Below, in pieces: positions 1 through 64,000 of a stretch of 64,000 bases of DNA. The first letter of the stretch is position 1; every line of letters starts with the position of its first letter. Below the pieces are notes generated by a model. That model did not search any database and was not told the DNA's origin. It saw nothing but the letters and a program-made list of their open reading frames with translations. The DNA lies in assembly GCF_030818415.1 (NCBI RefSeq), contig NZ_JAUTAE010000001.1:932501-996500 (forward strand). Reading direction: 5' to 3'. The position numbers and the translations under genes are program-made. This stretch comes from Sphingomonas sp. SORGH_AS_0950 (GTDB lineage: Bacteria; Pseudomonadota; Alphaproteobacteria; Sphingomonadales; Sphingomonadaceae).

Positions 1-1
1 T

Positions 2-625
2 CTCCATCGTCAGGGGCGCCGCGTGATCTGTTACTTCTCGGCGGGCAGTTCGGAAAACTGGCGCCCCGACGATGCGCAATTCGCCAGCGGCGACCGGGGC
101 AAGGCGCTGTCCGGCTGGGCAGGCGAGCGCTGGCTGCGCATCGATTCGTCCGGCGTCCGCAAGGTGATGGCCGCGCGGCTCGACCTGGCGAGGGCCAAGG
201 GCTGCGACGCGGTCGAGCCGGACAATGTCGATGGCTATGCCAATGATAACGGGCTCGGGCTGACCGCCGCGATGCAGCTGGACTATAACCGCTTCCTCGC
301 CGCCGAGGCGCATGGCCGGGGGCTGGCGATCGGGTTGAAGAACGACACCGACCAGATCGCCGCGCTGCAACCCGCCTTCGACTTCGCGCTGAACGAGCAA
401 TGCCATGAATTCTCGGAATGCGGCGGCTATTCGGCCTTTCTCGATGCCGGAAAGCCGGTGCTGGTCGCCGAATATGCCGACCGCTATCGCAGCAACAGCG
501 GCGGCGCGCGCGACACGATGTGCGCGGCCTCGCGCCAGCAGGGGGTCCGCACGCTGGTCCTCGCGTTGGCGCTGGACGACAGCTATCGCTTCAGTTGCGA
601 CGACGCGCGCCCAGCGGGATCTTGA
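2..625 (+). CDS. Endo alpha-1,4 polygalactosaminidase-like glycosidase (GH114 family), 5' partial
   Basis: The frame is open from base 2, so the N-terminus lies outside the window; the first visible GTG (23) is internal. The fragment reads RRVICYFSAGSSENWRPD, then DAVEPDNVDGYAN and GLKNDTDQ, the strand and acidic-residue signatures of the GH114 TIM barrel, followed by NEQCHEF and KPVLVAEY. Acidic residues in EPDNVDG and the E of NEQC are the likely catalytic or binding positions in this family. Family members hydrolyse alpha-1,4-galactosamine polymers and are normally secreted; the signal peptide would be in the missing part. The 3' end overlaps the convergent gene at 591-914 by 35 bp. No other polysaccharide genes are adjacent in the window. 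Confidence 0.8.
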   Translation, partial: LHRQGRRVICYFSAGSSENWRPDDAQFASGDRGKALSGWAGERWLRIDSSGVRKVMAARLDLARAKGCDAVEPDNVDGYANDNGLGLTAAMQLDYNRFLAAEAHGRGLAIGLKNDTDQIAALQPAFDFALNEQCHEFSECGGYSAFLDAGKPVLVAEYADRYRSNSGGARDTMCAASRQQGVRTLVLALALDDSYRFSCDDARPAGS

Positions 626-914
626 GCCGGATCATCGCGCGGTTGCTGGGAAAGCCGCCGACGCCCCCCTGCTCGACCTCCGCCGACAGGGTCCCCACGC
701 CGGGGATTTCGGTGCGCGCCGTGGGCAGGGTCAGGGGCGAGGAACGGTCCGGGATGGGCCGCAACCGATAGCTTTCGGACGACCGCCCGCACACCACGAC
801 ATCGCCGCCCGCATCGTCCGCCGGACAGCGGCCGGTGGAGGGACGCCTGAGCGCGGGCAGGACCGGGCCCGCCACCGCCCCGGCTTGCAAGGCCATCATC
901 ACCGCGATCCACAT
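591..914 (-). CDS. Small secreted hypothetical protein with DVVVCGR motif
   Basis: A 107-aa protein. A short hydrophobic N-terminus (WIAVMMALQAGAVAG) looks like a signal peptide. It is followed by CPADDAGGDVVVCGRSSESY, a Cys-x(n)-DVVVCGR signature I recognise from many small periplasmic proteins of Sphingomonadaceae whose function is unknown; the two Cys could form a disulfide. Two further ATGs lie just downstream (about 899 and 896), so the start is not certain, but only the 914 start has an AAAGG Shine-Dalgarno at 7-nt spacing. That site is buried in a hairpin (see 917-950). It lies downstream of dapA on the same strand and overlaps the convergent GH114 gene at its 3' end. Confidence 0.6.
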   Translation of the reverse strand: MWIAVMMALQAGAVAGPVLPALRRPSTGRCPADDAGGDVVVCGRSSESYRLRPIPDRSSPLTLPTARTEIPGVGTLSAEVEQGGVGGFPSNRAMIRLKIPLGARRRN

Positions 915-916
915 CG

Positions 917-950
917 GCCGACCTTTCCCTGATCTCGGGAAAAGGTCGGC
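917..950 (-). promoter_or_regulatory. Hairpin that sequesters the Shine-Dalgarno of the 591-914 gene
   Basis: Read on the minus strand this is GCCGACCTTTTCCC, a 7-nt loop GAGATCA, then GGGAAAGGTCGGC, followed by CG and the ATG at 914. The arms pair over 13 bp with a single bulged T. The only good ribosome binding site (GAAAGG) lies in the 3' arm. It could act as a translational switch, or simply be a dapA terminator without a U-tract. The pairing is visible; the regulatory role is inference. Confidence 0.5.
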
Positions 951-986
951 GATGATTGCGGCAGGAACAGGGCCGGACGGCCCGGG

Positions 987-1886
987 TCAGATCAATCCGG
1001 CATGCGCCAGCGCGGCGTCCACCTGCGCGCGCGCCGCCTCGGACGGCCAGGTCATCGGCAGGCGGATGCCGGTCGGGAAATGCGGCATGATCCGGCTGAG
1101 CGCATATTTGACCGGGCCGGGCGAGGCGTCGGTGAACATCGCCTCGTGCAGCGGGAACAGCCGGTCATGCAGTTCGAGCGCGCGCGCGCTCTCACCCGCC
1201 GCGCAGGCCGCCTGGAACTCGGCGCACAGGCGCGGCGCGACATTGGCAGTGACCGAGATGCAGCCGACACCGCCCATCGCGTTGAACGCCAGCGCCAGAT
1301 CGTCATTGCCCGACAACTGGCAGAAATCCGCGCCCAGCGCCGCGCGGTGGTGCGAGACGCGCGGCAGCGCGCCGCTGGCATCCTTCACCCCGACGAAGAT
1401 GTCGGGCGCGGACTGGACGATCCGGATCAGCGTCGCCGCCTGGATGTCGGTCACCGTGCGGCCGGGCACGTTGTAGAGAATGATCGGCAGCGGCGCCTCG
1501 CGCGCCAGCTCGGCGAAGTGGCGGACGATGCCGTCCTGGCTCGGCCGGTTGTAATAGGGCGGCACCATCAGCGTGGCGTCGGCCCCCGCCGCCTGCGCGG
1601 CCTTCATATTCTCGATCGCGACGATCGTGTCGTTCGATCCCGCACCCGCGATCACCGGCACCCGGCCATTGGCCTGGTCGACGCACACCCGGACGACATG
1701 GAAATGCTCGTCCTTGGGCATGGTCGCCGCCTCGCCCGTGGTGCCGCACGCGACCAGCGCCGACGATCCCTCGGCGATCTGCCATTCGACGAAGTCCCGG
1801 AATTTCGCTTCGTCGAACGCCCCGCCGAGATGATCGCCACGATCGTCGAACGGCGTCACGAGCGCCGGAATGGACCCTGAAAACAT
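987..1886 (-). CDS. dapA: 4-hydroxy-tetrahydrodipicolinate synthase
   Basis: 299 aa, the usual DHDPS length. It condenses pyruvate with aspartate semialdehyde in the diaminopimelate/lysine pathway in the cytoplasm. The TIM-barrel motifs are all present: CGTTGEAATM (Thr/Thr-Gly-Glu, about 48-55), PYYNRPSQDG (about 110), ILYNVPGRT with the catalytic Tyr at about 138, and VGVKDASG with the Schiff-base Lys at about 168. The ATG at 1886 gives the canonical start MFSGSIPALVTPF; the same frame stays open far upstream but only as a high-GC artefact antisense to the transglycosylase. It is transcribed divergently from the lytic transglycosylase across a 90-bp region. It is distinct from the catabolic DapA-family gene at 30996. 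Confidence 0.96.
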   Translation of the reverse strand: MFSGSIPALVTPFDDRGDHLGGAFDEAKFRDFVEWQIAEGSSALVACGTTGEAATMPKDEHFHVVRVCVDQANGRVPVIAGAGSNDTIVAIENMKAAQAAGADATLMVPPYYNRPSQDGIVRHFAELAREAPLPIILYNVPGRTVTDIQAATLIRIVQSAPDIFVGVKDASGALPRVSHHRAALGADFCQLSGNDDLALAFNAMGGVGCISVTANVAPRLCAEFQAACAAGESARALELHDRLFPLHEAMFTDASPGPVKYALSRIMPHFPTGIRLPMTWPSEAARAQVDAALAHAGLI

Positions 1887-1976
1887 GAGAGGAAATGCGC
1901 TCCTGCTGCGCCGAAATTGGGCCGAAATGGGAAATTGTTCAGGACATGTACGGGTAGAGGCCCTATTCTGTCCACC

Positions 1977-3983
1977 ATGATGGCATTGACGAAGGCGGGG
2001 GCGATCCTCGCGACGCTGGCGAGTTCCATGGTCGCATCGGGCGAGCAGGATCAGCTCGAACGGTATCGCACCCAGATGGCGAATATGAGCCCGCAGGAGG
2101 TTCGGGGGATGCCCGCCCCCGCCGATGGCGCGATCGCGGCGGCGCTGGCTCAGTGGCGCGCGCTGCAACAGACCGATTCGCTGCCCTTCGACAGCTATGC
2201 CGGGTTCGTGATGGCCCATCCCGGCTGGCCCGGCGAGGCGAGCAACCGCCGCGCGGCCGAGCGACAGGCGGCGAACTTCACCGCCGCGCCCGGCAGCATC
2301 GTAGCCTATTTCCGCCGTTTTCCGCCCCTGACGGCGGCGGGCGGCGTCGCCTATGCCCGCGCCCTGCTGGCGACCGGCGCGCCGGGCGAGGCGGCGCAGG
2401 CCGCGCGTGCGGCCTGGCGACGCGGCGCGCTGTCCCCGACCGACGAGGCACTGGTCATGTCGACCTTCGCCTCCGCGCTGACGCCCGAGGATCATGACGC
2501 GCGCATGGACATGCTGCTGTGGAGCGGCCAGACCAGCGCCGCGGCGCGCCAGCTTGGCTATACGACCAGCGCCCGGCGCCCGGTCTTCGCCGCCCGTCTG
2601 GCCTTCCGCACCAAGTCGGCGGATGCGGCCAGCCTGTCCGCCTCGACCGCCGAGCTTTACGCCAATGATGCGGGCTATGTCGCGGACCGCGCGATGTGGC
2701 TGCGCGACACCGGCGACAGCCTGACCGCGCGGTCCTGGCTGGCGCGTAGCCGCCAGCTGACGGTGCGGCCGGGCAATGTCGAGAAATTCTACGAAGCGTT
2801 GCTGGTCAATGCGCGCGCCGCCTCGGCCGACAACCAGCTTCAGACCGCCTATGACATCGCGCGGCAGGTCGACGACGCCTATCCGCCGGGCACCGACGTC
2901 TCGACCAAGCCCTATGGCGAGCGCGACGATTATACCAGCCTCGTCTGGCTGGGCGGGCAGACCGCGATGAAGCTGGGTCGTCCCGCCGACGCGATGACGC
3001 TGTTCGACCGTTATGGCCGGGGCAGCCAGTCGCCGCAGACCCGCGCCAAGGGCTTTTACTGGGCCGGACGCGCGGCCGAGGCGGCGGGCCGGACGGCGGA
3101 ATCCGCCGCCTTCTACAATCGCGCGGCGCAGTATCGCGATCAGTTCTACGGCCAGCTCGCGCTGGAGCGCACCGGCCGTCCGCTGGTCGCACCGCCCGCC
3201 ATCGCCGCGACCGGCATCGCGCCCGCCATCCGCGCCACCTTCGACGCCAAGGAGATCGTCCGCGCGGCACGCTTCCTGGGCCAGATCGGCCAGTGGCAGG
3301 ACCAGACCGCCTTTGTCCGCCAGATCGCGGCCGATGCGCAGGACGAGAACGACCATCTGCTCGCCGCCGACCTGTCGCGCAGCATCAACCGCCCCGACCT
3401 GGCGGTGATGGTCGGGCGCAGCGCGATGCAGAATGGGCTGACCGATTATTCCGCCGCCGGTTTCCCGACCGTGCCCGTGCCCCCCGGTTATGAATCGAGC
3501 TGGACGATCATCCACGCCATCGCGCGCCAGGAAAGCCAGTTCGACCGCGCCGCCGTCAGCCATGCGGGCGCGCGCGGCCTGATGCAGCTGATGCCCGCCA
3601 CCGCCGCCGAACAGTCGAGCAAGATCGGACTGGCCTATTCGCCCGCCGCGCTGACCGCCGATCCCAATATCTCGATCCAGCTGGGGGCCAGCTATTTCGA
3701 GCGGATCCGCAACAACTTCGCCAGCTATCCGCTTGCGATCGCGGCCTATAATGCCGGGGGCGGCAATGTGAACAAATGGCTGCGGCTGAACGGCGACCCC
3801 CGAACGGGCAGCGTCGACATCGTCGACTGGATCGAGGCGATCCCCTATTCGGAGACGCGCAATTACGTCCAGCGCGTGCTGGAAAACGCCGTCGTCTATG
3901 ACCTGATGAACCCGGCCCGCGCGACCAGCCGGGGGCCGACGCCGCTCAGCTGGTATCTGGGCAAGACGTCCCGACCGGGTTGA
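1977..3983 (+). CDS. Soluble lytic murein transglycosylase (Slt70-like)
   Basis: 668 aa. N-terminal MMALTKAGAILATLASSMVASG is a plausible signal peptide; ATG 1977 or 1980 could be used. A long helical alpha-superhelical region (about residues 25-490, repeated Ala-rich helices as in the U and L domains of Slt70) precedes the C-terminal SLT domain. That domain has AIARQESQFDRAAVSHAGA with the catalytic Glu at about 519, then GLMQLMPATA and AIAAYNAGGGNVNKW. The enzyme cleaves the MurNAc-GlcNAc bond, forming 1,6-anhydro muropeptides in the periplasm. It is divergent from dapA and followed by greB after 43 bp. Confidence 0.93.
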   Translation: MMALTKAGAILATLASSMVASGEQDQLERYRTQMANMSPQEVRGMPAPADGAIAAALAQWRALQQTDSLPFDSYAGFVMAHPGWPGEASNRRAAERQAANFTAAPGSIVAYFRRFPPLTAAGGVAYARALLATGAPGEAAQAARAAWRRGALSPTDEALVMSTFASALTPEDHDARMDMLLWSGQTSAAARQLGYTTSARRPVFAARLAFRTKSADAASLSASTAELYANDAGYVADRAMWLRDTGDSLTARSWLARSRQLTVRPGNVEKFYEALLVNARAASADNQLQTAYDIARQVDDAYPPGTDVSTKPYGERDDYTSLVWLGGQTAMKLGRPADAMTLFDRYGRGSQSPQTRAKGFYWAGRAAEAAGRTAESAAFYNRAAQYRDQFYGQLALERTGRPLVAPPAIAATGIAPAIRATFDAKEIVRAARFLGQIGQWQDQTAFVRQIAADAQDENDHLLAADLSRSINRPDLAVMVGRSAMQNGLTDYSAAGFPTVPVPPGYESSWTIIHAIARQESQFDRAAVSHAGARGLMQLMPATAAEQSSKIGLAYSPAALTADPNISIQLGASYFERIRNNFASYPLAIAAYNAGGGNVNKWLRLNGDPRTGSVDIVDWIEAIPYSETRNYVQRVLENAVVYDLMNPARATSRGPTPLSWYLGKTSRPG

Positions 3984-4026
3984 TCGGGCGGGTTGATCAG
4001 TTGGGCCCAGTCGATAGAGCAGGCGG

Positions 4027-4509
4027 ATGGATCGCCCCAATTACATCACCCCGGCGGGTTATGCCGCGCTTCGCCAGGAATATGAGACGCTGTTCGCCGT
4101 CGAGCGACCCAAGCTGGTCGACACCATCGCCTGGGCGGCGGGCAATGGCGATCGGTCGGAGAATGGCGACTATATCTATGGCCGCAAGCGCCTGCGCGAG
4201 ATCGACCGGCGGCTGGGCTGGCTGTCCAAGCGGATGAAGGCGGCCAAGGTCGTCGATCCCGCCCGGCAGGAGGACCGCAGCAAGGTGTGGTTCGGCGCCA
4301 CCGTCACCATCGCCGACGAGGATGACAATGAGCGCATCCTGACGCTGGTCGGCGATGACGAGGCCGAGGCGGGCAAGGGCCGGGTCGGCTGGAATGCCCC
4401 GCTGGTCCGCGCGCTGCGCGGGGCGGCGGTGGGCGATCTGCGCCGCGTCGTCCTTCCGGCCGGTGAAAAGGAATATGAGGTCATCGCCATCACTTACCCG
4501 ACGAACTGA
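4027..4509 (+). CDS. greB: Transcript cleavage factor GreB
   Basis: 160 aa, standard length for GreA/GreB. The N-terminal coiled coil starts YITPAGYAALRQEYETL. The tip region is GNGDRSENGDYIYGRKRLREID, whose acidic residues coordinate the second Mg ion in the RNA polymerase secondary channel. The C-terminal FKBP-like domain (VWFGATVTIADEDDNERI to the end) binds RNA polymerase. The basic RRLGWLSKRMKAAKV patch favours GreB over GreA. It rescues backtracked elongation complexes by stimulating RNA cleavage. The next small gene at 4561 is in the same frame after the TGA and may be cotranscribed. Confidence 0.93.
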   Translation: MDRPNYITPAGYAALRQEYETLFAVERPKLVDTIAWAAGNGDRSENGDYIYGRKRLREIDRRLGWLSKRMKAAKVVDPARQEDRSKVWFGATVTIADEDDNERILTLVGDDEAEAGKGRVGWNAPLVRALRGAAVGDLRRVVLPAGEKEYEVIAITYPTN

Positions 4510-4560
4510 GCAACGGGTGATCGCTCTCATGCGCTGGATGCGCAGCACAGGAGAGCGACC

Positions 4561-4785
4561 CTGGAACATCCCCGCACCACCAGCCCGCGCGATCATGACG
4601 ACAGCGCGATCATCGACGCGGCCGAGGCGGCCCCCTCGGCGGTCGGTCGGACCGGCGGCATCGCCACCGATGTCGGCACGCGCGACGAGCTGACCCGCGC
4701 CGTCGACGATCCCGAAAGCCATGAGCGCGTGACCAAGGGCACCGAAATGGCCAATGGACAGGTCCGCAACGGCGGCCGACGCTGA
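4561..4785 (+). CDS. Small acidic hypothetical protein with a probable CTG start
   Basis: A 74-aa frame starting LEHPRTTSPRDHDDSAIIDA and ending GQVRNGGRR. It has no ATG, GTG or TTG start, but CTG at 4561 follows an excellent AGGAG (4549-4553) with a 7-nt spacer. The middle, AAEAAPSAVGRTGGIATDVG then DDPESHERVTKG, resembles short disordered acidic proteins I recall from sphingomonads (a PS..G.SGG...DVGTR pattern); no function is known. The frame continues directly from greB, so it is likely in the same transcript. An alternative is that it is a non-coding tail, but the RBS and the codon-like GC3 pattern favour a gene. Confidence 0.55.
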   Translation: MEHPRTTSPRDHDDSAIIDAAEAAPSAVGRTGGIATDVGTRDELTRAVDDPESHERVTKGTEMANGQVRNGGRR

Positions 4786-4832
4786 CGCTTCGGCCCATGG
4801 CTCCGGCGGCGCGGCTTTGCTAGACAGGGCGG

Positions 4833-5609
4833 ATGAATGCCCCGACCCGCAACATCGCGCTGCTGATCGATGCCGACAACGCCCAGTCGGCCGCCATCGA
4901 CCCTGTCCTGACCGTGCTGGCCGAGCTCGGCACGGTCAATGTCCGCCGCGCCTATGGCAATTGGTCCAAACCCGGCCTGAAGGGCTGGCGCGACGTCATG
5001 GTCAAACATGGCATCGAACCGCAGCAGCAGTTCGACCTGACCAAGGGCAAGAACGCCACCGACATGAAGATGACCATCGACGCGATGGACCTGCTGTTCC
5101 GGGGGCGGATCGACGGCTTCGGCATCATGTCGTCGGACAGCGACTTCATGCCGCTCGCCACCCGCATCCGGCAGGACGGCTTTCCCGTCTATGGCTTCGG
5201 CAATTCCCGGACGCCCGAGGCCTTCAAGCAGGCGTGCAGCCGCTTCATCGATGTCGGCGCGCTGATCGGCGAGGCGACGCGCCCGGCGAGCGCCAAGCCG
5301 ACCGCCGCCGACGTACCACTTGCCGAATCGCTGCCCCCTTCGATCGAACAGACCAAGCGGACCGCAGGCACGCCGCGCCCGATCGACGAGGAACTGCTGA
5401 AGCTGCTGGTCGATGCCTATAATTCGGTGAAGCGCGACGAACGCGGTTTCGCCAGTCTGTCCGCCATCGGCCAGCTGGCGGGCAACCGCTCCAGCTTCGA
5501 CACGCGCAATTACGGGTTCAAGCGCCTGTCCGAGCTGATCGAGGCGGTGCCCAATTTCCAGACCGAACGCCGCGAGGACGGCCGGACCTTCGTCAAGCGG
5601 GTGCGGTGA
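4833..5609 (+). CDS. NYN-domain RNase-like protein with C-terminal OST-HTH/LOTUS domain
   Basis: 258 aa. Residues 5-150 form a NYN (PIN-like) domain: ALLIDADNAQ supplies the first catalytic Asp, KGKNATDMKMTIDAMDLL the second acidic cluster, and GIMSSDSDFMPLATRI the third. NYN proteins are predicted or shown to be metal-dependent ribonucleases (LabA/MARF1-like). After a linker, residues about 180-258 (LLKLLVDAYNSV, AIGQLAGNRSSFDTRNYG, LSELIEAVPNF) match the OST-HTH/LOTUS RNA-binding fold. All expected acidic residues are present, so it is probably active. The RNA target is unknown. It ends convergent with the histidine kinase gene. Confidence 0.85.
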   Translation: MNAPTRNIALLIDADNAQSAAIDPVLTVLAELGTVNVRRAYGNWSKPGLKGWRDVMVKHGIEPQQQFDLTKGKNATDMKMTIDAMDLLFRGRIDGFGIMSSDSDFMPLATRIRQDGFPVYGFGNSRTPEAFKQACSRFIDVGALIGEATRPASAKPTAADVPLAESLPPSIEQTKRTAGTPRPIDEELLKLLVDAYNSVKRDERGFASLSAIGQLAGNRSSFDTRNYGFKRLSELIEAVPNFQTERREDGRTFVKRVR

Positions 5610-5619
5610 TCCCGTAGCA

Positions 5620-5641
5620 TCCTCCCCGGCAAGGGGAGGAA
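5620..5641. terminator. Hairpin between convergent genes
   Basis: TCCTCCCC-GGCAA-GGGGAGGA forms an 8-bp GC-rich stem in the 36-bp gap between the NYN gene and the histidine kinase gene. It has no U-tract on either strand, so it may be a bidirectional terminator or simply a repeat. The same CCTCCCC/GGGGAGG arms recur at 13989 and, less well, at 12497. Confidence 0.45.
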
Positions 5642-5645
5642 TGTC

Positions 5646-6830
5646 CTACTCCCTCGGGTCGGGCATGGTCAGCGTCGCGCAGGTGCCGGGCGCCGCATCG
5701 TCGAACCGCACCTCGCCGCGCAACTGGCGCGCCAAGCTGGCGATCATGCGCATCCCCAGGCTGTGCCGCGACGCCGCTTTCATGTCGAAATCGGCGGGCA
5801 GCCCCTGGCCATGGTCGCGCACCGTCAGGACGATCTGGCCGTCGCGCGCGTGGAGCGAAACGTCGATCGCCCCGCCCTGTTCGTCATAGGCATATTTGAT
5901 CGCGTTGGTCAGAAGCTCGGTCAGCATCAGGCCGATCGGGATCGCGGTATCGGCGTTCATCTCGATCGCCTCGATATCGCAATGCACCTGATGGTTCTGC
6001 GCCTGCTCGGCCAGTTGATGCGCGATCCCGCAGGCGAGATCGTCGAGCGACACCATCCCCACCCGCTCGCCGCGCCAGAGCTGGTCATGCGTCTGGGCGA
6101 TGGCGGCGATCCGGGCCTGCGCGTCGTTCAGCATGCGCAGCACGCGGGGATCGTCATCCTCCTGCTTTTGCAGGTTCAGCATGGCGGAGACGAGCGCGAG
6201 GCTGTTCTTGACCCGGTGGCTGGCCTCGCGGGTCAGCAATTGCTGATGCTCGACCGCCTCGGCCAGCCGACGCTCGGCCTCCTGCCGTTCGATGGCGACG
6301 CCGATCAGATTGGCGAAACCCTGCATGAAGGCGAGGTCGGCCTCCTCAAATCGCCCTTCGTCGGGGCTGTCGACCTCGAGCACGCCGTAACGCTGCCCCG
6401 AGGCTTCGACGAGAACGTTGATCGCGCGGCGGATATGGTGGTCGGCCATGAATTGCGGAGTACGAAACCGCTCTTCCTGGTCGAGATGGTTGGAGATCAC
6501 GCCCTGCCCGGTCTGGAGCGCGAAGCCCGCAGGCGAGCCCATGTCGGTCCGCATCTCGGTCGACCCGACCACGCCCGGCCCCCAGCCGACGCCGGTGCGC
6601 ACCAGCAGGGTGTCACGGTCGGCGCGATATTCCAGGAACTTGCAGAAGCGCGAGCGCATCCCCTCGGCGCATAATTCGGTCGCGCGTTGCAGCATCGGGT
6701 CCAGATCGCGCGCGCGCAACGCCTCGATCCCGAAGGCGGCGAGCACCGATTGCTGGCGAAGCCGATAATGCAACTGCCCCGCGCCGGCGATTTCCAAATC
6801 CTCGCCCTGCGCCTGCTCCACCACCGCCAT
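5646..6830 (-). CDS. GAF-domain sensor histidine kinase (HWE/HisKA_2 type)
   Basis: 394 aa from the ATG at 6830, chosen because AAAGGGG lies about 11 nt upstream; ATGs at 6893 and 6851 are in frame but less well supported. It is soluble, with no membrane segments. A GAF domain spans about 35-182 (LDPMLQRATELCAEGM, GVISNHLDQEERFRTP, GVLEVDSPDEGRF). It is followed by the HisKA_2 dimerisation box REASHRVKNSLALVSAMLNL with the phospho-acceptor His at about 205, and an HATPase domain (LMLTELLTNAIKYAY, VRDHGQGLP, LGMRMIASLARQL). This architecture is typical of cytoplasmic kinases linked to alphaproteobacterial light or general stress responses. No response regulator is adjacent. Confidence 0.87.
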   Translation of the reverse strand: MAVVEQAQGEDLEIAGAGQLHYRLRQQSVLAAFGIEALRARDLDPMLQRATELCAEGMRSRFCKFLEYRADRDTLLVRTGVGWGPGVVGSTEMRTDMGSPAGFALQTGQGVISNHLDQEERFRTPQFMADHHIRRAINVLVEASGQRYGVLEVDSPDEGRFEEADLAFMQGFANLIGVAIERQEAERRLAEAVEHQQLLTREASHRVKNSLALVSAMLNLQKQEDDDPRVLRMLNDAQARIAAIAQTHDQLWRGERVGMVSLDDLACGIAHQLAEQAQNHQVHCDIEAIEMNADTAIPIGLMLTELLTNAIKYAYDEQGGAIDVSLHARDGQIVLTVRDHGQGLPADFDMKAASRHSLGMRMIASLARQLRGEVRFDDAAPGTCATLTMPDPRE

Positions 6831-7024
6831 TCGCCGTCGAACCCCTTTCATCCTCGTTCCGGACGCGTCCAGAATAAGGATTGTTTTAACCATTTTAAAC
6901 CCGATCCGGGTCCGTTCCGAAGGCGATCGGCCCCCCTGGCCGCAAATGGGCCGACCGCCCATGGCACGACGCCCTCCCCGATCGCTCGGGAAGGGCGCCG
7001 GATGTCAGCGATGCGCGAGGGGGA

Positions 7025-8704
<1,680 letters not shown>

Positions 8705-8812
8705 GGCGGCGCGGGGCTCCGTGCTTTTTTGCGACTGTTGGATGTTTGCCCGACCATGTAGTGGGTGCGCGGGCGGTTGGCAAACGGGACGGGCTGGGCA
8801 ACAGTCGCGCCC

Positions 8813-10210
8813 ATGAAGCGAATTGTCCTTGCGGCACTGGCCGCCTCCGCCCTTTCCTCTCCCGTTCTGGCACAGCGGACGCCCCCGCCCATGCCCGCGA
8901 CCGTCGCGCCCGAGGTCGAACGGCTGCGCGACGCCGCGCTGACCGACACGGTCGCCTGGGACATTGTCGAGGGGCTGACGACCGAAGTCGGCCAGCGCCT
9001 GGCGGGAACCGAGGCGGAGGCGCGGGCGCGACAATGGGCGGTCGCCCGGCTGACCGCGCTGGGGTTCAAGAATGTCCGGATCGAACCCTATCAGATGCCC
9101 GTCTGGGAACGCGGTGCGGAGAGCGCCGAGATCATCGCGCCCTTCCCGCAGAAGCTGACCCTTGCCGCGCTCGGCAATTCGGGGGCGACCCCGGCGGGCG
9201 GGCTGACCGCCGACGTCGCGGTCTTCCCCAGCATGGCCGCCTTCCAGTCGGCGCCCGACTCGGCGATCAAGGGGCGGATCGTCTATATCGGCAACGCCAT
9301 GCCCCGGACCCAGGACGGATCGGGGTACGGCGCCTATGGCACCGCGCGCTTTACCGGACCCGCGCTGGCGGCCAAGCGGGGCGCGCTGGCGATCGTGATC
9401 CGCTCGATCGGCACCGACCATCACCGCTTTCCGCATACCGGCACGACCAATTTCCCCGAGGGCGTGAAGCCGATCCCGGCGGCGGCCCTGTCGGTGCCCG
9501 ATGCCGAACAGCTCGAACGCGTCGCGGCGCGCGGCAAGCCGGTGCGGATGAAGCTGATCCTGACCCCGCGCATGGTCGGCACGCGCGAATCGGGCAATGT
9601 CATCGCGGAGGTTCCGGGCAGCGATCCGTCGGCGGGCATCGTGCTGGTCGGTGGGCATCTCGACAGCTGGGACCTGGGCACCGGCGCGATCGACGATGCC
9701 AGTGGACTGGCGATCACCACCGCCGCCGCCAAGCGAATCATGGATGCGGGCCAGCCGAAGCGGACGATCCGCGTCGTCTGGTTCGGCGCCGAAGAGGTCG
9801 GCGGCATGGGCGGCGCGGCCTATGCCAAGGCGCATGCGGGCGAACGCCACGCCACCGCGTCGGAAAGCGATTTCGGCGCCGACCGGGTCTGGCGGTTCGA
9901 GGTCAACCTGCCCGCCGCCGCCAGCCCGGTCGCGGACCGGCTCCAGGCCGCTCTGGCCCCGCTGGGCATCACGCGGGGCAGCGGCCTGGGCGGCGACGGC
10001 ACCGATATCGGCCCGACGCTGAAGCTGGGCACGGCGGCGATCGACCTGAACCAGTCGGGATGGGATTATTTCGATACCCATCACACGCCGGACGACGTAC
10101 TGGACCGCGTCGATCCGGCCGGACTGCGCCAGAATGTCGCGGCCTGGACGACGATGCTGGCGGTCGTGGCCAACGCGCCCGAGCCGATCGGGGCCGTCAC
10201 GCCGCGCTGA
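8813..10210 (+). CDS. Secreted M28-family zinc peptidase
   Basis: 465 aa. The signal peptide MKRIVLAALAASALSSPVLA ends at an AxA-like site before QRTPPP. Residues 40-270 include an inserted PA domain (ADVAVFPSMAAFQSAPDSAIKGRIVYI). The di-zinc peptidase core contains VGGHLDSWDLGTGAIDDASG (His and bridging Asp) and WFGAEEVGGMGG (catalytic Glu plus metal Glu). FDTHHTPDDVLDRVD supplies the last metal His. This is the layout of carboxypeptidase Q/aminopeptidase-like M28 enzymes, probably periplasmic, cleaving dipeptides or N-terminal residues. All metal ligands appear intact. It is monocistronic, divergent from ettA. Confidence 0.9.
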   Translation: MKRIVLAALAASALSSPVLAQRTPPPMPATVAPEVERLRDAALTDTVAWDIVEGLTTEVGQRLAGTEAEARARQWAVARLTALGFKNVRIEPYQMPVWERGAESAEIIAPFPQKLTLAALGNSGATPAGGLTADVAVFPSMAAFQSAPDSAIKGRIVYIGNAMPRTQDGSGYGAYGTARFTGPALAAKRGALAIVIRSIGTDHHRFPHTGTTNFPEGVKPIPAAALSVPDAEQLERVAARGKPVRMKLILTPRMVGTRESGNVIAEVPGSDPSAGIVLVGGHLDSWDLGTGAIDDASGLAITTAAAKRIMDAGQPKRTIRVVWFGAEEVGGMGGAAYAKAHAGERHATASESDFGADRVWRFEVNLPAAASPVADRLQAALAPLGITRGSGLGGDGTDIGPTLKLGTAAIDLNQSGWDYFDTHHTPDDVLDRVDPAGLRQNVAAWTTMLAVVANAPEPIGAVTPR

Positions 10211-10402
10211 CCGGGGCGATTCCGGTAACCTTTTGGTAACGTCAACGCCTTGAAAAAGCCCGATAGGCGCCATCGGTTCGTCGCGAACCTTGCTTTCGTA
10301 TGAATTTTGCGGATTGACCGCGATGAACCGCACGTTATTTGAGCCGCTTCGCGACGGCATTCGGGTCGGCCGCGATGATTGCTTATGCTTGGGAGCATTC
10401 GA

Positions 10403-10669
10403 ATGAAGAAGATTGCCTTTGTTCTCGCTGCCGCCGGCCTGATGTCCGTGGCCGCCTGCACGAAGTCGCCGGAAGCGGCCGCTGTTGAAAACAACGCGGA
10501 CATGCTGGCTGACAACATGGAAATGCAGGCCGACAACCTCGACGCGGTTGCCGACAACACCTCGAACACCGCCGCTGCTGCGTCGCTCGAGAACGCTGCC
10601 GACAACATCAACGCCGCCGCCGACAACGTCCGTGACGCTGCCGACGCCAAGGCTGACAACCTGCAGTAA
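10403..10669 (+). CDS. Small Asn/Asp-rich lipoprotein with ADN repeats
   Basis: 88 aa. MKKIAFVLAAAGLMSVAAC is a lipoprotein signal with lipobox VAAC (Cys about 19). The mature part is low-complexity, repeating ADN-x-x-A (NNADMLADN, QADNLDAVADN, AADNINAAADN, AKADNL) and is probably a helical or disordered envelope tether. A GGGAG sits 7 nt upstream of the ATG at 10403. Unknown function; the family is common in Sphingomonadaceae. A second, diverged ADN-containing lipoprotein is at 24166. It is followed by two hairpins. Confidence 0.8.
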   Translation: MKKIAFVLAAAGLMSVAACTKSPEAAAVENNADMLADNMEMQADNLDAVADNTSNTAAAASLENAADNINAAADNVRDAADAKADNLQ

Positions 10670-10676
10670 TGCGGCC

Positions 10677-10694
10677 TCGGACCTTCGGGTCCGA
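10677..10694 (+). terminator. UUCG-loop hairpin after the ADN lipoprotein
   Basis: TCGGACC-TTCG-GGTCCGA is a perfect 7-bp stem with the extra-stable UUCG tetraloop starting 8 nt after the stop codon. It has no U-tract; it may protect the 3' end of the mRNA or help the stronger terminator just downstream. Confidence 0.6.
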
Positions 10695-10713
10695 AGCGCA
10701 GACTGTTTGTCGG

Positions 10714-10752
10714 AAAAAGGGTGCTTCCCCAGGGGGAGGCGCCCTTTTTCTT
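10714..10752 (+). terminator. Rho-independent terminator
   Basis: AAAAAGGGTGC and GCGCCCTTTTT pair around a loop of about 16 nt that can itself fold (TCCCC/GGGGGA), giving a long stem ending in a T-run. It terminates the lipoprotein transcript before the tRNA gene. Confidence 0.8.
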
Positions 10753-10829
10753 TGCCCGAATTTCTTGTGGAAATTGCCGATCCGGCGTTGCGAAAAGGCC
10801 CTGCGTCACGCTACGGACGGATCACGGTT

Positions 10830-10905
10830 GGGCCTGTAGCTCAATGGTTAGAGCTGGCCGCTCATAACGGCTAGGTTGCGGGTTCGAGTCCTGCCGGGCC
10901 CACCA
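10830..10905 (+). tRNA. tRNA with CAU anticodon, tRNA-Ile2 or elongator tRNA-Met
   Basis: A 76-nt cloverleaf with encoded CCA: acceptor GGGCCTG/CGGGCCC, D arm GTAGCTCAATGGTTAGAGC, anticodon stem GGCCG/CGGCT with loop CTCATAA (anticodon CAT), and T arm GCGGGTTCGAGTCCTGC. The G-T pair at 6-67 is the only acceptor wobble. C4-G69 and C5-G68 match the acceptor elements read by TilS lysidine synthetase and resemble E. coli ileX, so I favour tRNA-Ile2 (lysidine-modified, decoding AUA); automatic annotation would often call it Met. It is not an initiator: 1-72 is a G-C pair. It stands alone. Confidence 0.95.
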
Positions 10906-10937
10906 ACCGTCCCCGCGCACGTCGCCCGGCTCCGGGG

Positions 10938-11603
10938 TCAGCCCAGATTGAGCGACGCCTGGTTGATCCGCCCGATCTCCACCAGCACATCCGACGTCTC
11001 CAGCGACAGGTCGCGGACCTCGTCGGCGACGACCGCGAAGCCCCGCCCTTCATGGCCCAGCCTCGCCGCCTCGATACGGGCGTTCAGCGCGACGAGCCGG
11101 GTATTGGCCGAGATTCGGCCGACCCGCTCCAGCATCGCCTGAGCCTGCCGCGCCAGATCCTCGCGACGTTCGCTCACCCGCGCCAGGTTGCGGGCATGGG
11201 TCACGTCGACAAAGGTCATGACCGCGCCATGGCCGGCCTCGGGATGAAAGGTGATCTCGAACACCAGCCCGTCATCGAAATGATGGTCGAACTGCCGCCG
11301 CACGCCTTCGCGGGCCCAGCTCCGGTGATTCTCCAATATGCCCGCCACCCGCTCCCGCGACCAACCCACCGTCTCGCCGACACAGGCGAGATAGTCCGAA
11401 AGCGTCGACCCGACCGTCACCGCCGTTTCGGCGATCCCGAATATGCGGCTGACATAATGGTTGATCAGCGTGATGCGCTCGTCCCGATCGTAGATCAGGA
11501 TGCCGTGCCGCAGATGCTCCATGACCCGGGCCAGTTGATCCGTCGCCTGTCTCGCCAGAGCCCAGCCTTCCATCTCGCTTAACATATATTGGGAATACCA
11601 CAT
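10938..11603 (-). CDS. Soluble PAS domain plus truncated MCP signalling module
   Basis: 221 aa. The N-terminal half is a PAS_7-like domain ([55 protein letters not shown]). The C-terminal part contains the chemoreceptor hairpin signature [20 protein letters not shown] followed by [20 protein letters not shown], the region that contacts CheA/CheW. It ends soon after, with no HAMP, no membrane segment and no methylation helices, so it keeps only about half of an MCP four-helix bundle. Start is unclear (ATG 11603 or 11585; neither has a strong SD). It may be a cytoplasmic sensor or a decoy for a chemosensory array. No che genes are nearby. Confidence 0.75.
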
Positions 11604-11712
11604 TTTGCGGCGACCGGGAGGGCGTTTCGCACCCTATCGGCAAGGGACGGCTTGTCGCCCGGAACTAACCGCCATTAAGATGGCGACCGAAACGATCACA
11701 AAGGACGAGCAT

Positions 11713-12234
11713 ATGGCCGCAAAAGGCGACCCCAAGGTCATCGAATTTCTGAACGAGGCGCTCAAGAACGAGCTGACCGCGATCAACCAGTATTTCCTCC
11801 ACTATCGCCTTCTGGACCATTGGGGCGTCTACAAGCTGGCGCAGTTCGAATATCACGAATCGATTGACGAGATGCGCCATGCCGACTGGCTGGCCGAGCG
11901 CATCCTGTATCTGGATGGCCTGCCCAATTTCCAGCTGCTCGGCCGCCTGCGCATCGGCGAGACGGTCGAGGAAGTGCTGAAGGGCGACCTGGCCATCGAG
12001 ATCGAGGCCGTGGCGCAGCTGAAGGGCGCGATCGCCTATTGCGAAGAGGTGAAGGACTATGTCAGCCGCGACCTGTTCGCGCGCATCCTCGCCAGCGAGG
12101 AAGAGCATGTCGACACGCTGGAGCGCCAGTTCGAGATGATCGAGCGCATGGGCATCCAGAATTACGTCCAGCTCAACGCGATGGCCGAGAACGACACGCC
12201 CAAGTCGGGCGCGGCCCCGCATCTGAAGGGGTGA
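11713..12234 (+). CDS. bfr: Bacterioferritin
   Basis: 173 aa. Ferroxidase ligands are present: EALKNELTAINQYFLH (Glu about 18), SIDEMRHADWLAERI (Glu51, His54), and EEEHVDTLE (Glu127, His130). The Met before RHAD is the conserved haem-binding position of Bfr (Met52 type), so this is the haem-containing subunit type. GLPNFQLLGRLRIGETVEEV is the diagnostic loop. Bfr forms a 24-mer storing ferric iron. AAGGA with a 7-nt spacer precedes the ATG at 11713. No bacterioferritin-associated ferredoxin is adjacent. The C-terminus carries a short extension (ENDTPKSGAAPHLKG). Confidence 0.96.
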   Translation: MAAKGDPKVIEFLNEALKNELTAINQYFLHYRLLDHWGVYKLAQFEYHESIDEMRHADWLAERILYLDGLPNFQLLGRLRIGETVEEVLKGDLAIEIEAVAQLKGAIAYCEEVKDYVSRDLFARILASEEEHVDTLERQFEMIERMGIQNYVQLNAMAENDTPKSGAAPHLKG

Positions 12235-12302
12235 TTTCGAGGGGGCGGGCCTGAGGGTTCGCCCCCCAGTTTTTCGTGGCACGGCCCCGCCGCTGGTGAA
12301 TG

Positions 12303-12440
12303 GCGTGGCCTTCGACTTCGCTCAGGCTGAACGGGGCTATGGGTTGGATAAGGCGAGAGCGGGTCTTGGGCGGCGCTCTTCCATCGCCTGTCACGATGCC
12401 GTCCCACCAGCCGTTCAGCCTAAGCGAAGTCGAAGGCCAA
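12303..12440. repeat. REP-like inverted repeat element, copy A
   Basis: A left arm of 32 nt containing GGCCTTCGACTTCGCTCAGG and ending GCTGAACGG (12303-12334) faces its reverse complement at 12412-12440 (one mismatch, CTAAGC for CTGAGC). The spacer of about 77 bp has no gene. It lies in the 328-bp gap between convergent bfr and der. The rest of the gap holds a weaker hairpin, CCCCTCTCC-TTCA-GGGGAGGGG (12497-12518), and no gene that I can support. Confidence 0.85.
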
Positions 12441-12562
12441 GGGCAGACCTCCACCCCGTCGCCCCGATTCCCTAGCGATGATATGAGACTGACCCACCCC
12501 TCTCCTTCAGGGGAGGGGCTTAGCCCCGCTTTCGCCAGGGCAGGCTGGGACGCCCCCCGCCC

Positions 12563-13939
12563 TTATCCGTCTTTGTTGCCGAACGGATTCTTCGGCGCAC
12601 GCAGCGTCAGGCGGACGGGAACCGCGCCGAAGCCCAGTTCGCGGCGCATCGAATTGACCAGATAGCGTTCATAGCTGGCGGGCAGCTGATCGACGCGCGT
12701 GCCGAAGATCACGAAGCTGGGCGGGCGCGACTTTACCTGGGTGACGTAACGCAGCTTGATCCGCTTGCCGCCGGGGGCGGGGGGCGGGTTGGCGTCGACC
12801 GCGCGCTCGAACCAGCGATTGAGTTCGCCGGTCGGAACGCGCTTCGACCAGGCGGCGCGCGTCTCGAACGCGGCCTCGATCAGCGTGTCGAGCCCCTTGC
12901 CGGTCGCCGCCGACACCGCCAGCAGCGGCACGCCCTTCACCTGGCTGAGCCCGTCCTCGAGCGCCTTCTTTACGCCGTTGAACAGCGAGGACGGACTTTC
13001 CGCCACGTCCCATTTGTTGAGCGCGATCAGCAGCGCGCGGCCTTCTTCCAGCACGCGGTCGGCGATGCGCAGGTCCTGCGACTCCAGCCCCAGCGTCGCG
13101 TCGAGCAGCAGGACGACGACCTCGGCGAAGTCGACCGCACGCAGGGCATCGGCGACCGACAGCTTTTCCAGCTTGTCCTGCACCTTCGCCTTTTTGCGCA
13201 TGCCCGCCGTGTCGATCAGGCGAACCTGCCGCACTTCGCCGTCCCGGTCGCGCCATTCCCAGTCGATCGCGATCGAATCGCGCGTGATCCCGGCCTCGGG
13301 GCCCGTGATCAGCCGGTCCTGGCCGAGGAAACGGTTGATCAGCGTCGACTTGCCCGCATTGGGGCGGCCGACGATCGCGAGCTTCAGCGGGGCATAAGGA
13401 TTGTCGAGATCGACCTCCTCTTCTTCCTCCTCATCCTCGCGGTCGATGAAGGGCAGCAGCGCCTCGAACAGGTCGCCCACGCCTTCGCCATGCTCGGCGG
13501 ACAGCTGGACCGGGTCGCCAAAGCCCAGCGCGAGCGTCTCGAGGACGCCCTGCTCGGCGGCACGGCCTTCGGCCTTGTTCGCGGCGAGCACGATGGGGGT
13601 GTTCGAGCTGCGCAGCCAGCGGGCGATTTCCTCGTCCAGGGGCATGACGCCTGCGCGCGCATCGACCAGGAACAGCGCGACATCGGCCTCGCCGATCGCG
13701 GCTTCGGTCTGGCGGCGCATCCGGCCGGGCAGGGTATCGGGGTCTTCGTCCTCGTAACCCGCCGTGTCGATCACGCGGAAATCGAGGCCTAGGAGATGCG
13801 CGTCGCCTTCACGCCGGTCGCGCGTCACGCCAGGCCGGTCGTCGACCAGCGCCAGCTTCTTGCCGACCAGACGGTTGAACAGCGTCGACTTGCCGACATT
13901 GGGTCGGCCGACGATCGCGACGATAGGGAGTTTAGCCAT
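12563..13939 (-). CDS. der: Ribosome biogenesis GTPase Der (EngA)
   Basis: 458 aa. It has tandem GTPase domains: GD1 with GRPNVGKSTLFNRL, DTAGYEDEDP and NKAEG; GD2 with GRPNAGKSTLINRF, DTAGMRKKAK and NKWDV. An acidic linker (DREDEEEEEEVDLDNPY) separates them and a KH-like domain lies at the C-terminus (about 355-458). Der is essential for 50S assembly. The start is ATG 13939, one codon inside a GTG. It is the last gene of a YfgM-like/bamB/der gene order common in Alphaproteobacteria, about 80 bp downstream of bamB, with a hairpin between. Confidence 0.97.
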   Translation of the reverse strand: MAKLPIVAIVGRPNVGKSTLFNRLVGKKLALVDDRPGVTRDRREGDAHLLGLDFRVIDTAGYEDEDPDTLPGRMRRQTEAAIGEADVALFLVDARAGVMPLDEEIARWLRSSNTPIVLAANKAEGRAAEQGVLETLALGFGDPVQLSAEHGEGVGDLFEALLPFIDREDEEEEEEVDLDNPYAPLKLAIVGRPNAGKSTLINRFLGQDRLITGPEAGITRDSIAIDWEWRDRDGEVRQVRLIDTAGMRKKAKVQDKLEKLSVADALRAVDFAEVVVLLLDATLGLESQDLRIADRVLEEGRALLIALNKWDVAESPSSLFNGVKKALEDGLSQVKGVPLLAVSAATGKGLDTLIEAAFETRAAWSKRVPTGELNRWFERAVDANPPPAPGGKRIKLRYVTQVKSRPPSFVIFGTRVDQLPASYERYLVNSMRRELGFGAVPVRLTLRAPKNPFGNKDG

Positions 13940-13988
13940 CACGCTGCGTTAGCGAAAGCCGAGCCCTTCGTCACGGTACAAACGTATC

Positions 13989-14013
13989 GCCTCCCCGACC
14001 GTGCCGGGGAGGC
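13989..14013 (-). terminator. Hairpin between bamB and der
   Basis: GCCTCCCCG and CGGGGAGGC pair perfectly (9 bp) around a 7-nt loop, 9 nt after the bamB stop. No U-tract follows, so it may attenuate rather than fully stop transcription into der. The arms belong to the same CCTCCCC/GGGGAGG family as 5620-5641. Confidence 0.5.
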
Positions 14014-14021
14014 GCAAGCGA

Positions 14022-15344
14022 TCACTTGTAAGCGGTGACCCGCCCCTTCTGATCCAGAACGTACAGCGTGCCGTTCGCGACGATCGGCGGCAGCGCGAAG
14101 GGCGCCTTGGTGTCGACCGTCGCCTCGACCGAGCCGTCGCCCGGATTGGCATAGACGATCTGCCCTTCCGAATTGGTCAGGATCAGGCGGTTGCCCGCCA
14201 GCACCGGACCGAACCAGGTGATCGCGCCGGTCTTCTTCTTCTCGTTGTGGAAACGCTGGAGCTGGGCGATCCAGCGTGCCTTGCCGCTCGACCGGGCGAG
14301 CGCGACCAGACGCGCATCGTCGGTGACGAGGAAGATCCATTCGCCCGCGATCCACGGCGTCGAGATACCGGCGAAATTCTGTTCCCACAGCCGCTGTCCG
14401 GTCGACAGCTCCAGCGCGACCATGCGGCCGCCCTGGCCCAGCGCATAGACGCGGCCCTGGTCAATCACCGGCGCGGCGTCGATGTCGGACAGGCTCGACA
14501 CCGAGGTCGAGATGGTCGTGCGCGACAGCGCGTCCTGCCACAGCATGCGGCCATTCTCATAGCGATAGGCGTTCAGCTCGCCGCTGGAGAAACCGGCGAT
14601 CACCGTGCCCTGGCTGGCCGACGGGGCGGCGACGCCGAGCACGCCCTGCGTGCCAAGCGTCCCCTGCCCCGCCCAGACGATCTTACCATCGGCCTGGTTG
14701 ATCGCATAAAGCTGGTTGTCCTGGGTCAGGACATAGACATTGCCGTTGGCGATCGTCGGCGAACCGCGCAGCGGGCCGCTGGGCTTGGCGCGCCACAGCA
14801 CCTTGCCGTCGGCCGCGCTGGCGGCGATCACGTCGCCCAGGCCGTCGGTGGCGAAGACGGTGCCGGAATCATAGCTGACCCCGCCGCCGAAACGGGCCGA
14901 ACGGTTGGCCTCCCCCTCGCTGACCGCGGTCGACCAGAGCTTGGCCCCGGTATCGGCGTTCATGGCGATGACGTTGCCGTCGACATCGACGACGAACAGC
15001 TTGCCCTCTGCCACCACCGGCGCGGTGGTCAGCGGATCGCGGGCCGAGCCGCCGTCGATCGTGCTCTGCCACAGACGCTGCGGCTGCGCCGCCAGCGCGA
15101 GCTGTCCCATCGACTTGGCGGCATTGCCACCCGGCTGTGACCAGTCGGTGTTGGTTTCGGGTGCGGGCAACAGGACCTGCACGTCGGCGATCGTCTTGTC
15201 GGCCTCGACCCCCGTCTCGGAGACGAGGATCGGCACCCGGTTGCCGATGGTCGGCGTCTTCTTGGGTGCGCCCTTGAATACCCCACAGGCGCCCAGCGCC
15301 ATCAGCGCGGCAAGCGCTGCCGAGGTGCGGAAATGCTTCGTCAT
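14022..15344 (-). CDS. bamB: Outer membrane protein assembly factor BamB (lipoprotein)
   Basis: 440 aa. MTKHFRTSAALAALMALGAC is a lipoprotein signal peptide with lipobox LGAC. The mature part is an eight-bladed PQQ-type beta-propeller: repeated blades such as GKLFVVDVDGNVIAMNADTG, GNVYVLTQDNQLYAINQADG, GRVYALGQGGRMVALELSTG and GTLYVLDQKGRVTAYK. BamB is the propeller subunit of the BAM complex, anchored in the periplasmic leaflet of the outer membrane. Its ATG overlaps the stop of the upstream YfgM-like gene by 4 nt, indicating coupling. Confidence 0.94.
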   Translation of the reverse strand: MTKHFRTSAALAALMALGACGVFKGAPKKTPTIGNRVPILVSETGVEADKTIADVQVLLPAPETNTDWSQPGGNAAKSMGQLALAAQPQRLWQSTIDGGSARDPLTTAPVVAEGKLFVVDVDGNVIAMNADTGAKLWSTAVSEGEANRSARFGGGVSYDSGTVFATDGLGDVIAASAADGKVLWRAKPSGPLRGSPTIANGNVYVLTQDNQLYAINQADGKIVWAGQGTLGTQGVLGVAAPSASQGTVIAGFSSGELNAYRYENGRMLWQDALSRTTISTSVSSLSDIDAAPVIDQGRVYALGQGGRMVALELSTGQRLWEQNFAGISTPWIAGEWIFLVTDDARLVALARSSGKARWIAQLQRFHNEKKKTGAITWFGPVLAGNRLILTNSEGQIVYANPGDGSVEATVDTKAPFALPPIVANGTLYVLDQKGRVTAYK

Positions 15345-16009
15345 TGGGTCTTCGTGTCCTCGCTCTGGCCGACCGCATCGACCCCCAATACGCCGGCCAT
15401 CTGAACCGCACGTTGCCGCAACGTATCGGGCACATCCTTGTCGCTGGCAATCTGTCCGAACAGGCGGCCCGCTTCGGCGCGCTTGTTCATCCGCAGATAG
15501 GCGACCGCGACCATCTCGCCCGCGCTGCCGAACCAGGCATTGCCGGGCACCGCCAGCGTGCCCAGACGGGCAACGACCGCCTGGGGCTTCATCGTGTCAT
15601 ATTCGGCCATGGTCTGGCGAACCAGCGCCAGGTCGCGGAACGGCTGCGCCAGCGAGTTGTCGCCCGCGATCGCAGCGAACCTGGCCGCCGCGCCCTTCAG
15701 GTCGTCGCGCTGGAGCAGGATGTCCGCCTGGGTGAATTCCGCCAGCGCGCGATAGGCGTCGACATTCGACCCGGCCAGCGTCTTCAGCTTGGCGTCCGCG
15801 GTCTTGGTGTCGTTCTGCGCCAGCGCGTCATAGGCGCTCTGCAACTGCTCGCCATCGACACCCGCCGCCTGATGCTGGCGGTGCTGCCAATAGAGATAGC
15901 CGCCAAAGGCCGCGAGGCCGATCAGGATCGCCGCCCCGACCACCAGGCCCCAGCGGGTCCAGAAACGGGTCAGCCGGTCGCAACGCAGTTCGTCGTCGAC
16001 CTCGCTCAT
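15341..16009 (-). CDS. YfgM-like tetratricopeptide inner membrane protein
   Basis: 222 aa from the ATG at 16009 (MSEVDDELRCDRLTRF), preferred over an upstream in-frame TTG because AGG lies 6 nt before it. There is one N-terminal transmembrane helix (WGLVVGAAILIGLAAFGGYLYW, about 19-40). The periplasmic part is TPR-like helices (YDALAQNDTKTADAKLKTLA, RALAEFTQADILLQRDDLKG). The TPR_21/DUF2133 family includes YfgM, which joins the SecYEG translocon with PpiD. The 4-nt overlap with bamB supports a role in envelope protein biogenesis. Confidence 0.85.
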   Translation of the reverse strand: MSEVDDELRCDRLTRFWTRWGLVVGAAILIGLAAFGGYLYWQHRQHQAAGVDGEQLQSAYDALAQNDTKTADAKLKTLAGSNVDAYRALAEFTQADILLQRDDLKGAAARFAAIAGDNSLAQPFRDLALVRQTMAEYDTMKPQAVVARLGTLAVPGNAWFGSAGEMVAVAYLRMNKRAEAGRLFGQIASDKDVPDTLRQRAVQMAGVLGVDAVGQSEDTKTQ

Positions 16010-16143
16010 AAAGGCCTGGCTGGATTGGGGCGTTAGGGCCAAGACGGGCTCCGCTATTCTGGATCAGGGCAATAAGGAAGCCGCGACCTTTAGCGAGGAG
16101 CGGCCCCGGTGGGAAGCGGGGTTGGGAATTGGGCCCCGCGCGA

Positions 16144-17007
16144 TCAGGACTCGCGGGGGGCGTAGACCTGTTCGGGTCCCGGAAAACGCCGCGCGCGGAC
16201 ATCCTCGGCATAGGTCCGCGCCGCCTCGCCGATCCGCTCGCCCATCGTCTCGTAGCGGCGGACGAAGCGCGCGGTGCGGTCGAACAGGCCCAGCATGTCC
16301 TCGCCGACCAGCACCTGCCCGTCGCACTCGGCCGACGCGCCGATGCCGATGGTCGGGCAGGCGACCTGCCGGGTGATCTCGATCGCGATGGGTTCGACCA
16401 CCCCCTCGATCACCACCGAAAAGGCCCCCGCCTCCGCCACCGCCACCGCATCGGCGACGATCTTGGCGGCTTCCTCGGGGCTGCGGCCGCGCGCGCCATA
16501 GCCGCCCAGCACGTTGACCGCCTGCGGTGTCAGGCCGACATGGCCCATGACGGGGATGCCGCGCTCGACCAGGAAGCGGACGGTCGGCGCCATGGCGACC
16601 CCGCCCTCCAGCTTGACCGCCGCCGCGCCGGTTTCCTTGAGCAACCAGGCGGCATTCTCGAACGCCTTTTCCGGGCTCGCCTCATAGCTGCCAAAGGGCA
16701 GGTCGATGACGACCACCGCATGATAGCTGCCCCGCACGACCGCCGCCCCGTGCGCGGCCATCATCTGGAGCGTGACCGGCACGGTCGAGGGCAGGCCGTA
16801 TATCACCTGCCCCAGGCTGTCGCCGACCAGCAGCATGTCGCAATGCGGGTCGAGCAGCTGCGCCGAGCGCACCGTATAGGCGGTCAGCATGACCAGGGGC
16901 GTGCCGCCCTTGGCGCGGCGGATGGCGGGGATGGTCAGCCGCTTCATCGGCGCGGGCGTGGGATTGGCGCGACTCGTCGCGGTGTCGAGCGTGTAGGTCG
17001 TGGACAT
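16144..17007 (-). CDS. panB: 3-methyl-2-oxobutanoate hydroxymethyltransferase
   Basis: 287 aa. It transfers a hydroxymethyl group from 5,10-methylene-THF to alpha-ketoisovalerate to give ketopantoate, the first step of pantothenate synthesis. Characteristic motifs: [28 protein letters not shown] (metal Asp), [17 protein letters not shown] (Lys and metal Glu), [14 protein letters not shown] with the catalytic Glu further on in VVIEGVVEP. The N-terminus has a 20-residue extension before [14 protein letters not shown]. panC is not in the window. Confidence 0.96.
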
Positions 17008-17068
17008 GGCGCCAGCCTCTACTCCCGCTAGGCCACCGGCTCCAGCCCCCTGCTTTGCGGGCGGATTT

Positions 17069-17416
17069 TCAGGGGAGGATTTCGGCGTAGCGTTCGGGCT
17101 TGAAGCCCACGGTCAGCGTGCCGTCGCGGTCGAGCACCGGCCGCTTGATGAGCGAGGGCTGCGCTTGCATCAGGCGGATCGCCTTGTCGGCATCGATATC
17201 CTGGCGTTCGGCCTCGTCCAGCTTGCGAAAGGTGGTGCCCGCCCGGTTGAGCAGCACTTCCCAACCCAGCTGATCGACCCAGCGGCGCAAGCTGGCCTCG
17301 TCGATCCCGTCGGCCTTGTAGTTGTGGAAGCGATAGTCGACGCCGTGCTGGTCGAGCCAGGTCCGCGCCTTCTTCATCGTGTCGCAATTGGGGATGCCGT
17401 AGAGTTGGACGGTCAT
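17069..17416 (-). CDS. ArsC/Spx-family protein (YffB-like)
   Basis: 115 aa thioredoxin-fold protein: [20 protein letters not shown] carries the single active-site Cys (about 10). Then come [13 protein letters not shown] and [17 protein letters not shown], where the RPV cis-Pro and an Arg are conserved. The pattern matches YffB/ArsC-like proteins that use glutathione, not Gram-positive Spx. The substrate is unknown; arsenate reduction is possible but there are no ars genes here. ATG 17416 has GGAG 6 nt upstream. The frame upstream of it is only repeat B. Confidence 0.87.
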
Positions 17417-17506
17417 TCGAGGCTCCGGATCATAGTTCGTCGGGGGCATTAGCGGTGATGTGGGGGAATTGCAGCAGGCGGGTTCGGGGATTGGGCTGGC
17501 GGGTGG

Positions 17507-17598
17507 GCGTGGCCTTCGACTTCGCTCAGGCTGAACGGAGCGGGGGATGACAGCTTTCCCCAACCGCCGTTCAGCCTGAGCGAAGTCGAAGGCCACGC
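17507..17598. repeat. REP-like inverted repeat element, copy B
   Basis: Two exact 32-nt arms (17507-17538 and 17567-17598), containing GGCCTTCGACTTCGCTCAGG and its reverse complement, flank a 28-bp spacer. It lies between the divergent ArsC-like and nadE genes, 72 bp before the nadE ATG, so it could influence nadE expression. Confidence 0.9.
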
Positions 17599-17670
17599 CC
17601 TCTACAAACCTAACCCGTGGCAATCCACACGGGGTGGCGCCCCCCTTCCCGGCCCGCTATCCCGACAGCC

Positions 17671-19725
<2,055 letters not shown>

Positions 19726-19775
19726 CCAGAGCGGGCTTGGCAGGGGAGGACGTTCGGCGCTATGCTGAAAGCTTG

Positions 19776-19785
19776 ACGTATACGT
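19776..19785. promoter_or_regulatory. Palindromic operator candidate ACGTATACGT
   Basis: A perfect 10-bp palindrome in TTGACGTATACGTTTC, 50 bp before the GntR/FCD gene at 19835. It shares the GTATAC core with the two sites in the 31-37 kb locus, which carries a close paralogue of this regulator. Probable autoregulatory site; inference. Confidence 0.55.
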
Positions 19786-19834
19786 TTCTTCCCAAATTAC
19801 AGGCTCCTCCCGGCCTGTCGGCACGAGAGATACC

Positions 19835-20479
19835 ATGAGCCTTGTCGTTCGCACCCTGTCGGAGCAGATCTTCACGATCGTCCGCGAACGCATCATCAGC
19901 GGCGCCCTGCCCGAAGACCAGCCGATCCGCCAGGACGCGCTGGCCAACGAGCTGGGCGTCAGCAAGATTCCGCTTCGCGAGGCGCTGGCGCGTCTGGAGC
20001 AGGAGGGGCTGCTGGTCAGCCAGGCCAATCGCGGCTTCTTCGTCCGGTCGCTGGGCGCGGGCGAGGCGGAGGAGATCTACGAGCTCCGCCTGTCGATCGA
20101 ACCCGATGCCGCCGCGCGGGCCAGCCGCGTCGCGTCGATCGCCGATCAGGCGGCGGCGCGCGAGGCGCTGACCGCGCTCGACGTGGCGGCGCGCGAGGCG
20201 CTGCACGAGGTCGCGCTCCTCAACCGCGCCTTCCACCTCGCGCTGGTCCGGCCGCTGGGCGCCGCGCTCACCTTCCAGCTGATCGAGCGGTTGCAGGTGC
20301 TGGCCGAACGCTATGTCGTCCAGCATCTGAAACCCGCCGGACGCGAGGACCGCGCGCATGAGGAGCATCACGCGCTGCTCGATGCATGGCTGGCGCGTGA
20401 CGAAGCGCGGGTCGCCGGGCTGCTGACCGATCATATTGGCGCGACGATCGTCGACCTTCGCGCCCAGCTGGCCGAATAA
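19835..20479 (+). CDS. GntR-family transcriptional regulator, FadR-like (FCD)
   Basis: 214 aa. N-terminal winged helix: LSEQIFTIVRERIISGAL, IRQDALANELGVSKIPLREA, LARLEQEGLLVSQANRGFFV. C-terminal all-helical FCD domain: EIYELRLSIEPDAAARA, NRAFHLALVRPLG, EEHHALLDAWLARDEARVAGLL, whose Asp and His residues usually bind a metal and a carboxylate effector. The DNA-binding half is almost the same as that of the regulator at 30286. No adjacent metabolic gene obviously belongs to it; nadE precedes it and NDH-2 is convergent. Confidence 0.9.
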   Translation: MSLVVRTLSEQIFTIVRERIISGALPEDQPIRQDALANELGVSKIPLREALARLEQEGLLVSQANRGFFVRSLGAGEAEEIYELRLSIEPDAAARASRVASIADQAAAREALTALDVAAREALHEVALLNRAFHLALVRPLGAALTFQLIERLQVLAERYVVQHLKPAGREDRAHEEHHALLDAWLARDEARVAGLLTDHIGATIVDLRAQLAE

Positions 20480-20482
20480 ACG

Positions 20483-21772
20483 CTATCCCGAACCCCGCAC
20501 CACGGGCGTCGTGATGATGCGCGCGCCCCGGCGATAGGTCAGATAGCGCCAGAGCCATTGCAGGCTGACGCGGATGCGCTGCGCGAAACTGACCAGCAGC
20601 ACGACATGGACGATCGCCCATAGCATCCAGGCGGGATAGCCCTTCAACCGATAGCGGCCGAAATCGAAGATCGCGGCGTGTCGCCCGATGATGGCCGCAT
20701 TGCCGCGATTGTGGAAGCGAAAGGGCGGCGCGGACCGGCCCCGGGTCAACAGGTCGCGCAAAGCCTTGCCCAGATAGTCGCCCTGTTGCTGCGCCACCTG
20801 CGCCAGTCCCGGCAGCGGCTTGCCCGCCTCGTCCGGACAGGCAGCGACATCGCCCAGCGCATAGACACCCTCCAGCCCCTCGACGCTCAGGTCGGGTTTT
20901 ACCGCGACCCGACCGCCCGGCCCCGGCTTCACCCCCAGCAGCGCCGCCGCTCCCGTCGGCGCGACGCCCGCCCCCCACAGGACGGTGCGCGCCGGGATGA
21001 AGCGGCCGCCCGCGGTCAGCCCTTCCTCGGTGATCGTCTCGACCGGCATGTTCGTCATGATCTCGACGCCCAGCCGCCCCAGCGCCCGCTCGGCATAATC
21101 GGCCAGCGAATCGGGAAAGGCCGCCAGGATGCGCGGACCCGCCTCGACCAGGATGATCTTCGCCGCCTCGGGCCGGATGCGCCGGAAGTCCGAGGTCAGC
21201 GTATAGCGCGCCAGCTCGGCGACCGAGCCCGCCAGCTCCACCCCGGTCGGGCCGCCGCCGACGATCACGAAGGTCATCAGCGCCTCGCGATCTGCCGCAC
21301 CGTCGCGCTCCGCCTCCTCGAACGCGCCCAGCACGCGCGAGCGGATCAGCCGCGCCTCCTCGATCGACTTGCAGGCGGGCGCGACGCTGCGCCATTCGTC
21401 ATGCCCGAAATAGCTGCTGGTCGATCCGGTGGCGACGACCAGCCGGTCATAGGACAGCGTCTCGCCGGTCGACAGGCCGATCCGGCGCGCCCCGGTGTCG
21501 ATCTGCGCGACCTCGCCCAGCACGACGCGGATATTGGGAAACCGGCCGAGGACATGGCGGATCGGCTCGGCCACATCCGCCGGGGACAGCGCGGCGGTCG
21601 CGACCTGATAGAGCAGCGGCACGAACAGATGATAGTTGTTCCGGTCGACCACCGTCACCCGCACCGGTGCGCGGGCCAGCCGCTTGGCCACCGCCAGCCC
21701 GCCAAACCCGGCGCCGATGATGACGACATGGGGCCAGGCGGGATCGACGGCGTGGCCTTCGGGCCCGCTCAT
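20483..21772 (-). CDS. Type II NADH:quinone oxidoreductase (NDH-2)
   Basis: 429 aa flavoprotein. FAD-binding Rossmann motif VVIIGAGFGGLAVAKRL (about 16-32), second dinucleotide motif FVIVGGGPTGVELAGSVAEL (NADH, about 167), and GVYALGDVAACPDE (FAD ribityl contact). The quinone-site-type segment AQVAQQQGDYLGKAL is present. The C-terminal amphipathic membrane anchor is WMLWAIVHVVLLVSFAQRIRVS. It oxidises NADH and reduces ubiquinone without proton pumping. It is 10 nt downstream of the MDR oxidoreductase gene on the same strand and probably cotranscribed. Confidence 0.9.
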   Translation of the reverse strand: MSGPEGHAVDPAWPHVVIIGAGFGGLAVAKRLARAPVRVTVVDRNNYHLFVPLLYQVATAALSPADVAEPIRHVLGRFPNIRVVLGEVAQIDTGARRIGLSTGETLSYDRLVVATGSTSSYFGHDEWRSVAPACKSIEEARLIRSRVLGAFEEAERDGAADREALMTFVIVGGGPTGVELAGSVAELARYTLTSDFRRIRPEAAKIILVEAGPRILAAFPDSLADYAERALGRLGVEIMTNMPVETITEEGLTAGGRFIPARTVLWGAGVAPTGAAALLGVKPGPGGRVAVKPDLSVEGLEGVYALGDVAACPDEAGKPLPGLAQVAQQQGDYLGKALRDLLTRGRSAPPFRFHNRGNAAIIGRHAAIFDFGRYRLKGYPAWMLWAIVHVVLLVSFAQRIRVSLQWLWRYLTYRRGARIITTPVVRGSG

Positions 21773-21782
21773 GACGGCGCCC

Positions 21783-22787
21783 TCACCATGTCACCGCGAT
21801 CTTGCCGAAATGCGCGCCGCTTTCCTGGTGGCGGAACGCATCGCCGAGTTCGTCCAGCGCAAAGCTCCGGTCGATCACCGGGCGCAGGTCGGCGGTGTCG
21901 AGCGCGCGGACGAAATCCTGCTGCATCCGGCGGCTGCCGACGATCAGGCCCTGGAGCCGTGCCTGCTTCAGCATCATGGTCGCGGTCGGCACCTCGCCGC
22001 TGGCGCCGGTCAGCACGCCGATCAGGCCGATATGTCCCCCGATCCGCACCGCATCGATCGACTGGGCGAGCGTACCCGGACCGCCAACCTCCACCACATG
22101 GTCGACGCCCTCTCCGGCCCAGTCATGGACCATCCGGCCCCAGTCGGCATGGGTGCGGTAGTTGATGACATGATCCGCGCCCAGGGCCCTGGCCCGTTCC
22201 AGCTTGGCATCGGAGGACGAGGTGACGACCACGCTCGCCCCCATCAGCTTGGCGATCTGGAGCGCCCAGATCGACACGCCGCCCGTGCCCAGCACCGCCA
22301 CCCGGTCCCCGGCCTTCAGCCCGCCATCGACCACCAGGCTGCGCCACGCGGTCAGCCCGGCGGTGGTGATCGTCGCGGCCTGGGCATGGTCATAGCCCTT
22401 GGGCGACAGGGTGAAGGCGGTCGCGGGCGCGACCACCGTCTCGCAGGCATAGCCATCAATGCCGTCGCCGGGCGTCCGGGCGAAGTCGCCGACCCGCGCG
22501 GGCCCCTCCTGCCAATCAGGAAAGAAGCACGCGACGACCGAATCGCCTGCCGCGAAGTCGGTCACGCCCTCGCCCACCGCCTCGACGATCCCGGCGCCAT
22601 CCGCCATCGGGATGCGGCCATCCTCGGTCGGCATCCGGCCCGAGACAACGCCATAATCGTGATAGTTGAGCGACGTGGCATGCAGCCGGACCCGGATCAT
22701 GCCCGCGCCCGGTGCCCCCGGATCGGGACGCTCGACCAGACGCAGACGGTCCAGCCCGCCGGGTGCGTCGAGGATCATCGCTTTCAT
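21783..22787 (-). CDS. MDR-superfamily NAD(P)-dependent alcohol dehydrogenase/quinone reductase-like
   Basis: 334 aa. GroES-like N-terminal domain (LHATSLNYHDYGVVSGRMP, GAGIVEAVGEGVTDFAAGD) and Rossmann domain with VAVLGTGGVSIWALQIAKLM. The structural zinc loop with four Cys is absent and the catalytic Cys is replaced (SLNYHDYG), so it is a zinc-independent MDR protein, like many quinone-oxidoreductase or enoyl-reductase relatives. Substrate unknown. Likely operonic with NDH-2 downstream. Confidence 0.87.
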   Translation of the reverse strand: MKAMILDAPGGLDRLRLVERPDPGAPGAGMIRVRLHATSLNYHDYGVVSGRMPTEDGRIPMADGAGIVEAVGEGVTDFAAGDSVVACFFPDWQEGPARVGDFARTPGDGIDGYACETVVAPATAFTLSPKGYDHAQAATITTAGLTAWRSLVVDGGLKAGDRVAVLGTGGVSIWALQIAKLMGASVVVTSSSDAKLERARALGADHVINYRTHADWGRMVHDWAGEGVDHVVEVGGPGTLAQSIDAVRIGGHIGLIGVLTGASGEVPTATMMLKQARLQGLIVGSRRMQQDFVRALDTADLRPVIDRSFALDELGDAFRHQESGAHFGKIAVTW

Positions 22788-22850
22788 GTTGTCGCCCTTT
22801 GCCGATATCCGTTACCGACACGCCAACGTTGCAATGCAGCGATGCGATCC

Positions 22851-24098
22851 TCAGCCGGTCGCCAGGGACCATCCGCTGGGCAGGAAATCGAGCGACATAT
22901 AGAAATAGAAGGCGCAGCTGCCGTCGGCGCGGTAGCTGCCGCCCTTGACGATCCCGAAGGCGGTGCCGCCCAGGAAGACCGGTCCGCCGCTGTCGCCGCT
23001 GCGGCAAGTCGGCCCGCGCACCGCGACCCAGGCCGCCGTGCAGCCGCCGCCGCACAAATCGCCGGCGGGCGCGAAATCGGGCATCCATATCTCGGCACAG
23101 CTATAGCCGGTCCGCTCGCCGCGATGGCAGACGATGTCGCCCGCCCGCGTCGAATCGCGCGGACGCTCGGCGGTGACGGTCCGGCTGATCGTCTTGGCCG
23201 TATCGCTCCAGAAACGCGGTCCGAGCGGCACCGGGCTGCCATTGACCTGCACGTCCTGATAGCCCCAGCCCCATTGCCCCAGGAAAGGCAGCGGATGTTC
23301 GGTGCGGGCGGCGTCGCTCCACGACAGATTGTCGGGACAATGCGCGGCGGTGACGACCGCATCCTCCGCGCCGCGCCGCACGACGAAACCGCTGGTACAG
23401 GCATAGCGCCGCCCGTCGGCCGGATCGACCCCGACCAGCCGCGCACCGCCTTGCAGATCGGCAAGGTCGGTATCGGGCGTCTCCATGGTGGCGATCCGCA
23501 CCGGCACCCCCGCCAGCCGCGCAATCCGGTCGCGCAGGGCCTCGCCCGGCTCGGCCAGCAGGTCCGCCTGCCCCACCATGACGACCAGCGCGCCGATACG
23601 CGGATCGACGCCGATCCCCGGCGGGCGCGTCAGGCTGGCGCGGATTTCGGTCTGGTGAAGCGCGAGCGCGGTGACGAGCTGGCCATGGGTGGCATAGGCT
23701 CCGGTGCGAAAGCGGATCAGCACCGGCATGCCCGCCACCTGCACCACCCGGTCCGCCACGGGCGCGTCGCCGGTCAGCAGCACATCGACATGGAAGGGCG
23801 CATGCCCCACCGACAGCCCGGCCAGCCGATCGGCGAACTCCGTGCGAAGCGCATCGGTCACCGGCACCGAGGCGTCCTGGACCTGCAACTCGCGCAAGGC
23901 GGCGGACGGCGACAGGCCGGACTGCGCCGCATAGGTCGCGGCGTCGAGCCCAAGCGCCGCCTGTCCGTCGAGCGCGGGCGGCCCGACCGGCTGCGCGCTG
24001 GCGACACCGGCGATCGACACCATGCCGACCAAGGCCAATATCAGGCGCCGGATAGCCCAGCTATCAGCCGCAAAAGAATAGCGCTTCTTATATCCCAT
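22851..24098 (-). CDS. Secreted trypsin-like serine protease (S1 family) with pro-domain
   Basis: 415 aa. The signal peptide follows an unusually charged start (MGYKKRYSFAADSWAIRRLILALVG..ASAQ). Residues about 40-205 look like a propeptide with repeated alpha-lytic-protease-type segments (TALALHQTEIRASLTR, RIGALVVMVGQADLL). The catalytic domain has VTAAHCPDN (His), CRSGDSGGPVFLGGTAFGIV (Ser and oxyanion hole), and several Cys likely paired in disulfides (CTSG/AAHC, CGGGC, GPTCRSG). It resembles streptogrisin/alpha-lytic protease relatives; specificity is not predicted. Divergent from the small lipoprotein at 24166. Confidence 0.85.
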   Translation of the reverse strand: MGYKKRYSFAADSWAIRRLILALVGMVSIAGVASAQPVGPPALDGQAALGLDAATYAAQSGLSPSAALRELQVQDASVPVTDALRTEFADRLAGLSVGHAPFHVDVLLTGDAPVADRVVQVAGMPVLIRFRTGAYATHGQLVTALALHQTEIRASLTRPPGIGVDPRIGALVVMVGQADLLAEPGEALRDRIARLAGVPVRIATMETPDTDLADLQGGARLVGVDPADGRRYACTSGFVVRRGAEDAVVTAAHCPDNLSWSDAARTEHPLPFLGQWGWGYQDVQVNGSPVPLGPRFWSDTAKTISRTVTAERPRDSTRAGDIVCHRGERTGYSCAEIWMPDFAPAGDLCGGGCTAAWVAVRGPTCRSGDSGGPVFLGGTAFGIVKGGSYRADGSCAFYFYMSLDFLPSGWSLATG

Positions 24099-24165
24099 CG
24101 ATCTGGTATGTATTTATCAGACCGAGCCGAACAGGGCTGTACAGGGACAGAAGGGAACCGGATTC

Positions 24166-24381
24166 ATGATGCGACGTCGCGCCTTTCCATTGATCCTGCT
24201 GGCGTCGATCGCGCCGCTTGCCGGTTGCTCGCCCAAGGGGACCGCCGCCGACAATGCCACGCTGGATAACGGATCGGTGGTGCTTGCCAATGACGAAACG
24301 CCGGTGGCGGATAACGAGGCCCTGGGCAACGACCTGCTGACGTCCAACGACGCCGACTTCAACAGCACGGCCCCGCAATAG
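24166..24381 (+). CDS. Small Asn/Asp-rich lipoprotein
   Basis: 71 aa. MMRRRAFPLILLASIAPLAGC carries lipobox LAGC. The mature 50 residues are acidic and Asn-rich (AADNATLDNG, LANDETPVADNEALGNDLL), reminiscent of the ADN repeats of the lipoprotein at 10403. No Lys or Arg after the lipobox region except one Lys, so the mature protein is strongly acidic. Function unknown. It is followed by a strong terminator, so it is its own transcription unit. Confidence 0.75.
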   Translation: MMRRRAFPLILLASIAPLAGCSPKGTAADNATLDNGSVVLANDETPVADNEALGNDLLTSNDADFNSTAPQ

Positions 24382-24455
24382 CGGCGGACGGACGCGGGCG
24401 ACGCGGCCCGCCACCTCTCCTGCTCGCCAAAGGAAGCTCCCTATGGCGTTCGACT

Positions 24456-24485
24456 GGCCCGGCGGCATCCCGCCGGGCCATTTTT
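24456..24485 (+). terminator. Rho-independent terminator
   Basis: GGCCCGGCGG-CATC-CCGCCGGGCC, a perfect 10-bp stem with a 4-nt loop followed by ATTTTTA, 75 bp after the small lipoprotein stop and just before the convergent gene end at 24493. Confidence 0.88.
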
Positions 24486-24492
24486 ATGCCTG

Positions 24493-25083
24493 TCATCGGT
24501 CGGGAATGCCCAGCGTGCGCAGGACGCGCATATCCTGTTCGACCACCCCGGCCGACAGCCGCTCGATCAAACGCTGCGCCTGTCGCCACATGCCGGTCGC
24601 GGGCGGCGCGGCGCGCGGTGCCTCCAGCAACCGCCCGCCACAGGCCTGTGCCAGCGCGGGTCCGTGCATCGCGCCGTCGATCACCAGCGACGGGAAAGGC
24701 AGCGCCGCCTCGGGCGAGGCGAAGAGTTGCCCGCCGGACCGGTCGAGCGGCGCGATGGAGGGCGGCTGGAAGAACAGCGCCCCCGCGACCTTGGAGACAT
24801 AATGGCTGGGCGACAGCCGCGCCCACCAGATGCTGGCCAAGCAGGCGGCGTTTTCGGCGACCAGCAGAACCGCCTTGTCGGCATGCGCCACCGCATGGTC
24901 GAGCCGGGTGGCCCAGGCATCGCGCGCCTCGCGGCTGCTGGCGTCGAAGGGAAGCTGGACATCGCCACGACGGGGCCAGGCGAACAGCCTTTCCCACGGC
25001 GCCGCCTGCTCGCTGCCCGGCGCGCCCGCCATGGGCAGGGTGATGATCGAAAAGGGGTCGGTCAGACGCAGTTCGGCCGCCAT
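24493..25083 (-). CDS. RBBP9/YdeN-like alpha/beta-hydrolase fold protein lacking the catalytic Ser
   Basis: 196 aa from ATG 25083 (MAAELRLTDPFSIITLP). The order of segments follows the RBBP9/YdeN serine-hydrolase family: a first strand (FSIITLPMAGAPG), a helix (RDAWATRLDHAVA), the nucleophile-elbow strand AVLLVAENAACLASIWWARL, VAGALFFQPPS, and PLPFPSLVIDG. At the elbow, where family members have HSLGC, this protein has ENAAC (77-81), so the Ser nucleophile is gone, and the usual Asp and His positions are also not recognisable. It is probably non-catalytic or a diverged scaffold. The family assignment rests on my pattern matching, not on an alignment. Confidence 0.6.
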   Translation of the reverse strand: MAAELRLTDPFSIITLPMAGAPGSEQAAPWERLFAWPRRGDVQLPFDASSREARDAWATRLDHAVAHADKAVLLVAENAACLASIWWARLSPSHYVSKVAGALFFQPPSIAPLDRSGGQLFASPEAALPFPSLVIDGAMHGPALAQACGGRLLEAPRAAPPATGMWRQAQRLIERLSAGVVEQDMRVLRTLGIPDR

Positions 25084-25182
25084 GGATCTGCTCCGTCGCT
25101 GATCCCCCCAAGGTACGCCGCTTATCGCGCGAGGCAAGGGGCATCGACGCGACGCCGCCTCGTCCCGGCGCGAGGATCGCCG

Positions 25183-25602
25183 TCAGGCGGCGGCGGCGAT
25201 CCGGGTCGAACGGCGCGAACCCGCCAGCGCGGTCGCGATGCTGTCGACCATCAACTCATATTGATCGGGGCTGTACCCCGCGGCCAGGAACGCACGGACC
25301 TCATGCGAGGGCACGCTATAGCCATGATGCCAGCTCAGCACCGCCATCCGGCGCAGAGCCTCCAGCGAGGGATCGGCCAGCCGGGGATTGCGCGTCTCAC
25401 CGAAGATGGAGCCGAGCGCGCGGCCCAGGCGGCTGGGGGCGCGCAGCGACGAGACGCGGTCGCGACGGGCCAGCGCCACGACCTGCCATTCCAGCGCGGA
25501 CAGGCGAGCGTCAGGACGGATCGCCGCCGCACCCTGTTCGGCGGTGGCGGCATCGAACGCGGCCCGCGCGGCACCGATTTCCTGAAAAGCGACATAGGCC
25601 AT
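25183..25602 (-). CDS. Conserved hypothetical protein, likely TetR-regulated
   Basis: 139 aa from ATG 25602, which has AAAGGGG 6 nt upstream. There is no signal peptide or membrane segment. Sequence features: LSALEWQVVALARRDRVSSL, then LGSIFGETRNPRLADPSLEA, LRRMAVLSWHHGYSVPSHEV and FLAAGYSPDQYELMVDSIAT. The WHHGYSVPS pattern is reminiscent of short helical proteins, and I do not recognise the family. Two ATACC-N4-GGTAT sites lie 130-190 bp upstream, between it and tetR, so its expression is probably controlled by that repressor. Confidence 0.65.
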   Translation of the reverse strand: MAYVAFQEIGAARAAFDAATAEQGAAAIRPDARLSALEWQVVALARRDRVSSLRAPSRLGRALGSIFGETRNPRLADPSLEALRRMAVLSWHHGYSVPSHEVRAFLAAGYSPDQYELMVDSIATALAGSRRSTRIAAAA

Positions 25603-25731
25603 GACATACCCCTTTTGCGTCGCGCGACACCCTGTCCGGCAAAGCGCATCCGCCCGCCGCGATCCGGCGACCCCATGCCGCCCGTATCCATGTCTCGCCA
25701 ATGATGTTCGGAAGACTGCCAGGCGCCTTCC

Positions 25732-25745
25732 ATACCAAGCGGTAT
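25732..25745. promoter_or_regulatory. TetR operator candidate 1 (ATACC-AAGC-GGTAT)
   Basis: Perfect 5-bp inverted arms with 4-nt spacer, upstream of the 139-aa gene. The same pattern recurs at 25777 and, with one mismatch, over the tetR start codon at 26398. Confidence 0.6.
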
Positions 25746-25776
25746 ATTAAGCCACCAACGCCCCGTCAAGCATTTT

Positions 25777-25790
25777 ATACCGACCGGTAT
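25777..25790. promoter_or_regulatory. TetR operator candidate 2 (ATACC-GACC-GGTAT)
   Basis: Inverted arms extend to ATACCG/CGGTAT. It directly abuts the tetR stop codon (25791). Its centre is 45 bp from operator candidate 1. Confidence 0.65.
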
Positions 25791-26399
25791 TCAACGCGTC
25801 GGCCAGCATTTCAGCCCGGTCTCGACCAGCCTTTCCAAATCGGCGCGGCTGGCCCCCGACCCGGCCTGCACGGCCATTCCCTGGAACAGCGCATAGAGCA
25901 TCGCGGTCAGCCCCTCGGGCTCCACATCCTCGCGCAGATCGCCTTCGTCCTTGGCGCGCTGGAACCGGGCGAGCAGCGCCGCCTGTGACGAGGCGCGGCG
26001 GGCGACGACCTCCGCCTTGATCGATTCGGCTTCCGACCCGCAGGCGACCGAGTGGATCACCCCCAGGCAACCGCGCGGTTCCTGCTGGTTGGTCTGCGCA
26101 TCGACCGCGCCGCGCAGCAGATGCTCGGCCACGCCCCGCGCGGTGGGCTGGTTCAGCGCCTCGCGGATAAAGGCCATCTTCTCGGCCTCATAGAGGTCCA
26201 ATGCCTTGTGGAACAACGCTTCCTTGTTGCCGAACGCGGCATAGAGGCTGGGCTTGGTGATCCCCATCGCTTCGGTCAGGTCCGCCATCGACGCGCCCTC
26301 ATACCCCTTGCTCCAGAAGACCCGGAGCGCCGAGGCCAGCGCCTGCTCGGTGCAGAATTCGCGAGGACGCCCCTTACAAGCGGGCAAAGCATTTTCCAT
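25791..26399 (-). CDS. TetR/AcrR-family transcriptional regulator
   Basis: 202 aa. N-terminal HTH (about 15-60): LASALRVFWSKGYEGASMAD, LTEAMGITKPSLYAAFGNKE. The C-terminal ligand-binding domain has GCLGVIHSVACGSEAESIKA and AMLYALFQGMAVQAGSGASR, the layout of AcrR-like regulators that often sense electrophiles or hydrophobic compounds; a Cys pair (GCLG...VACG) could be redox sensitive. The operator candidate at 26398-26411 overlaps its start codon, consistent with autorepression. Confidence 0.9.
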   Translation of the reverse strand: MENALPACKGRPREFCTEQALASALRVFWSKGYEGASMADLTEAMGITKPSLYAAFGNKEALFHKALDLYEAEKMAFIREALNQPTARGVAEHLLRGAVDAQTNQQEPRGCLGVIHSVACGSEAESIKAEVVARRASSQAALLARFQRAKDEGDLREDVEPEGLTAMLYALFQGMAVQAGSGASRADLERLVETGLKCWPTR

Positions 26400-26411
26400 A
26401 ACAGTCGGTAT
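26398..26411. promoter_or_regulatory. TetR operator candidate 3 (ATAAC-AGTC-GGTAT)
   Basis: One mismatch to the ATACC-N4-GGTAT pattern. It covers the tetR initiation codon and could repress tetR and perhaps the divergent MHYT gene. Confidence 0.5.
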
Positions 26412-26543
26412 ATAATTATCCCGGCGATTTTTGAAACCCCCGAACGCCCTACCCGGTCGGCTTCCTCCGATCTGGTGCCAATGCCCTTAAATGTTCGGAA
26501 AGCGGCGTCGTCCTATGAAGGGGCGTCGGGGAACCAAGACAGC

Positions 26544-28883
26544 ATGCTCAATATCGTCGGATGTATCACCAAAGACCATGATCCCTGGCTGGTCGGACTG
26601 GCCGCCGGGATCTGCGTCCTGGGATTGTCCGCGCTCTTCCTCCTGCACGCCCGGTCGGAGGAATGCGTCGAGGGTCGCCGTCGCAGCTGGCTGGCCTTTG
26701 CCGCGATCACCGCGGGGATCGGCATCTGGGCGACGCATTTCCTGGCCATGCTCGCCTATCGGGGGCCCTTGCCGCTGGGCTTTGACCTGTCGCTGACCGT
26801 CGTTTCGATCGGGACTCCGATCGCGGGCATCTGGCTCGCGCTGACCTTCATCGCCCGGCGGCGGGAGACCGGGATGCTCGTGATCGCCGCCACGATCATG
26901 GCCGCCAGCATCGCCGCGATGCATTTCGTCGGCATGAGCGCGCTGATCGTGCCCGCCCGCATCCTGTACCGGCCATGGGGCGTCACGCAGGCGATGCTGG
27001 GCGCGACGGCCTTCCTCTCGCTCGCGCTGATTGCCCATATCCGGCTGCGCGGGATGACGCGCGCGGTCCTGCCGATCCTGGCGGGCGCGATGGGGGTCGT
27101 GATGCTGCATTTCGGGGCGATGGCGGCGACGACGCTCCTGCCCGGCGGGGTGGTGGTCGATCCGACCCTCGAACCGCTCCAGCCGCACGGCCTGGCCCGC
27201 GCCGTGCTGGGGGCGACCGGCCTGATCGTCGTGATGATGATCGGCGCGGCCATCCTCGACCGGCGACTGACCGACCTGCACGGCCTGACCCAGGCGACCC
27301 GCGAGGGGATCGCGATCCTGCTGAACGGCCGTATCGTCGAGACCAATGCCCGGCTCGCCGCGATGCTGGGGGTCGAGCCGCAGGCGTTGATCGGCTCCAC
27401 CCCCGGGGACTGGCTGGAAACCATGGACAGCGTGCCGCTGAGCCTGACGCACGATCACCCGGTCGAGACGCGCCCCTGCCACGCCTCGATGGAACGCTAT
27501 CTGGAGGTCGCCTGTCACGAGATCGAATATCGCGGACGACGATCGACCGTGATGGCGGTGCGCGACCTGACCGAGCAGCGGCGGGCGCAGCGCCAGATCG
27601 AATATATGGCGGTCCATGATCCGCTGACCGGATTGCCCAATCGCGCCTATTTCGCCCAGGCGCTGGAGGGGGCCATCGCACAGGCCGACCAGAAGGGCCC
27701 CTTCGCGCTGCTCGCGCTCGATCTCGATCGGTTCAAGGCGGTCAACGATCTGTTCGGCCATGCGGCGGGGGACATGATCCTGTGTCGCGTCGCCCGGATC
27801 CTGACCGGCGTGGTCGACGAGGCGGCGGTGGTCGCACGGGTCGGCGGCGACGAGTTCCTGATCCTCCAGCGCGGGGTCGACGATCCCGACCGGGTCCACA
27901 AGCTCGTCGCGACGATCCTGGGTGCCTTTGCCACCGAAATGGACCTGAGCCGCGATCCAACGGCGGTCGGGGTCAGCATCGGCGTGTCGCTGTTCCCGCA
28001 GGATGCTGCCGACGCCGATGGGCTTCGTCACAATGCCGATGTCGCGCTGTACCGCGCCAAGACGAGCGGACGCGGCGCGGCGTCCTTCTTCGACCAGGAC
28101 ATGGACCATGCGGTCCGCCATCGCCGCGCGCTCGAACATGACCTGCGCCATGCCCTGCTGCGCGACCAGATGCGGCTGGTCTATCAGCCGCTGGTCTCGA
28201 CCGAGGGCGCGAGCGTCATCGGTTATGAGGCGCTGCTTCGCTGGCAGCATCCCGAGCGCGGCGAGATCGTCCCCGACGAGTTCGTGCCCATCGCCGAGGA
28301 TACGGGCATCATCCTGCAACTCGGCGAATGGGTGCTGGGCGAGGCCTGCCGCGCCGCCGCCGCCTGGCCCGAGCCGATGACGCTGGCGGTCAACGTCTCC
28401 CCCATCCAGTTCCAGCTCCCCAACCTGGCCGAGATCGTCGCCAAGGCGCTGGCCGAAAGCGGCTTTCCCGCGCGTCGGCTGGAGCTGGAGATCACCGAAA
28501 ACGTCCTGCTCCACGACCGGGAGGGCACGCTGCGGACGCTGCACCGGCTGAAGGCCATGGGGGTCGGGATCGTCATGGACGATTTCGGCACCGGCTACAG
28601 CTCGCTCAGCAACCTCCAGTGCTTTCCGTTCGACAAGATCAAGATCGACCGCAGCTTCATCTCCGGCGTCACCGATGACGAGGCCGCGCGGTCGATCGTC
28701 CGCGCGATCGTCGGGCTGGGCCAGAGCCTGAACCTCCCGGTGGTGGCCGAAGGAGTGGAGACGGCCGAACAGCATCGCATGGTGCTGGAGGAGGGATGCC
28801 CCCAGGCCCAGGGTTATCTGTTCGGCCGCCCCGGCCGCCTGCCCGCTTATCCCGCCGCCAGCGCGCTCCGCCGCCGACCATAG
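26544..28883 (+). CDS. MHYT-PAS-GGDEF-EAL cyclic-di-GMP signalling protein
   Basis: 779 aa from ATG 26544 (MLNIVGCITKDHDPWLVGLA); an in-frame ATG at 26481 is possible, and neither has a clear SD. The N-terminal MHYT sensor has seven predicted helices with motif copies ATHFLAML (63-70), AMHFVGM (125-131) and MLHFGAM (187-193), which may bind a metal and sense a gas. A short PAS-like segment (about 250-340) precedes GGDEF (VARVGGDEFLIL, residues about 434-438, intact) and EAL (GYEALLRWQ at about 561, DDFGTGYSSL, KIKIDRSF, EGVET, intact). Both synthesis and hydrolysis of c-di-GMP are possible. Its 3' end overlaps the convergent permease gene by 37 bp. Confidence 0.93.
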   Translation: MLNIVGCITKDHDPWLVGLAAGICVLGLSALFLLHARSEECVEGRRRSWLAFAAITAGIGIWATHFLAMLAYRGPLPLGFDLSLTVVSIGTPIAGIWLALTFIARRRETGMLVIAATIMAASIAAMHFVGMSALIVPARILYRPWGVTQAMLGATAFLSLALIAHIRLRGMTRAVLPILAGAMGVVMLHFGAMAATTLLPGGVVVDPTLEPLQPHGLARAVLGATGLIVVMMIGAAILDRRLTDLHGLTQATREGIAILLNGRIVETNARLAAMLGVEPQALIGSTPGDWLETMDSVPLSLTHDHPVETRPCHASMERYLEVACHEIEYRGRRSTVMAVRDLTEQRRAQRQIEYMAVHDPLTGLPNRAYFAQALEGAIAQADQKGPFALLALDLDRFKAVNDLFGHAAGDMILCRVARILTGVVDEAAVVARVGGDEFLILQRGVDDPDRVHKLVATILGAFATEMDLSRDPTAVGVSIGVSLFPQDAADADGLRHNADVALYRAKTSGRGAASFFDQDMDHAVRHRRALEHDLRHALLRDQMRLVYQPLVSTEGASVIGYEALLRWQHPERGEIVPDEFVPIAEDTGIILQLGEWVLGEACRAAAAWPEPMTLAVNVSPIQFQLPNLAEIVAKALAESGFPARRLELEITENVLLHDREGTLRTLHRLKAMGVGIVMDDFGTGYSSLSNLQCFPFDKIKIDRSFISGVTDDEAARSIVRAIVGLGQSLNLPVVAEGVETAEQHRMVLEEGCPQAQGYLFGRPGRLPAYPAASALRRRP

Positions 28884-30250
28884 ACGAAGTAGAAGGCCAG
28901 CCCGGCCAGGTTCCAGACGACGAACCGGATGATGGTCGAACTGGGCAGGCTGAACAGCAGATAGATACAGCCCAGGATGGCGAGCGTGCCGACCAGATAG
29001 GGCTGCGGGCAGCGGAACAGCCGCTTGGCGTCCGGCGCCTTGCGCCGCAGCACCATCAGGCAGGCGCCGACCGCGATGAAGGCGAGCAGCGTGCCCGCAT
29101 TGGCCAGCTCGGCGATCTCATCCAGTCGGAAGGTGCCAGCGACCAGCGCGATCGAGAGGCCGGTGACCAGCGTGATGCGGGTCGGCGCGCCGCTGCGCTT
29201 GCTGACCACGGCCAGCGACTGCGGCAACAGGCCGTCGCGTGCCATGGTGAAGAAGATGCGGCTCTGCCCGTACATCATGACCAGGATGACCGAAGGCAGC
29301 GCGATGACCGCGGCCAGCGCGATCAGATGCGCCGCCTGGGGCTGGCCCAGCGAGCGAAGGACCAGCGCCAGCGGCTCGGGCGAATTGGCGAGCTGCTGGA
29401 AGGGCATCGATCCGATCGCCGCAACGGCCACCGCCATGTAGATCAACGTGCAGACCAGCATGGAGCCGACGATACCGATGGTCAGGTCACGGCTGGGGTT
29501 CTTGGCTTCCTCGGCGGAAGTCGCGACCGCGTCGAACCCGTAAAAGGCAAAGAACACGATCGCCGCCGCCGCCATCACGCCGCGCTTGGCACCGTCCACC
29601 TCGTGCGCGGCAAAGCCATAGGGCATGAAGGGATGAAGGTTATCGCCCTGGAAGGCGGGCAGGGCAAAGGCCACGAAGATGCCCAGCGCCACCAGCTTGA
29701 TGACGACGAGGACGATATTGAGCGTCGCGCTCTCACGCGTGCCCGCGATCAGCATGCCCATCACCGACAGGGCGACGACCACCGCGGGCAGGTTCACGAT
29801 GCCGCCGCCATGCGGCCCGGACAGGAGCTCGGGCGGCAAATGTATCCCCGCCGCCTGTATCCAGCCGACCAGATAGCCACCCCAGCCGACTGCGACCGCC
29901 GAGCAGGACAGCGAATATTCCAGGATCAGGCTCCACCCCACGACCCAGGCCAGCGTCTCGCCCAAGGCGGTGTAGCTGAAGGTATAGGCGCTGCCCGCCG
30001 CCGGGATCAGCGTGGCCAGTTCGGCATAGGCGAGCGCCGCGCAGGCGCAGACCGCGCCCGCGATCGCGAAGGCCAGGATGACGGCGGGCCCCGCCCGTTC
30101 CGCGCCCACCCCGGTCAGCGTGTAGATGCCGGTGCCGACGATCGCGCCGACCCCCAGCGCGATGAGGTGCGGCCAGCTGAGCGTCTTGGCCAGCGCCTGC
30201 CCTTCCCCATGCTGGGTCGCGCTGCCCAGCGGTTTGAACGGTCCGAACAT
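28847..30250 (-). CDS. APC-superfamily amino acid permease (CAT family)
   Basis: 467 aa from ATG 30250 (an in-frame TTG lies at 30259). About 12 transmembrane helices; signatures LIALGVGAIVGTGIYTLTG (helix 1, substrate-binding GxG), FAFYGFDAVATSAEEAKNPSRD (helix 6 to loop) and MYGQSRIFFTMARDGLLP (helix 8) are typical of cationic/neutral amino acid transporters of the CAT type. It is the last gene of the run GH127-Ldh2-DUF885-DapA-like-GntR-permease, so it probably imports the amino acid the cluster degrades; hydroxyproline or a proline analogue would fit, but the sequence does not fix specificity. Confidence 0.88.
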   Translation of the reverse strand: MFGPFKPLGSATQHGEGQALAKTLSWPHLIALGVGAIVGTGIYTLTGVGAERAGPAVILAFAIAGAVCACAALAYAELATLIPAAGSAYTFSYTALGETLAWVVGWSLILEYSLSCSAVAVGWGGYLVGWIQAAGIHLPPELLSGPHGGGIVNLPAVVVALSVMGMLIAGTRESATLNIVLVVIKLVALGIFVAFALPAFQGDNLHPFMPYGFAAHEVDGAKRGVMAAAAIVFFAFYGFDAVATSAEEAKNPSRDLTIGIVGSMLVCTLIYMAVAVAAIGSMPFQQLANSPEPLALVLRSLGQPQAAHLIALAAVIALPSVILVMMYGQSRIFFTMARDGLLPQSLAVVSKRSGAPTRITLVTGLSIALVAGTFRLDEIAELANAGTLLAFIAVGACLMVLRRKAPDAKRLFRCPQPYLVGTLAILGCIYLLFSLPSSTIIRFVVWNLAGLAFYFVYGRRRSALAAG

Positions 30251-30285
30251 GTGAAGCAAAATCCCCCGCCTCGATGGTTTCCATG

Positions 30286-30996
30286 CTATCCGGCGAGTGC
30301 GAACCCGCCCTTCAGGTCCATCAGCGTGGACCGGATATGCGCGTCAAGCAATGATTGAACCCGTTCCGCGTCGCGCGCCAGAAAGGCATCGAGCTGTTCG
30401 CGGTGTTCCAGATGCGCGCGGGCATCGCGCCCGGCGGGTTGCAGATGCGCGACGACATAGCGCTCCGCCAGCACCGCCAATTGTCGGATCATGCGGATGG
30501 TGAGCGGCCGTCCGATCGGGCGGACCATCGCCATGTGGAATTGCCGGTTGGAAATGGCGACCTGCGCCAGATCGTTGGTCGCGGCGCGGTCCAGCATGTC
30601 GAACGCCGCGATCAGCCGCGTCCGGTCCTCGTCATTCGCGACCAACGCCGCGCGCGCCGCCGCCGCCGGTTCGAGGCGGCAGCGAAGCATGTAGATTTCC
30701 TCGGCCCGCGCCGCACTCAGCCGACCGACCAGATAGCCGCGATTGGCGACCCCCTGGAGCAGCCCCTCCTGCTCCAGCCGGGCGAGCGCCTCGCGCAGCG
30801 GGATCTTGCTGACCCCCAGCTCGGCGGCCAGCGCGTCCTGCCGGATCGGCCGGTCGCCCCCCAGCGTCCCGGCCACGATCCGTTCGCGGACGATGGCGAA
30901 GATCCGATCCGCCAGCGTCTGCACGACGATGACGCCCCCGCCCCGCGCTCGGCCGTCATCCGGCACCATGTCGCGGGGCGGGAGCGTCGTCGCCAT
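30286..30996 (-). CDS. GntR/FCD-family regulator of the accessory locus
   Basis: 236 aa. DNA-binding domain: LADRIFAIVRERIVAGTL, IRQDALAAELGVSKIPLREA, LARLEQEGLLQGVANRGYLV; FCD domain with EIYMLRCRLEPAAAARAALV and EHREQLDAFLARDAERVQSL. Compared with the regulator at 19835, the recognition-helix region IRQDALA-ELGVSKIPLREA is nearly identical. The ATG overlaps the stop of the DapA-family gene by 1 nt (TGATG), so it is translationally coupled to it. The candidate operators ATACCGTATAC at 31939 and 37198 probably bind this protein. It likely responds to a carboxylate intermediate. Confidence 0.92.
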   Translation of the reverse strand: MATTLPPRDMVPDDGRARGGGVIVVQTLADRIFAIVRERIVAGTLGGDRPIRQDALAAELGVSKIPLREALARLEQEGLLQGVANRGYLVGRLSAARAEEIYMLRCRLEPAAAARAALVANDEDRTRLIAAFDMLDRAATNDLAQVAISNRQFHMAMVRPIGRPLTIRMIRQLAVLAERYVVAHLQPAGRDARAHLEHREQLDAFLARDAERVQSLLDAHIRSTLMDLKGGFALAG

Positions 30997-31910
30997 CAGG
31001 CGGCCTTGCTCAGCCCGAGGGTCGGGCGGGTCGCGGCGGCCTTTTCGACCATCGCGATCACCTGGGCGCGGCGTTCGCCCTCCAGGACGTAGCGCGGCGG
31101 CAGCACGCGCTCCGAACCGCGACCCATGACCTGCTCGGCCAGCTTGATCGACTGGACCAGGTCATGCTCGGCATCGAGGTGGAGCAGCGGCATGAACCAG
31201 CGATAGATTTCCATCGCCTTGGCATGATCGCCCCGCTCGAACGCGGCGACCAGTTCGACCGACTCCTTGGGGAAGGCGTTGGTCAGGCCCGAGACCCAGC
31301 CCTGCGCCCCGAGGTACAGCCCCTCGAGCGCCACGTCGTCCAGCCCGGCGAACAGGACGTAACGATCGCCAAAGGCGTTGCGGAAGTCGGTGAAGCGACG
31401 CGTGTCGGGGGCCGATTCCTTGACCGCGACGATGTTCTTCACGTCGACCAGCGCTTCGAGCACCGTCTGGTCGATGACCGTGCGATAGGCGGGCGGGTTG
31501 TTGTAGAGCATGATCGGCAGGCCGACCTGATCCGCCACGCCCTTGAAATGGTTCACCAGTTCATGCGCCTTGGGCACATAGACCATCGGCGGCAGCAGCA
31601 TCAGGCCGTCGGCGCCGGCCTTCTCGGCGGCCTGCGCATAGCGGACCGCGCGGCGCGTGTCATATTCCGACACGCCGGTGATCACCGGCACGCGGCCGTC
31701 GACCGCCTCGACGATCGCGGTCAGCACCGTGACCTTCTCATCATAGTCGAGCGAGTTGTTCTCGCCGACCGTGCCCAGGGCGATGACGCCGGTCACGCCG
31801 TCGCGGACCAGATCGTCCACCACGCGCTGCGTGTCGGCGAGATCGATCGAAAGATCCTCCCGCACCTGGGTCGTCACCGCGGGGAATACGCCACGCCAGC
31901 CGATGCTCAC
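30996..31910 (-). CDS. Dihydrodipicolinate synthase-family lyase/deaminase (catabolic)
   Basis: 304 aa DHDPS/NAL-family class I aldolase. It has the Schiff-base Lys at about 164 (VAVKESAPDTRRF), Tyr at about 136 (IMLYNNPPAYR), and GTVGENNSL in place of the biosynthetic GTTGEAATM, so it is not a second DapA. Family members with such a signature include 2-keto-3-deoxy sugar-acid lyases and the delta1-pyrroline-4-hydroxy-2-carboxylate deaminase of hydroxyproline catabolism. Neighbours (permease, Ldh2 reductase, peptidase, arabinofuranosidase) make the last possible, and L-KDA dehydratase for arabinose is an alternative. An ATACCGTATAC site lies just upstream. Confidence 0.85.
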   Translation of the reverse strand: MSIGWRGVFPAVTTQVREDLSIDLADTQRVVDDLVRDGVTGVIALGTVGENNSLDYDEKVTVLTAIVEAVDGRVPVITGVSEYDTRRAVRYAQAAEKAGADGLMLLPPMVYVPKAHELVNHFKGVADQVGLPIMLYNNPPAYRTVIDQTVLEALVDVKNIVAVKESAPDTRRFTDFRNAFGDRYVLFAGLDDVALEGLYLGAQGWVSGLTNAFPKESVELVAAFERGDHAKAMEIYRWFMPLLHLDAEHDLVQSIKLAEQVMGRGSERVLPPRYVLEGERRAQVIAMVEKAAATRPTLGLSKAA

Positions 31911-31938
31911 AATCTGTCTTCCTGCTGTTTATATTTAG

Positions 31939-31949
31939 ATACCGTATAC
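31939..31949. promoter_or_regulatory. GntR operator candidate in the DapA-like gene promoter (ATACCGTATAC)
   Basis: ATACCGTATAC lies 29 bp upstream of the ATG at 31910, in the 74-bp gap after the DUF885 gene. The identical 11-mer is in the GH127/DUF5695 divergent region. GTATAC is the palindromic core. Confidence 0.65.
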
Positions 31950-31984
31950 TTTTTAGCAAATCGATCGTCGCAGGTCAATCGTGA

Positions 31985-33787
31985 TCATTCCTCATCGGGA
32001 TAGGGGCCCTTGCCGCCCTCCGCGATGAACTGATTGGTGCGCTGCGCGATGACGGGCAAGGGGACATAGCCCAGTTGCAGCATCGCATCGTGCCAGGCGC
32101 GGATGTTGAACTTCGGCCCCAGCGCCTTCTCCGCCTTGGCGCGCGCCTTCTGGAAGGCGAGCTGCCCCATATAATAGGACAGCGCCTGGCCCGGCCATGC
32201 GATGTAGCGGTCGACCTCGGTCTCGATCTCGTGATCCGACAGCGCGGTATTGTCGTGGAGATAGGCCTGGGCCTGTTCGCGGCTCCATCCCATGGCATGG
32301 ATGCCGGTATCGACCACCAGCCGCGCGGCGCGCCAGGCCTGATAGGACAGCATGCCGAACCGATCATAGGGCGTCTTGTAGAAGCCCATATCCTCGCCCA
32401 GCGCCTCGCAATAGAGCGCCCAGCCCTCGCCATAGGCCGACAGATAGCTATCGCGGCGGAAAGCGGGCAGATCCTTGTTCTCGGCGGCCAGCGGCATCTG
32501 GAAGGCATGGCCGGGCGCGCTTTCGTGCAGCGTCAGCGCGGGCAGCGCATAGAGCGAACGCGACGGCAGGTCATAGGTGTTGACCAGATAGATACCCGGA
32601 CCGCCGCGCCCGGCGGTATAGAAGGGTGCGAGATCGGCGGGCACCGGCTTGATCGCGAACCGGCTGCGCGGCAGGCGGCCGAACCAGTCGGCGGCGATGC
32701 CGTCGAAGCTCTTGGCGAACCAGGCCGCGCGGTCGAGCAGTTCCTGCGGCGTCTTGGCATAGAATTGCGGGTCGGTGCGCAGGAAGGTCAGGAAGGCGGG
32801 GAAATCGCCCCTGAACTTCACCTCGCGCATCACATCGTCCATCCGCGCGCGGATGCGCTTGATCTCCGACAGGCCGATGGCATGGATCTGTTCGGGGGTC
32901 ATGTCGGCGGTCACATATTCGCGGATCTTCGACCGGTAATAGGCCTTGCCGTCGGGCAGGTCATAGGCGGCCGTGCTGGCCTGCCCGCCCGGCATATAGT
33001 CGTTGCGCAGGAAGGCGAGCAGCTTGACATGCGCGGGCAGGACGTCGTCGCGGATCGCCGCCTTCGCCTCGGCCCGCAGCGCCGCGACGGTGGCGGGCGC
33101 CATGGTGGCGGGCATGGTGCGGAACGGCGCGTAGAAGGGCTGGTCCTCGCCCAAGCCGGCATCGACCACCTGCGCGACACCGATATCGCGCCCCTTCAGC
33201 GTGACGCGCGGCGGGGTGAAGCCCCGCGCCAGTCCGGCGCGCATATTGCCGATCTGCTGGTCGTAATAGCGCGGCATCTGATGGAGCATCGCGATATAAT
33301 CGCGATACTGGCTTTCCTTGGTGAAGCTGCCCCGCGCCCAGCTGGCGAGATTGCCCCAGAAGCTGGTATCGGCGTTCAGCGGCCTCTCATATTCCCGAAA
33401 GCGCTGGGCGGCGAGCAGGGCATCGATCTGGCCGCGATAGACCATGTAATCGGTGCGAACATCCGGCGACAAGGCATTGATATCGATGCCGTCCAGCGCC
33501 TTGGCGGTTGCCTCCCACCGCGCGAGCCGTGCCGCCTGCGCTACCGGGCCGACATCGGGCAACTGGCGCGATCCGGCGCTGCCGCTATCCTCGTCGGCGG
33601 CGTTCTGGCTGACCCGCCATTTATACTCCGCCTCGGACAGGGCACGGAAGCGGGCGTCCGCCGCACGAGTCGCCGTCGCCGCTTTGCCACGCGGCTGCGC
33701 CGTCGGCGCCTTCGCCTCCGCGGCCCCCGGTACGCAGAGAAGGGCCATTCCCGCCAGAAGCGGTGCGATCCGGTTCGTCATGCTCAT
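31985..33787 (-). CDS. Secreted DUF885 zinc metallopeptidase-like protein
   Basis: 600 aa. Signal peptide MSMTNRIAPLLAGMALLCVPGAAEAK (ATG 33787 or 33781). DUF885 family: HESAPGH (about residue 421), an HExxxGH variant of the zinc motif, followed by SAYGEGWALYCEALGEDMGF, where the second Glu is the third ligand or catalytic residue. DUF885 proteins are gluzincin-like peptidases of poorly known specificity, some tested members being dipeptidases or carboxypeptidases. It is probably periplasmic. It sits 12 nt after the Ldh2 gene and may release amino acids from peptides made during glycoprotein breakdown. Confidence 0.85.
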   Translation of the reverse strand: MSMTNRIAPLLAGMALLCVPGAAEAKAPTAQPRGKAATATRAADARFRALSEAEYKWRVSQNAADEDSGSAGSRQLPDVGPVAQAARLARWEATAKALDGIDINALSPDVRTDYMVYRGQIDALLAAQRFREYERPLNADTSFWGNLASWARGSFTKESQYRDYIAMLHQMPRYYDQQIGNMRAGLARGFTPPRVTLKGRDIGVAQVVDAGLGEDQPFYAPFRTMPATMAPATVAALRAEAKAAIRDDVLPAHVKLLAFLRNDYMPGGQASTAAYDLPDGKAYYRSKIREYVTADMTPEQIHAIGLSEIKRIRARMDDVMREVKFRGDFPAFLTFLRTDPQFYAKTPQELLDRAAWFAKSFDGIAADWFGRLPRSRFAIKPVPADLAPFYTAGRGGPGIYLVNTYDLPSRSLYALPALTLHESAPGHAFQMPLAAENKDLPAFRRDSYLSAYGEGWALYCEALGEDMGFYKTPYDRFGMLSYQAWRAARLVVDTGIHAMGWSREQAQAYLHDNTALSDHEIETEVDRYIAWPGQALSYYMGQLAFQKARAKAEKALGPKFNIRAWHDAMLQLGYVPLPVIAQRTNQFIAEGGKGPYPDEE

Positions 33788-33799
33788 ACCCTTCCTGCT

Positions 33800-34810
33800 T
33801 CAACCATTCAGTGCCGTGACGTCGCGGTGCAGATCGGCGGGGATCACCACGCCCTCCGCCAGCGACACCGCCCGCGCCGCATAGCGCCGGGCCGAGGGCA
33901 GGCGCGCGCCCTGCCCCGTGATCGCGGCGAACATCGCCTCCGCCCGCGCCTGATGTTCGGGCAGAAGATCGCCCAAAAACCCCTTGGGATCGATCGCGAT
34001 GATCAGTTCGCCGCCCAGCGGCGATCCGCCGCGTCCGGCATCGATGTCGATCGACTCGCGGCTGGTCATGTCGCCGATCAGCGGCCCGGCGAGCAGTTCG
34101 ACCATCGCCGCCAGCGCCGATCCCTTATGCCCGCCAAAGGTCCGCATCGCGCCCGACAGGATCGCGGCGGGATCGGTGGTGGGACGTCCCTCCGCATCGA
34201 CGCCCCAGTCGTCGGGCACCGCCTTGCCCGCGCGGCGGTGAAGCTCGATCTCGCCGCGCGCGACCATGCTGGTGGCGAAGTCGAAGACGAAGGGCGGGCC
34301 ATCGGGGCGCGGCCAGCCGAACGCGATCGGATTGGTCCCGAACACCGGCTCGGCCCCGCCCGACGGCGCGACCCAGGCATGGCTGGGGGTGAAGGCCAGC
34401 GCGACCAGACCCGCCTCGGCCAGTTCCTCGACCTCGGGCCAGAGCGCGGCGAAATGCACGACATTGTTGAGCGCCAGCGCGGCGATACCGTTCCTGCGCG
34501 CCTTTTCGATCAGCGCGGGCTTGCCGGTCTGGAACGCCAGCTGGGCAAAGCCGCCGCCGCCATCGACGCGGACCAGCGCATGCGCGGGATGCGACAGGAC
34601 GGGTTCGGCATCGGGCACCACCACGCCCTTGTTGATGCTGGAGACGGCGACCAGCAGGCGATAAATGCCATGCGACGCGCATCCGTCGCGCTCGCCCGCG
34701 ACCATCGTCTCGGCCACCGCCTCGGCATGGGCGGGGGCGAGCCCCGCGCCCAGCAGCTTGGCCCGCGCGAGCGACCGCAACTCCGCCAGCGTCATGCGGA
34801 TGCCGGTCAC
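33800..34810 (-). CDS. Ldh2-family NAD(P)H-dependent oxidoreductase
   Basis: 336 aa. The family includes malate/L-lactate dehydrogenase (Ldh2), ureidoglycolate dehydrogenase and delta1-piperideine/pyrroline-2-carboxylate reductase (DpkA). Motifs: ERDGCASHGIYRLL (catalytic His), DGGGGFAQLA, NNVVHFAALWPEVEELAEAG, FGTNPIAFGWPRPD, VFDFATSMVARGEI, and TFGGHKGSALAAMVELLAG (cofactor-binding). In Hyp or D-proline catabolism DpkA-like enzymes reduce delta1-pyrroline-2-carboxylate to L-proline; this is the preferred but unproved role here. Its ATG overlaps the GH127 stop by 4 nt. Confidence 0.87.
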   Translation of the reverse strand: MTGIRMTLAELRSLARAKLLGAGLAPAHAEAVAETMVAGERDGCASHGIYRLLVAVSSINKGVVVPDAEPVLSHPAHALVRVDGGGGFAQLAFQTGKPALIEKARRNGIAALALNNVVHFAALWPEVEELAEAGLVALAFTPSHAWVAPSGGAEPVFGTNPIAFGWPRPDGPPFVFDFATSMVARGEIELHRRAGKAVPDDWGVDAEGRPTTDPAAILSGAMRTFGGHKGSALAAMVELLAGPLIGDMTSRESIDIDAGRGGSPLGGELIIAIDPKGFLGDLLPEHQARAEAMFAAITGQGARLPSARRYAARAVSLAEGVVIPADLHRDVTALNG

Positions 34811-37182
34811 GCGGTCACGCCCTTCCTCGCGGTGAACAGGCGCATGCCGAAGATCGGCCCCGCCGTGCTGCGATCATGCGGGACGATGCGGATGCGCACG
34901 CTCTTCTTGCCCGCCGTCACCCCTAGCGGAAGCGGATATTCGACGTCGAAGAACTGACCCGGCTTGTCGCTTTCCAGATGCTGGGTGGCGACCTTCACAT
35001 TGTCGACCAGAATGTCGAAGTCGCGCTTGCGCTCGTCGCCCCAATAGGTCGCCTGAAGCACCAGCGGGCCGGGACGCACCGCCATGCTGAACTCGATATA
35101 GCCCCCCGACCGCGCATCGCGACCCTGCCGCCCGCGATAGGAGACGGGATAGGAAATCTCCGAGGTAAGTCCATGATCGCGCTCGGGTTGCATCTCGCCC
35201 AGATGCATCACGTCGACCGAGCGCGCGGCGATGTCGCGGGCGCGTTCCTGGTCGGCGAGGAAGGCTGCCTCCTCCGCCTTCCATCCCGCTTCGGTGAAGC
35301 GCTTGAAATAGACCGCGCTGCGGCGATCATATTGGCTGAAGAAGGGGACGAAGCTGAGATCCGCCGGGCGAAACACGCCGCGCGTCGCATAGCGCGCCGG
35401 TGCGCCCTCGGCCGGGGTGAAGGCGGCCAGCGGATGCGCGCCGACCATGGCGGGGTCGGGCGAGTTCCACGGCGTCTCGACCGACCCCAGATCGGCGGCC
35501 ATCACCATCGGCCCGCGCACCACCGCGACCACGCTGTCGTCGCCCGGCGTCGGTTCGACCCGCAATTCCAGCGGCAGGCGGATGGCGACGCTGTCGCCCG
35601 CCTTCCACCGCCGCTCGACCACCGCATAGCCGCGGTCGAACACCGGCTCGACCGGCTGACCGTTGACCTCCACCACCGCCTGGCCCTGAGTCCAGCCGGG
35701 CACCCGCAGCGCCACCGGAAAGCGTCCGGCGCGATCGAGACGGGTGAAGCGCAACGTCGCCTGCCCCTCCATCGGATAGGCGGTGTCGAGCGTGACGGTC
35801 GCCCCGCGCCGCTCCCACCGCGCCTCGGCCGGGATATAGAGGTTCACGAGCAGCGCGTCCCCGCCCTGCCAGAAGATCGACTCGCCATGCTTGGCATGCG
35901 ACTCCATCCCCGAACCGACGCAGCACCAGAAGGCGTCGTCCTTGGGCGTCGAGAATTCACGCGCCATGCCGGTCATCAGCGGCGTCATATAGGTGAAGCC
36001 GCCATTCTCCGGATTCTGCGCCGCCATGACATGGTTCAGATGCGCGCGTTCATAGAAGTCGAACAGCGCCGCCTGGGGCTGCCAGCCATAGAGGTGCCGG
36101 GTCAGCTTGAGCATGTTGTAGGTGTTGCAATGCTCGCACGTCTGCTCGGTGATGTGCCGCGCGATCGTGTCGGGCTCCGAGAAATACTCACGGTCCGCAT
36201 TGCCGCCGATGACATAGCTGTGATGCTGCGTCACCGTGTCCCAGAAGAAGCGCGCGCCCGCCGCCGGTGCGGGATTGCCGGTGATCTCATGGATTCGCGC
36301 CAGGCCGATCAGCTTGGGCACCTGCGTATTGGCGTGGAAATTGGCGAGCTGGTCCTTCCCCGCCACCAGCGGGTCGAGCACCTTGCGGTCATAGATGCGC
36401 TCGGCCAGCGCCAGCCACTGGCGGTCGCCGGTCCGCTGATAGAGTTCGGCGAAGCTCTCGTTCAGCCCGCCATATTCGCAGCCCAGCACTTCCTGCATCC
36501 GCGCATCGTCCAGCGCGGCGAAGACGCGGGCGAAATAGCCGCCCAGCCCGACCGCGACCGACAGCGCCTGCGCATTGCCCCAGCCGCCATGGATGTCGAG
36601 CAGCCCCGCGAACAGCTTGTGAACCGTGTAGAGCGGCGACCAGGACCCGTTGAGGTCGAACCCGCCCGACTTGATCTTGCCCGCCATGATCTCGGGGAAG
36701 ATCTCCTCGCCATCGACGATCGTGCCGTCGGGGCGCTTGCGCCCCAGCCCGCCGACATAGCCGTTGCCGCGCTTGGCCTGGGCCTCGGCCAGTTCGGCGA
36801 CGATATAGTCGGCGCGCCGCCGCATCTCGGTATCGCCGGTCTGCTGCCAGGTCAGCACCAGCGCCGACATGTAATGGCCCAGCGTATGGCCCGCGATCGT
36901 ATCGCTTTCCCAGCCGCCATAGATCTCCGCCTTGGGCTTCAGACCGGCATAGAGGCGGAAATTGTGGAGCAGCCGGTCGGGATCGAGCCGATAGAGATAG
37001 CGCCGGTTGGTCTCGACCGCGGTCGCATAGATGGACGGGCGCAGGCGAACGGCGTTCAGCGGCAGGGGTTCGGCCTTGGCGGGAAGTCGCGAAGCCGGTG
37101 CCGCGATCGCGCGGGGCGCCGCACCGATCAAGGCGGCGGTGGCCGCTCCCCGCATCCATTCGCGCCTGCTTGCCCGTACCAT
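34807..37182 (-). CDS. GH127 (DUF1680) beta-L-arabinofuranosidase-like protein, Tat-exported
   Basis: 791 aa from ATG 37182 with GGAGAG 4 nt upstream. The N-terminus SRREWMRGAATAALIGAAP is a twin-arginine signal. The (alpha/alpha)6 barrel, about 45-450, carries GHTLGHYMSAL, the EHCNTYNMLKLTRHLY segment (Glu 350, Cys 352) and FWCCVGSGMESHAKHG (Cys 420/421). In the Bifidobacterium enzyme HypBA1 the equivalent Glu/Cys/Cys/Cys bind zinc and one Cys of the WCC pair is the nucleophile, so the active site looks intact. Beta-sandwich domains follow. HypBA1 cleaves the beta-L-arabinofuranosyl linkages of hydroxyproline-rich glycoproteins. It is first in its operon. Confidence 0.9.
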   Translation of the reverse strand: MVRASRREWMRGAATAALIGAAPRAIAAPASRLPAKAEPLPLNAVRLRPSIYATAVETNRRYLYRLDPDRLLHNFRLYAGLKPKAEIYGGWESDTIAGHTLGHYMSALVLTWQQTGDTEMRRRADYIVAELAEAQAKRGNGYVGGLGRKRPDGTIVDGEEIFPEIMAGKIKSGGFDLNGSWSPLYTVHKLFAGLLDIHGGWGNAQALSVAVGLGGYFARVFAALDDARMQEVLGCEYGGLNESFAELYQRTGDRQWLALAERIYDRKVLDPLVAGKDQLANFHANTQVPKLIGLARIHEITGNPAPAAGARFFWDTVTQHHSYVIGGNADREYFSEPDTIARHITEQTCEHCNTYNMLKLTRHLYGWQPQAALFDFYERAHLNHVMAAQNPENGGFTYMTPLMTGMAREFSTPKDDAFWCCVGSGMESHAKHGESIFWQGGDALLVNLYIPAEARWERRGATVTLDTAYPMEGQATLRFTRLDRAGRFPVALRVPGWTQGQAVVEVNGQPVEPVFDRGYAVVERRWKAGDSVAIRLPLELRVEPTPGDDSVVAVVRGPMVMAADLGSVETPWNSPDPAMVGAHPLAAFTPAEGAPARYATRGVFRPADLSFVPFFSQYDRRSAVYFKRFTEAGWKAEEAAFLADQERARDIAARSVDVMHLGEMQPERDHGLTSEISYPVSYRGRQGRDARSGGYIEFSMAVRPGPLVLQATYWGDERKRDFDILVDNVKVATQHLESDKPGQFFDVEYPLPLGVTAGKKSVRIRIVPHDRSTAGPIFGMRLFTARKGVTA

Positions 37183-37197
37183 CTTGCTCTCCACAAA

Positions 37198-37208
37198 ATA
37201 CCGTATAC
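37198..37208. promoter_or_regulatory. GntR operator candidate in the GH127/DUF5695 divergent promoter (ATACCGTATAC)
   Basis: Exact 11-bp match to the site at 31939, here followed by CGTTAGCG. It is 16 bp from the GH127 start codon and about 75 bp from the DUF5695 start, so one protein could control both directions. Confidence 0.65.
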
Positions 37209-37283
37209 CGTTAGCGTTCGTTGGACAGAGGGTCAATCGCGTTGCCATAACCGGCGAAGCGACACCCGATGAAAGGGTTCTCG

Positions 37284-40025
37284 ATGCGTCGTTCTCCGTT
37301 CCGCCTGTTCCCCGTGACACTGGCCCTGCTGTCCGTCGCGGCGGTTCCGGCCCAGAAGGCCGTGCCCCGCGCGACCGGGCCCAAGGCGGCCGCACCCTCC
37401 GCCCCGGCGATGCGCGTCGGCGCCTTTCGCCTGCGACTCGATCCGGCCAGCCAGACCGCGCGCAGTCTGTCGCCGCTCGCCGATCCCGCTTTCGACTTCC
37501 TGCCGGTCGGTCGGTCGCGGGAGCGGAGCGGCAATGGGTACAACCATCTGGGCGACCTGCACCTGCGGGTCCGTACCGGCACCGGGCCGTGGCAGGATTT
37601 TTCCTCCTCGAAGCAGCGCGTGCCGGTCCGCGCCCTGCCCGCGAAGGGCGACGTGCTGGCGGCGGCGGACATGACCGCGACGATGGGTCCCGGACTGCCG
37701 CTGCGCATCGTGCGCGAATGGACGAACGCGGCGGGCACGCCGGGGCTGGCCTTCACGCTGACCAACACCAGCGGCCAGACGGTGGAGATTGGCGGACTGG
37801 GCCTGCCGATGGTGTTCGACAACATCATCTCCGACCGCACGCTCGAACAGGCGCATACCCAGGCGAGCTTCGCCGATCCCTATATCGGGCGCGACGCGGG
37901 CTATGTGCAGGTGACGCGGCTGAACGGCGCGGGCCCCGCGCTGCTGGTCCTGCCCCAGGCCGCGACGCCGCTGGAGGCCTATGTCCCGATCCCCACGGTC
38001 CGCGAGACCGGCGGCAAGGCGGTGATCGCCGAGGCGAGCCCACGCGCCCAGACGTCGGAAGGCTTTTACGACTGGACGGTCGCCAGCGCCGCCTATGCAC
38101 AGACCGACTGGACCAAGGCGGGCGCGCCGTGGAACGCGCCGACCAGCATCCGCCTCGCCCCCGGCGAGAGCCGCCGGATCGGCCTTCGCTTCGTCGCCGC
38201 GCCCAGCATCCGGGGGATCGAGCCGACCCTGATCGCGCAGAAGCGGCCGGTCGTCGTCGGCGTGCCGGGCTATGTCGTGCCGAGCGACCTCGACGCATCG
38301 CTGTTCGTCCGGGCCCCCTCGCCCATCACCGGGATCGAGAGCTATCCGGCGGGCGCGCTGGAGGTGACGCGGGCGGCGGGCAAGCCCGGCTGGGAGAAGC
38401 TGTCGGTGCGCGGGCGGCAATGGGGCCGTGCGCGGCTGTCGCTGACCTATGCCGACGGCCAGGTGCAGACCATTCCCTATTTCGTCACCAAGCCGCTCGA
38501 GCGGACCATGGCCGATCTCGGCCACTTCGCGACGACGCGGCAATGGTTCGAAGGCAAGGACGATCCCTTCGGCCGGTCGCCCGCCATCCTGACCTATGAC
38601 CGCGAGGCGGATCGCATCGTCACCGCCGATCCGCGCGTGTGGATTTCGGGGATGAGCGACGAGGGCGGCGCGGGCAGCTGGGTCGCCGCCGTCATGAAGC
38701 AGCTCGACAATCCCGACGCGACCGAGCTCGCCCGGATCGAGGAGCTGGTCGACAAGACGGTGGTCGGCCGCCTCCAGGTCGCCGACGGCCCGCATGCGGG
38801 CGGCGTGAAGAAGAGCCTGTTCTATTACGACCCGGCCGCCTTCCCCTCGCTCTATCAACCCGCCAAGGACTGGCAGAGCTGGACCTCGTGGAAGAAGGAT
38901 CAGGCGGACGATCTGGGTCGCGCCTATAATTACCCGCATGTCGCGGCGGGGCATTGGGCGCTCTACCGGATCGCGCGCAACCATCCGGGGATGACGCGTG
39001 TGCATGACTGGCGCTGGTATCTCGACCATGCCTATCGCACCATCACCGCGATGATGCGCGACGCGCCGCATTATGCGCAATACGGCCTGATGGAAGGGGA
39101 CGTCTTCGTCGACATCCTGACCGATCTGAAGCGCGAGGGCTGGACCGCCCAGGCCGCCGAGGTGGAGGCGCTGATGAAGGGTCGCGCGGACCATTGGCGG
39201 ACGCTGCGCTATCCCTTTGGCAGCGAGATGGCGTGGGACTCGACCGGCCAGGCCGAGGTCTATGCCTGGATGCGCTATTTCGGCTATGGCCCGCAGGCCG
39301 ACGTCACGCGCGAGGTCATATTGGGCTATGACCCGTCCATCCCCAGCTGGGGCTATAACGGCAATGCCCGGCGCTATTGGGATTTCCTCTATGGCGGCAA
39401 ATATCCCCGGCTGGAGCGGCAGATCCATCATTACGGATCGACGCTGAACGCCATCCCGCTGTTCGATTCGTTCCGGCGCAACCCGGCCGACCTGCATCTG
39501 CTGCGCGTCGCCTATGGCGGGTTGATGGGCGGGATCACCAATATCGGCCAGGACGGATCCTCCTCCGCCGCCTTCCACAGCTGGCCCGACCGGATGGAGT
39601 GGGATCCGTATAGCGGGGATTATGGCATGGGCTTTTTCGGCCATGCCTATGCCGCCGCCACCTATGTGGTGAACGATCCCCGGCTGGGCTGGCTGTCCTA
39701 TGGCGGCAATCTGTCAGAGGCGGACGGGACGATCCGCGTCGTGCCGAAAGACGGCGCGCGCAGCCGGTTGTTCGTCGCGCCCGCCGGGCTCTGGCTGACG
39801 CTGGAGGCGGGCAAGATCGCCGAGGTGCGCTACACCCCCGCCACCGGCACGGTGCGGCTGATCCTCGATCCCGCCAGGGCCGACACGCCACAGGCCCGGC
39901 TGTTCGTCGAGACCACGACGACCGGCGGCCGCGCCTATACGCCCGATCGGGGGGTGATGGAGCGCGGCGGCTATTCGGTGCCGTTGGCCGCCGGGCCGAC
40001 CGAGGTCGTCCTCTCGCCCAGATAA
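37284..40025 (+). CDS. Large secreted DUF5695-type protein of unknown function
   Basis: 913 aa from ATG 37284, chosen because AAAGGG lies 6 nt before it; an ATG at 37269 is in frame. The signal peptide is MRRSPFRLFPVTLALLSVAAVPAQ. An N-terminal beta-sandwich region (about 35-370; GLPLRIVREWTNAAGTPGLA, LTLTNTSG-like) precedes a helical region (about 390-750) with Trp/Tyr-rich segments such as WTSWKKDQADDLGRAYNYPH, AHWALYRIARNH, FGSEMAWDSTGQAEVYAWMR and GISSMGGAAAF-like loops. The layout resembles (alpha/alpha)6-barrel glycosidases or lyases, and conserved Trp-Asp-Ser and Asp/Glu residues could be catalytic. I match it to DUF5695 from memory. It is transcribed away from GH127 and shares its control region. 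Confidence 0.7.
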   Translation: MRRSPFRLFPVTLALLSVAAVPAQKAVPRATGPKAAAPSAPAMRVGAFRLRLDPASQTARSLSPLADPAFDFLPVGRSRERSGNGYNHLGDLHLRVRTGTGPWQDFSSSKQRVPVRALPAKGDVLAAADMTATMGPGLPLRIVREWTNAAGTPGLAFTLTNTSGQTVEIGGLGLPMVFDNIISDRTLEQAHTQASFADPYIGRDAGYVQVTRLNGAGPALLVLPQAATPLEAYVPIPTVRETGGKAVIAEASPRAQTSEGFYDWTVASAAYAQTDWTKAGAPWNAPTSIRLAPGESRRIGLRFVAAPSIRGIEPTLIAQKRPVVVGVPGYVVPSDLDASLFVRAPSPITGIESYPAGALEVTRAAGKPGWEKLSVRGRQWGRARLSLTYADGQVQTIPYFVTKPLERTMADLGHFATTRQWFEGKDDPFGRSPAILTYDREADRIVTADPRVWISGMSDEGGAGSWVAAVMKQLDNPDATELARIEELVDKTVVGRLQVADGPHAGGVKKSLFYYDPAAFPSLYQPAKDWQSWTSWKKDQADDLGRAYNYPHVAAGHWALYRIARNHPGMTRVHDWRWYLDHAYRTITAMMRDAPHYAQYGLMEGDVFVDILTDLKREGWTAQAAEVEALMKGRADHWRTLRYPFGSEMAWDSTGQAEVYAWMRYFGYGPQADVTREVILGYDPSIPSWGYNGNARRYWDFLYGGKYPRLERQIHHYGSTLNAIPLFDSFRRNPADLHLLRVAYGGLMGGITNIGQDGSSSAAFHSWPDRMEWDPYSGDYGMGFFGHAYAAATYVVNDPRLGWLSYGGNLSEADGTIRVVPKDGARSRLFVAPAGLWLTLEAGKIAEVRYTPATGTVRLILDPARADTPQARLFVETTTTGGRAYTPDRGVMERGGYSVPLAAGPTEVVLSPR

Positions 40026-40435
40026 GCGCGCAACTGACGCACCAGCGGGCCGTCCGCCGGGGGCATGGGCAACGCGTCCATCGCCTCCGGCATGCGCCAC
40101 ACCAGCCCGTCCGCCTCCAGCGCGACGGGCTCGCCCGACCAGCGCCGGATCACATAGAGCAGCAGCAGGAGATGCCGGTCGGGCAATATCTCGGTCGCGA
40201 AGCCCGCGGGCTCCAGTGCGGCGAGATCGACGGTGATCGCCAGTTCCTCATGGAGTTCACGGACCAGCGCCTCTTCGGCGCTTTCGCCCGGCTCCAACTT
40301 GCCGCCCGGAAATTCCCACAATCCGGCCAGCGTCTTGCCCGCCGGACGCTGCTGCAACAGCACGCGCCCTTCGCCGTCGACCAGCGCCGCGGCGACGACC
40401 GGAAAGAGCGGGCGGGCCATGGGTTCGACAGACAT
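39971..40435 (-). CDS. mutT: 8-oxo-dGTP diphosphatase MutT-like Nudix hydrolase
   Basis: 154 aa. The Nudix box is GGKLEPGESAEEALVRELHEEL, about 43-64, preceded by VLLQQRPAGKTLAGLWEFPG, the MutT-type signature. It removes 8-oxo-dGTP from the nucleotide pool. AAAGG lies 6 nt before ATG 40435. It is convergent with, and overlaps, the DUF5695 gene by 55 bp; the overlap encodes its last 17 residues, which are variable in the family. Confidence 0.9.
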   Translation of the reverse strand: MSVEPMARPLFPVVAAALVDGEGRVLLQQRPAGKTLAGLWEFPGGKLEPGESAEEALVRELHEELAITVDLAALEPAGFATEILPDRHLLLLLYVIRRWSGEPVALEADGLVWRMPEAMDALPMPPADGPLVRQLRAYLGERTTSVGPAANGTE

Positions 40436-40467
40436 TATTAACCTTTCCTCGTTACGCCATAGAATCG

Positions 40468-40659
40468 ATGAAAGCGCTTGGCCCGATCCTCACCCTGGCA
40501 CGCGAAATCGCGACGGACCATCGTGGCGCAACCGCCGTCGAATATGCGTTGATCATAGCCTGTGTCATGCTGGCCATCGTCGCGGCCCTGTCGCAGATCG
40601 GCGTGGACCTCCAGGCCGTGTTCGACCGGATCAGCACGACCCTGACCGACGCGACCTGA
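40468..40659 (+). CDS. Flp-family type IVb pilin (copy 1)
   Basis: 63 aa. RGATAVEYALIIACVMLAIVAAL is a prepilin signal: cleavage after Gly, with Glu5-Tyr6 as in all Flp pilins, followed by the hydrophobic helix. There is no clear SD before ATG 40468. It would be exported and processed by a TadV/CpaA peptidase. The tad secretion genes are not in the window. It is followed by a second pilin gene 130 bp downstream. Confidence 0.85.
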   Translation: MKALGPILTLAREIATDHRGATAVEYALIIACVMLAIVAALSQIGVDLQAVFDRISTTLTDAT

Positions 40660-40790
40660 TCCGCGCTCGGCCGGAAACCCGCGAATTAAACTTTCTTCAA
40701 TGAATACAAGCCTATGAATAACCAGCTGATCCGGCCCTCCGGCTCAGACTGTGACTGGTCAACACGGCATTCAAAGGAATGGAGCCCGGA

Positions 40791-40970
40791 ATGAAGACGA
40801 TCCGCAAGATGATGAAGGACAGCAAGGGCGCGACGGCGATCGAATATGGCCTGATCGCTGCCCTGATCGCGGTCGCGGCGATCGGTGCGATGCAGACGCT
40901 CGGCAACAGCCTGAAGAACACCTTCACCAACGTCTCGACCCGCCTCAACAATTCGTCCAGCGCCAATTGA
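40791..40970 (+). CDS. Flp-family type IVb pilin (copy 2)
   Basis: 59 aa from ATG 40791 with GGAG and a 6-nt spacer (an ATG at 40779 has its AAAGGA directly adjacent, too close). KGATAIEYGLIAALIAVAAIGA has the Flp cleavage site and Glu5-Tyr6. The C-terminus LGNSLKNTFTNVSTRLNNS is the short Flp tail. It is the more canonical of the pair. A strong terminator follows. Confidence 0.9.
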   Translation: MKTIRKMMKDSKGATAIEYGLIAALIAVAAIGAMQTLGNSLKNTFTNVSTRLNNSSSAN

Positions 40971-41015
40971 TGAACGGACCCGGCAACCGGCGCCAGCGCC
41001 GCTTGCCGGATACGA

Positions 41016-41059
41016 GAAAAAGGGTCGGCGACTGCCTAATGCGGTCGCCGACCCTTTTC
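41016..41059 (+). terminator. Rho-independent terminator after the pilin gene
   Basis: AAAAGGGTCGGCGAC and GTCGCCGACCCTTTT pair over about 15 bp around a loop of about 11 nt, ending in TTTT. The A- and T-rich base makes it usable from both sides, so it may also end the accA operon. Confidence 0.85.
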
Positions 41060-41094
41060 GTTTCAGACCCGGCCGTCCAGGCGACCGACGCCGG

Positions 41095-42045
41095 TTACAG
41101 CCGCCCCATCGCCAGGAACTTGGCCGCACGACCGCGCTTCAGCTCGTCGCGGCCCAGGCCGCCCAGCTCGCCCAGCGCCTTCTCGACCGCATCGCCCAGA
41201 TTGGCGATCGCCCCCGCCGGATCGCGGTGCGCGCCGCCGACCGGCTCGGCCACGATCGTGTCGATCACGCCAAAGCCCTTCAGGTCCTGCGCGGTCACAC
41301 GCATCGCCTCGGCGGCCTCGGATGCCTTGTCGGCGGTGCGCCACAGGATCGAGGCGCAGCCCTCCGGGCTGATCACCGAATAGACGGCATGCTCGAACAT
41401 CAGCACCCGGTTGCCCGCCGCCAGCGCCACCGCACCGCCCGAGCCGCCCTCGCCGACGATCGCCGAGACGACCGGCACGCCCGCCGCCAGACAGGCCTCG
41501 GTCGAACGAGCGATGGCTTCCGCCTGGCCGCGCTCCTCGGCCTGGATGCCGGGGAAGGCGCCCGAGGTGTCGACCAGCGTCACGATCGGCAGGCCGAAGC
41601 GATCGGCCAGCTCGACCAGGCGAATCGCCTTGCGATAGCCCTCCGGCTTGCCCATGCCGAAATTGTGGCGCAGGCGGCTGGCGGTATCCTCGCCCTTTTC
41701 ATGGCCCAGCACCATCACGCGCCGGCCCCGGAACTGCGCGAAGCCGCCCATGATCGCCTGGTCGTCGCCAAAGGCGCGGTCGCCCGCCAGCGGTACGAAC
41801 TCGTCGAACAGCCCGCCGACATAATGTTTGAAATGCGGACGCTGCGGATGCCGGGCGACCTGGGTCTTCTGCCACGGGGTCAGCCTGGCGAAGGTATCGC
41901 GCAGCAGCTTGTCCGACTTGGCCTGAAGCTTGGCGATCTCCGCGCCGATATCGACCGTCCCTTCGGCGGTCGTGTCGCGCAGTTCGTCGATCCGGCTCTG
42001 AAGCTCGGCAATGGGTTTCTCGAAATCGAGGAAGCTCGTTGACAT
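41095..42045 (-). CDS. accA: Acetyl-CoA carboxylase carboxyltransferase subunit alpha
   Basis: 316 aa. It begins TSFLDFEKPIAELQSRIDEL, the standard N-terminal helix. Crotonase-fold carboxyltransferase motifs: GLFDEFVPLAGDRAFGDD, MVLGHEKGEDTASRLRHNFG, MGKPEGYRKAIRL, DTSGAFPGIQAEERGQAEAI, IGEGGSGGAVALAAGN, MFEHAVYSVISPEGCASILW. It transfers carboxybiotin carboxyl to acetyl-CoA for fatty acid synthesis. It is 11 nt after xerD on the same strand. Confidence 0.97.
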   Translation of the reverse strand: MSTSFLDFEKPIAELQSRIDELRDTTAEGTVDIGAEIAKLQAKSDKLLRDTFARLTPWQKTQVARHPQRPHFKHYVGGLFDEFVPLAGDRAFGDDQAIMGGFAQFRGRRVMVLGHEKGEDTASRLRHNFGMGKPEGYRKAIRLVELADRFGLPIVTLVDTSGAFPGIQAEERGQAEAIARSTEACLAAGVPVVSAIVGEGGSGGAVALAAGNRVLMFEHAVYSVISPEGCASILWRTADKASEAAEAMRVTAQDLKGFGVIDTIVAEPVGGAHRDPAGAIANLGDAVEKALGELGGLGRDELKRGRAAKFLAMGRL

Positions 42046-42056
42046 GGCGCTACCGC

Positions 42057-42971
42057 CTAAGGGCGCTTGTCCCGAAAATCAACGAGCGGGTGGCGGGTGT
42101 TGACCAGTTCGACCAGCCGACCCGCCTCGACATGGGTGTAGATTTCGGTCGTCGCGATGTCGGCATGGCCCAGCATCGCCTGCACCGCGCGCAGATCGGC
42201 GCCCCCGCCCAGCAAATGGGTGGCGAAGGCATGGCGCAGGACATGCGGGCTCACCCGGTCGGGCGGGATGCCCGCCTCAGCCGCCAGCGCCTTGACCAGT
42301 TGATAGAGGCGGATGCGCGAGAGGTGCTTCTTGCCGCCGGGGAACAGCCAGGGCTTGTCCGCCGGGACATGCGCGCGCCACGCCGCCACCGCCGCGCGCG
42401 CGCGGTCGGAGATCGGCACCATCCGCTCGACCCCGCCCTTGCCGCGCAGGATCAGGAACGGCCGGTCGGGATGGATGGCGTTGCGGGGCAGCGCGACCAG
42501 CTCACTCGCCCGCAGGCCGGAGCCATAGAGCAGCTCGATCAAGGCCGCGAGCCGCAGGTCGGCGGGGGCCGGATGCGCCGCCGTCACGCGCTCGCCGATC
42601 GCCGCGAACAGCCGGTCGATATCGGCATGGCTCAGGATCTTGGGAAGCGCGCGCCGCTGGCCCGGGCGCGGCAGCACCGAGGAAGGGTCGTCCCCGCGCA
42701 TCCCCTCTTCGTACAGAAAGGCATAGAAACGGCGCAGCGCCGCCGCCTTGCGCGCCACGGTGGCGTTGGCCAGATCGCACCAGCCATCCGCCAGCCGCCG
42801 CAGCGCCGCCTCATCCGCCTCGGCCAGCCCGCCGATCGCCTCGCCCGCCAGCCGCAGATCGGAGCGATAAGCCGCAACGGTGTTGCCCGCCGCCCCCGCC
42901 TCCGCCGCCATCATCTCCAGGAAACGGTCGATCAGCGCCCGGTCGGTCAGAACGGGGTCGGAGGCGCTCAT
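42057..42971 (-). CDS. xerD: Site-specific tyrosine recombinase XerD
   Basis: 304 aa. N-terminal SAM-like core-binding domain (RFLEMMAAEAGAAGNTVAAY). Catalytic domain with the Arg (GSGLRASELVALP), Lys (RGKGGVERMVPI), His-x-x-Arg (SPHVLRHAFATHLL), His (MLGHADIATT) and Tyr (EIYTHV) all present. XerC/D resolves chromosome dimers at dif. Its start overlaps the stop of the upstream 621-aa gene by 4 nt. Confidence 0.94.
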   Translation of the reverse strand: MSASDPVLTDRALIDRFLEMMAAEAGAAGNTVAAYRSDLRLAGEAIGGLAEADEAALRRLADGWCDLANATVARKAAALRRFYAFLYEEGMRGDDPSSVLPRPGQRRALPKILSHADIDRLFAAIGERVTAAHPAPADLRLAALIELLYGSGLRASELVALPRNAIHPDRPFLILRGKGGVERMVPISDRARAAVAAWRAHVPADKPWLFPGGKKHLSRIRLYQLVKALAAEAGIPPDRVSPHVLRHAFATHLLGGGADLRAVQAMLGHADIATTEIYTHVEAGRLVELVNTRHPLVDFRDKRP

Positions 42972-44833
42972 GCCCGCGCGATCGCCTCCGCCGCGATCAT
43001 CCGCGCCTCGCCGTCCAGCCCGACGCTGCGCAGCGCCTCGACCATGCGGTACAGCGCCTGGGGCGGCACGCCGCTCCAGCTGCCGGTCTGCATGCCGATC
43101 GCGCAGAGCAGGACGACCATGCCGGTCTGCCCGTCGGCCACCGCCTGTTCCAGCGCCTCGGTCCAGGGATTGCGCTGACCGATGCGGACGTCGAAGGCTT
43201 CGGCCCCGCGCTCCATATCGGCGGCGGACAGGCGGCCGAGCCCGGCCATCCCCGCGAAGAACAGCCGCTGCTTCAACCGCGTGTCGCCGCCCGTGCCCGC
43301 ATAGCCGGTGATGCGGTCGTACGGGACCTGCCCCTGCTGCTCGGGATCGGTCAGCTCGATCATCGCCCAGCCATCGCCGCCCTGCTTGACCGCGCCGTGC
43401 CAGCGCGCCGCGCTGCGATCCAGTCCGGCAGACAGCATCGAGGCGACCAGCCGGTCCGCCTCCTCGCCATCGTCCACCACCGGCAACCGAGCCGCCGCCC
43501 GTGCGGTCAGGATCAACCGGCCATAGGGCGTGCGCGCGCCGTCCCCCCAGAGCGAACGGATCGCGCTCAACCGCGCCCCCGCATCCCCGGCGGCATAGGC
43601 ATTGCGCAGATCGTCGGCGATCGCACCCTGGGCGCGGCTAGCCTGGTCGTTGTCGGCCAGCGCCGCATAGAAATCGACCAGCGCGACGTTGGAGAGCACC
43701 CCCATCGCCGCCGCCTGATCGACCACGCTCGCGCGCTCGGTCGCTGGGACGGCAGGCGATGTCGCCAGCCAGCCGCGCACCTGCGGGCCGACATAGGACA
43801 GATAGTCTTCGGGGATCGACACGCCGGTCGCGGTCGACAGGCCGAAGCGCCAGGTCGTCAGCCGGTCCGCGCCGCTCCACTCGATCGTCACCGCCCGGCG
43901 ACCATTGCCGCCCGACCCGATCAGCTTTTCGGCCAGCTTCAGGTCGAAATCGTCGGCGGCGCGCTGTCGCCGGACCTGCCGGACGATAGCGCTGCCACGC
44001 GCGGCATCGCCCGCCAGCGCGGCGCACATGCCCTGCGCGACGCGGTATCCGACCAGCCCGGTCACCGCCGCACCGCGATCCGCCAGCGGACAGAGCCCGG
44101 CCGGATCGCTGGACGCCAGCAGCGCGTTGATCGCGACCTGATAGAGTTTGGGCGTATAATTGCCCGTATCGACCGACTGGACGACCGCGCGCGCGACCTG
44201 CGCCTCGCCCATGCGCAGCAGCAGCCAGGCACGCTCGGCGGCGAAATCCGCGCCGTTCACGCCATTCGGGGTCGTCAGCTGCGCGGCCAGCGTCCGGCGG
44301 AGCAGGATCGACATCCAGCGCGACGGCAGCGGGGCGGACAGGCGCCGCATCAGCGCCTCGGCGACGCGGCCATCGGCCCCGGCGAACATTTCCGGCCCCA
44401 TCGCGCCCTCGCGCGGCCCGGCGGGCCCGACCAGCGCCAGCGACCGGCGTGACGAAGCGGGCAGCTCATATTCGGCCAGCGTCCGCGCATCCATCGCCGG
44501 GGTCGGCGAAGGGGACGGCGTGGGCGTCGGAACCGGGGTCGACAGCGATTCGATCAGCGCGCCGACCGGGTCGGCCTGGGCCGGAGTCGGCGCGGGCGAC
44601 GGCACCGCGACGGGCGTACCGCTCGCGACCGGACGCGGCGTGGCGCGGGGCGTCGCGGTGCCACGCGGCGTCGGCCGGGGGGCGCCCGGCGCGCTCGGCT
44701 GGCCGAACCCCGGCGGGAGCAGCGATTCGGGACGATCCTGCGCGGCGGCCAGCGCGGCCGCGCCGGCCATCAGAAGCGCGACGGCCCTCGGCACATGGCG
44801 GAGGGCGCGACGACGCTTATTGCAGGTTGCCAA
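42968..44833 (-). CDS. Conserved secreted helical-repeat protein of unknown function
   Basis: 621 aa if the TTG at 44833 is used (AAGG about 9 nt upstream and overlapping the small gene ahead); a GTG at 44794 is an alternative. Signal peptide RRALRHVPRAVALLMAGAAALAAAQ. It is followed by a Pro/Thr/Ala-rich linker (PTPRGTATPRATPRPVASG, PTPTPSPSPTP, about 45-115) and about 480 residues of Ala-rich helices with TPR/Sel1-like spacing (ERAWLLLRMGEAQVARAVVQ). No catalytic motif. The position immediately before xerD, in a cluster with aroK/aroB, is one I recall from sphingomonads. Confidence 0.75.
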   Translation of the reverse strand: MATCNKRRRALRHVPRAVALLMAGAAALAAAQDRPESLLPPGFGQPSAPGAPRPTPRGTATPRATPRPVASGTPVAVPSPAPTPAQADPVGALIESLSTPVPTPTPSPSPTPAMDARTLAEYELPASSRRSLALVGPAGPREGAMGPEMFAGADGRVAEALMRRLSAPLPSRWMSILLRRTLAAQLTTPNGVNGADFAAERAWLLLRMGEAQVARAVVQSVDTGNYTPKLYQVAINALLASSDPAGLCPLADRGAAVTGLVGYRVAQGMCAALAGDAARGSAIVRQVRRQRAADDFDLKLAEKLIGSGGNGRRAVTIEWSGADRLTTWRFGLSTATGVSIPEDYLSYVGPQVRGWLATSPAVPATERASVVDQAAAMGVLSNVALVDFYAALADNDQASRAQGAIADDLRNAYAAGDAGARLSAIRSLWGDGARTPYGRLILTARAAARLPVVDDGEEADRLVASMLSAGLDRSAARWHGAVKQGGDGWAMIELTDPEQQGQVPYDRITGYAGTGGDTRLKQRLFFAGMAGLGRLSAADMERGAEAFDVRIGQRNPWTEALEQAVADGQTGMVVLLCAIGMQTGSWSGVPPQALYRMVEALRSVGLDGEARMIAAEAIARA

Positions 44834-44951
44834 GCGAGACCGCCTTTTCGACCTGCGTCACGGGCCGTTCGGTCGCCCGGCCCGAGAGCAGGAACAGCCC
44901 CCCGACAATGACGACGAGCAGGACGATAAGCGATACGACCATACGGGACAT
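44817..44951 (-). CDS. 44-aa single-pass membrane protein
   Basis: MSRMVVSLIVLLVVIVGGLF then LLSGRATERPVTQVEKAVSL, ending GNLQ: one transmembrane helix (about 4-23) with a short soluble tail. It overlaps the start of the 621-aa gene by 17 nt, suggesting translational coupling. It is divergent from aroK. Function unknown; possibly a small partner of the downstream secreted protein. Confidence 0.65.
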   Translation of the reverse strand: MSRMVVSLIVLLVVIVGGLFLLSGRATERPVTQVEKAVSLGNLQ

Positions 44952-45032
44952 GAAACGCAAAACCTTATAATGGACCCGTGAAAGCCCGGTCGGTGTTGCC
45001 GGGCGCGCGCCCGCTGTATAGCGCAGAGTGCA

Positions 45033-45575
45033 ATGTTGCAAAGCCACAACCCCGTTGATGCAAGCTGGACCGGTTCGCCGATCGTGCTCGTCGGCCTGAT
45101 GGGCGTGGGCAAGTCGACCGTGGGCCGCCGTCTGGCGAATCGGTTGCGCGTGCCCTTCGTCGATGCCGACCACGCGATCGAACAAGCCGCCGGCATGAGC
45201 GTGACCGAAATCTTCGAACAATTCGGCGAACCCTATTTCCGCGACGGCGAGCGGCGCGTGATCGCGCGGCTGGTCGATGGCCGTCCCAAGGTGATCGCGA
45301 CCGGCGGCGGCGCGTTCATCAATGACGAGACACGCGCGCTGATCCTGGAACAGGCCACCGCCATCTGGCTGAACGCCAGCCCCGAGGTGCTTGCCGAGCG
45401 GGTAAGGCGGCGCGACACCCGCCCGCTGCTGCGCGGCAAGGACCCGCTGAAGGTGCTGCGCGAGCTCTCGGCGGTCCGCAATCCGATCTATGCGCTCGCC
45501 CCCATCCACGTCTCCAGCAAGCGCGGCCCGCACGAGGCCACCGTCAACGCCATATTGAAAGCCATCGGACGATGA
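45033..45575 (+). CDS. aroK: Shikimate kinase
   Basis: 180 aa. Walker A LVGLMGVGKSTVGRRLANRL, shikimate-binding DADHAIEQAAGMSVTEIF and FGEPYFRDGERRVI, GGGAF, and LID RDTRPLLRGKDP. It phosphorylates shikimate at the 3-OH. ATGA overlap (4 nt) with aroB. Confidence 0.96.
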   Translation: MLQSHNPVDASWTGSPIVLVGLMGVGKSTVGRRLANRLRVPFVDADHAIEQAAGMSVTEIFEQFGEPYFRDGERRVIARLVDGRPKVIATGGGAFINDETRALILEQATAIWLNASPEVLAERVRRRDTRPLLRGKDPLKVLRELSAVRNPIYALAPIHVSSKRGPHEATVNAILKAIGR

Positions 45576-46672
45576 AGACCGTCACCGTGTCGCTGGGCGA
45601 CCGCAGCTATCCCATCCATATCGAGGCCGGGCTGCTGGCGCGCGCGGGCGAGATACTGGCGCCGCTGTCGCGCGGCCGCGCCATGGCGATCGTCACCGAC
45701 GAGAATGTCCGCCCGCACCTGGTGATGCTCCAGGCATCGCTGGCCGATGCGGGTGTCGCCAGCGAGGCGATCATCCTGCCGCCGGGGGAGAAGACCAAGA
45801 GCTGGGCGATGCTGGAGCGGGTCTGCGACCGGCTGCTCGAACTGGGGGTGGAGCGGTCGGATCATGTCATCGCGCTGGGCGGCGGGGTGATCGGCGATCT
45901 GGTCGGTTTCGCCTGTTCGATCATCAAGCGCGGCTGCCGCTTCGTCCAGATCCCGACGACGCTGCTGGCGCAGGTCGACTCGTCGGTCGGCGGCAAGACC
46001 GCGATCAACACCTCGGCGGGCAAGAACCTGATCGGCGCATTCCACCAGCCCGCGATGGTGCTGATCGACCCGGCCGTGCTCGACTCGCTGCCCGCGCGCC
46101 AGGTGCGCGCCGGTTATGCCGAGGTCGTCAAATATGGCCTGATCGACGATTTCGCCTTTTTCGAATGGTGCGAAGCCAATGCTCCCGCGCTGCTGGCGGG
46201 CGATGCGGAAGCGCGGGTCCATGCCATCGCGCATTCGGTCGCGGCCAAGGCGCGGATCGTGGCGGCGGACGAGCATGAAACGAACGGTATCCGCGCGCTG
46301 CTCAATCTCGGCCACACTTTCGGCCATGCGTTGGAGGCGGAGGCCGGGTTTTCCGACCGGCTGCTCCATGGCGAGGGCGTCGCGGCGGGTTGCGCGCTCG
46401 CCTTCCGCTATTCGGTGCGCAAGGGGATTTGCGAAGGGCAGGATGCCGAGCGGGTCGCCGCGCACCTGCGCGCGGTCGGCCTGCCCGACGGTCTCGCCGC
46501 CGCCGGGATCGATGCGCCGTCCGCGACGTTGGTCGAGCATATGAAGCACGACAAGAAGATGGCGGCGGGCACCCTGCCCTTCCTGCTGGCGCGCGGGATC
46601 GGCCAGACCTATCTCGACAAGACGGTCGACTTGGCCGACGTGGCGGCGTTCCTGGACACGGAAGCGCGCTGA
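45572..46672 (+). CDS. aroB: 3-dehydroquinate synthase
   Basis: 366 aa. NAD-binding [55 protein letters not shown]; zinc ligands in [13 protein letters not shown] (Glu), [16 protein letters not shown] (His) and [10 protein letters not shown] (His). It makes 3-dehydroquinate from DAHP. Its stop overlaps the ATG of the DUF2256 gene by 1 nt. Confidence 0.96.
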
Positions 46673-46812
46673 TGCCCAATGGCGTCCGCAAGCAGGATCT
46701 GCCGACCAAGACCTGCCCGGCCTGCGGACGCCCCTTCACCTGGCGCAAGAAATGGGCGCGGGACTGGGAGAATGTGGTCTATTGCTCGGATGCTTGCCGC
46801 AAGAAGCGGTGA
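46672..46812 (+). CDS. DUF2256 zinc-ribbon protein
   Basis: 46 aa: [20 protein letters not shown] then [12 protein letters not shown]. Two Cys pairs (CPAC, CSDAC) form a zinc knuckle rich in Arg/Lys/Trp, probably nucleic-acid binding. It starts at TGATG over the aroB stop. DUF2256 genes are frequently next to photolyase/cryptochrome genes, as here, though this one is in the aro operon and the photolyase is convergent. Confidence 0.85.
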
Positions 46813-46819
46813 GGTTTTC

Positions 46820-46928
46820 GCGTGGCCTTCGACTTCGCTCAGGCTGAACGGTGGTTGGAAAGAGCCCGACCCCGTCCGACCCAGCCACCCCAAACCCCGT
46901 TCAGCCTGAGCGAAGTCGAAGGCCACGC
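46820..46928. repeat. REP-like inverted repeat element, copy C
   Basis: Exact 32-nt arms (46820-46851 and 46897-46928) identical to those of copy B, around a 45-bp spacer that differs in sequence. It fills the gap between convergent DUF2256 and photolyase genes and reaches to within 6 bp of the photolyase stop. Confidence 0.9.
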
Positions 46929-46933
46929 CCACC

Positions 46934-48301
46934 CTATACCCGCACAGCCTTCCCCGCCGCCAGCGCCCGCTCGCGCCCCTCACGATGCCCGATGATCTTG
47001 GCCGGATAGCCCTTGGGTCGCCGTCCCGCCTCTTCGGGATCATGGATCACCGCATCGGACAGGTCGCGCAACTCCGGCACCCATTCCCGGATATAATCCC
47101 CCGCATCGAACTTCTCCGACTGGCTGAGCGGCGCCATGATCCGGCCGAACATATTGGCGTCGATCCCGGTCCCCGCCACCCATTGCCAGTTCACAGAATT
47201 ATTACCGTAATCGGCATCGACCAGACAGTCCCAGAACCAGCGTTCGCCTTCGCGCCAGTCGATCAGCAGATGCTTGATCAGAAAGGAGGCGGCGATCATC
47301 CGCACCCGGTTGTGCATCCATCCGGTCGTCCAGAGCTGGCGCATCCCGGCATCGACGATGGGATAGCCGGTCCTGCCGGTCTGCCACGCCTTGAGGTCGG
47401 CCTCCGCCGCCTTGCCCGTGCGCCAGGGCAGGCGATCGAACGCCTCGCGCCCGTTGCGATCGGCATAATCGGGCAGCGCCATCACCACGCCATCGGTGAA
47501 GTCGCGCCACGCCAGTTCCTTGCGGAACGTTTCGGTATCGCCATGCCGGTCGAGCGAGTGCCAGACCGCGCGCGGCGACACTTCGCCGAAATGCAGATGC
47601 GGCGACAGGCGCGAGCTTCCCTCCTCGGACGGCATGTTGCGCGCGGTGTCATAGGCCGAGGCCTTGGCCCCGAAATCCGCCATCCGCTCGCGCGCGGCCG
47701 CCTCGCCCGGTTCCCAGTCCTCGCCGAAGCCGGTCGACCAGTCGGGCCTGGTCGGCAGCAGCTTCCACTCGGCCAGCGCCTCGCCCTTGGGCCATGCCTC
47801 CGGCGCATCCAGCCGGTCGGGCGCGTCGAGCGGATGGGCGGGCGGCATATGGCCCTGCAAGCCCTTCCAAAAGGCCGAATAGATGCGGAACGGCTTGCCC
47901 CCGCCCGTCGTCACGCATTCGGGGCGGGCCAGGTGATTGCCGTCATGCAGGGTCAGCACGTCGCTCAGTTCGTCCTCCGCCGCGCGCCACCAGGGTTCGT
48001 AATGGCGGATGGCATGGACCTGCGCGGCGCCCGTCTCCTCGACCAGCGCGCGGATCGCCGCGACCGCCGACCCGCGCCGCAGGATCAGACGACTGCCCAG
48101 CGCCTCCAGATCCCCGCCCAGCGAGGTGAGGCTGTGGTGCAGCCACCAGCGCTGCGCGCCGCCGATCCGCCAGTCGCCGGGCGTCTCGTCGTCCAGGATA
48201 TAGACCGGGATGACCGGCCCCGCCTGCGCCGCCTCCAGAAGCGCGGGCTGATCGTGAAGGCGGAGGTCCTGGCGAAACCAGACGATATGCGGGGATGTCA
48301 T
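46934..48301 (-). CDS. phrB: Deoxyribodipyrimidine photolyase
   Basis: 455 aa. N-terminal alpha/beta antenna domain (IVWFRQDLRLHDQPAL) and C-terminal FAD domain: RLSPHLHFGEVSPRAVWHSL, WRDFTDGVVMALPDY, DAGMRQLWTTGWMHNRVRMI, ASFLIKHLLIDWREGERWFW, and WQWVAGTGIDANMFGRIMAP. The Trp residues of the electron-transfer chain and the Asn in DYGNNSVNW (FAD N5 region) are present. It is a class I CPD photolyase repairing UV dimers with blue light. Its ATG overlaps the HDAC-like gene stop by 4 nt. Confidence 0.94.
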   Translation of the reverse strand: MTSPHIVWFRQDLRLHDQPALLEAAQAGPVIPVYILDDETPGDWRIGGAQRWWLHHSLTSLGGDLEALGSRLILRRGSAVAAIRALVEETGAAQVHAIRHYEPWWRAAEDELSDVLTLHDGNHLARPECVTTGGGKPFRIYSAFWKGLQGHMPPAHPLDAPDRLDAPEAWPKGEALAEWKLLPTRPDWSTGFGEDWEPGEAAARERMADFGAKASAYDTARNMPSEEGSSRLSPHLHFGEVSPRAVWHSLDRHGDTETFRKELAWRDFTDGVVMALPDYADRNGREAFDRLPWRTGKAAEADLKAWQTGRTGYPIVDAGMRQLWTTGWMHNRVRMIAASFLIKHLLIDWREGERWFWDCLVDADYGNNSVNWQWVAGTGIDANMFGRIMAPLSQSEKFDAGDYIREWVPELRDLSDAVIHDPEEAGRRPKGYPAKIIGHREGRERALAAGKAVRV

Positions 48302-49245
48302 GCAGCCGTTACGTTTCGATCCCGTTCCGGTTCCCCGCGTTCCGGTCGCCGCGCCAATCTCTGGCCCAGCGTCATGAGCGCGGTGACGTGCCGCTCGGCA
48401 ATGGCCATCACATCGTCGCCATAACCGCCGCCCACCGTGCTGGCGAGCGGCAGCGCATGCGCCAGCGCCAGGTCGGCGATCAGGTTTTCGCGCGCGACCA
48501 GCCCCGCCTGGCTGAGCGACAAGCGTCCCAGCCGGTCGTCGACAAAGGGATCGACGCCTGCCTGGTACAAGATGATGTCGGGCCGATGCTCGGCGAGGAA
48601 CGGGCGCAGCGTCGCCTCCAGCTCGGCCAGATAGCCGTCATCGTCCACCCCATCGGGCAATCCGACATCCAGCGTCGAGCGTGCCTTGCGCGCGGGGAAG
48701 TTCTTTTCGGCATGGATCGAATAGGTGACGATATCGGGCCGCCCGGCGGTCAGCGCCGCCGTGCCGTCGCCCTGATGCACGTCGCAGTCGATGATGGCGA
48801 CGCGCTCCACCGTCCCCTCCTCGACCAGACGCACCGCCGCGATGGCGAGGTCGTTGAACACGCAATAGCCCGCCCCCATCGTCGCCAGCGCATGATGGCT
48901 GCCCCCGGCGGTATTGGCGGCAAAACCGTGCTCCAGTGCCAGCATCGCCGCCGTCCAGCTGCCCCCCGGCACCGCCTGCGCGCGGTAGGCGACTTGTTCG
49001 GTCACGGGAAAGCCGATCCGCCGCGTCTTGTCCGGCGGCACTCGCGCCTCCAGCACCTCGGCGACATAGTCGGGATCATGCACCGCCTCCAGCCAGCGGC
49101 GCGGCATCGGCAGCGGCTCGGTCCAGGCGACATCATCCCCCTTCGCGCGCAGCAGGTCGCGGATCGCGCCATTCTTGCCCCAGCGATAGGTGGAGCGGGC
49201 CGGGGCCTCCGTCACATAGGACGGGTGATGGACGACATGGATCAT
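48298..49245 (-). CDS. Histone deacetylase-family zinc amidohydrolase
   Basis: 315 aa. GGSHHALATMGAGYCVFNDL (active-site His-His), IDCDVHQGDGT (zinc Asp and His), ILYQAGVDPFVDDRLG (zinc Asp) and STVGGGYGDD. The layout resembles HDAC11/class IV and bacterial acetylpolyamine-type deacetylases; the physiological substrate is unknown. It is cotranscribed with phrB via a 4-nt overlap and divergent from the HSL hydrolase with only about 19 bp between. Confidence 0.9.
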   Translation of the reverse strand: MIHVVHHPSYVTEAPARSTYRWGKNGAIRDLLRAKGDDVAWTEPLPMPRRWLEAVHDPDYVAEVLEARVPPDKTRRIGFPVTEQVAYRAQAVPGGSWTAAMLALEHGFAANTAGGSHHALATMGAGYCVFNDLAIAAVRLVEEGTVERVAIIDCDVHQGDGTAALTAGRPDIVTYSIHAEKNFPARKARSTLDVGLPDGVDDDGYLAELEATLRPFLAEHRPDIILYQAGVDPFVDDRLGRLSLSQAGLVARENLIADLALAHALPLASTVGGGYGDDVMAIAERHVTALMTLGQRLARRPERGEPERDRNVTAA

Positions 49246-49264
49246 GCGCCCTAGTTAGGAAGCC

Positions 49265-50245
49265 ATGACCCGCGATAGGAGGGCCCCGGCCCCGTTGCCC
49301 GAACTGCGCGCCGATGTCGCCCGCTTCCTCGGCTATTACAACCGCCTGCCCGGCCCGCCGCAGCATGAACTGGGACCCGAGGGGGCGCGACAGATGATGC
49401 GCGCGGCGCGCGACCTGACCGATCCGCCGGTCGGGCCGCTCGGCACCGATCGCGCCTTCACGATAGACGGACCGGCAGGTCCGATCCCGGCGCGGCGGTT
49501 CGATCCGCGCGAGGAGCGCGCGCCCGGCCCGGTCGTGCTGTTCTGCCATGGCGGCGGCTTCGTCATCGGCGACATTTATACCCATGCCTCGCTGGCGGCC
49601 GCGATGGCGCGGCGGCTCGACCTGCCGGTCGTGTCGGTCGATTACCGCCTCGCCCCCGAACATCCCTGGCCCGCCGCGCCCGAGGATTGCGAGGCCGCCG
49701 CGCGCTGGCTGGCGGGACAGCCGGGTACGACCGGGTTGATCGTCACCGGCGACAGCGCGGGCGGGACGCTCGCCACCGTCACCGCCATGGCGCTGCGCGA
49801 CCGGCCCGCCGCCGTGCCGGTGATCGCGCAGGGGCTGCTCTACCCCGCGACCGACATGGGCCGCGCGCATCCGTCCTTGCGCGATTTCGCCGAGGGGCAT
49901 TTCCTGACGCGCGCGATGCTGGACTGGTTCGTCGCCTGCTATGCCGCCGATCTGGGCGATGTCCGCGCCGCCCCGATGCGCGGCGACCTGACCGCCATGC
50001 CGCCCGCCGTCATCGTCACCGCCGAGTGCGATCCGATCCGCGATCAGGGCCGCGCCTATGCCGCCGCACTGGCGCGCGCGGGCGTGCCGGTCACCTTCCG
50101 CGAGGCGCGGGGCACGATCCACGGCTTTGCGACGCTCCGCAAGGCGATCCCCTCCGGCGTTGCCGACCTGACCGGATTTCTGCTTGCGTTGCGCGCACTG
50201 ATCGCCGAGGCGATGGGGCATAGCGAAATGGGACAACAGCCATGA
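49265..50245 (+). CDS. HSL-family alpha/beta hydrolase (esterase)
   Basis: 326 aa. FCHGGGFVIGD oxyanion motif, VDYRLAPEHPWPAAPEDCEA, nucleophile TGDSAGGTLA, acid VTAECDPIRDQG, and His in TIHGFATL. This is the hormone-sensitive-lipase/esterase family IV, cytoplasmic, acting on short-chain esters. It overlaps rppH by 4 nt. Confidence 0.9.
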   Translation: MTRDRRAPAPLPELRADVARFLGYYNRLPGPPQHELGPEGARQMMRAARDLTDPPVGPLGTDRAFTIDGPAGPIPARRFDPREERAPGPVVLFCHGGGFVIGDIYTHASLAAAMARRLDLPVVSVDYRLAPEHPWPAAPEDCEAAARWLAGQPGTTGLIVTGDSAGGTLATVTAMALRDRPAAVPVIAQGLLYPATDMGRAHPSLRDFAEGHFLTRAMLDWFVACYAADLGDVRAAPMRGDLTAMPPAVIVTAECDPIRDQGRAYAAALARAGVPVTFREARGTIHGFATLRKAIPSGVADLTGFLLALRALIAEAMGHSEMGQQP

Positions 50246-50757
50246 CCGACCTTCCCTATCGCCCCTGCGCGGGCGTCATCCTGATGAACCGCGATGGCCG
50301 GGTCTTTGTCGGCCAGCGGATCGATTCGACGCTGGAGGCGTGGCAGCTGCCGCAGGGCGGGATCGATCCGGGCGAGGATGCCGATGCGGCGGGACTTCGC
50401 GAGTTGTTCGAGGAAACCGGCGTCACCGCCGACAAGGTCGAATTGATCGCCAGGGCCCCCCGCGAGCTGACCTATGACCTGCCCGAGGACATGATCGGCA
50501 AGGTGTGGAAGGGCAAGTGGCGCGGCCAGCGGCAGATCTGGTTCCTCTATCGCTTTCTGGGCGAGGATAGCGACATCCGCATCGACACCGAGCATCCCGA
50601 ATTCCGCGCCTGGCGCTGGGCCGAGCCGGAGACGCTGCCCGCGATGATCGTGCCGTTCAAGAAGGCGCTGTACGAGGAACTGCTGGTCGTCTTCGCGGCG
50701 CATTTCACCGCAGGGCACGGGGCCCGCGCCGTTTCCGCGGAACCGCCAAAGGCGTAA
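50242..50757 (+). CDS. rppH: RNA pyrophosphohydrolase
   Basis: 171 aa. YRPCAGVILMNRDGRVFVGQ, QLPQGGIDPGEDADAAGLRE, LFEETGVTADKVE (Nudix box), then PEDMIGKVWKGKWRGQRQIW, the RppH/Ap4A-type signature. It removes pyrophosphate from 5'-triphosphorylated mRNA to start decay. Confidence 0.94.
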   Translation: MTDLPYRPCAGVILMNRDGRVFVGQRIDSTLEAWQLPQGGIDPGEDADAAGLRELFEETGVTADKVELIARAPRELTYDLPEDMIGKVWKGKWRGQRQIWFLYRFLGEDSDIRIDTEHPEFRAWRWAEPETLPAMIVPFKKALYEELLVVFAAHFTAGHGARAVSAEPPKA

Positions 50758-50767
50758 GGCACGAACC

Positions 50768-51679
50768 ATGAAGACCCGGCTGTTGCTGATCCCCATGGCG
50801 CTCGGCCTGCTGGCCAATGCCGAGCCGAACGATCCCGACCCCGCGCTGATCCCGCCGCCGATCCGTGCCATGCTGGAGGCCGCGATCGCCAGCGGGAACG
50901 AGACCGAGATCACCACGGTCGTCAAATATGCCCGCAACGCCGTGCCCGAGGCCGCCGACGCGATCGATGCGATGGCCGATGTGTGGCGCGACGAAAAGAC
51001 CGCCAGCCGCAGCCGGACGCTGCGCGAGGCGACCTTTTTCGACCTGTGGCATGGCCGCGTCGAACTGGGCGGCTTCGCGACGACGGGCAACAGCCAGAAT
51101 CTGGGGCTGACCGGCGTACTCGACCTGACGCGCGAGGGGCTGCAATGGCGGCACAAGCTGCACGTCCAGGGCGATTATCAGGAGAGCTTCAACGTCACCA
51201 GCCGCGAACATTATGTCGCGTCCTACGAACCCAATTACAAACTCAGCGCCAACAATTACGTTTACGGCGCGGCGCAATATGAAGGCGACCGTTTCCTCGG
51301 CTATTTCAACCGCTTCTCGGCTTCGGCGGGTGCGGGTTACAGCGCGATCCGGAAACCCCGCATGACGCTGGACGTCGAACTGGGCCCGGCGTTCCGGCAT
51401 ACCGAGTTCACCGACGGTCGGATCGAAAGCGCGCTGGCGGCGCGCGGCAATCTGAACTTCGTCTGGAAACTGACCCCGGCCATGTCGCTGACCCAGAGCG
51501 CCTCGGCCTATCTCCAGAAGTTCAACAGCACGATCGGCACCAATTCGGCGCTCAACGCCAAGGTGTTCGGGCCGCTCTCCGCGCAGATTTCGTATAATGT
51601 CCAGTATGAAAGCCAGCCGCCGGCGGGCCGCCAGACGACCGACACGATCACTCGCGCCTCGGTGGTGTACAGCTTCTGA
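50768..51679 (+). CDS. DUF481 outer-membrane beta-barrel protein
   Basis: 303 aa. N-terminal signal MKTRLLLIPMALGLLANAEP, a short helical segment (IRAMLEAAIASGNETEITTV), then the DUF481 barrel from about 95: GRVELGGFATTGNSQNLGLT, LQWRHKLHVQGDYQESFN, ANNYVYGAAQYEGDRFLGYF, ending with VYSF, an aromatic C-terminal residue typical of outer membrane barrels. Similar to YdiY, said to respond to low pH; function unknown. It follows rppH by 10 nt. Confidence 0.85.
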   Translation: MKTRLLLIPMALGLLANAEPNDPDPALIPPPIRAMLEAAIASGNETEITTVVKYARNAVPEAADAIDAMADVWRDEKTASRSRTLREATFFDLWHGRVELGGFATTGNSQNLGLTGVLDLTREGLQWRHKLHVQGDYQESFNVTSREHYVASYEPNYKLSANNYVYGAAQYEGDRFLGYFNRFSASAGAGYSAIRKPRMTLDVELGPAFRHTEFTDGRIESALAARGNLNFVWKLTPAMSLTQSASAYLQKFNSTIGTNSALNAKVFGPLSAQISYNVQYESQPPAGRQTTDTITRASVVYSF

Positions 51680-51727
51680 CGCGGCGGGGGGTTCACCTGC
51701 CCCCATGGCATGGCATAGTCTCGCGCG

Positions 51728-52930
51728 ATGGAGAGACTGACACCCATCGAACGCGACGCCGTGGCATCCGCCGCCGCCTATCCGATGCTGCCGCTGGTCG
51801 AGCAATGGGCCGCGATCAACAGCGGCACGCGCAACCTGCCCGGACTGGCGATCATGGCCGATCGGCTGGCGGAGCGATTCGGCACCCTGCCCGGCACGCT
51901 GACCCTGGTCGATCCCGACCGGGTCGAGCGGGTCGGCGCGGACGGGCGGCTCGCCCCCCTCGACCATGGCCGCCACCTGCATCTCTCGGTCCGTCGCCAC
52001 GCACCGGTGCAGATGCTGTTCACCGGTCATATGGACACCGTCTATCCGGCCGATCACCCCTTTCAGGTGGTGACGCGGCTCGACGCCAACCGCATCGGCG
52101 GGCCCGGCGTCGCCGACATGAAGGGCGGGCTGGCGGTCCTGCTCGCCGCGCTCCAGGCGGTGGAGGCGAGCCCGCTGGCCGAACGGTTCGGCTATGACGT
52201 CCTCATCAACTCCGACGAAGAGACCGGCTCCGCATCGTCGGCGGCGCTGATCGCGCGGGTCGCGGCGGGCAAGGTCGCCGCGCTGACCTATGAACCCGCG
52301 CTGCCCGACGGGACGCTGGCGGGGGCGCGCGGCGGCACCGGCAACTTCACCATCGTCGTGCGCGGGCGCAGCGCCCATGCGGGCCGTAATCCCGAGGAAG
52401 GGCGCAACGCCATCGTCGCCGCCGCACGGATCACGCTGGAACTGGCGCAGTTGGGCTCGGACGACATCACCGTCAATCCGGCGCGGATCGATGGCGGCGG
52501 GCCGAACAATGTCGTCCCCGACCTCGCCATGCTCCACGTCAATTTCCGCCCCCGCGCGCTCGCCGCGATCGAGCGGACCGGCCCCGCGATGCAGGCCATT
52601 GCCGAGCGGATCGCCGCCGAGCATGACGTGGGCGTGGCGGTGCATGGCAGCTTCAACCGTCCGCCCAAACCCATTGACGACGGTGCGGCCCGGCTGTTCG
52701 AGACGGTGCGCGCGGCGGGCGGCGATCTGGGCCTGACCATCGGCTGGCGCGACACGGGCGGGGTGTGCGACGGCAACAACATCGCCGCGGCCGGGGTGCC
52801 GGTGGTCGACACCATGGGCGTGCGCGGCGGCGCGATCCACTCGGCAGAGGAATATATGCTGATCGACAGCCTGGCCGAACGCGCGGGCTTGTCGGCGCTG
52901 ACCATCCTGCGCATCATCGGTGCCGCATGA
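51728..52930 (+). CDS. M20-family metallohydrolase in the arginine succinyl module
   Basis: 400 aa. Zinc-peptidase motifs: LFTGHMDTVYP (His101, Asp103), GPGVADMKGGLAVLL (bridging Asp130), INSDEETGSASSA (catalytic/ligand Glu164-165), a dimerisation lid with GGTGNFTIVVRGRSAHAGRN and NNVVPDLAMLHVNFR, and AIHSAEEY (last zinc His). These enzymes hydrolyse amide bonds of N-acyl amino acids or peptides (ArgE, DapE, carboxypeptidase G2). The stop overlaps astA by 4 nt, so it may take the role of the succinylglutamate desuccinylase AstE, which is not in the window. Confidence 0.88.
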   Translation: MERLTPIERDAVASAAAYPMLPLVEQWAAINSGTRNLPGLAIMADRLAERFGTLPGTLTLVDPDRVERVGADGRLAPLDHGRHLHLSVRRHAPVQMLFTGHMDTVYPADHPFQVVTRLDANRIGGPGVADMKGGLAVLLAALQAVEASPLAERFGYDVLINSDEETGSASSAALIARVAAGKVAALTYEPALPDGTLAGARGGTGNFTIVVRGRSAHAGRNPEEGRNAIVAAARITLELAQLGSDDITVNPARIDGGGPNNVVPDLAMLHVNFRPRALAAIERTGPAMQAIAERIAAEHDVGVAVHGSFNRPPKPIDDGAARLFETVRAAGGDLGLTIGWRDTGGVCDGNNIAAAGVPVVDTMGVRGGAIHSAEEYMLIDSLAERAGLSALTILRIIGAA

Positions 52931-53946
52931 GCAGCTTCTGCATCCGCCCCGCGGTCGATAGCGACCTTCGCCATTTGTATGAAATGGCCAAGCTGACCGG
53001 CGGCGGCTTCACCAACCTGCCCCCCGACCGCCGTGCGCTGACCGCGAAGCTCGCGCGCAGCCATGAGGCCTTTGCGGATGACGGCGACGGCAAGGTCAAG
53101 GACGAGCTGTTCGTCCTGATGCTGGAGGACCGCGCGACCGGCGAGGTGCGCGGTACCTGCCAGATCTTCACCCATGTCGGGCAGAAGCATCCCTTCTACA
53201 GCTATCGCATCGGCACGCTGACCCAGCATAGCCGCGAGTTGGAGCGCACCTTCCGCGCCGAGATGCTGTCGCTGACCACGGATCTGGAGGGCGCGAGCGA
53301 GGTCGGCGGGCTGTTCCTGCATCCCGGCGAGCGCGCGGGCGGGCTGGGCCTGCTGCTCGCGCGCAGTCGCTACCTGTTCATGCGCGCCAACCGGGCGCGC
53401 TTCGCCGACCGGGTGCTGGCCGAACTGCGCGGAGTGATCGACGAAGCGGGGGGATCGCCCTTCTGGGACGGGCTGGCGGGGCGCTTCTTCGGGATGAATT
53501 TCCAGGAGGCCGACCAGTTCAACGCGATCCACGGCCACCAGTTCATCGCCGACCTGATGCCCAAGCATCCCATCTATACCGCGATGCTGACCGACACCGC
53601 GCGCGCCGCGATCGGCCTGCCCCACCCCTCGGGCCGCGCCGCGATGCGGATGCTGGAGAATGAGGGCTTCGCCTTCGAACATTATATCGACATCTTCGAC
53701 GGCGGCCCGACCATGACCGCGCGGACCGACCAAGTGCGCACCATCCGCGACGCGCGCGAGAGCCGGGTGGTCGCGATCGACGCGCATCCGGGGCGCGAGG
53801 CGCTGGTGGCGGCGGGACGGCTGACCGATTTCCGCTGCGCGCTGGCGGAGGTCCGCGACGGGGACGGCGGGATCATCCTGTCCGAACAGGCCGCCAACAC
53901 GCTCGACCTGGCGGTCGGCGACACCGTCCTGCATATCGATCGGTGA
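52927..53946 (+). CDS. astA: Arginine N-succinyltransferase
   Basis: 339 aa. Family signatures: IRPAVDSDLRHLYEMAKLTG, GGFTNLPPDRRALTAKLARS, HPFYSYRIGTLTQHSRELE, EVGGLFLHPGERAGGLGLLL, FWDGLAGRFFGMNFQEADQF, and IYDIFDGGP-like YIDIFDGGPTM. It transfers succinyl from succinyl-CoA to arginine alpha-amine, first step of the AST pathway. ATGA overlap upstream with the M20 gene and GTGA overlap with astB. Confidence 0.95.
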   Translation: MSSFCIRPAVDSDLRHLYEMAKLTGGGFTNLPPDRRALTAKLARSHEAFADDGDGKVKDELFVLMLEDRATGEVRGTCQIFTHVGQKHPFYSYRIGTLTQHSRELERTFRAEMLSLTTDLEGASEVGGLFLHPGERAGGLGLLLARSRYLFMRANRARFADRVLAELRGVIDEAGGSPFWDGLAGRFFGMNFQEADQFNAIHGHQFIADLMPKHPIYTAMLTDTARAAIGLPHPSGRAAMRMLENEGFAFEHYIDIFDGGPTMTARTDQVRTIRDARESRVVAIDAHPGREALVAAGRLTDFRCALAEVRDGDGGIILSEQAANTLDLAVGDTVLHIDR

Positions 53947-55205
53947 GCGTCATGCTGAGAGAGATCAACTTCGACGGCATCATCGGGCCGAGCCACAATT
54001 ATGCGGGGCTCAGCCATGGCAATCTCGCCGCGACCCGCAATGCGGGCAAGACCTCACACCCCCGCGCCGCCGCGCTTCAGGGGATCGCCAAGATGCGCGC
54101 GAATCTCGACCTGGGACTGGTGCAGGGCATCCTCCTGCCGCATCCCCGGCCCGATCATGGCTGGCTCGGGCGGTTGGCCACCGACTATGACGCCGCTTCG
54201 CCCGTCCTGAAGGCGCAGGCGCTGTCCGCCTCGGCGATGTGGGCGGCCAATGCGGCAACCGTCTCGCCCGCGCCCGACACGCGCGACGGACGATGCCACC
54301 TGACCGTCGCCAACCTGCTGACCATGCCGCATCGCAGCCACGAATGGCCCGCGACGCTGGCACAGCTCAAGCTGATCTTCGCCGATCCCGCCTTCGTGGT
54401 CCATTCGCCGGTCCCCGCCCCGTTCGGCGACGAGGGCGCGGCCAACCATATGCGGCTGTGCAGCGGCCACGATCATCCCGGTGTCGAGATCTTCGTCTAT
54501 GGCGAGAGCGGCGGCCCCTTCCCGGCACGCCAGCACCGTCAGGCGTGCGAGGCCGTGGCACGCGCGCATCGCCTGTCGCCCGACCGGGTGCTGTTCGCGC
54601 GCCAGTCGGATGCCGCCATCGCGGCGGGCGCCTTCCACAACGATGTCGTCGCGGTCGCCAATGAGCGCGTGCTGTTCGCGCATGAACAGGCCTTTGCCGA
54701 TCGGGAGAGCCTCCACGCCGACCTGCGCACCTTGATGCCCGATGTCGAGATCGTCGAGGTGCCCGCCGCGCGGGTCAGCCTGGAGGATGCCATCACCTCC
54801 TATCTGTTCAACGCGCAGCTCGTCACGCCGCCGGACGGCCAGCCCACGCTGATCCTGCCGCAGGAGGCGCGCGACAATGTCGCCGTCTGGTCCTGGCTTC
54901 AGGAGCATGTCGCGGGCAATGGCCCGATCCGGCGGCTGGAGGTGGTGAACGTCCGCGAATCGATGGCCAATGGCGGCGGCCCCGCCTGTCTGCGGCTGCG
55001 CGTCGTCGCCGACCCGGCCACCATCGACCCGCGCTTCCTGGTGGATCATGCCGCGCTCGACCGGATCGCCGCCGTCGTCGAGGCGCATTGGCCCGAGGCG
55101 ATCGATCCGACCGGGATCGCCGATCCCCGCCTGGTCGCACAGGTCGAGGGAGCCCGGCGCGCACTGCTGGAATCGCTCGACTGTCTCATATTGGCCGCCG
55201 GTTGA
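53943..55205 (+). CDS. astB: N-succinylarginine dihydrolase
   Basis: 420 aa from the GTG at 53943, which overlaps the astA stop (GTGA); ATG 53952 preceded by GGTGAG is an equally good start. Guanidino-group-modifying fold: INFDGIIGPSHNYAGLSHGN, KSHPRAAALQGIAKMRANLDLG-like, HNDVVAVANERVLFAHEQAF (catalytic His), and NGGGPACLRLRVV with the nucleophile Cys near the C-terminus (about 347). It converts N2-succinylarginine to succinylornithine plus ammonia and CO2. astC/astD are not in the window. Confidence 0.95.
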   Translation: MSVMLREINFDGIIGPSHNYAGLSHGNLAATRNAGKTSHPRAAALQGIAKMRANLDLGLVQGILLPHPRPDHGWLGRLATDYDAASPVLKAQALSASAMWAANAATVSPAPDTRDGRCHLTVANLLTMPHRSHEWPATLAQLKLIFADPAFVVHSPVPAPFGDEGAANHMRLCSGHDHPGVEIFVYGESGGPFPARQHRQACEAVARAHRLSPDRVLFARQSDAAIAAGAFHNDVVAVANERVLFAHEQAFADRESLHADLRTLMPDVEIVEVPAARVSLEDAITSYLFNAQLVTPPDGQPTLILPQEARDNVAVWSWLQEHVAGNGPIRRLEVVNVRESMANGGGPACLRLRVVADPATIDPRFLVDHAALDRIAAVVEAHWPEAIDPTGIADPRLVAQVEGARRALLESLDCLILAAG

Positions 55206-55244
55206 GGCTTGGCGCGGGGCCTGAGCGGTGGTGTAAAGCGCCGC

Positions 55245-55463
55245 ATGTGGTCCCGCCTGGTCGCCCTGTTCACCATCAAGACGAAGTTCGAGGCGTTTCT
55301 CGTCATCTATGGGCTCGGCCTGGGCGCGGTCGAGCGCGGGATGCATTATCTGACCGCTTATCCGGGACTTCCTGGCAAGATCCTGTTCGCCGCCTGCCCC
55401 ATTGCGGTGTTCATGGCGGGTGCGCGGATTCTCGACTCGCTGGAGCGGGACTATCGCGATTGA
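55245..55463 (+). CDS. Small two-helix membrane protein
   Basis: 72 aa from ATG 55245 (an in-frame TTG at 55209 would add 12 residues). Two hydrophobic helices: [20 protein letters not shown] and [19 protein letters not shown], with a charged C-terminus LERDYRD. No recognised motif. I recall similar proteins in sphingomonads but no function. It is 40 nt downstream of astB and 50 nt before cysD. Confidence 0.7.
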
Positions 55464-55512
55464 CAGGATAAGTTGGTCGCGCGGTTCGCTGGCGACATTA
55501 TCTGACAATCCG

Positions 55513-56412
55513 ATGATTGGCCTAACCCACCTTCAGCGCCTCGAAGCCGAGAGCATCCACATCCTGCGCGAAGTCGTTGCCGAGACCGAAAGGCCGGTGA
55601 TGCTCTATTCGGTCGGCAAGGATTCGGCCGTGATGCTCCATCTGGCCAAGAAGGCGTTCTTCCCGGCGCGCCCGCCCTTCCCGCTGCTCCATGTCGACAC
55701 GACCTGGAAGTTCCAGGCGATGTACGAACTGCGCAACCGTGCCGCCGAGGCGGCGGGTATGGAGCTGATCGTCCACCGCAATCCGGAGGCCGAGGCGCTG
55801 GGGATCAACCCCTTCGACCATGGCAGCCGCCACACCGACATGTGGAAGACCGAGGGGTTGAAGCAGGCGCTGACCGCGGGCGGCTATGACGCGGCGTTCG
55901 GCGGCGCGCGGCGCGACGAGGAAAAGAGCCGCGCCAAGGAGCGCGTCTTCTCCTTCCGCTCGGCCGCGCATGGCTGGGACCCCAAGGCGCAGCGGCCCGA
56001 GCTGTGGAATCTCTATAACAGCCGCATCCACAAGGGGGAGAGCATCCGCGTCTTCCCGCTGTCCAACTGGACCGAACTCGATATCTGGCAGTATATCCTT
56101 CAGGAAGGCATCGAGATCGTGCCACTCTATTTCGCCGCCCTCCGCCCGACGGTGGAGCGCGACGGGATGCTGCTGATGGTCGATGACGACCGTTTCCGCC
56201 TGCGGCCCGGCGAGGTGCCGGTCGAACGCTCGATCCGCTTCCGCACGCTGGGCTGCTATCCGCTGACCGGCGCGGTCGAGAGCGAGGCGGCGACGCTGTC
56301 CGAGGTCATCCAGGAAATGCTGCTGACCACCACCTCGGAGCGTCAGGGGCGCGCGATCGACCATGATCAGGCCGCCAGCATGGAGAAGAAGAAGCGCGAG
56401 GGGTATTTCTGA
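55513..56412 (+). CDS. cysD: Sulfate adenylyltransferase subunit 2
   Basis: 299 aa. PP-loop ATPase: [86 protein letters not shown]. With CysN it forms APS from ATP and sulfate. ATG 55513. It is followed immediately by cysNC (1-nt gap). Confidence 0.96.
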
Positions 56413-56413
56413 G

Positions 56414-58327
56414 ATGACCGCCTATCAACCCGATGCGCTGATCGCCGCCGATATCGACGCCTATCTCGCCACCCATGCCGCCAAGTCGATGCTGCGCTTC
56501 ATCACCTGCGGCTCGGTCGATGACGGCAAGTCGACGCTGATCGGTCGGCTGCTCTATGATTCCAAGACCATCTTCGAGGATCAGCTGAGCCAGCTGGAGG
56601 CGGACAGCCGCCGGGTCGGCACGCAAGGGGCCAATATCGACTTCGCACTGCTGGTCGACGGCCTCGCCGCCGAGCGCGAGCAGGGCATCACCATCGACGT
56701 CGCCTATCGCTTCTTCGCGACGGAGAAGCGCAAGTTCATCGTCGCCGACACGCCCGGTCACGAGCAATATACCCGCAACATGGTGACCGGCGCGTCGACC
56801 GCCGACCTGGCGGTGATCCTGATCGACGCGCGCAAAGGCGTGCTGACCCAGACGCGGCGGCACAGCTATCTGGCGCATCTGGTCGGCATCAAGGAGATCG
56901 TGCTGGCAGTCAACAAGATGGATCTGGTCGGCAACGACCAGTCGGTCTTCGACGCCATCGTCGCCGATTATGCCGCCTTCGCGCGCGGCATCGGGATCGA
57001 GCGCTTCACCGCCATCCCGCTGTCGGGACTGACCGGCGCGAACGTCACCACGCTTTCGCCCGACATGCCCTGGTATGACGGTCCGGCGCTGCTGCCGCAT
57101 CTGGAGACGGTGGCGATCGACGGCGACCGCGCGGTCGCGGCGTCGTTCCGGATGCCGGTGCAGTGGGTCAACCGGCCCGATCTCGACTTTCGCGGCTTTG
57201 CCGGGCTGATCGCCAGCGGCCGGGTGTCGGTCGGCGACCGGGTGCGCATCGCGCCGTCGGGCCGGACGACCAGCATCGCGCGGATCGTCACTTATGACGG
57301 CGACCGGGATCAGGCGATCGCGGGCGAGGCCGTGACCCTGGTGCTGGCCGAGGAAGTCGACTGCTCGCGCGGCGACGTGATCGCGGCGGCCGAGGACCCG
57401 CCCGAGATCGCCGACCAGTTCGTCGCCACCATCGTCTGGATGGCCGATGCGCCGCTGGTGCCGGGGCGCAGCTATTCGCTCAAGCTCGGCACGCAGCTGG
57501 TCGGCGCGACCGTCCAGCCGCCGCGTCATGTGGTGGACGTAAACAGCCAGGAGGAACGCCCCGCCGATACGCTGGCGCTCAACGATATCGGCCTGGCGGA
57601 AGTCTATGCCGACCGCCCGATCGTGTTCGAGCCCTATCAAAAGGGCAGCGCGCTGGGCGGTTTCATCCTGATCGACCGCGCGACCAATGCGACGGTCGCG
57701 GCGGGGATGATCGACCATGCGCTGCGCCGCGCGCAGAACGTCCACTGGCAGTCGACCGTCATCACCCGCGAGGCGCATGCCCGGCAAAAGGGACAGTCGC
57801 CGCGCGTGCTGTGGTTCACCGGCCTGTCGGGGTCGGGCAAGTCGACCATCGCCAATCTGGTCGAGCAGAAGCTGCACGCCATGGGCCGCCACAGCTTCCT
57901 GCTGGACGGCGACAATATCCGCCACGGACTGAACCGCGACCTGGACTTCTCCGAAGCCGGGCGGGTCGAGAATATCCGCCGCGTGGGCGAGGTCGCCAGG
58001 CTGATGGCCGATGCGGGCCTGATCGTGCTGACCGCCTTCATCTCGCCCTTCAAGGCCGAGCGCGACATGGTCCGCGCGCTGTTGCCCGAAGGAGAGTTTG
58101 TCGAGATCTTCGTCGACACGCCGCTGGCCGTCGCCGAGGAGCGCGACGTGAAGGGCCTTTATGCCAAGGCGCGCGCGGGCGAGATCGCCGAGTTCACCGG
58201 CATCTCCAGCCCCTATGAAGCGCCCGAACGGCCGGAGATCCGCGTCGACACGACGAAGGAGACGGCGGAACAGGCCGCCTCGCGGATCGTGGAGCATGTG
58301 CTGGGCGTCTGGAGCTACGACCTGTGA
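56414..58327 (+). CDS. cysNC: Bifunctional sulfate adenylyltransferase subunit 1/adenylylsulfate kinase
   Basis: 637 aa. The N-terminal two thirds is the GTPase Cys[16 protein letters not shown] (G1), [12 protein letters not shown] (G3), NKMDLVG (G4), then beta-barrel domains. The C-terminal domain from about 455 is APS kinase Cys[59 protein letters not shown]. It couples GTP hydrolysis to APS formation and phosphorylates APS to PAPS. The fused form (NodQ type) is common in Alphaproteobacteria. GTGA overlap with cysQ. Confidence 0.96.
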
Positions 58328-59055
58328 CCGATGCCGAACTCGCACGGGCCATCGCCGTCGAGGCGGGGGCGCTGCTCCGCGACTTGCAGGTTAGTGGCGG
58401 GCTGGAAGGCGCGGCGCTGGGTGCCAGGGGGGATCGTGACGCCAACACGCTGATCCTAGACCGGCTGCGCGCCGCACGGCCCGACGACTTCATCCTGTCC
58501 GAAGAGTCGCTCGACGACCGTGCGCGATGCGCGGCCAGCCGGGTGTGGATCGTCGACCCGCTCGACGGCACGCGCGAATATGCCGAGGGGTCGGACGAAT
58601 GGGCGGTGCATATCGGCCTCGCCATCGACGGTCGCCCGGCGCTCGGCGCGGTGGCCGTCCCGGCGCGGGGGCAGGTGTTCGCGACCGACGACCTTCCCCC
58701 GGTCCATCCCCCCTGCCCGGCGGGCCTGCGCGTCGTCGTCAGCCGCAGCCGCGCGCCCGACATCGCGCGCTGCGTCGGCGACCGGCTGGGTGCGACGCTG
58801 ATCCCGATGGGGTCGGCGGGGGCCAAGGCGATGGCGGTGGTCGAGGGGCGCGCGGACGTCTATCTGCATGACGGCGGCCAATATGAATGGGACAATTGCG
58901 CCCCCGCCGCCGTTGCCCTGGCCGCCGGGCTGCATGCCTCGCGCATCGATGGCAGTCCGCTCGTCTATAATTGCGCGAATCCCCTGCTGCCCGATCTGCT
59001 GATCTGTCGGCGCGAGGTCGCCGCGCAGGTGCTGGACGCGATCGCGCGCGAATAG
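58324..59055 (+). CDS. cysQ: 3'(2'),5'-bisphosphate nucleotidase
   Basis: 243 aa, shorter than E. coli CysQ by a few residues. Inositol-phosphatase-fold metal motifs: ILSEESLDD (Glu), [15 protein letters not shown] (Asp-x-x-Asp-Gly) and [16 protein letters not shown] (Asp). It hydrolyses PAP to AMP, removing the inhibitory by-product of PAPS reduction, and fits with cysDNC upstream. GTG start at 58324. Confidence 0.95.
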
Positions 59056-59112
59056 CGCGCGGATAGCGCGCGACCGGACCCACCCATCCCGTCCCGGCAG
59101 GCGACCGCGACT

Positions 59113-59132
59113 GTTACAGGTAACCTTGTAAC
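59113..59132. promoter_or_regulatory. Inverted repeat before the ZIP transporter gene
   Basis: GTTAC-AG-GTAAC-CTT-GTAAC: GTTACA (59113-59118) and TGTAAC (59127-59132) are inverted arms 8 nt apart, with an additional inner GTAAC. It lies 72 nt upstream of the ZIP gene start and is a plausible metalloregulator site (Zur- or MntR-like); no matching regulator gene is in the window. Confidence 0.45.
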
Positions 59133-59204
59133 GTCACATCGGCTGGTCCATGGGGAATATATGCCGCCTGCCCCCCTTGCCCCCTCCGTTTCGCGGTCCG
59201 CCCG

Positions 59205-59912
59205 ATGACGTTCATTCCCCTGGCCTTCGGTCTTGCGGCGATGGGGGCGACGCTGGCGGGCGGATTGCTGGCGTTGCGTCTCCAGCATCGGATCGGGCTG
59301 GTCCTGGGCGTGACCGCCGGGATCGTGCTGGGCGTCGCGCTGTTCGACCTGATTCCCGAGGCGCTGGGGCTCGCCGAGGGGCGATGGCCGGTGCGCGGGC
59401 TGATGCTGTTCTCGGCCGCCGGGCTGGGGGGCTATATGCTGCTCGACCGGCTATTGGCGGGCATCCCGCGCGCCGCCGAATCCTGGCGCGGGCATCTGGG
59501 CCCCGCCATGCTCTGCCTGCACAGCCTGATGGACGGGCTGGGCATCGGGCTGGCGTTTCAGATCGATACGGCGGCGGGATGGATGATCGCGCTGGCCGTG
59601 CTGACCCATGACGTGGCGGACGGCGTGAACACCGTCAGCCTGAGCCTCGCCGCCCGCTCCGAAGCGGCGGCGCGGCGCTGGTTGCTGGTCAACGGGCTGG
59701 CACCGATGCTGGGCGTGGTGCTGGGGCTGGCCATCGCGATCCCGAGCGGGATGCTCGCGCCGCTGATGGCGCTGTTCGCCGGGGCCTTCCTGTATATCGG
59801 CGCGTGCGAGCTGGTGCCGCGCAGCCGGGCGCTCGATCCCCGGCTCTGGACCAGCATGGCGACGCTGGCGGGCATGGCCCTGATGCTGGGCGTCACGCAT
59901 TTCGCCCATTGA
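59205..59912 (+). CDS. ZIP-family metal transporter-like membrane protein
   Basis: 235 aa, about 7-8 hydrophobic helices. Metal-binding helix motifs: CLHSLMDGLGIGLAF (HSxxDG, TM4) and LTHDVADGVNTVSLSL (THDxADG, TM5), a ZIP signature with Asp replacing the more usual Glu/His. It would move Zn, Fe or Mn into the cytoplasm; the exact ion is not predictable. It stands alone, with an inverted repeat upstream. Confidence 0.8.
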   Translation: MTFIPLAFGLAAMGATLAGGLLALRLQHRIGLVLGVTAGIVLGVALFDLIPEALGLAEGRWPVRGLMLFSAAGLGGYMLLDRLLAGIPRAAESWRGHLGPAMLCLHSLMDGLGIGLAFQIDTAAGWMIALAVLTHDVADGVNTVSLSLAARSEAAARRWLLVNGLAPMLGVVLGLAIAIPSGMLAPLMALFAGAFLYIGACELVPRSRALDPRLWTSMATLAGMALMLGVTHFAH

Positions 59913-59920
59913 GGCGGGAC

Positions 59921-59949
59921 CGCCGCCGGATCGCGAGGAGCCGGCGGCG
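59921..59949. terminator. GC-rich hairpin between convergent ZIP and DUF892 genes
   Basis: CGCCGCCGG and CCGGCGGCG pair perfectly over 9 bp with an 11-nt loop in the 49-bp gap. There is no U-tract; bidirectional termination is plausible. Confidence 0.5.
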
Positions 59950-59961
59950 ATACCCCAAATG

Positions 59962-60480
59962 TCAGGCGAGCTGAGCCGCTTCCGCCGCCGCGTTCGCACC
60001 GCCTTCGGCCAGGCCGGTCAGCTTCTCGTCGGTCGCCTTTTCCTCGGCCAGCGTCTCGTCCAGGATCGCCGCGCAGTCGCTGCGCCCCAGCTGCCGCGCC
60101 CAGGCGACCAACGTGCCGTAACGGGCGATCTCGTAATGCTCGACCGCCTGCGCCGCCGCGATCAGGGCCGCGTCCAGCACCTGCTTGTCGGCGACCTCGC
60201 CCGCGACCTCATTGGCCTCCTTGATGATGCCGTCGATCGCCGGGCAGGTCACCGCCTTGGCGGTCGTCCCGTGCATCTCGAACACCTGTTCCAGCCGCCG
60301 GATCTGCCCCTCGGTCTCGCGCAGATGCTGCTCGAAGCCCGCCTTCAGCTGCGGGTCGGTCGCCTTCTCGATCATCTTGGGCAGCGCCTTCGTGATCTGA
60401 TGCTCGGCATAGTAGATATCCTGCAACTGGTGAACGAACAGATCGTCCAGCGTCGCGATGTCCTTGCTGAATAGGCCCAT
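59962..60480 (-). CDS. DUF892 ferritin-like protein (YciE family)
   Basis: 172 aa. Four-helix bundle with DLFVHQLQDIYYAEHQITKA, GFEQHLRETEGQIRRLEQVF and AAQAVEHYEIARYGTLVAWA, where Glu/His residues (AEH, ETEGQ, VEHYE) form the predicted di-iron site. The N-terminus is MGLFSKDIATLDD. Usually stress-induced. It is the last of a four-gene unit, 21 nt after the SDR gene. Confidence 0.88.
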   Translation of the reverse strand: MGLFSKDIATLDDLFVHQLQDIYYAEHQITKALPKMIEKATDPQLKAGFEQHLRETEGQIRRLEQVFEMHGTTAKAVTCPAIDGIIKEANEVAGEVADKQVLDAALIAAAQAVEHYEIARYGTLVAWARQLGRSDCAAILDETLAEEKATDEKLTGLAEGGANAAAEAAQLA

Positions 60481-60501
60481 GGTCCGTCTCCTTCGTGATG
60501 G

Positions 60502-61284
60502 TCAGCGGTCGGCCGAGCCGGGCTCGGCGATCTTGCGATGGGCTTCGGCCAGCACCGATTGCGGGACGACGCCTGCGGCGGCGACCTGCGCCTTGTTCAG
60601 CAGCCCGGCGGTGATGTGCCCCCGGCCCGCCTTCATCGCATCCCAGCCGGTGCGCGCAACCTGGGCGGGATCATCCTTGTCCATGGCCCCGACGCGGGTG
60701 TCGAGCATGTCGGCCCGCGCGAAGAATTTGGTGTCGGTCGGTCCGGGCATCAGCGTGGTCAGCGTGACGCCCTTCTGCTCCTTCAGTTCGTTGCGCAGCG
60801 CCTCGGTGAAATTGTCGATGAACGCCTTGGTCGCATTGTAGATCGCGTTGAACGGGCCGGGGATGAAGCCGACGATCGACCCGGTGACCAGCACCTTGCC
60901 CTCGCCATGCCGGACCATGCCGGTCAGCACCCGCTGGAGCAGATGGACGGTGCCGGTGACGTTGGTGTCGATCGATCGCCGCCAGTCCTCCACCGGCTGG
61001 TCGAGGAACGCGCCCCCCTTGCTGTTGCCCGCATTGGCGCACAGCACGTCGATCCGCCGCCCGTCCGCCGCCGCCAGCAGCGTGTCGACGCCCTCCAGCG
61101 TGGACAGGTCGGCCTCCACCGCCTGTACCTTGGTGCCGAGTGCGGCCAGATCGGCGGCGGCGGTGTGGATCGCCGGTTCGTCCGCGACGATCAGCAGGTC
61201 ATAGGCGTCGCGCGCCGCGCATGCCGCCAGATGATAGCCGATGCCCGAAGAGGCGCCGGTCACGATTGCGAATGTCTCTGCCAT
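60502..61284 (-). CDS. Short-chain dehydrogenase/reductase
   Basis: 260 aa. TGASSGIGYHLAACAA (cofactor glycine motif), NAGNSKGGAFLD, catalytic Ser in GSIVGFIPGPFN, and YNATKAF (Tyr-x3-Lys) all present. The Asp after the second strand (IVADEPAI) suggests NAD rather than NADP. Substrate unknown. Operonic with neighbours (11 nt). Confidence 0.9.
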   Translation of the reverse strand: MAETFAIVTGASSGIGYHLAACAARDAYDLLIVADEPAIHTAAADLAALGTKVQAVEADLSTLEGVDTLLAAADGRRIDVLCANAGNSKGGAFLDQPVEDWRRSIDTNVTGTVHLLQRVLTGMVRHGEGKVLVTGSIVGFIPGPFNAIYNATKAFIDNFTEALRNELKEQKGVTLTTLMPGPTDTKFFARADMLDTRVGAMDKDDPAQVARTGWDAMKAGRGHITAGLLNKAQVAAAGVVPQSVLAEAHRKIAEPGSADR

Positions 61285-61295
61285 GTCGGACCTCC

Positions 61296-62471
61296 TTATT
61301 GACCGGGCTTCAGCACGATCTTGGTCACTTCGTTCTGCTTGTCGTGGAACATGCGATACCCCTCGGGCGCCTGTTCCAGCGGAAGCCGGTGCGAGATCAG
61401 GAAGGTCGTATCGATCTTCCCCTCCATGATCGCGTCGAGCAGGCCGGGCAGGTAATGCTGGACATGCGTCTGCCCGGTCTTGAGCGTCAGTCCCTTCTGC
61501 ATCACGGCACCCAGCGGGAATTTGTCGACAAAGCCGCCATAGACGGCAGGCATCGACACCCGGCCGCCCTTGCGCACCGCCAGGATCGCCTGGCGGATGG
61601 CGTGGATGCGGTCGGTGCCCAGGAAGGTCGATGCCTTGATCTGGTCGATGGCATTGTCGACGAACAGGCCGTGCGCCTCCAGCCCGACCGAGTCGATCAC
61701 CGCATCGGGGCCGATGCCGCCGGTCATCACCATCAGCGCGTCATAGGTCGCGCTTTCCTCGAAATTGATCGTCTCGGCGCCGAACTGGCGGGCGAGTTCC
61801 AGCCGGTGCGGGAAATGGTCGATCGCGATGACCCGCTCCGCGCCCATCAGGAACGCCGACTGGACCGCGAAGAGGCCGACCGGGCCGCAGCCCCAGACCG
61901 CGACCGTGTCGCCCGGCTCGATCTGGGCGTTCTCGGCGGCCATCCAGCCGGTGGGCAGGATGTCCGACAGGAACAGCACCTTCTCATCGTCCACCCCGTC
62001 GGGGATGACGATGGGGCCGGTATCGCTGAACGGCACGCGGACATATTCCGCCTGCCCGCCCGCATAGCCGCCGGTCATGTGGCTATAGCCGAACAGCCCG
62101 GCCATCGGATGGCCATAGATTTCGCGGGCAATGTCCTGATTGTCGGCGGGCAGCCCGTTCTCGCACCCCGAATATTGATGCTTGCCGCAATGATAGCAGG
62201 CGCCACAGGCGATGGTGAACGGCACCACCACCTTCTGCCCCTTTTTCAGCGTCGAGGCGGAGCCGGTCTCGACCACCTCGCCCATGAACTCATGGCCCAA
62301 TATGTCGCCCGACTTCATGGTCGGGATATAGCCGTCATAGAGGTGCAGGTCCGATCCGCAGATGGCGGTCGCCGTCACCCTGATGATCGCGTCGCGCGGG
62401 TTGACGATGCCGGGGTCGTCGACATTGTCGATGCGGACGTCATGCTTGCCGTGCCAGGTCAGCGCCTTCAT
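61296..62471 (-). CDS. Zinc-dependent alcohol dehydrogenase, formaldehyde dehydrogenase-like
   Basis: 391 aa. Catalytic zinc Cys in [27 protein letters not shown], structural zinc Cys in [20 protein letters not shown], Rossmann motif [20 protein letters not shown]. The long insertion (about 110-145) and [17 protein letters not shown] match the glutathione-independent aldehyde-dismutase/formaldehyde dehydrogenase-like subgroup. Its ATG overlaps the SRPBCC stop by 4 nt. Confidence 0.9.
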
Positions 62472-63058
62472 GCACCCTGCTCCTCGAACTGCTTGGGGTT
62501 CATCGCGTTGGTCGCGACCTCGCCGGTTTCCATCAGCTGCTTGAAGCGCGCGAGGTCGCGGCGGAGCTGGATATTGGGTTCGCGCTGGAACAGCTTGGCG
62601 ACCAGCTTGCCGATCACCCCGGCGGGCGGGTCATAGAGGATCGTCGCGGTCACGACGGTGCCGCGCGCGCCCGCGTCGCGGAAGGTGATGCGTCCCGAAT
62701 TGGCGATATCGGCCCCCTCGGCGGAGGCCCAGGCGATCAGCCGGCCCTCCTCTTCCTCGGTCACGATCGCATCCCATTCGACGGTCGTCCCGCCGGGCGC
62801 CTTGACCACCCAGTGCGAGCGCGTGGCATCGATCCTGTCGATCCGTTCGACATTCTCCATCACGCTCGCCAGATTGGGAAAGTCGCGCCACCAGGCGAAC
62901 AGCTCGCCCGCCGGGCGGTTGATCGTGGTCGCGCACGCAGTCAGGCTGTCGCCGCGATCCGCGATCGCCTCATGGGTCGCGATCCAGACCGCGGCGTCCG
63001 TGTCCTTCGCCGTCGAAAGCGGCGCGTCGTCATAGGGTCTGTCGGCGCTATCCGGCAT
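62468..63058 (-). CDS. SRPBCC-family (polyketide cyclase/START-like) protein
   Basis: 196 aa. The N-terminus is a disordered [20 protein letters not shown] tail; then an SRPBCC fold: [79 protein letters not shown]. Ligand unknown. It is the first gene of the SRPBCC-ADH-SDR-DUF892 unit and has GAGGAGAG as SD. Confidence 0.85.
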
Positions 63059-63136
63059 AAGCCTCTCCTCGTTCCGAGCCCGGACAGCGTCGGGTGAGGC
63101 GGCTTGTTCCGTGATTTATATCGGTTTTACAGTATC

Positions 63137-63150
63137 TTGATAAGCATCAA
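63137..63150. promoter_or_regulatory. FNR/FixK-type box TTGAT-AAGC-ATCAA
   Basis: A perfect TTGAT-N4-ATCAA, the consensus for Crp/Fnr-family proteins of the FNR/FixK class. Its centre is 86 bp upstream of the SRPBCC start; a minus-strand TATAAATC (about 63113-63120) lies at a suitable distance for a -10. A GGAAC-N16-CGCT sequence further down (about 63090-63114) resembles an EcfG general-stress promoter with one mismatch to CGTT. Confidence 0.7.
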
Positions 63151-63173
63151 TCACCCATGTGGGTGATTGATGC
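63144..63173. promoter_or_regulatory. 30-bp palindrome overlapping the FNR-type box
   Basis: GCATCAATCACCCA-TG-TGGGTGATTGATGC, 14-bp arms with 2-nt centre; overlaps the ATCAA half of the box above. It may be a Crp-family binding site or a terminator of the crp/fnr-like gene (no U-tract). Confidence 0.6.
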
Positions 63174-63198
63174 GTTTCCGCGACCGATGGTGGGCGGC

Positions 63199-63918
63199 TC
63201 AGTCGGCCATGACCCGGATCTGTGCCCGCCCGACCTTGCGCGCCAGCTGACGGGGATCGGGGATGGTCATCGACCGCGACGACCAGATCAGGTCGCCCGC
63301 GCGCCGGGCCGCCTGGAGCATCCGGTTGACGTGCACCGCGGTCAGCCCCAGCGCATCGGCCAGGGTTTCCTGCGTGATCGGCAGCTCGAAGCTGCGGCCA
63401 TGGCTCAGGTCGCTCAGCGCCAGCCGTTCGTGCAGCTCCAGCATCAGGTCGCCGATCCGCTCCATCGCGTTCATCCGCCCCAGCCGCGCGATCTGCGCCA
63501 GCAGATACGCCTCGTCGAGCGCATGTCCCACCGCATAGGCCTGGTCCAGCGCGGGCGAGACGCCCCAGTCGGGCGGCACGCAGCTCGTCACCTCGGTCAG
63601 CGAGATGACCGTGGTCGGCGCGACCGCACGGGCGTGATGATAGAGGCCGACCACATCGCCCGGCAGGACGAAGTTGAGGAACTGCCGCCGCCCGTCGAGC
63701 AGGATGCGCACCCGCGCGGCCCAGCCGGACAGGATCAGGTGCGGCGTCACGATGTCGCGCCCCTCGACCAGCAATTCGCGGCGCGGCCGGAAGACGGTCG
63801 AACGGCCCATCGCCTCCATCAGCGCGGCGACGGCGGCCTGGTCGAGCGTCGCCAGCCGCGACAGACGCTGGAGCGCGGGCGGCGAACTGCCGAGCGGTCG
63901 GCTGAGACTCAGGCTCAT
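63199..63918 (-). CDS. Crp/Fnr-family transcriptional regulator
   Basis: 239 aa from ATG 63918, preceded by GGGGA (an in-frame ATG at 63933 lacks an SD). N-terminal cyclic-nucleotide-like effector domain (TPHLILSGWAARVRILLDGR, FLNFVLPGDVVGL). C-terminal HTH with ITQETLADALGLTAVHVNRM, recognition helix TAVHVNRML. It lacks the N-terminal Cys cluster of FNR, so it is not an Fe-S oxygen sensor of that kind. It lies next to an FNR/FixK-type box, upstream of a stress-type operon on the same strand, and probably regulates it. Effector unknown. Confidence 0.9.
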   Translation of the reverse strand: MSLSLSRPLGSSPPALQRLSRLATLDQAAVAALMEAMGRSTVFRPRRELLVEGRDIVTPHLILSGWAARVRILLDGRRQFLNFVLPGDVVGLYHHARAVAPTTVISLTEVTSCVPPDWGVSPALDQAYAVGHALDEAYLLAQIARLGRMNAMERIGDLMLELHERLALSDLSHGRSFELPITQETLADALGLTAVHVNRMLQAARRAGDLIWSSRSMTIPDPRQLARKVGRAQIRVMAD

Positions 63919-64000
63919 GGGATATTTCCCCATGGCGAACGGGCCGAGGCGGGCATCCGGTCTCGCGATGCGTCGTCGCCCGGCACCCCATATCGATCAT

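Follow-up and report, generated by a model that had tools for sequence, protein, structure and literature searches.

A possible regulon for the use of hydroxyproline-rich plant glycoproteins, split between genomic sites in a Sphingomonas clade

Background

Extensins and arabinogalactan proteins are major glycoproteins of the plant cell wall, and the cross-linking of extensin belongs to plant defence. Known bacterial systems either take the arabinose, as in bifidobacteria and Xanthomonas, or burn free hydroxyproline, as in rhizobia, pseudomonads and Streptomyces.

The trans-4-hydroxyproline pathway is described as comprising an epimerase, an oxidase, a DHDPS-type deaminase and a semialdehyde dehydrogenase, and pyrroline-2-carboxylate reductases of the MLD2 family occur in hydroxyproline neighbourhoods (PMC4113996). 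In Streptomyces coelicolor, the GntR protein HypR regulates hydroxyproline catabolism together with a proteinase gene, a putative collagenase (PMC6608401), and the figure legend of a Novosphingobium root-exudate study names a hydroxyproline epimerase and deaminase (PMC8386446). On the sugar side, the XeHypAA/XeHypBA2/XeHypBA1 system of Xanthomonas euvesicatoria targets Hyp-rich glycoproteins with GH43, GH121 and GH146-type enzymes and has a prolyl peptidase nearby (PMC6085000), and HypBA1/HypBA2 of Bifidobacterium longum combine GH127 and GH121 with an ABC transporter in what is, as far as the source describes it, a sugar-only system (PMC7263609). Our searches of open-access full texts found no account of hydroxyproline catabolism combined with glycosidases for plant glycoproteins.

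Here we describe a seven-gene cluster from Sphingomonas sp. SORGH_AS_0950, located in a 64-kb window (the whole stretch of DNA analysed, 64,000 nucleotides). Sequence and neighbourhood comparisons make it probable that these genes are the part lying in the window of a larger regulon, split in this clade, through which hydroxyproline-rich plant glycoproteins are used.

Results

All seven genes that the original prediction placed at 28847..40025 are open there, and their proposed families fit Pfam (amino-acid permease, GntR/FCD, DHDPS, DUF885, Ldh_2, GH127-type catalytic domain and DUF5695). The minus strand carries an APC amino-acid permease (28847..30250), a GntR/FCD regulator presumed to read the operator described below (30286..30996), a DapA-like DHDPS-family protein (30996..31910), a secreted DUF885 protein, proposed to be a metallopeptidase and reading HESAPGH (31985..33787), a predicted Ldh2-family reductase (33800..34810) and a putative GH146-like beta-L-arabinofuranosidase with a twin-arginine signal (34807..37182). 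A secreted DUF5695 protein is encoded on the plus strand (37269..40025). Secretion and twin-arginine signals were read by eye. Both reported overlaps are present, the 4-nt GTGA between the glycosidase and Ldh2 genes and TGATG between the DapA-like and GntR genes. The permease ORF starts at TTG 30259, but an ATG at 30250 agrees with relatives; the glycosidase ORF extends to GTG 37395, but its twin-arginine signal comes after ATG 37182, which we took as the actual start. Conservation of the gene set in many relatives shows that the arrangement is not accidental.

The glycosidase had been labelled GH127, a label that does not hold: it matches the GH146 reference 5opj (presumably BT0349) at 455 bits and 8k7x at 156 bits, against 91 bits for 4qjy and only 51 bits for the GH127 enzyme HypBA1 (3wkw). 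By these scores it best fits GH146 and is better called GH146-like. Its active-site motifs TCEHC and WCC are intact, as claimed, and agree with the zinc site (Cys3-Glu) reported for GH127/GH146 (PMC10850190). According to the same source, the characterised GH146 enzymes XeHypBA1 and Bll4HypBA1 release Hyp-linked arabinofuranose (Araf), Bll3HypBA1 is beta-1,3-specific and BT0349 acts on beta-1,2 linkages (PMC10850190). A further GH146-type gene, 41% identical, lies at C1:2868706-2870310, without the operator.

The nearest solved relative of the Ldh2 protein is a delta1-piperideine-2-carboxylate reductase (1wtj, 243 bits; the next scores 135 bits), and the hydroxyproline region of S. meliloti holds a copy 55% identical to it. 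It most likely reduces pyrroline-2-carboxylate to L-proline.

The DapA-like protein matches PF00701 at 192 bits, and the reported GTVGEN in place of DapA's GTTGE was confirmed, the second threonine of that motif being absent. Aligned with the solved DapA 2yxg, it keeps the Schiff-base Lys and the Tyr and has Ala at the Arg position. Canonical DapA identity was rejected on these substitutions and on a score of 182.5 bits against the NCBIfam dapA cut-off of 206.15. The genome has two DHDPS genes, a canonical dapA (at about 1002-1883 of the window) and the one in the cluster. A tree that held no characterised sugar-acid lyase placed the DapA-like protein in an epimerase-linked clade of 34 rows (support 98/99), far from canonical DapA. 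In this clade 26/34 rows directly adjoin an epimerase gene; the remaining eight are the window, L052, L039 (with an epimerase in the same locus), L049, L124, L161, R. etli L133 and an additional copy in L123. A DHDPS protein of S. meliloti, presumably HypD, is encoded next to HypE; it is sister to the DapA-like protein (97/87) on a very long branch, at 30% identity. Some genomes (L123, G101) have two DapA-like copies, the second 66-68% identical.

An alternative role of the DapA-like protein in arabinose catabolism, as an aldolase or dehydratase acting on sugar acids, is in our view very unlikely, whether in place of the deaminase role or in addition to it. The two pathways converge on alpha-ketoglutarate semialdehyde, so that one protein might serve both; the DHDPS family includes such enzymes, as weaker models for this protein, and a 74% identical gene on an R. 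etli plasmid (L133) lies beside fucosidase and rhamnosidase sets, with no epimerase found on that plasmid. What weakens this alternative is the linkage to the epimerase, which the DapA-like gene tracks in 14/14 genomes, and the presence elsewhere (C1:2.22 Mb, L191) of a separate pentose-oxidising set with its own GntR/FCD regulator. This set comprises an SDR scoring over the D-xylose dehydrogenase cut-off, a lactonase, an IlvD/Edd dehydratase, an FAH-family protein that would be its own dehydratase, an aldehyde dehydrogenase, an aldose epimerase and an MFS transporter. It would handle the sugar half, probably with L-arabinose as substrate; no L-arabinose isomerase (AraA) was found in the genome.

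The epimerase and D-amino-acid oxidase, which the original prediction had noted as absent from the window, were sought in the genome and found side by side. The sole real proline-racemase-family gene lies at C1:3.18 Mb, 2.2 Mb from the cluster on the contig, and is a 4-hydroxyproline epimerase, scoring 544.6 bits against an NCBIfam equivalog cut-off of 376, with both catalytic cysteine motifs (MCGHG and SPCGTG) in its translation. It is adjoined by a DAO-family oxidase and an M24 prolidase-type peptidase. A GH43 gene is located on contig C2; its nearest solved relatives are xylosidase/arabinofuranosidases, which makes it at most a candidate HypAA. For the ketoglutarate-semialdehyde dehydrogenase, 11 of 13 Aldedh places were scanned (one partly readable), none exceeding the GucD/dioxovalerate NCBIfam cut-offs, and none of the dehydrogenase loci scanned had an operator site of at least 9 bits.

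The sequence CGTATAC was seen in intergenic DNA both in the window cluster and in the epimerase region. Three copies of GTATAC occur in the window, one preceding the DapA-like gene, one within the divergent GH146/DUF5695 promoter and one ahead of a GntR gene at 19835. The longer ATACCGTATAC with at most one mismatch was found twice in the window against 0.10 expected; the shorter CGTATACS alone was not significant, its count being reached in 10 of 100 shuffles. A 20-bp operator model was built from 53 distinct sites in 71/71 relatives (L061-L131), with the window's clade excluded; its consensus, GAATATCGTATACGATATTC, is palindromic, and GTATAC lies at most 140 bp before the DapA-like gene in all 71 training loci.

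In 224 kb of own-genome DNA, consisting of partly overlapping pieces chosen for other reasons, the model found five sites of at least 13 bits against about 0.1 expected, and shuffles of the window gave a mean of 0.03 sites per 64 kb (30 shuffles, maximum 1). Each stands a short way upstream of a predicted member. In the window these are AGATACCGTATACTTTTTAG ahead of the DapA-like gene (31937..31956, 21.8 bits) and AAATACCGTATACCGTTAGC in the GH146/DUF5695 promoter (37196..37215, 17.7 bits), neither assigned a strand; the others lie between the epimerase and oxidase genes (24.6 bits), before M24 (14.4 bits) and before GH43 on C2 (18.9 bits). With one operator shared by the three genomic places, the genes that the window lacks look like parts of one regulon. 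Together with the single locus that the two halves form in relatives, the operator shared by the epimerase and oxidase supports the original suggestion that the genes would deglycosylate, hydrolyse, import and catabolise arabinosylated Hyp-rich glycoprotein.

A weak operator-like site (19771..19790, 9.3 bits, no strand assigned) precedes a second GntR/FCD gene (19835..20479, plus strand) whose product is 60% identical to the cluster's regulator. With the GTATAC palindrome just upstream, this regulator may share or compete for the operator, and the membership of both gene and site is uncertain. The adjoining flavoprotein gene (20483-21772) was considered as a second oxidase and rejected, its product resembling, as read by eye, type-2 NADH dehydrogenase. 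An isolated operator-like site of 10.9 bits lies at 51585-51604.

Of 165 sites across L061-L131, 158 precede a labelled gene by at most 350 bp. Besides the DapA-like gene (71/71, the training loci), the operator precedes DAAO in 50/51 cases, the two TonB receptor kinds in 19/19 and 12/14, DUF5695 in 13/13 and GH146 in 26/53, many GH146 starts being cut off; none was found before GH27 or GH43 in these loci. It was also absent from the more distant epimerase loci L040, L046 and L048.

For the neighbourhood comparison, 84,980 species genomes were scanned with the DapA-like protein alone and the best 80 of 534 loci kept, a sphingomonad-heavy set of related loci, several of them truncated by contig ends. 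The epimerase directly follows the DapA-like gene in 70/80 loci, and a nine-gene set (epimerase, DapA-like, DAAO, M24, GntR, APC, GH146, Ldh2 and DUF885) is present in 31/80. Taken singly, DAAO was counted in 51 of the 80 loci, M24 in 43, GntR of this group in 58, APC in 60, GH146 in 62, Ldh2 and DUF885 in 65 each, DUF5695 in 22, GH43 in 33, GH27 in 20, the two TonB receptor kinds in 19 and 14, and an S9 peptidase in 8. The order of the genes differs among loci. The ten loci without a directly following epimerase are L124 and nine from the window's own clade, that of S. paucimobilis; in these nine genomes a single epimerase, 96-99% identical to that of our strain, is found on another contig. 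Therefore, the halves of the locus were separated in this clade. Within the genus, G056 (DapA-like protein 65% identical) has the epimerase, DAAO, M24, GH146, DUF5695, Ldh2, DapA-like, APC and GntR genes within about 15 kb.

Outside the window's class, about 21 kb of G317 hold genes for GntR, the oxidase, the DapA-like protein, the epimerase, an aldehyde dehydrogenase, a GH2 beta-galactosidase, DUF5695, a TonB receptor, DUF885, GH146 and M24, with five operator sites. The aldehyde dehydrogenase gene directly follows the epimerase; its best model is GucD, and it scores below the ketoglutarate-semialdehyde cut-off. This locus may reflect horizontal transfer and would then not be independent evidence, because its DapA-like protein is placed within the sphingomonad clade. 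A 30.0-bit operator there (L203, near 18440) precedes a gene resembling a Na+/H+-antiporter-type transporter, perhaps the local hydroxyproline importer.

Several records in the set deserve comment. Its sphingomonad records come largely from leaves, roots and rhizospheres. An S. parapaucimobilis record (L134, 880 kb) called a plasmid has the locus beside aroB, shikimate kinase, accA and panB, for which reason the replicon resembles part of a chromosome or a chromid. The locus of a record titled Microvirga (L068) is sphingomonad-like and probably comes from a misnamed genome.

Among 99 genomes of the order, 14 have the DapA-like gene (at least 49% identity), 15 the epimerase (E 1e-100 or better) and 14 both (Fisher p 4e-16, ignoring kinship), the two being adjacent in 12/14 pairs; one of these genomes, G067, is the same record as L131 of the 80-locus set. 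Three of 17 DapA-like matches were dropped (G039 at 44%, G058 at 34% and G018 at 37%), and in G021 the epimerase is present but the DapA-like gene is not. At E 1e-100 or better, GH146 occurs in only 3/99 genomes, namely our strain, G056 and G005 (a 51% paralogue). Hence the glycoprotein module is an addition to an older core of hydroxyproline use.

The same distribution bears on a reading that we hold to be unlikely, namely that two independent functions share a neighbourhood: scavenging of free hydroxyproline, and degradation of pectic arabinan or rhamnogalacturonan side chains by GH146. BT0349, the nearest solved GH146 enzyme, is part of a rhamnogalacturonan-I locus (PMC10850190), and a close GH146 is absent from 12 of the 14 order genomes that have both the epimerase and the DapA-like gene. 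GH146 is also missing from the examined stretch in 17/70 epimerase loci. The glycosidases thus form an optional module, and hydroxyproline can be used without them. However, the operator is common to the GH146/DUF5695, GH43 and hydroxyproline genes even when these lie apart, and the genes co-localise in relatives despite varied gene order, the epimerase and GH146 being together in 53/80 loci. At the same time, three GH146 paralogues that are more distant have no operator in their loci, with no site of 13 bits in L195 and L196 and none of 9 bits in our strain's L197. These observations favour a single regulon.

The DUF5695 protein appears to have the fold of PL27, an arabinogalactan-protein lyase, at only 16% identity and without a profile match; lower-Z folds were GH76, mutarotases and GH94. 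A profile search of solved structures with DUF5695 gave nothing credible, and open-access full texts on DUF5695 and DUF885 gave no function for them beyond clan assignment. The substrate may be arabinogalactan protein rather than extensin, in which case DUF5695 would remove rhamnose-glucuronate caps as PL27 does, GH146 would take terminal beta-1,3-Araf, galactosidases would follow and the backbone hydroxyproline would be burned. We regard this sequence of events as possible but on balance doubtful, given the low identity to PL27. In extensin repeats, Ser bears alpha-galactose and Hyp bears Araf chains (PMC5371791), and the GH27, GH43 and GH146 genes found together in at least 20 relatives match extensin for that reason, fitting its Ser-alpha-Gal and Hyp-Ara4 equally well. 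Between extensin and arabinogalactan protein, the balance is about even.

On the single-regulon reading, GH146 and GH43, joined in some relatives by GH27, would act outside the cytoplasm to strip arabinose and other sugars; DUF885 and M24, and in some relatives S9, would cut the peptide, and the APC permease would import hydroxyproline or a small peptide. The epimerase would then convert trans-4-hydroxy-L-proline to cis-4-hydroxy-D-proline, the oxidase would convert this to pyrroline-4-hydroxy-2-carboxylate, the DapA-like enzyme would deaminate the latter to alpha-ketoglutarate semialdehyde and some dehydrogenase would yield alpha-ketoglutarate, with Ldh2 returning pyrroline-2-carboxylate to L-proline. 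The GntR/FCD protein would repress or activate all of these genes through the operator, in response to hydroxyproline or a product. More tentatively, we suggest that one GntR/FCD regulator and the operator ATATCGTATACGATAT may link glycan removal, proteolysis and hydroxyproline combustion in a system dedicated to extensin, arabinogalactan protein or both, with DUF5695 forming a new family of carbohydrate-active enzymes (lyases or hydrolases) that act on Hyp-linked glycans in the role of the GH121 or PL27 of other bacteria.

Discussion

A locus doing both jobs would, if real, explain how sphingomonads use the protein part of the plant wall. It would also provide testable functions for DUF5695 and DUF885, and an operator usable in genome scans for further members.

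Compared with the trans-4-hydroxyproline pathway, the system described here has in common the epimerase, the DAO-family oxidase, the DHDPS-family enzyme and the Ldh2 (MLD2) reductase, but differs in that glycosidases and peptidases are joined under one operator (PMC4113996). Its DHDPS lineage, moreover, shares only 30% identity with the S. meliloti one. Like the B. longum system, the one described here would remove beta-L-arabinofuranosides from Hyp-rich glycoproteins (PMC7263609). The Xanthomonas system is likewise built on a GH43, a GH146-type enzyme and a peptidase; it has a GH121, and its source, in the portion consulted, describes no hydroxyproline catabolism (PMC6085000), whereas here no GH121 was found and DUF5695 and DUF885 are present instead. 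The PL27 rhamnose-glucuronate lyase BACCELL_00875 may resemble DUF5695 in fold, but not in sequence profile. As for regulation, the HypR binding motif CTNTGCMATGTCAC differs from the operator described here, an animal-type substrate is suggested for that regulon, and the available text mentions no glycosidases (PMC6608401). By analogy, however, a GntR regulator that controls hydroxyproline catabolism together with a proteinase gene may be seen as a close conceptual parallel to the regulon proposed here.
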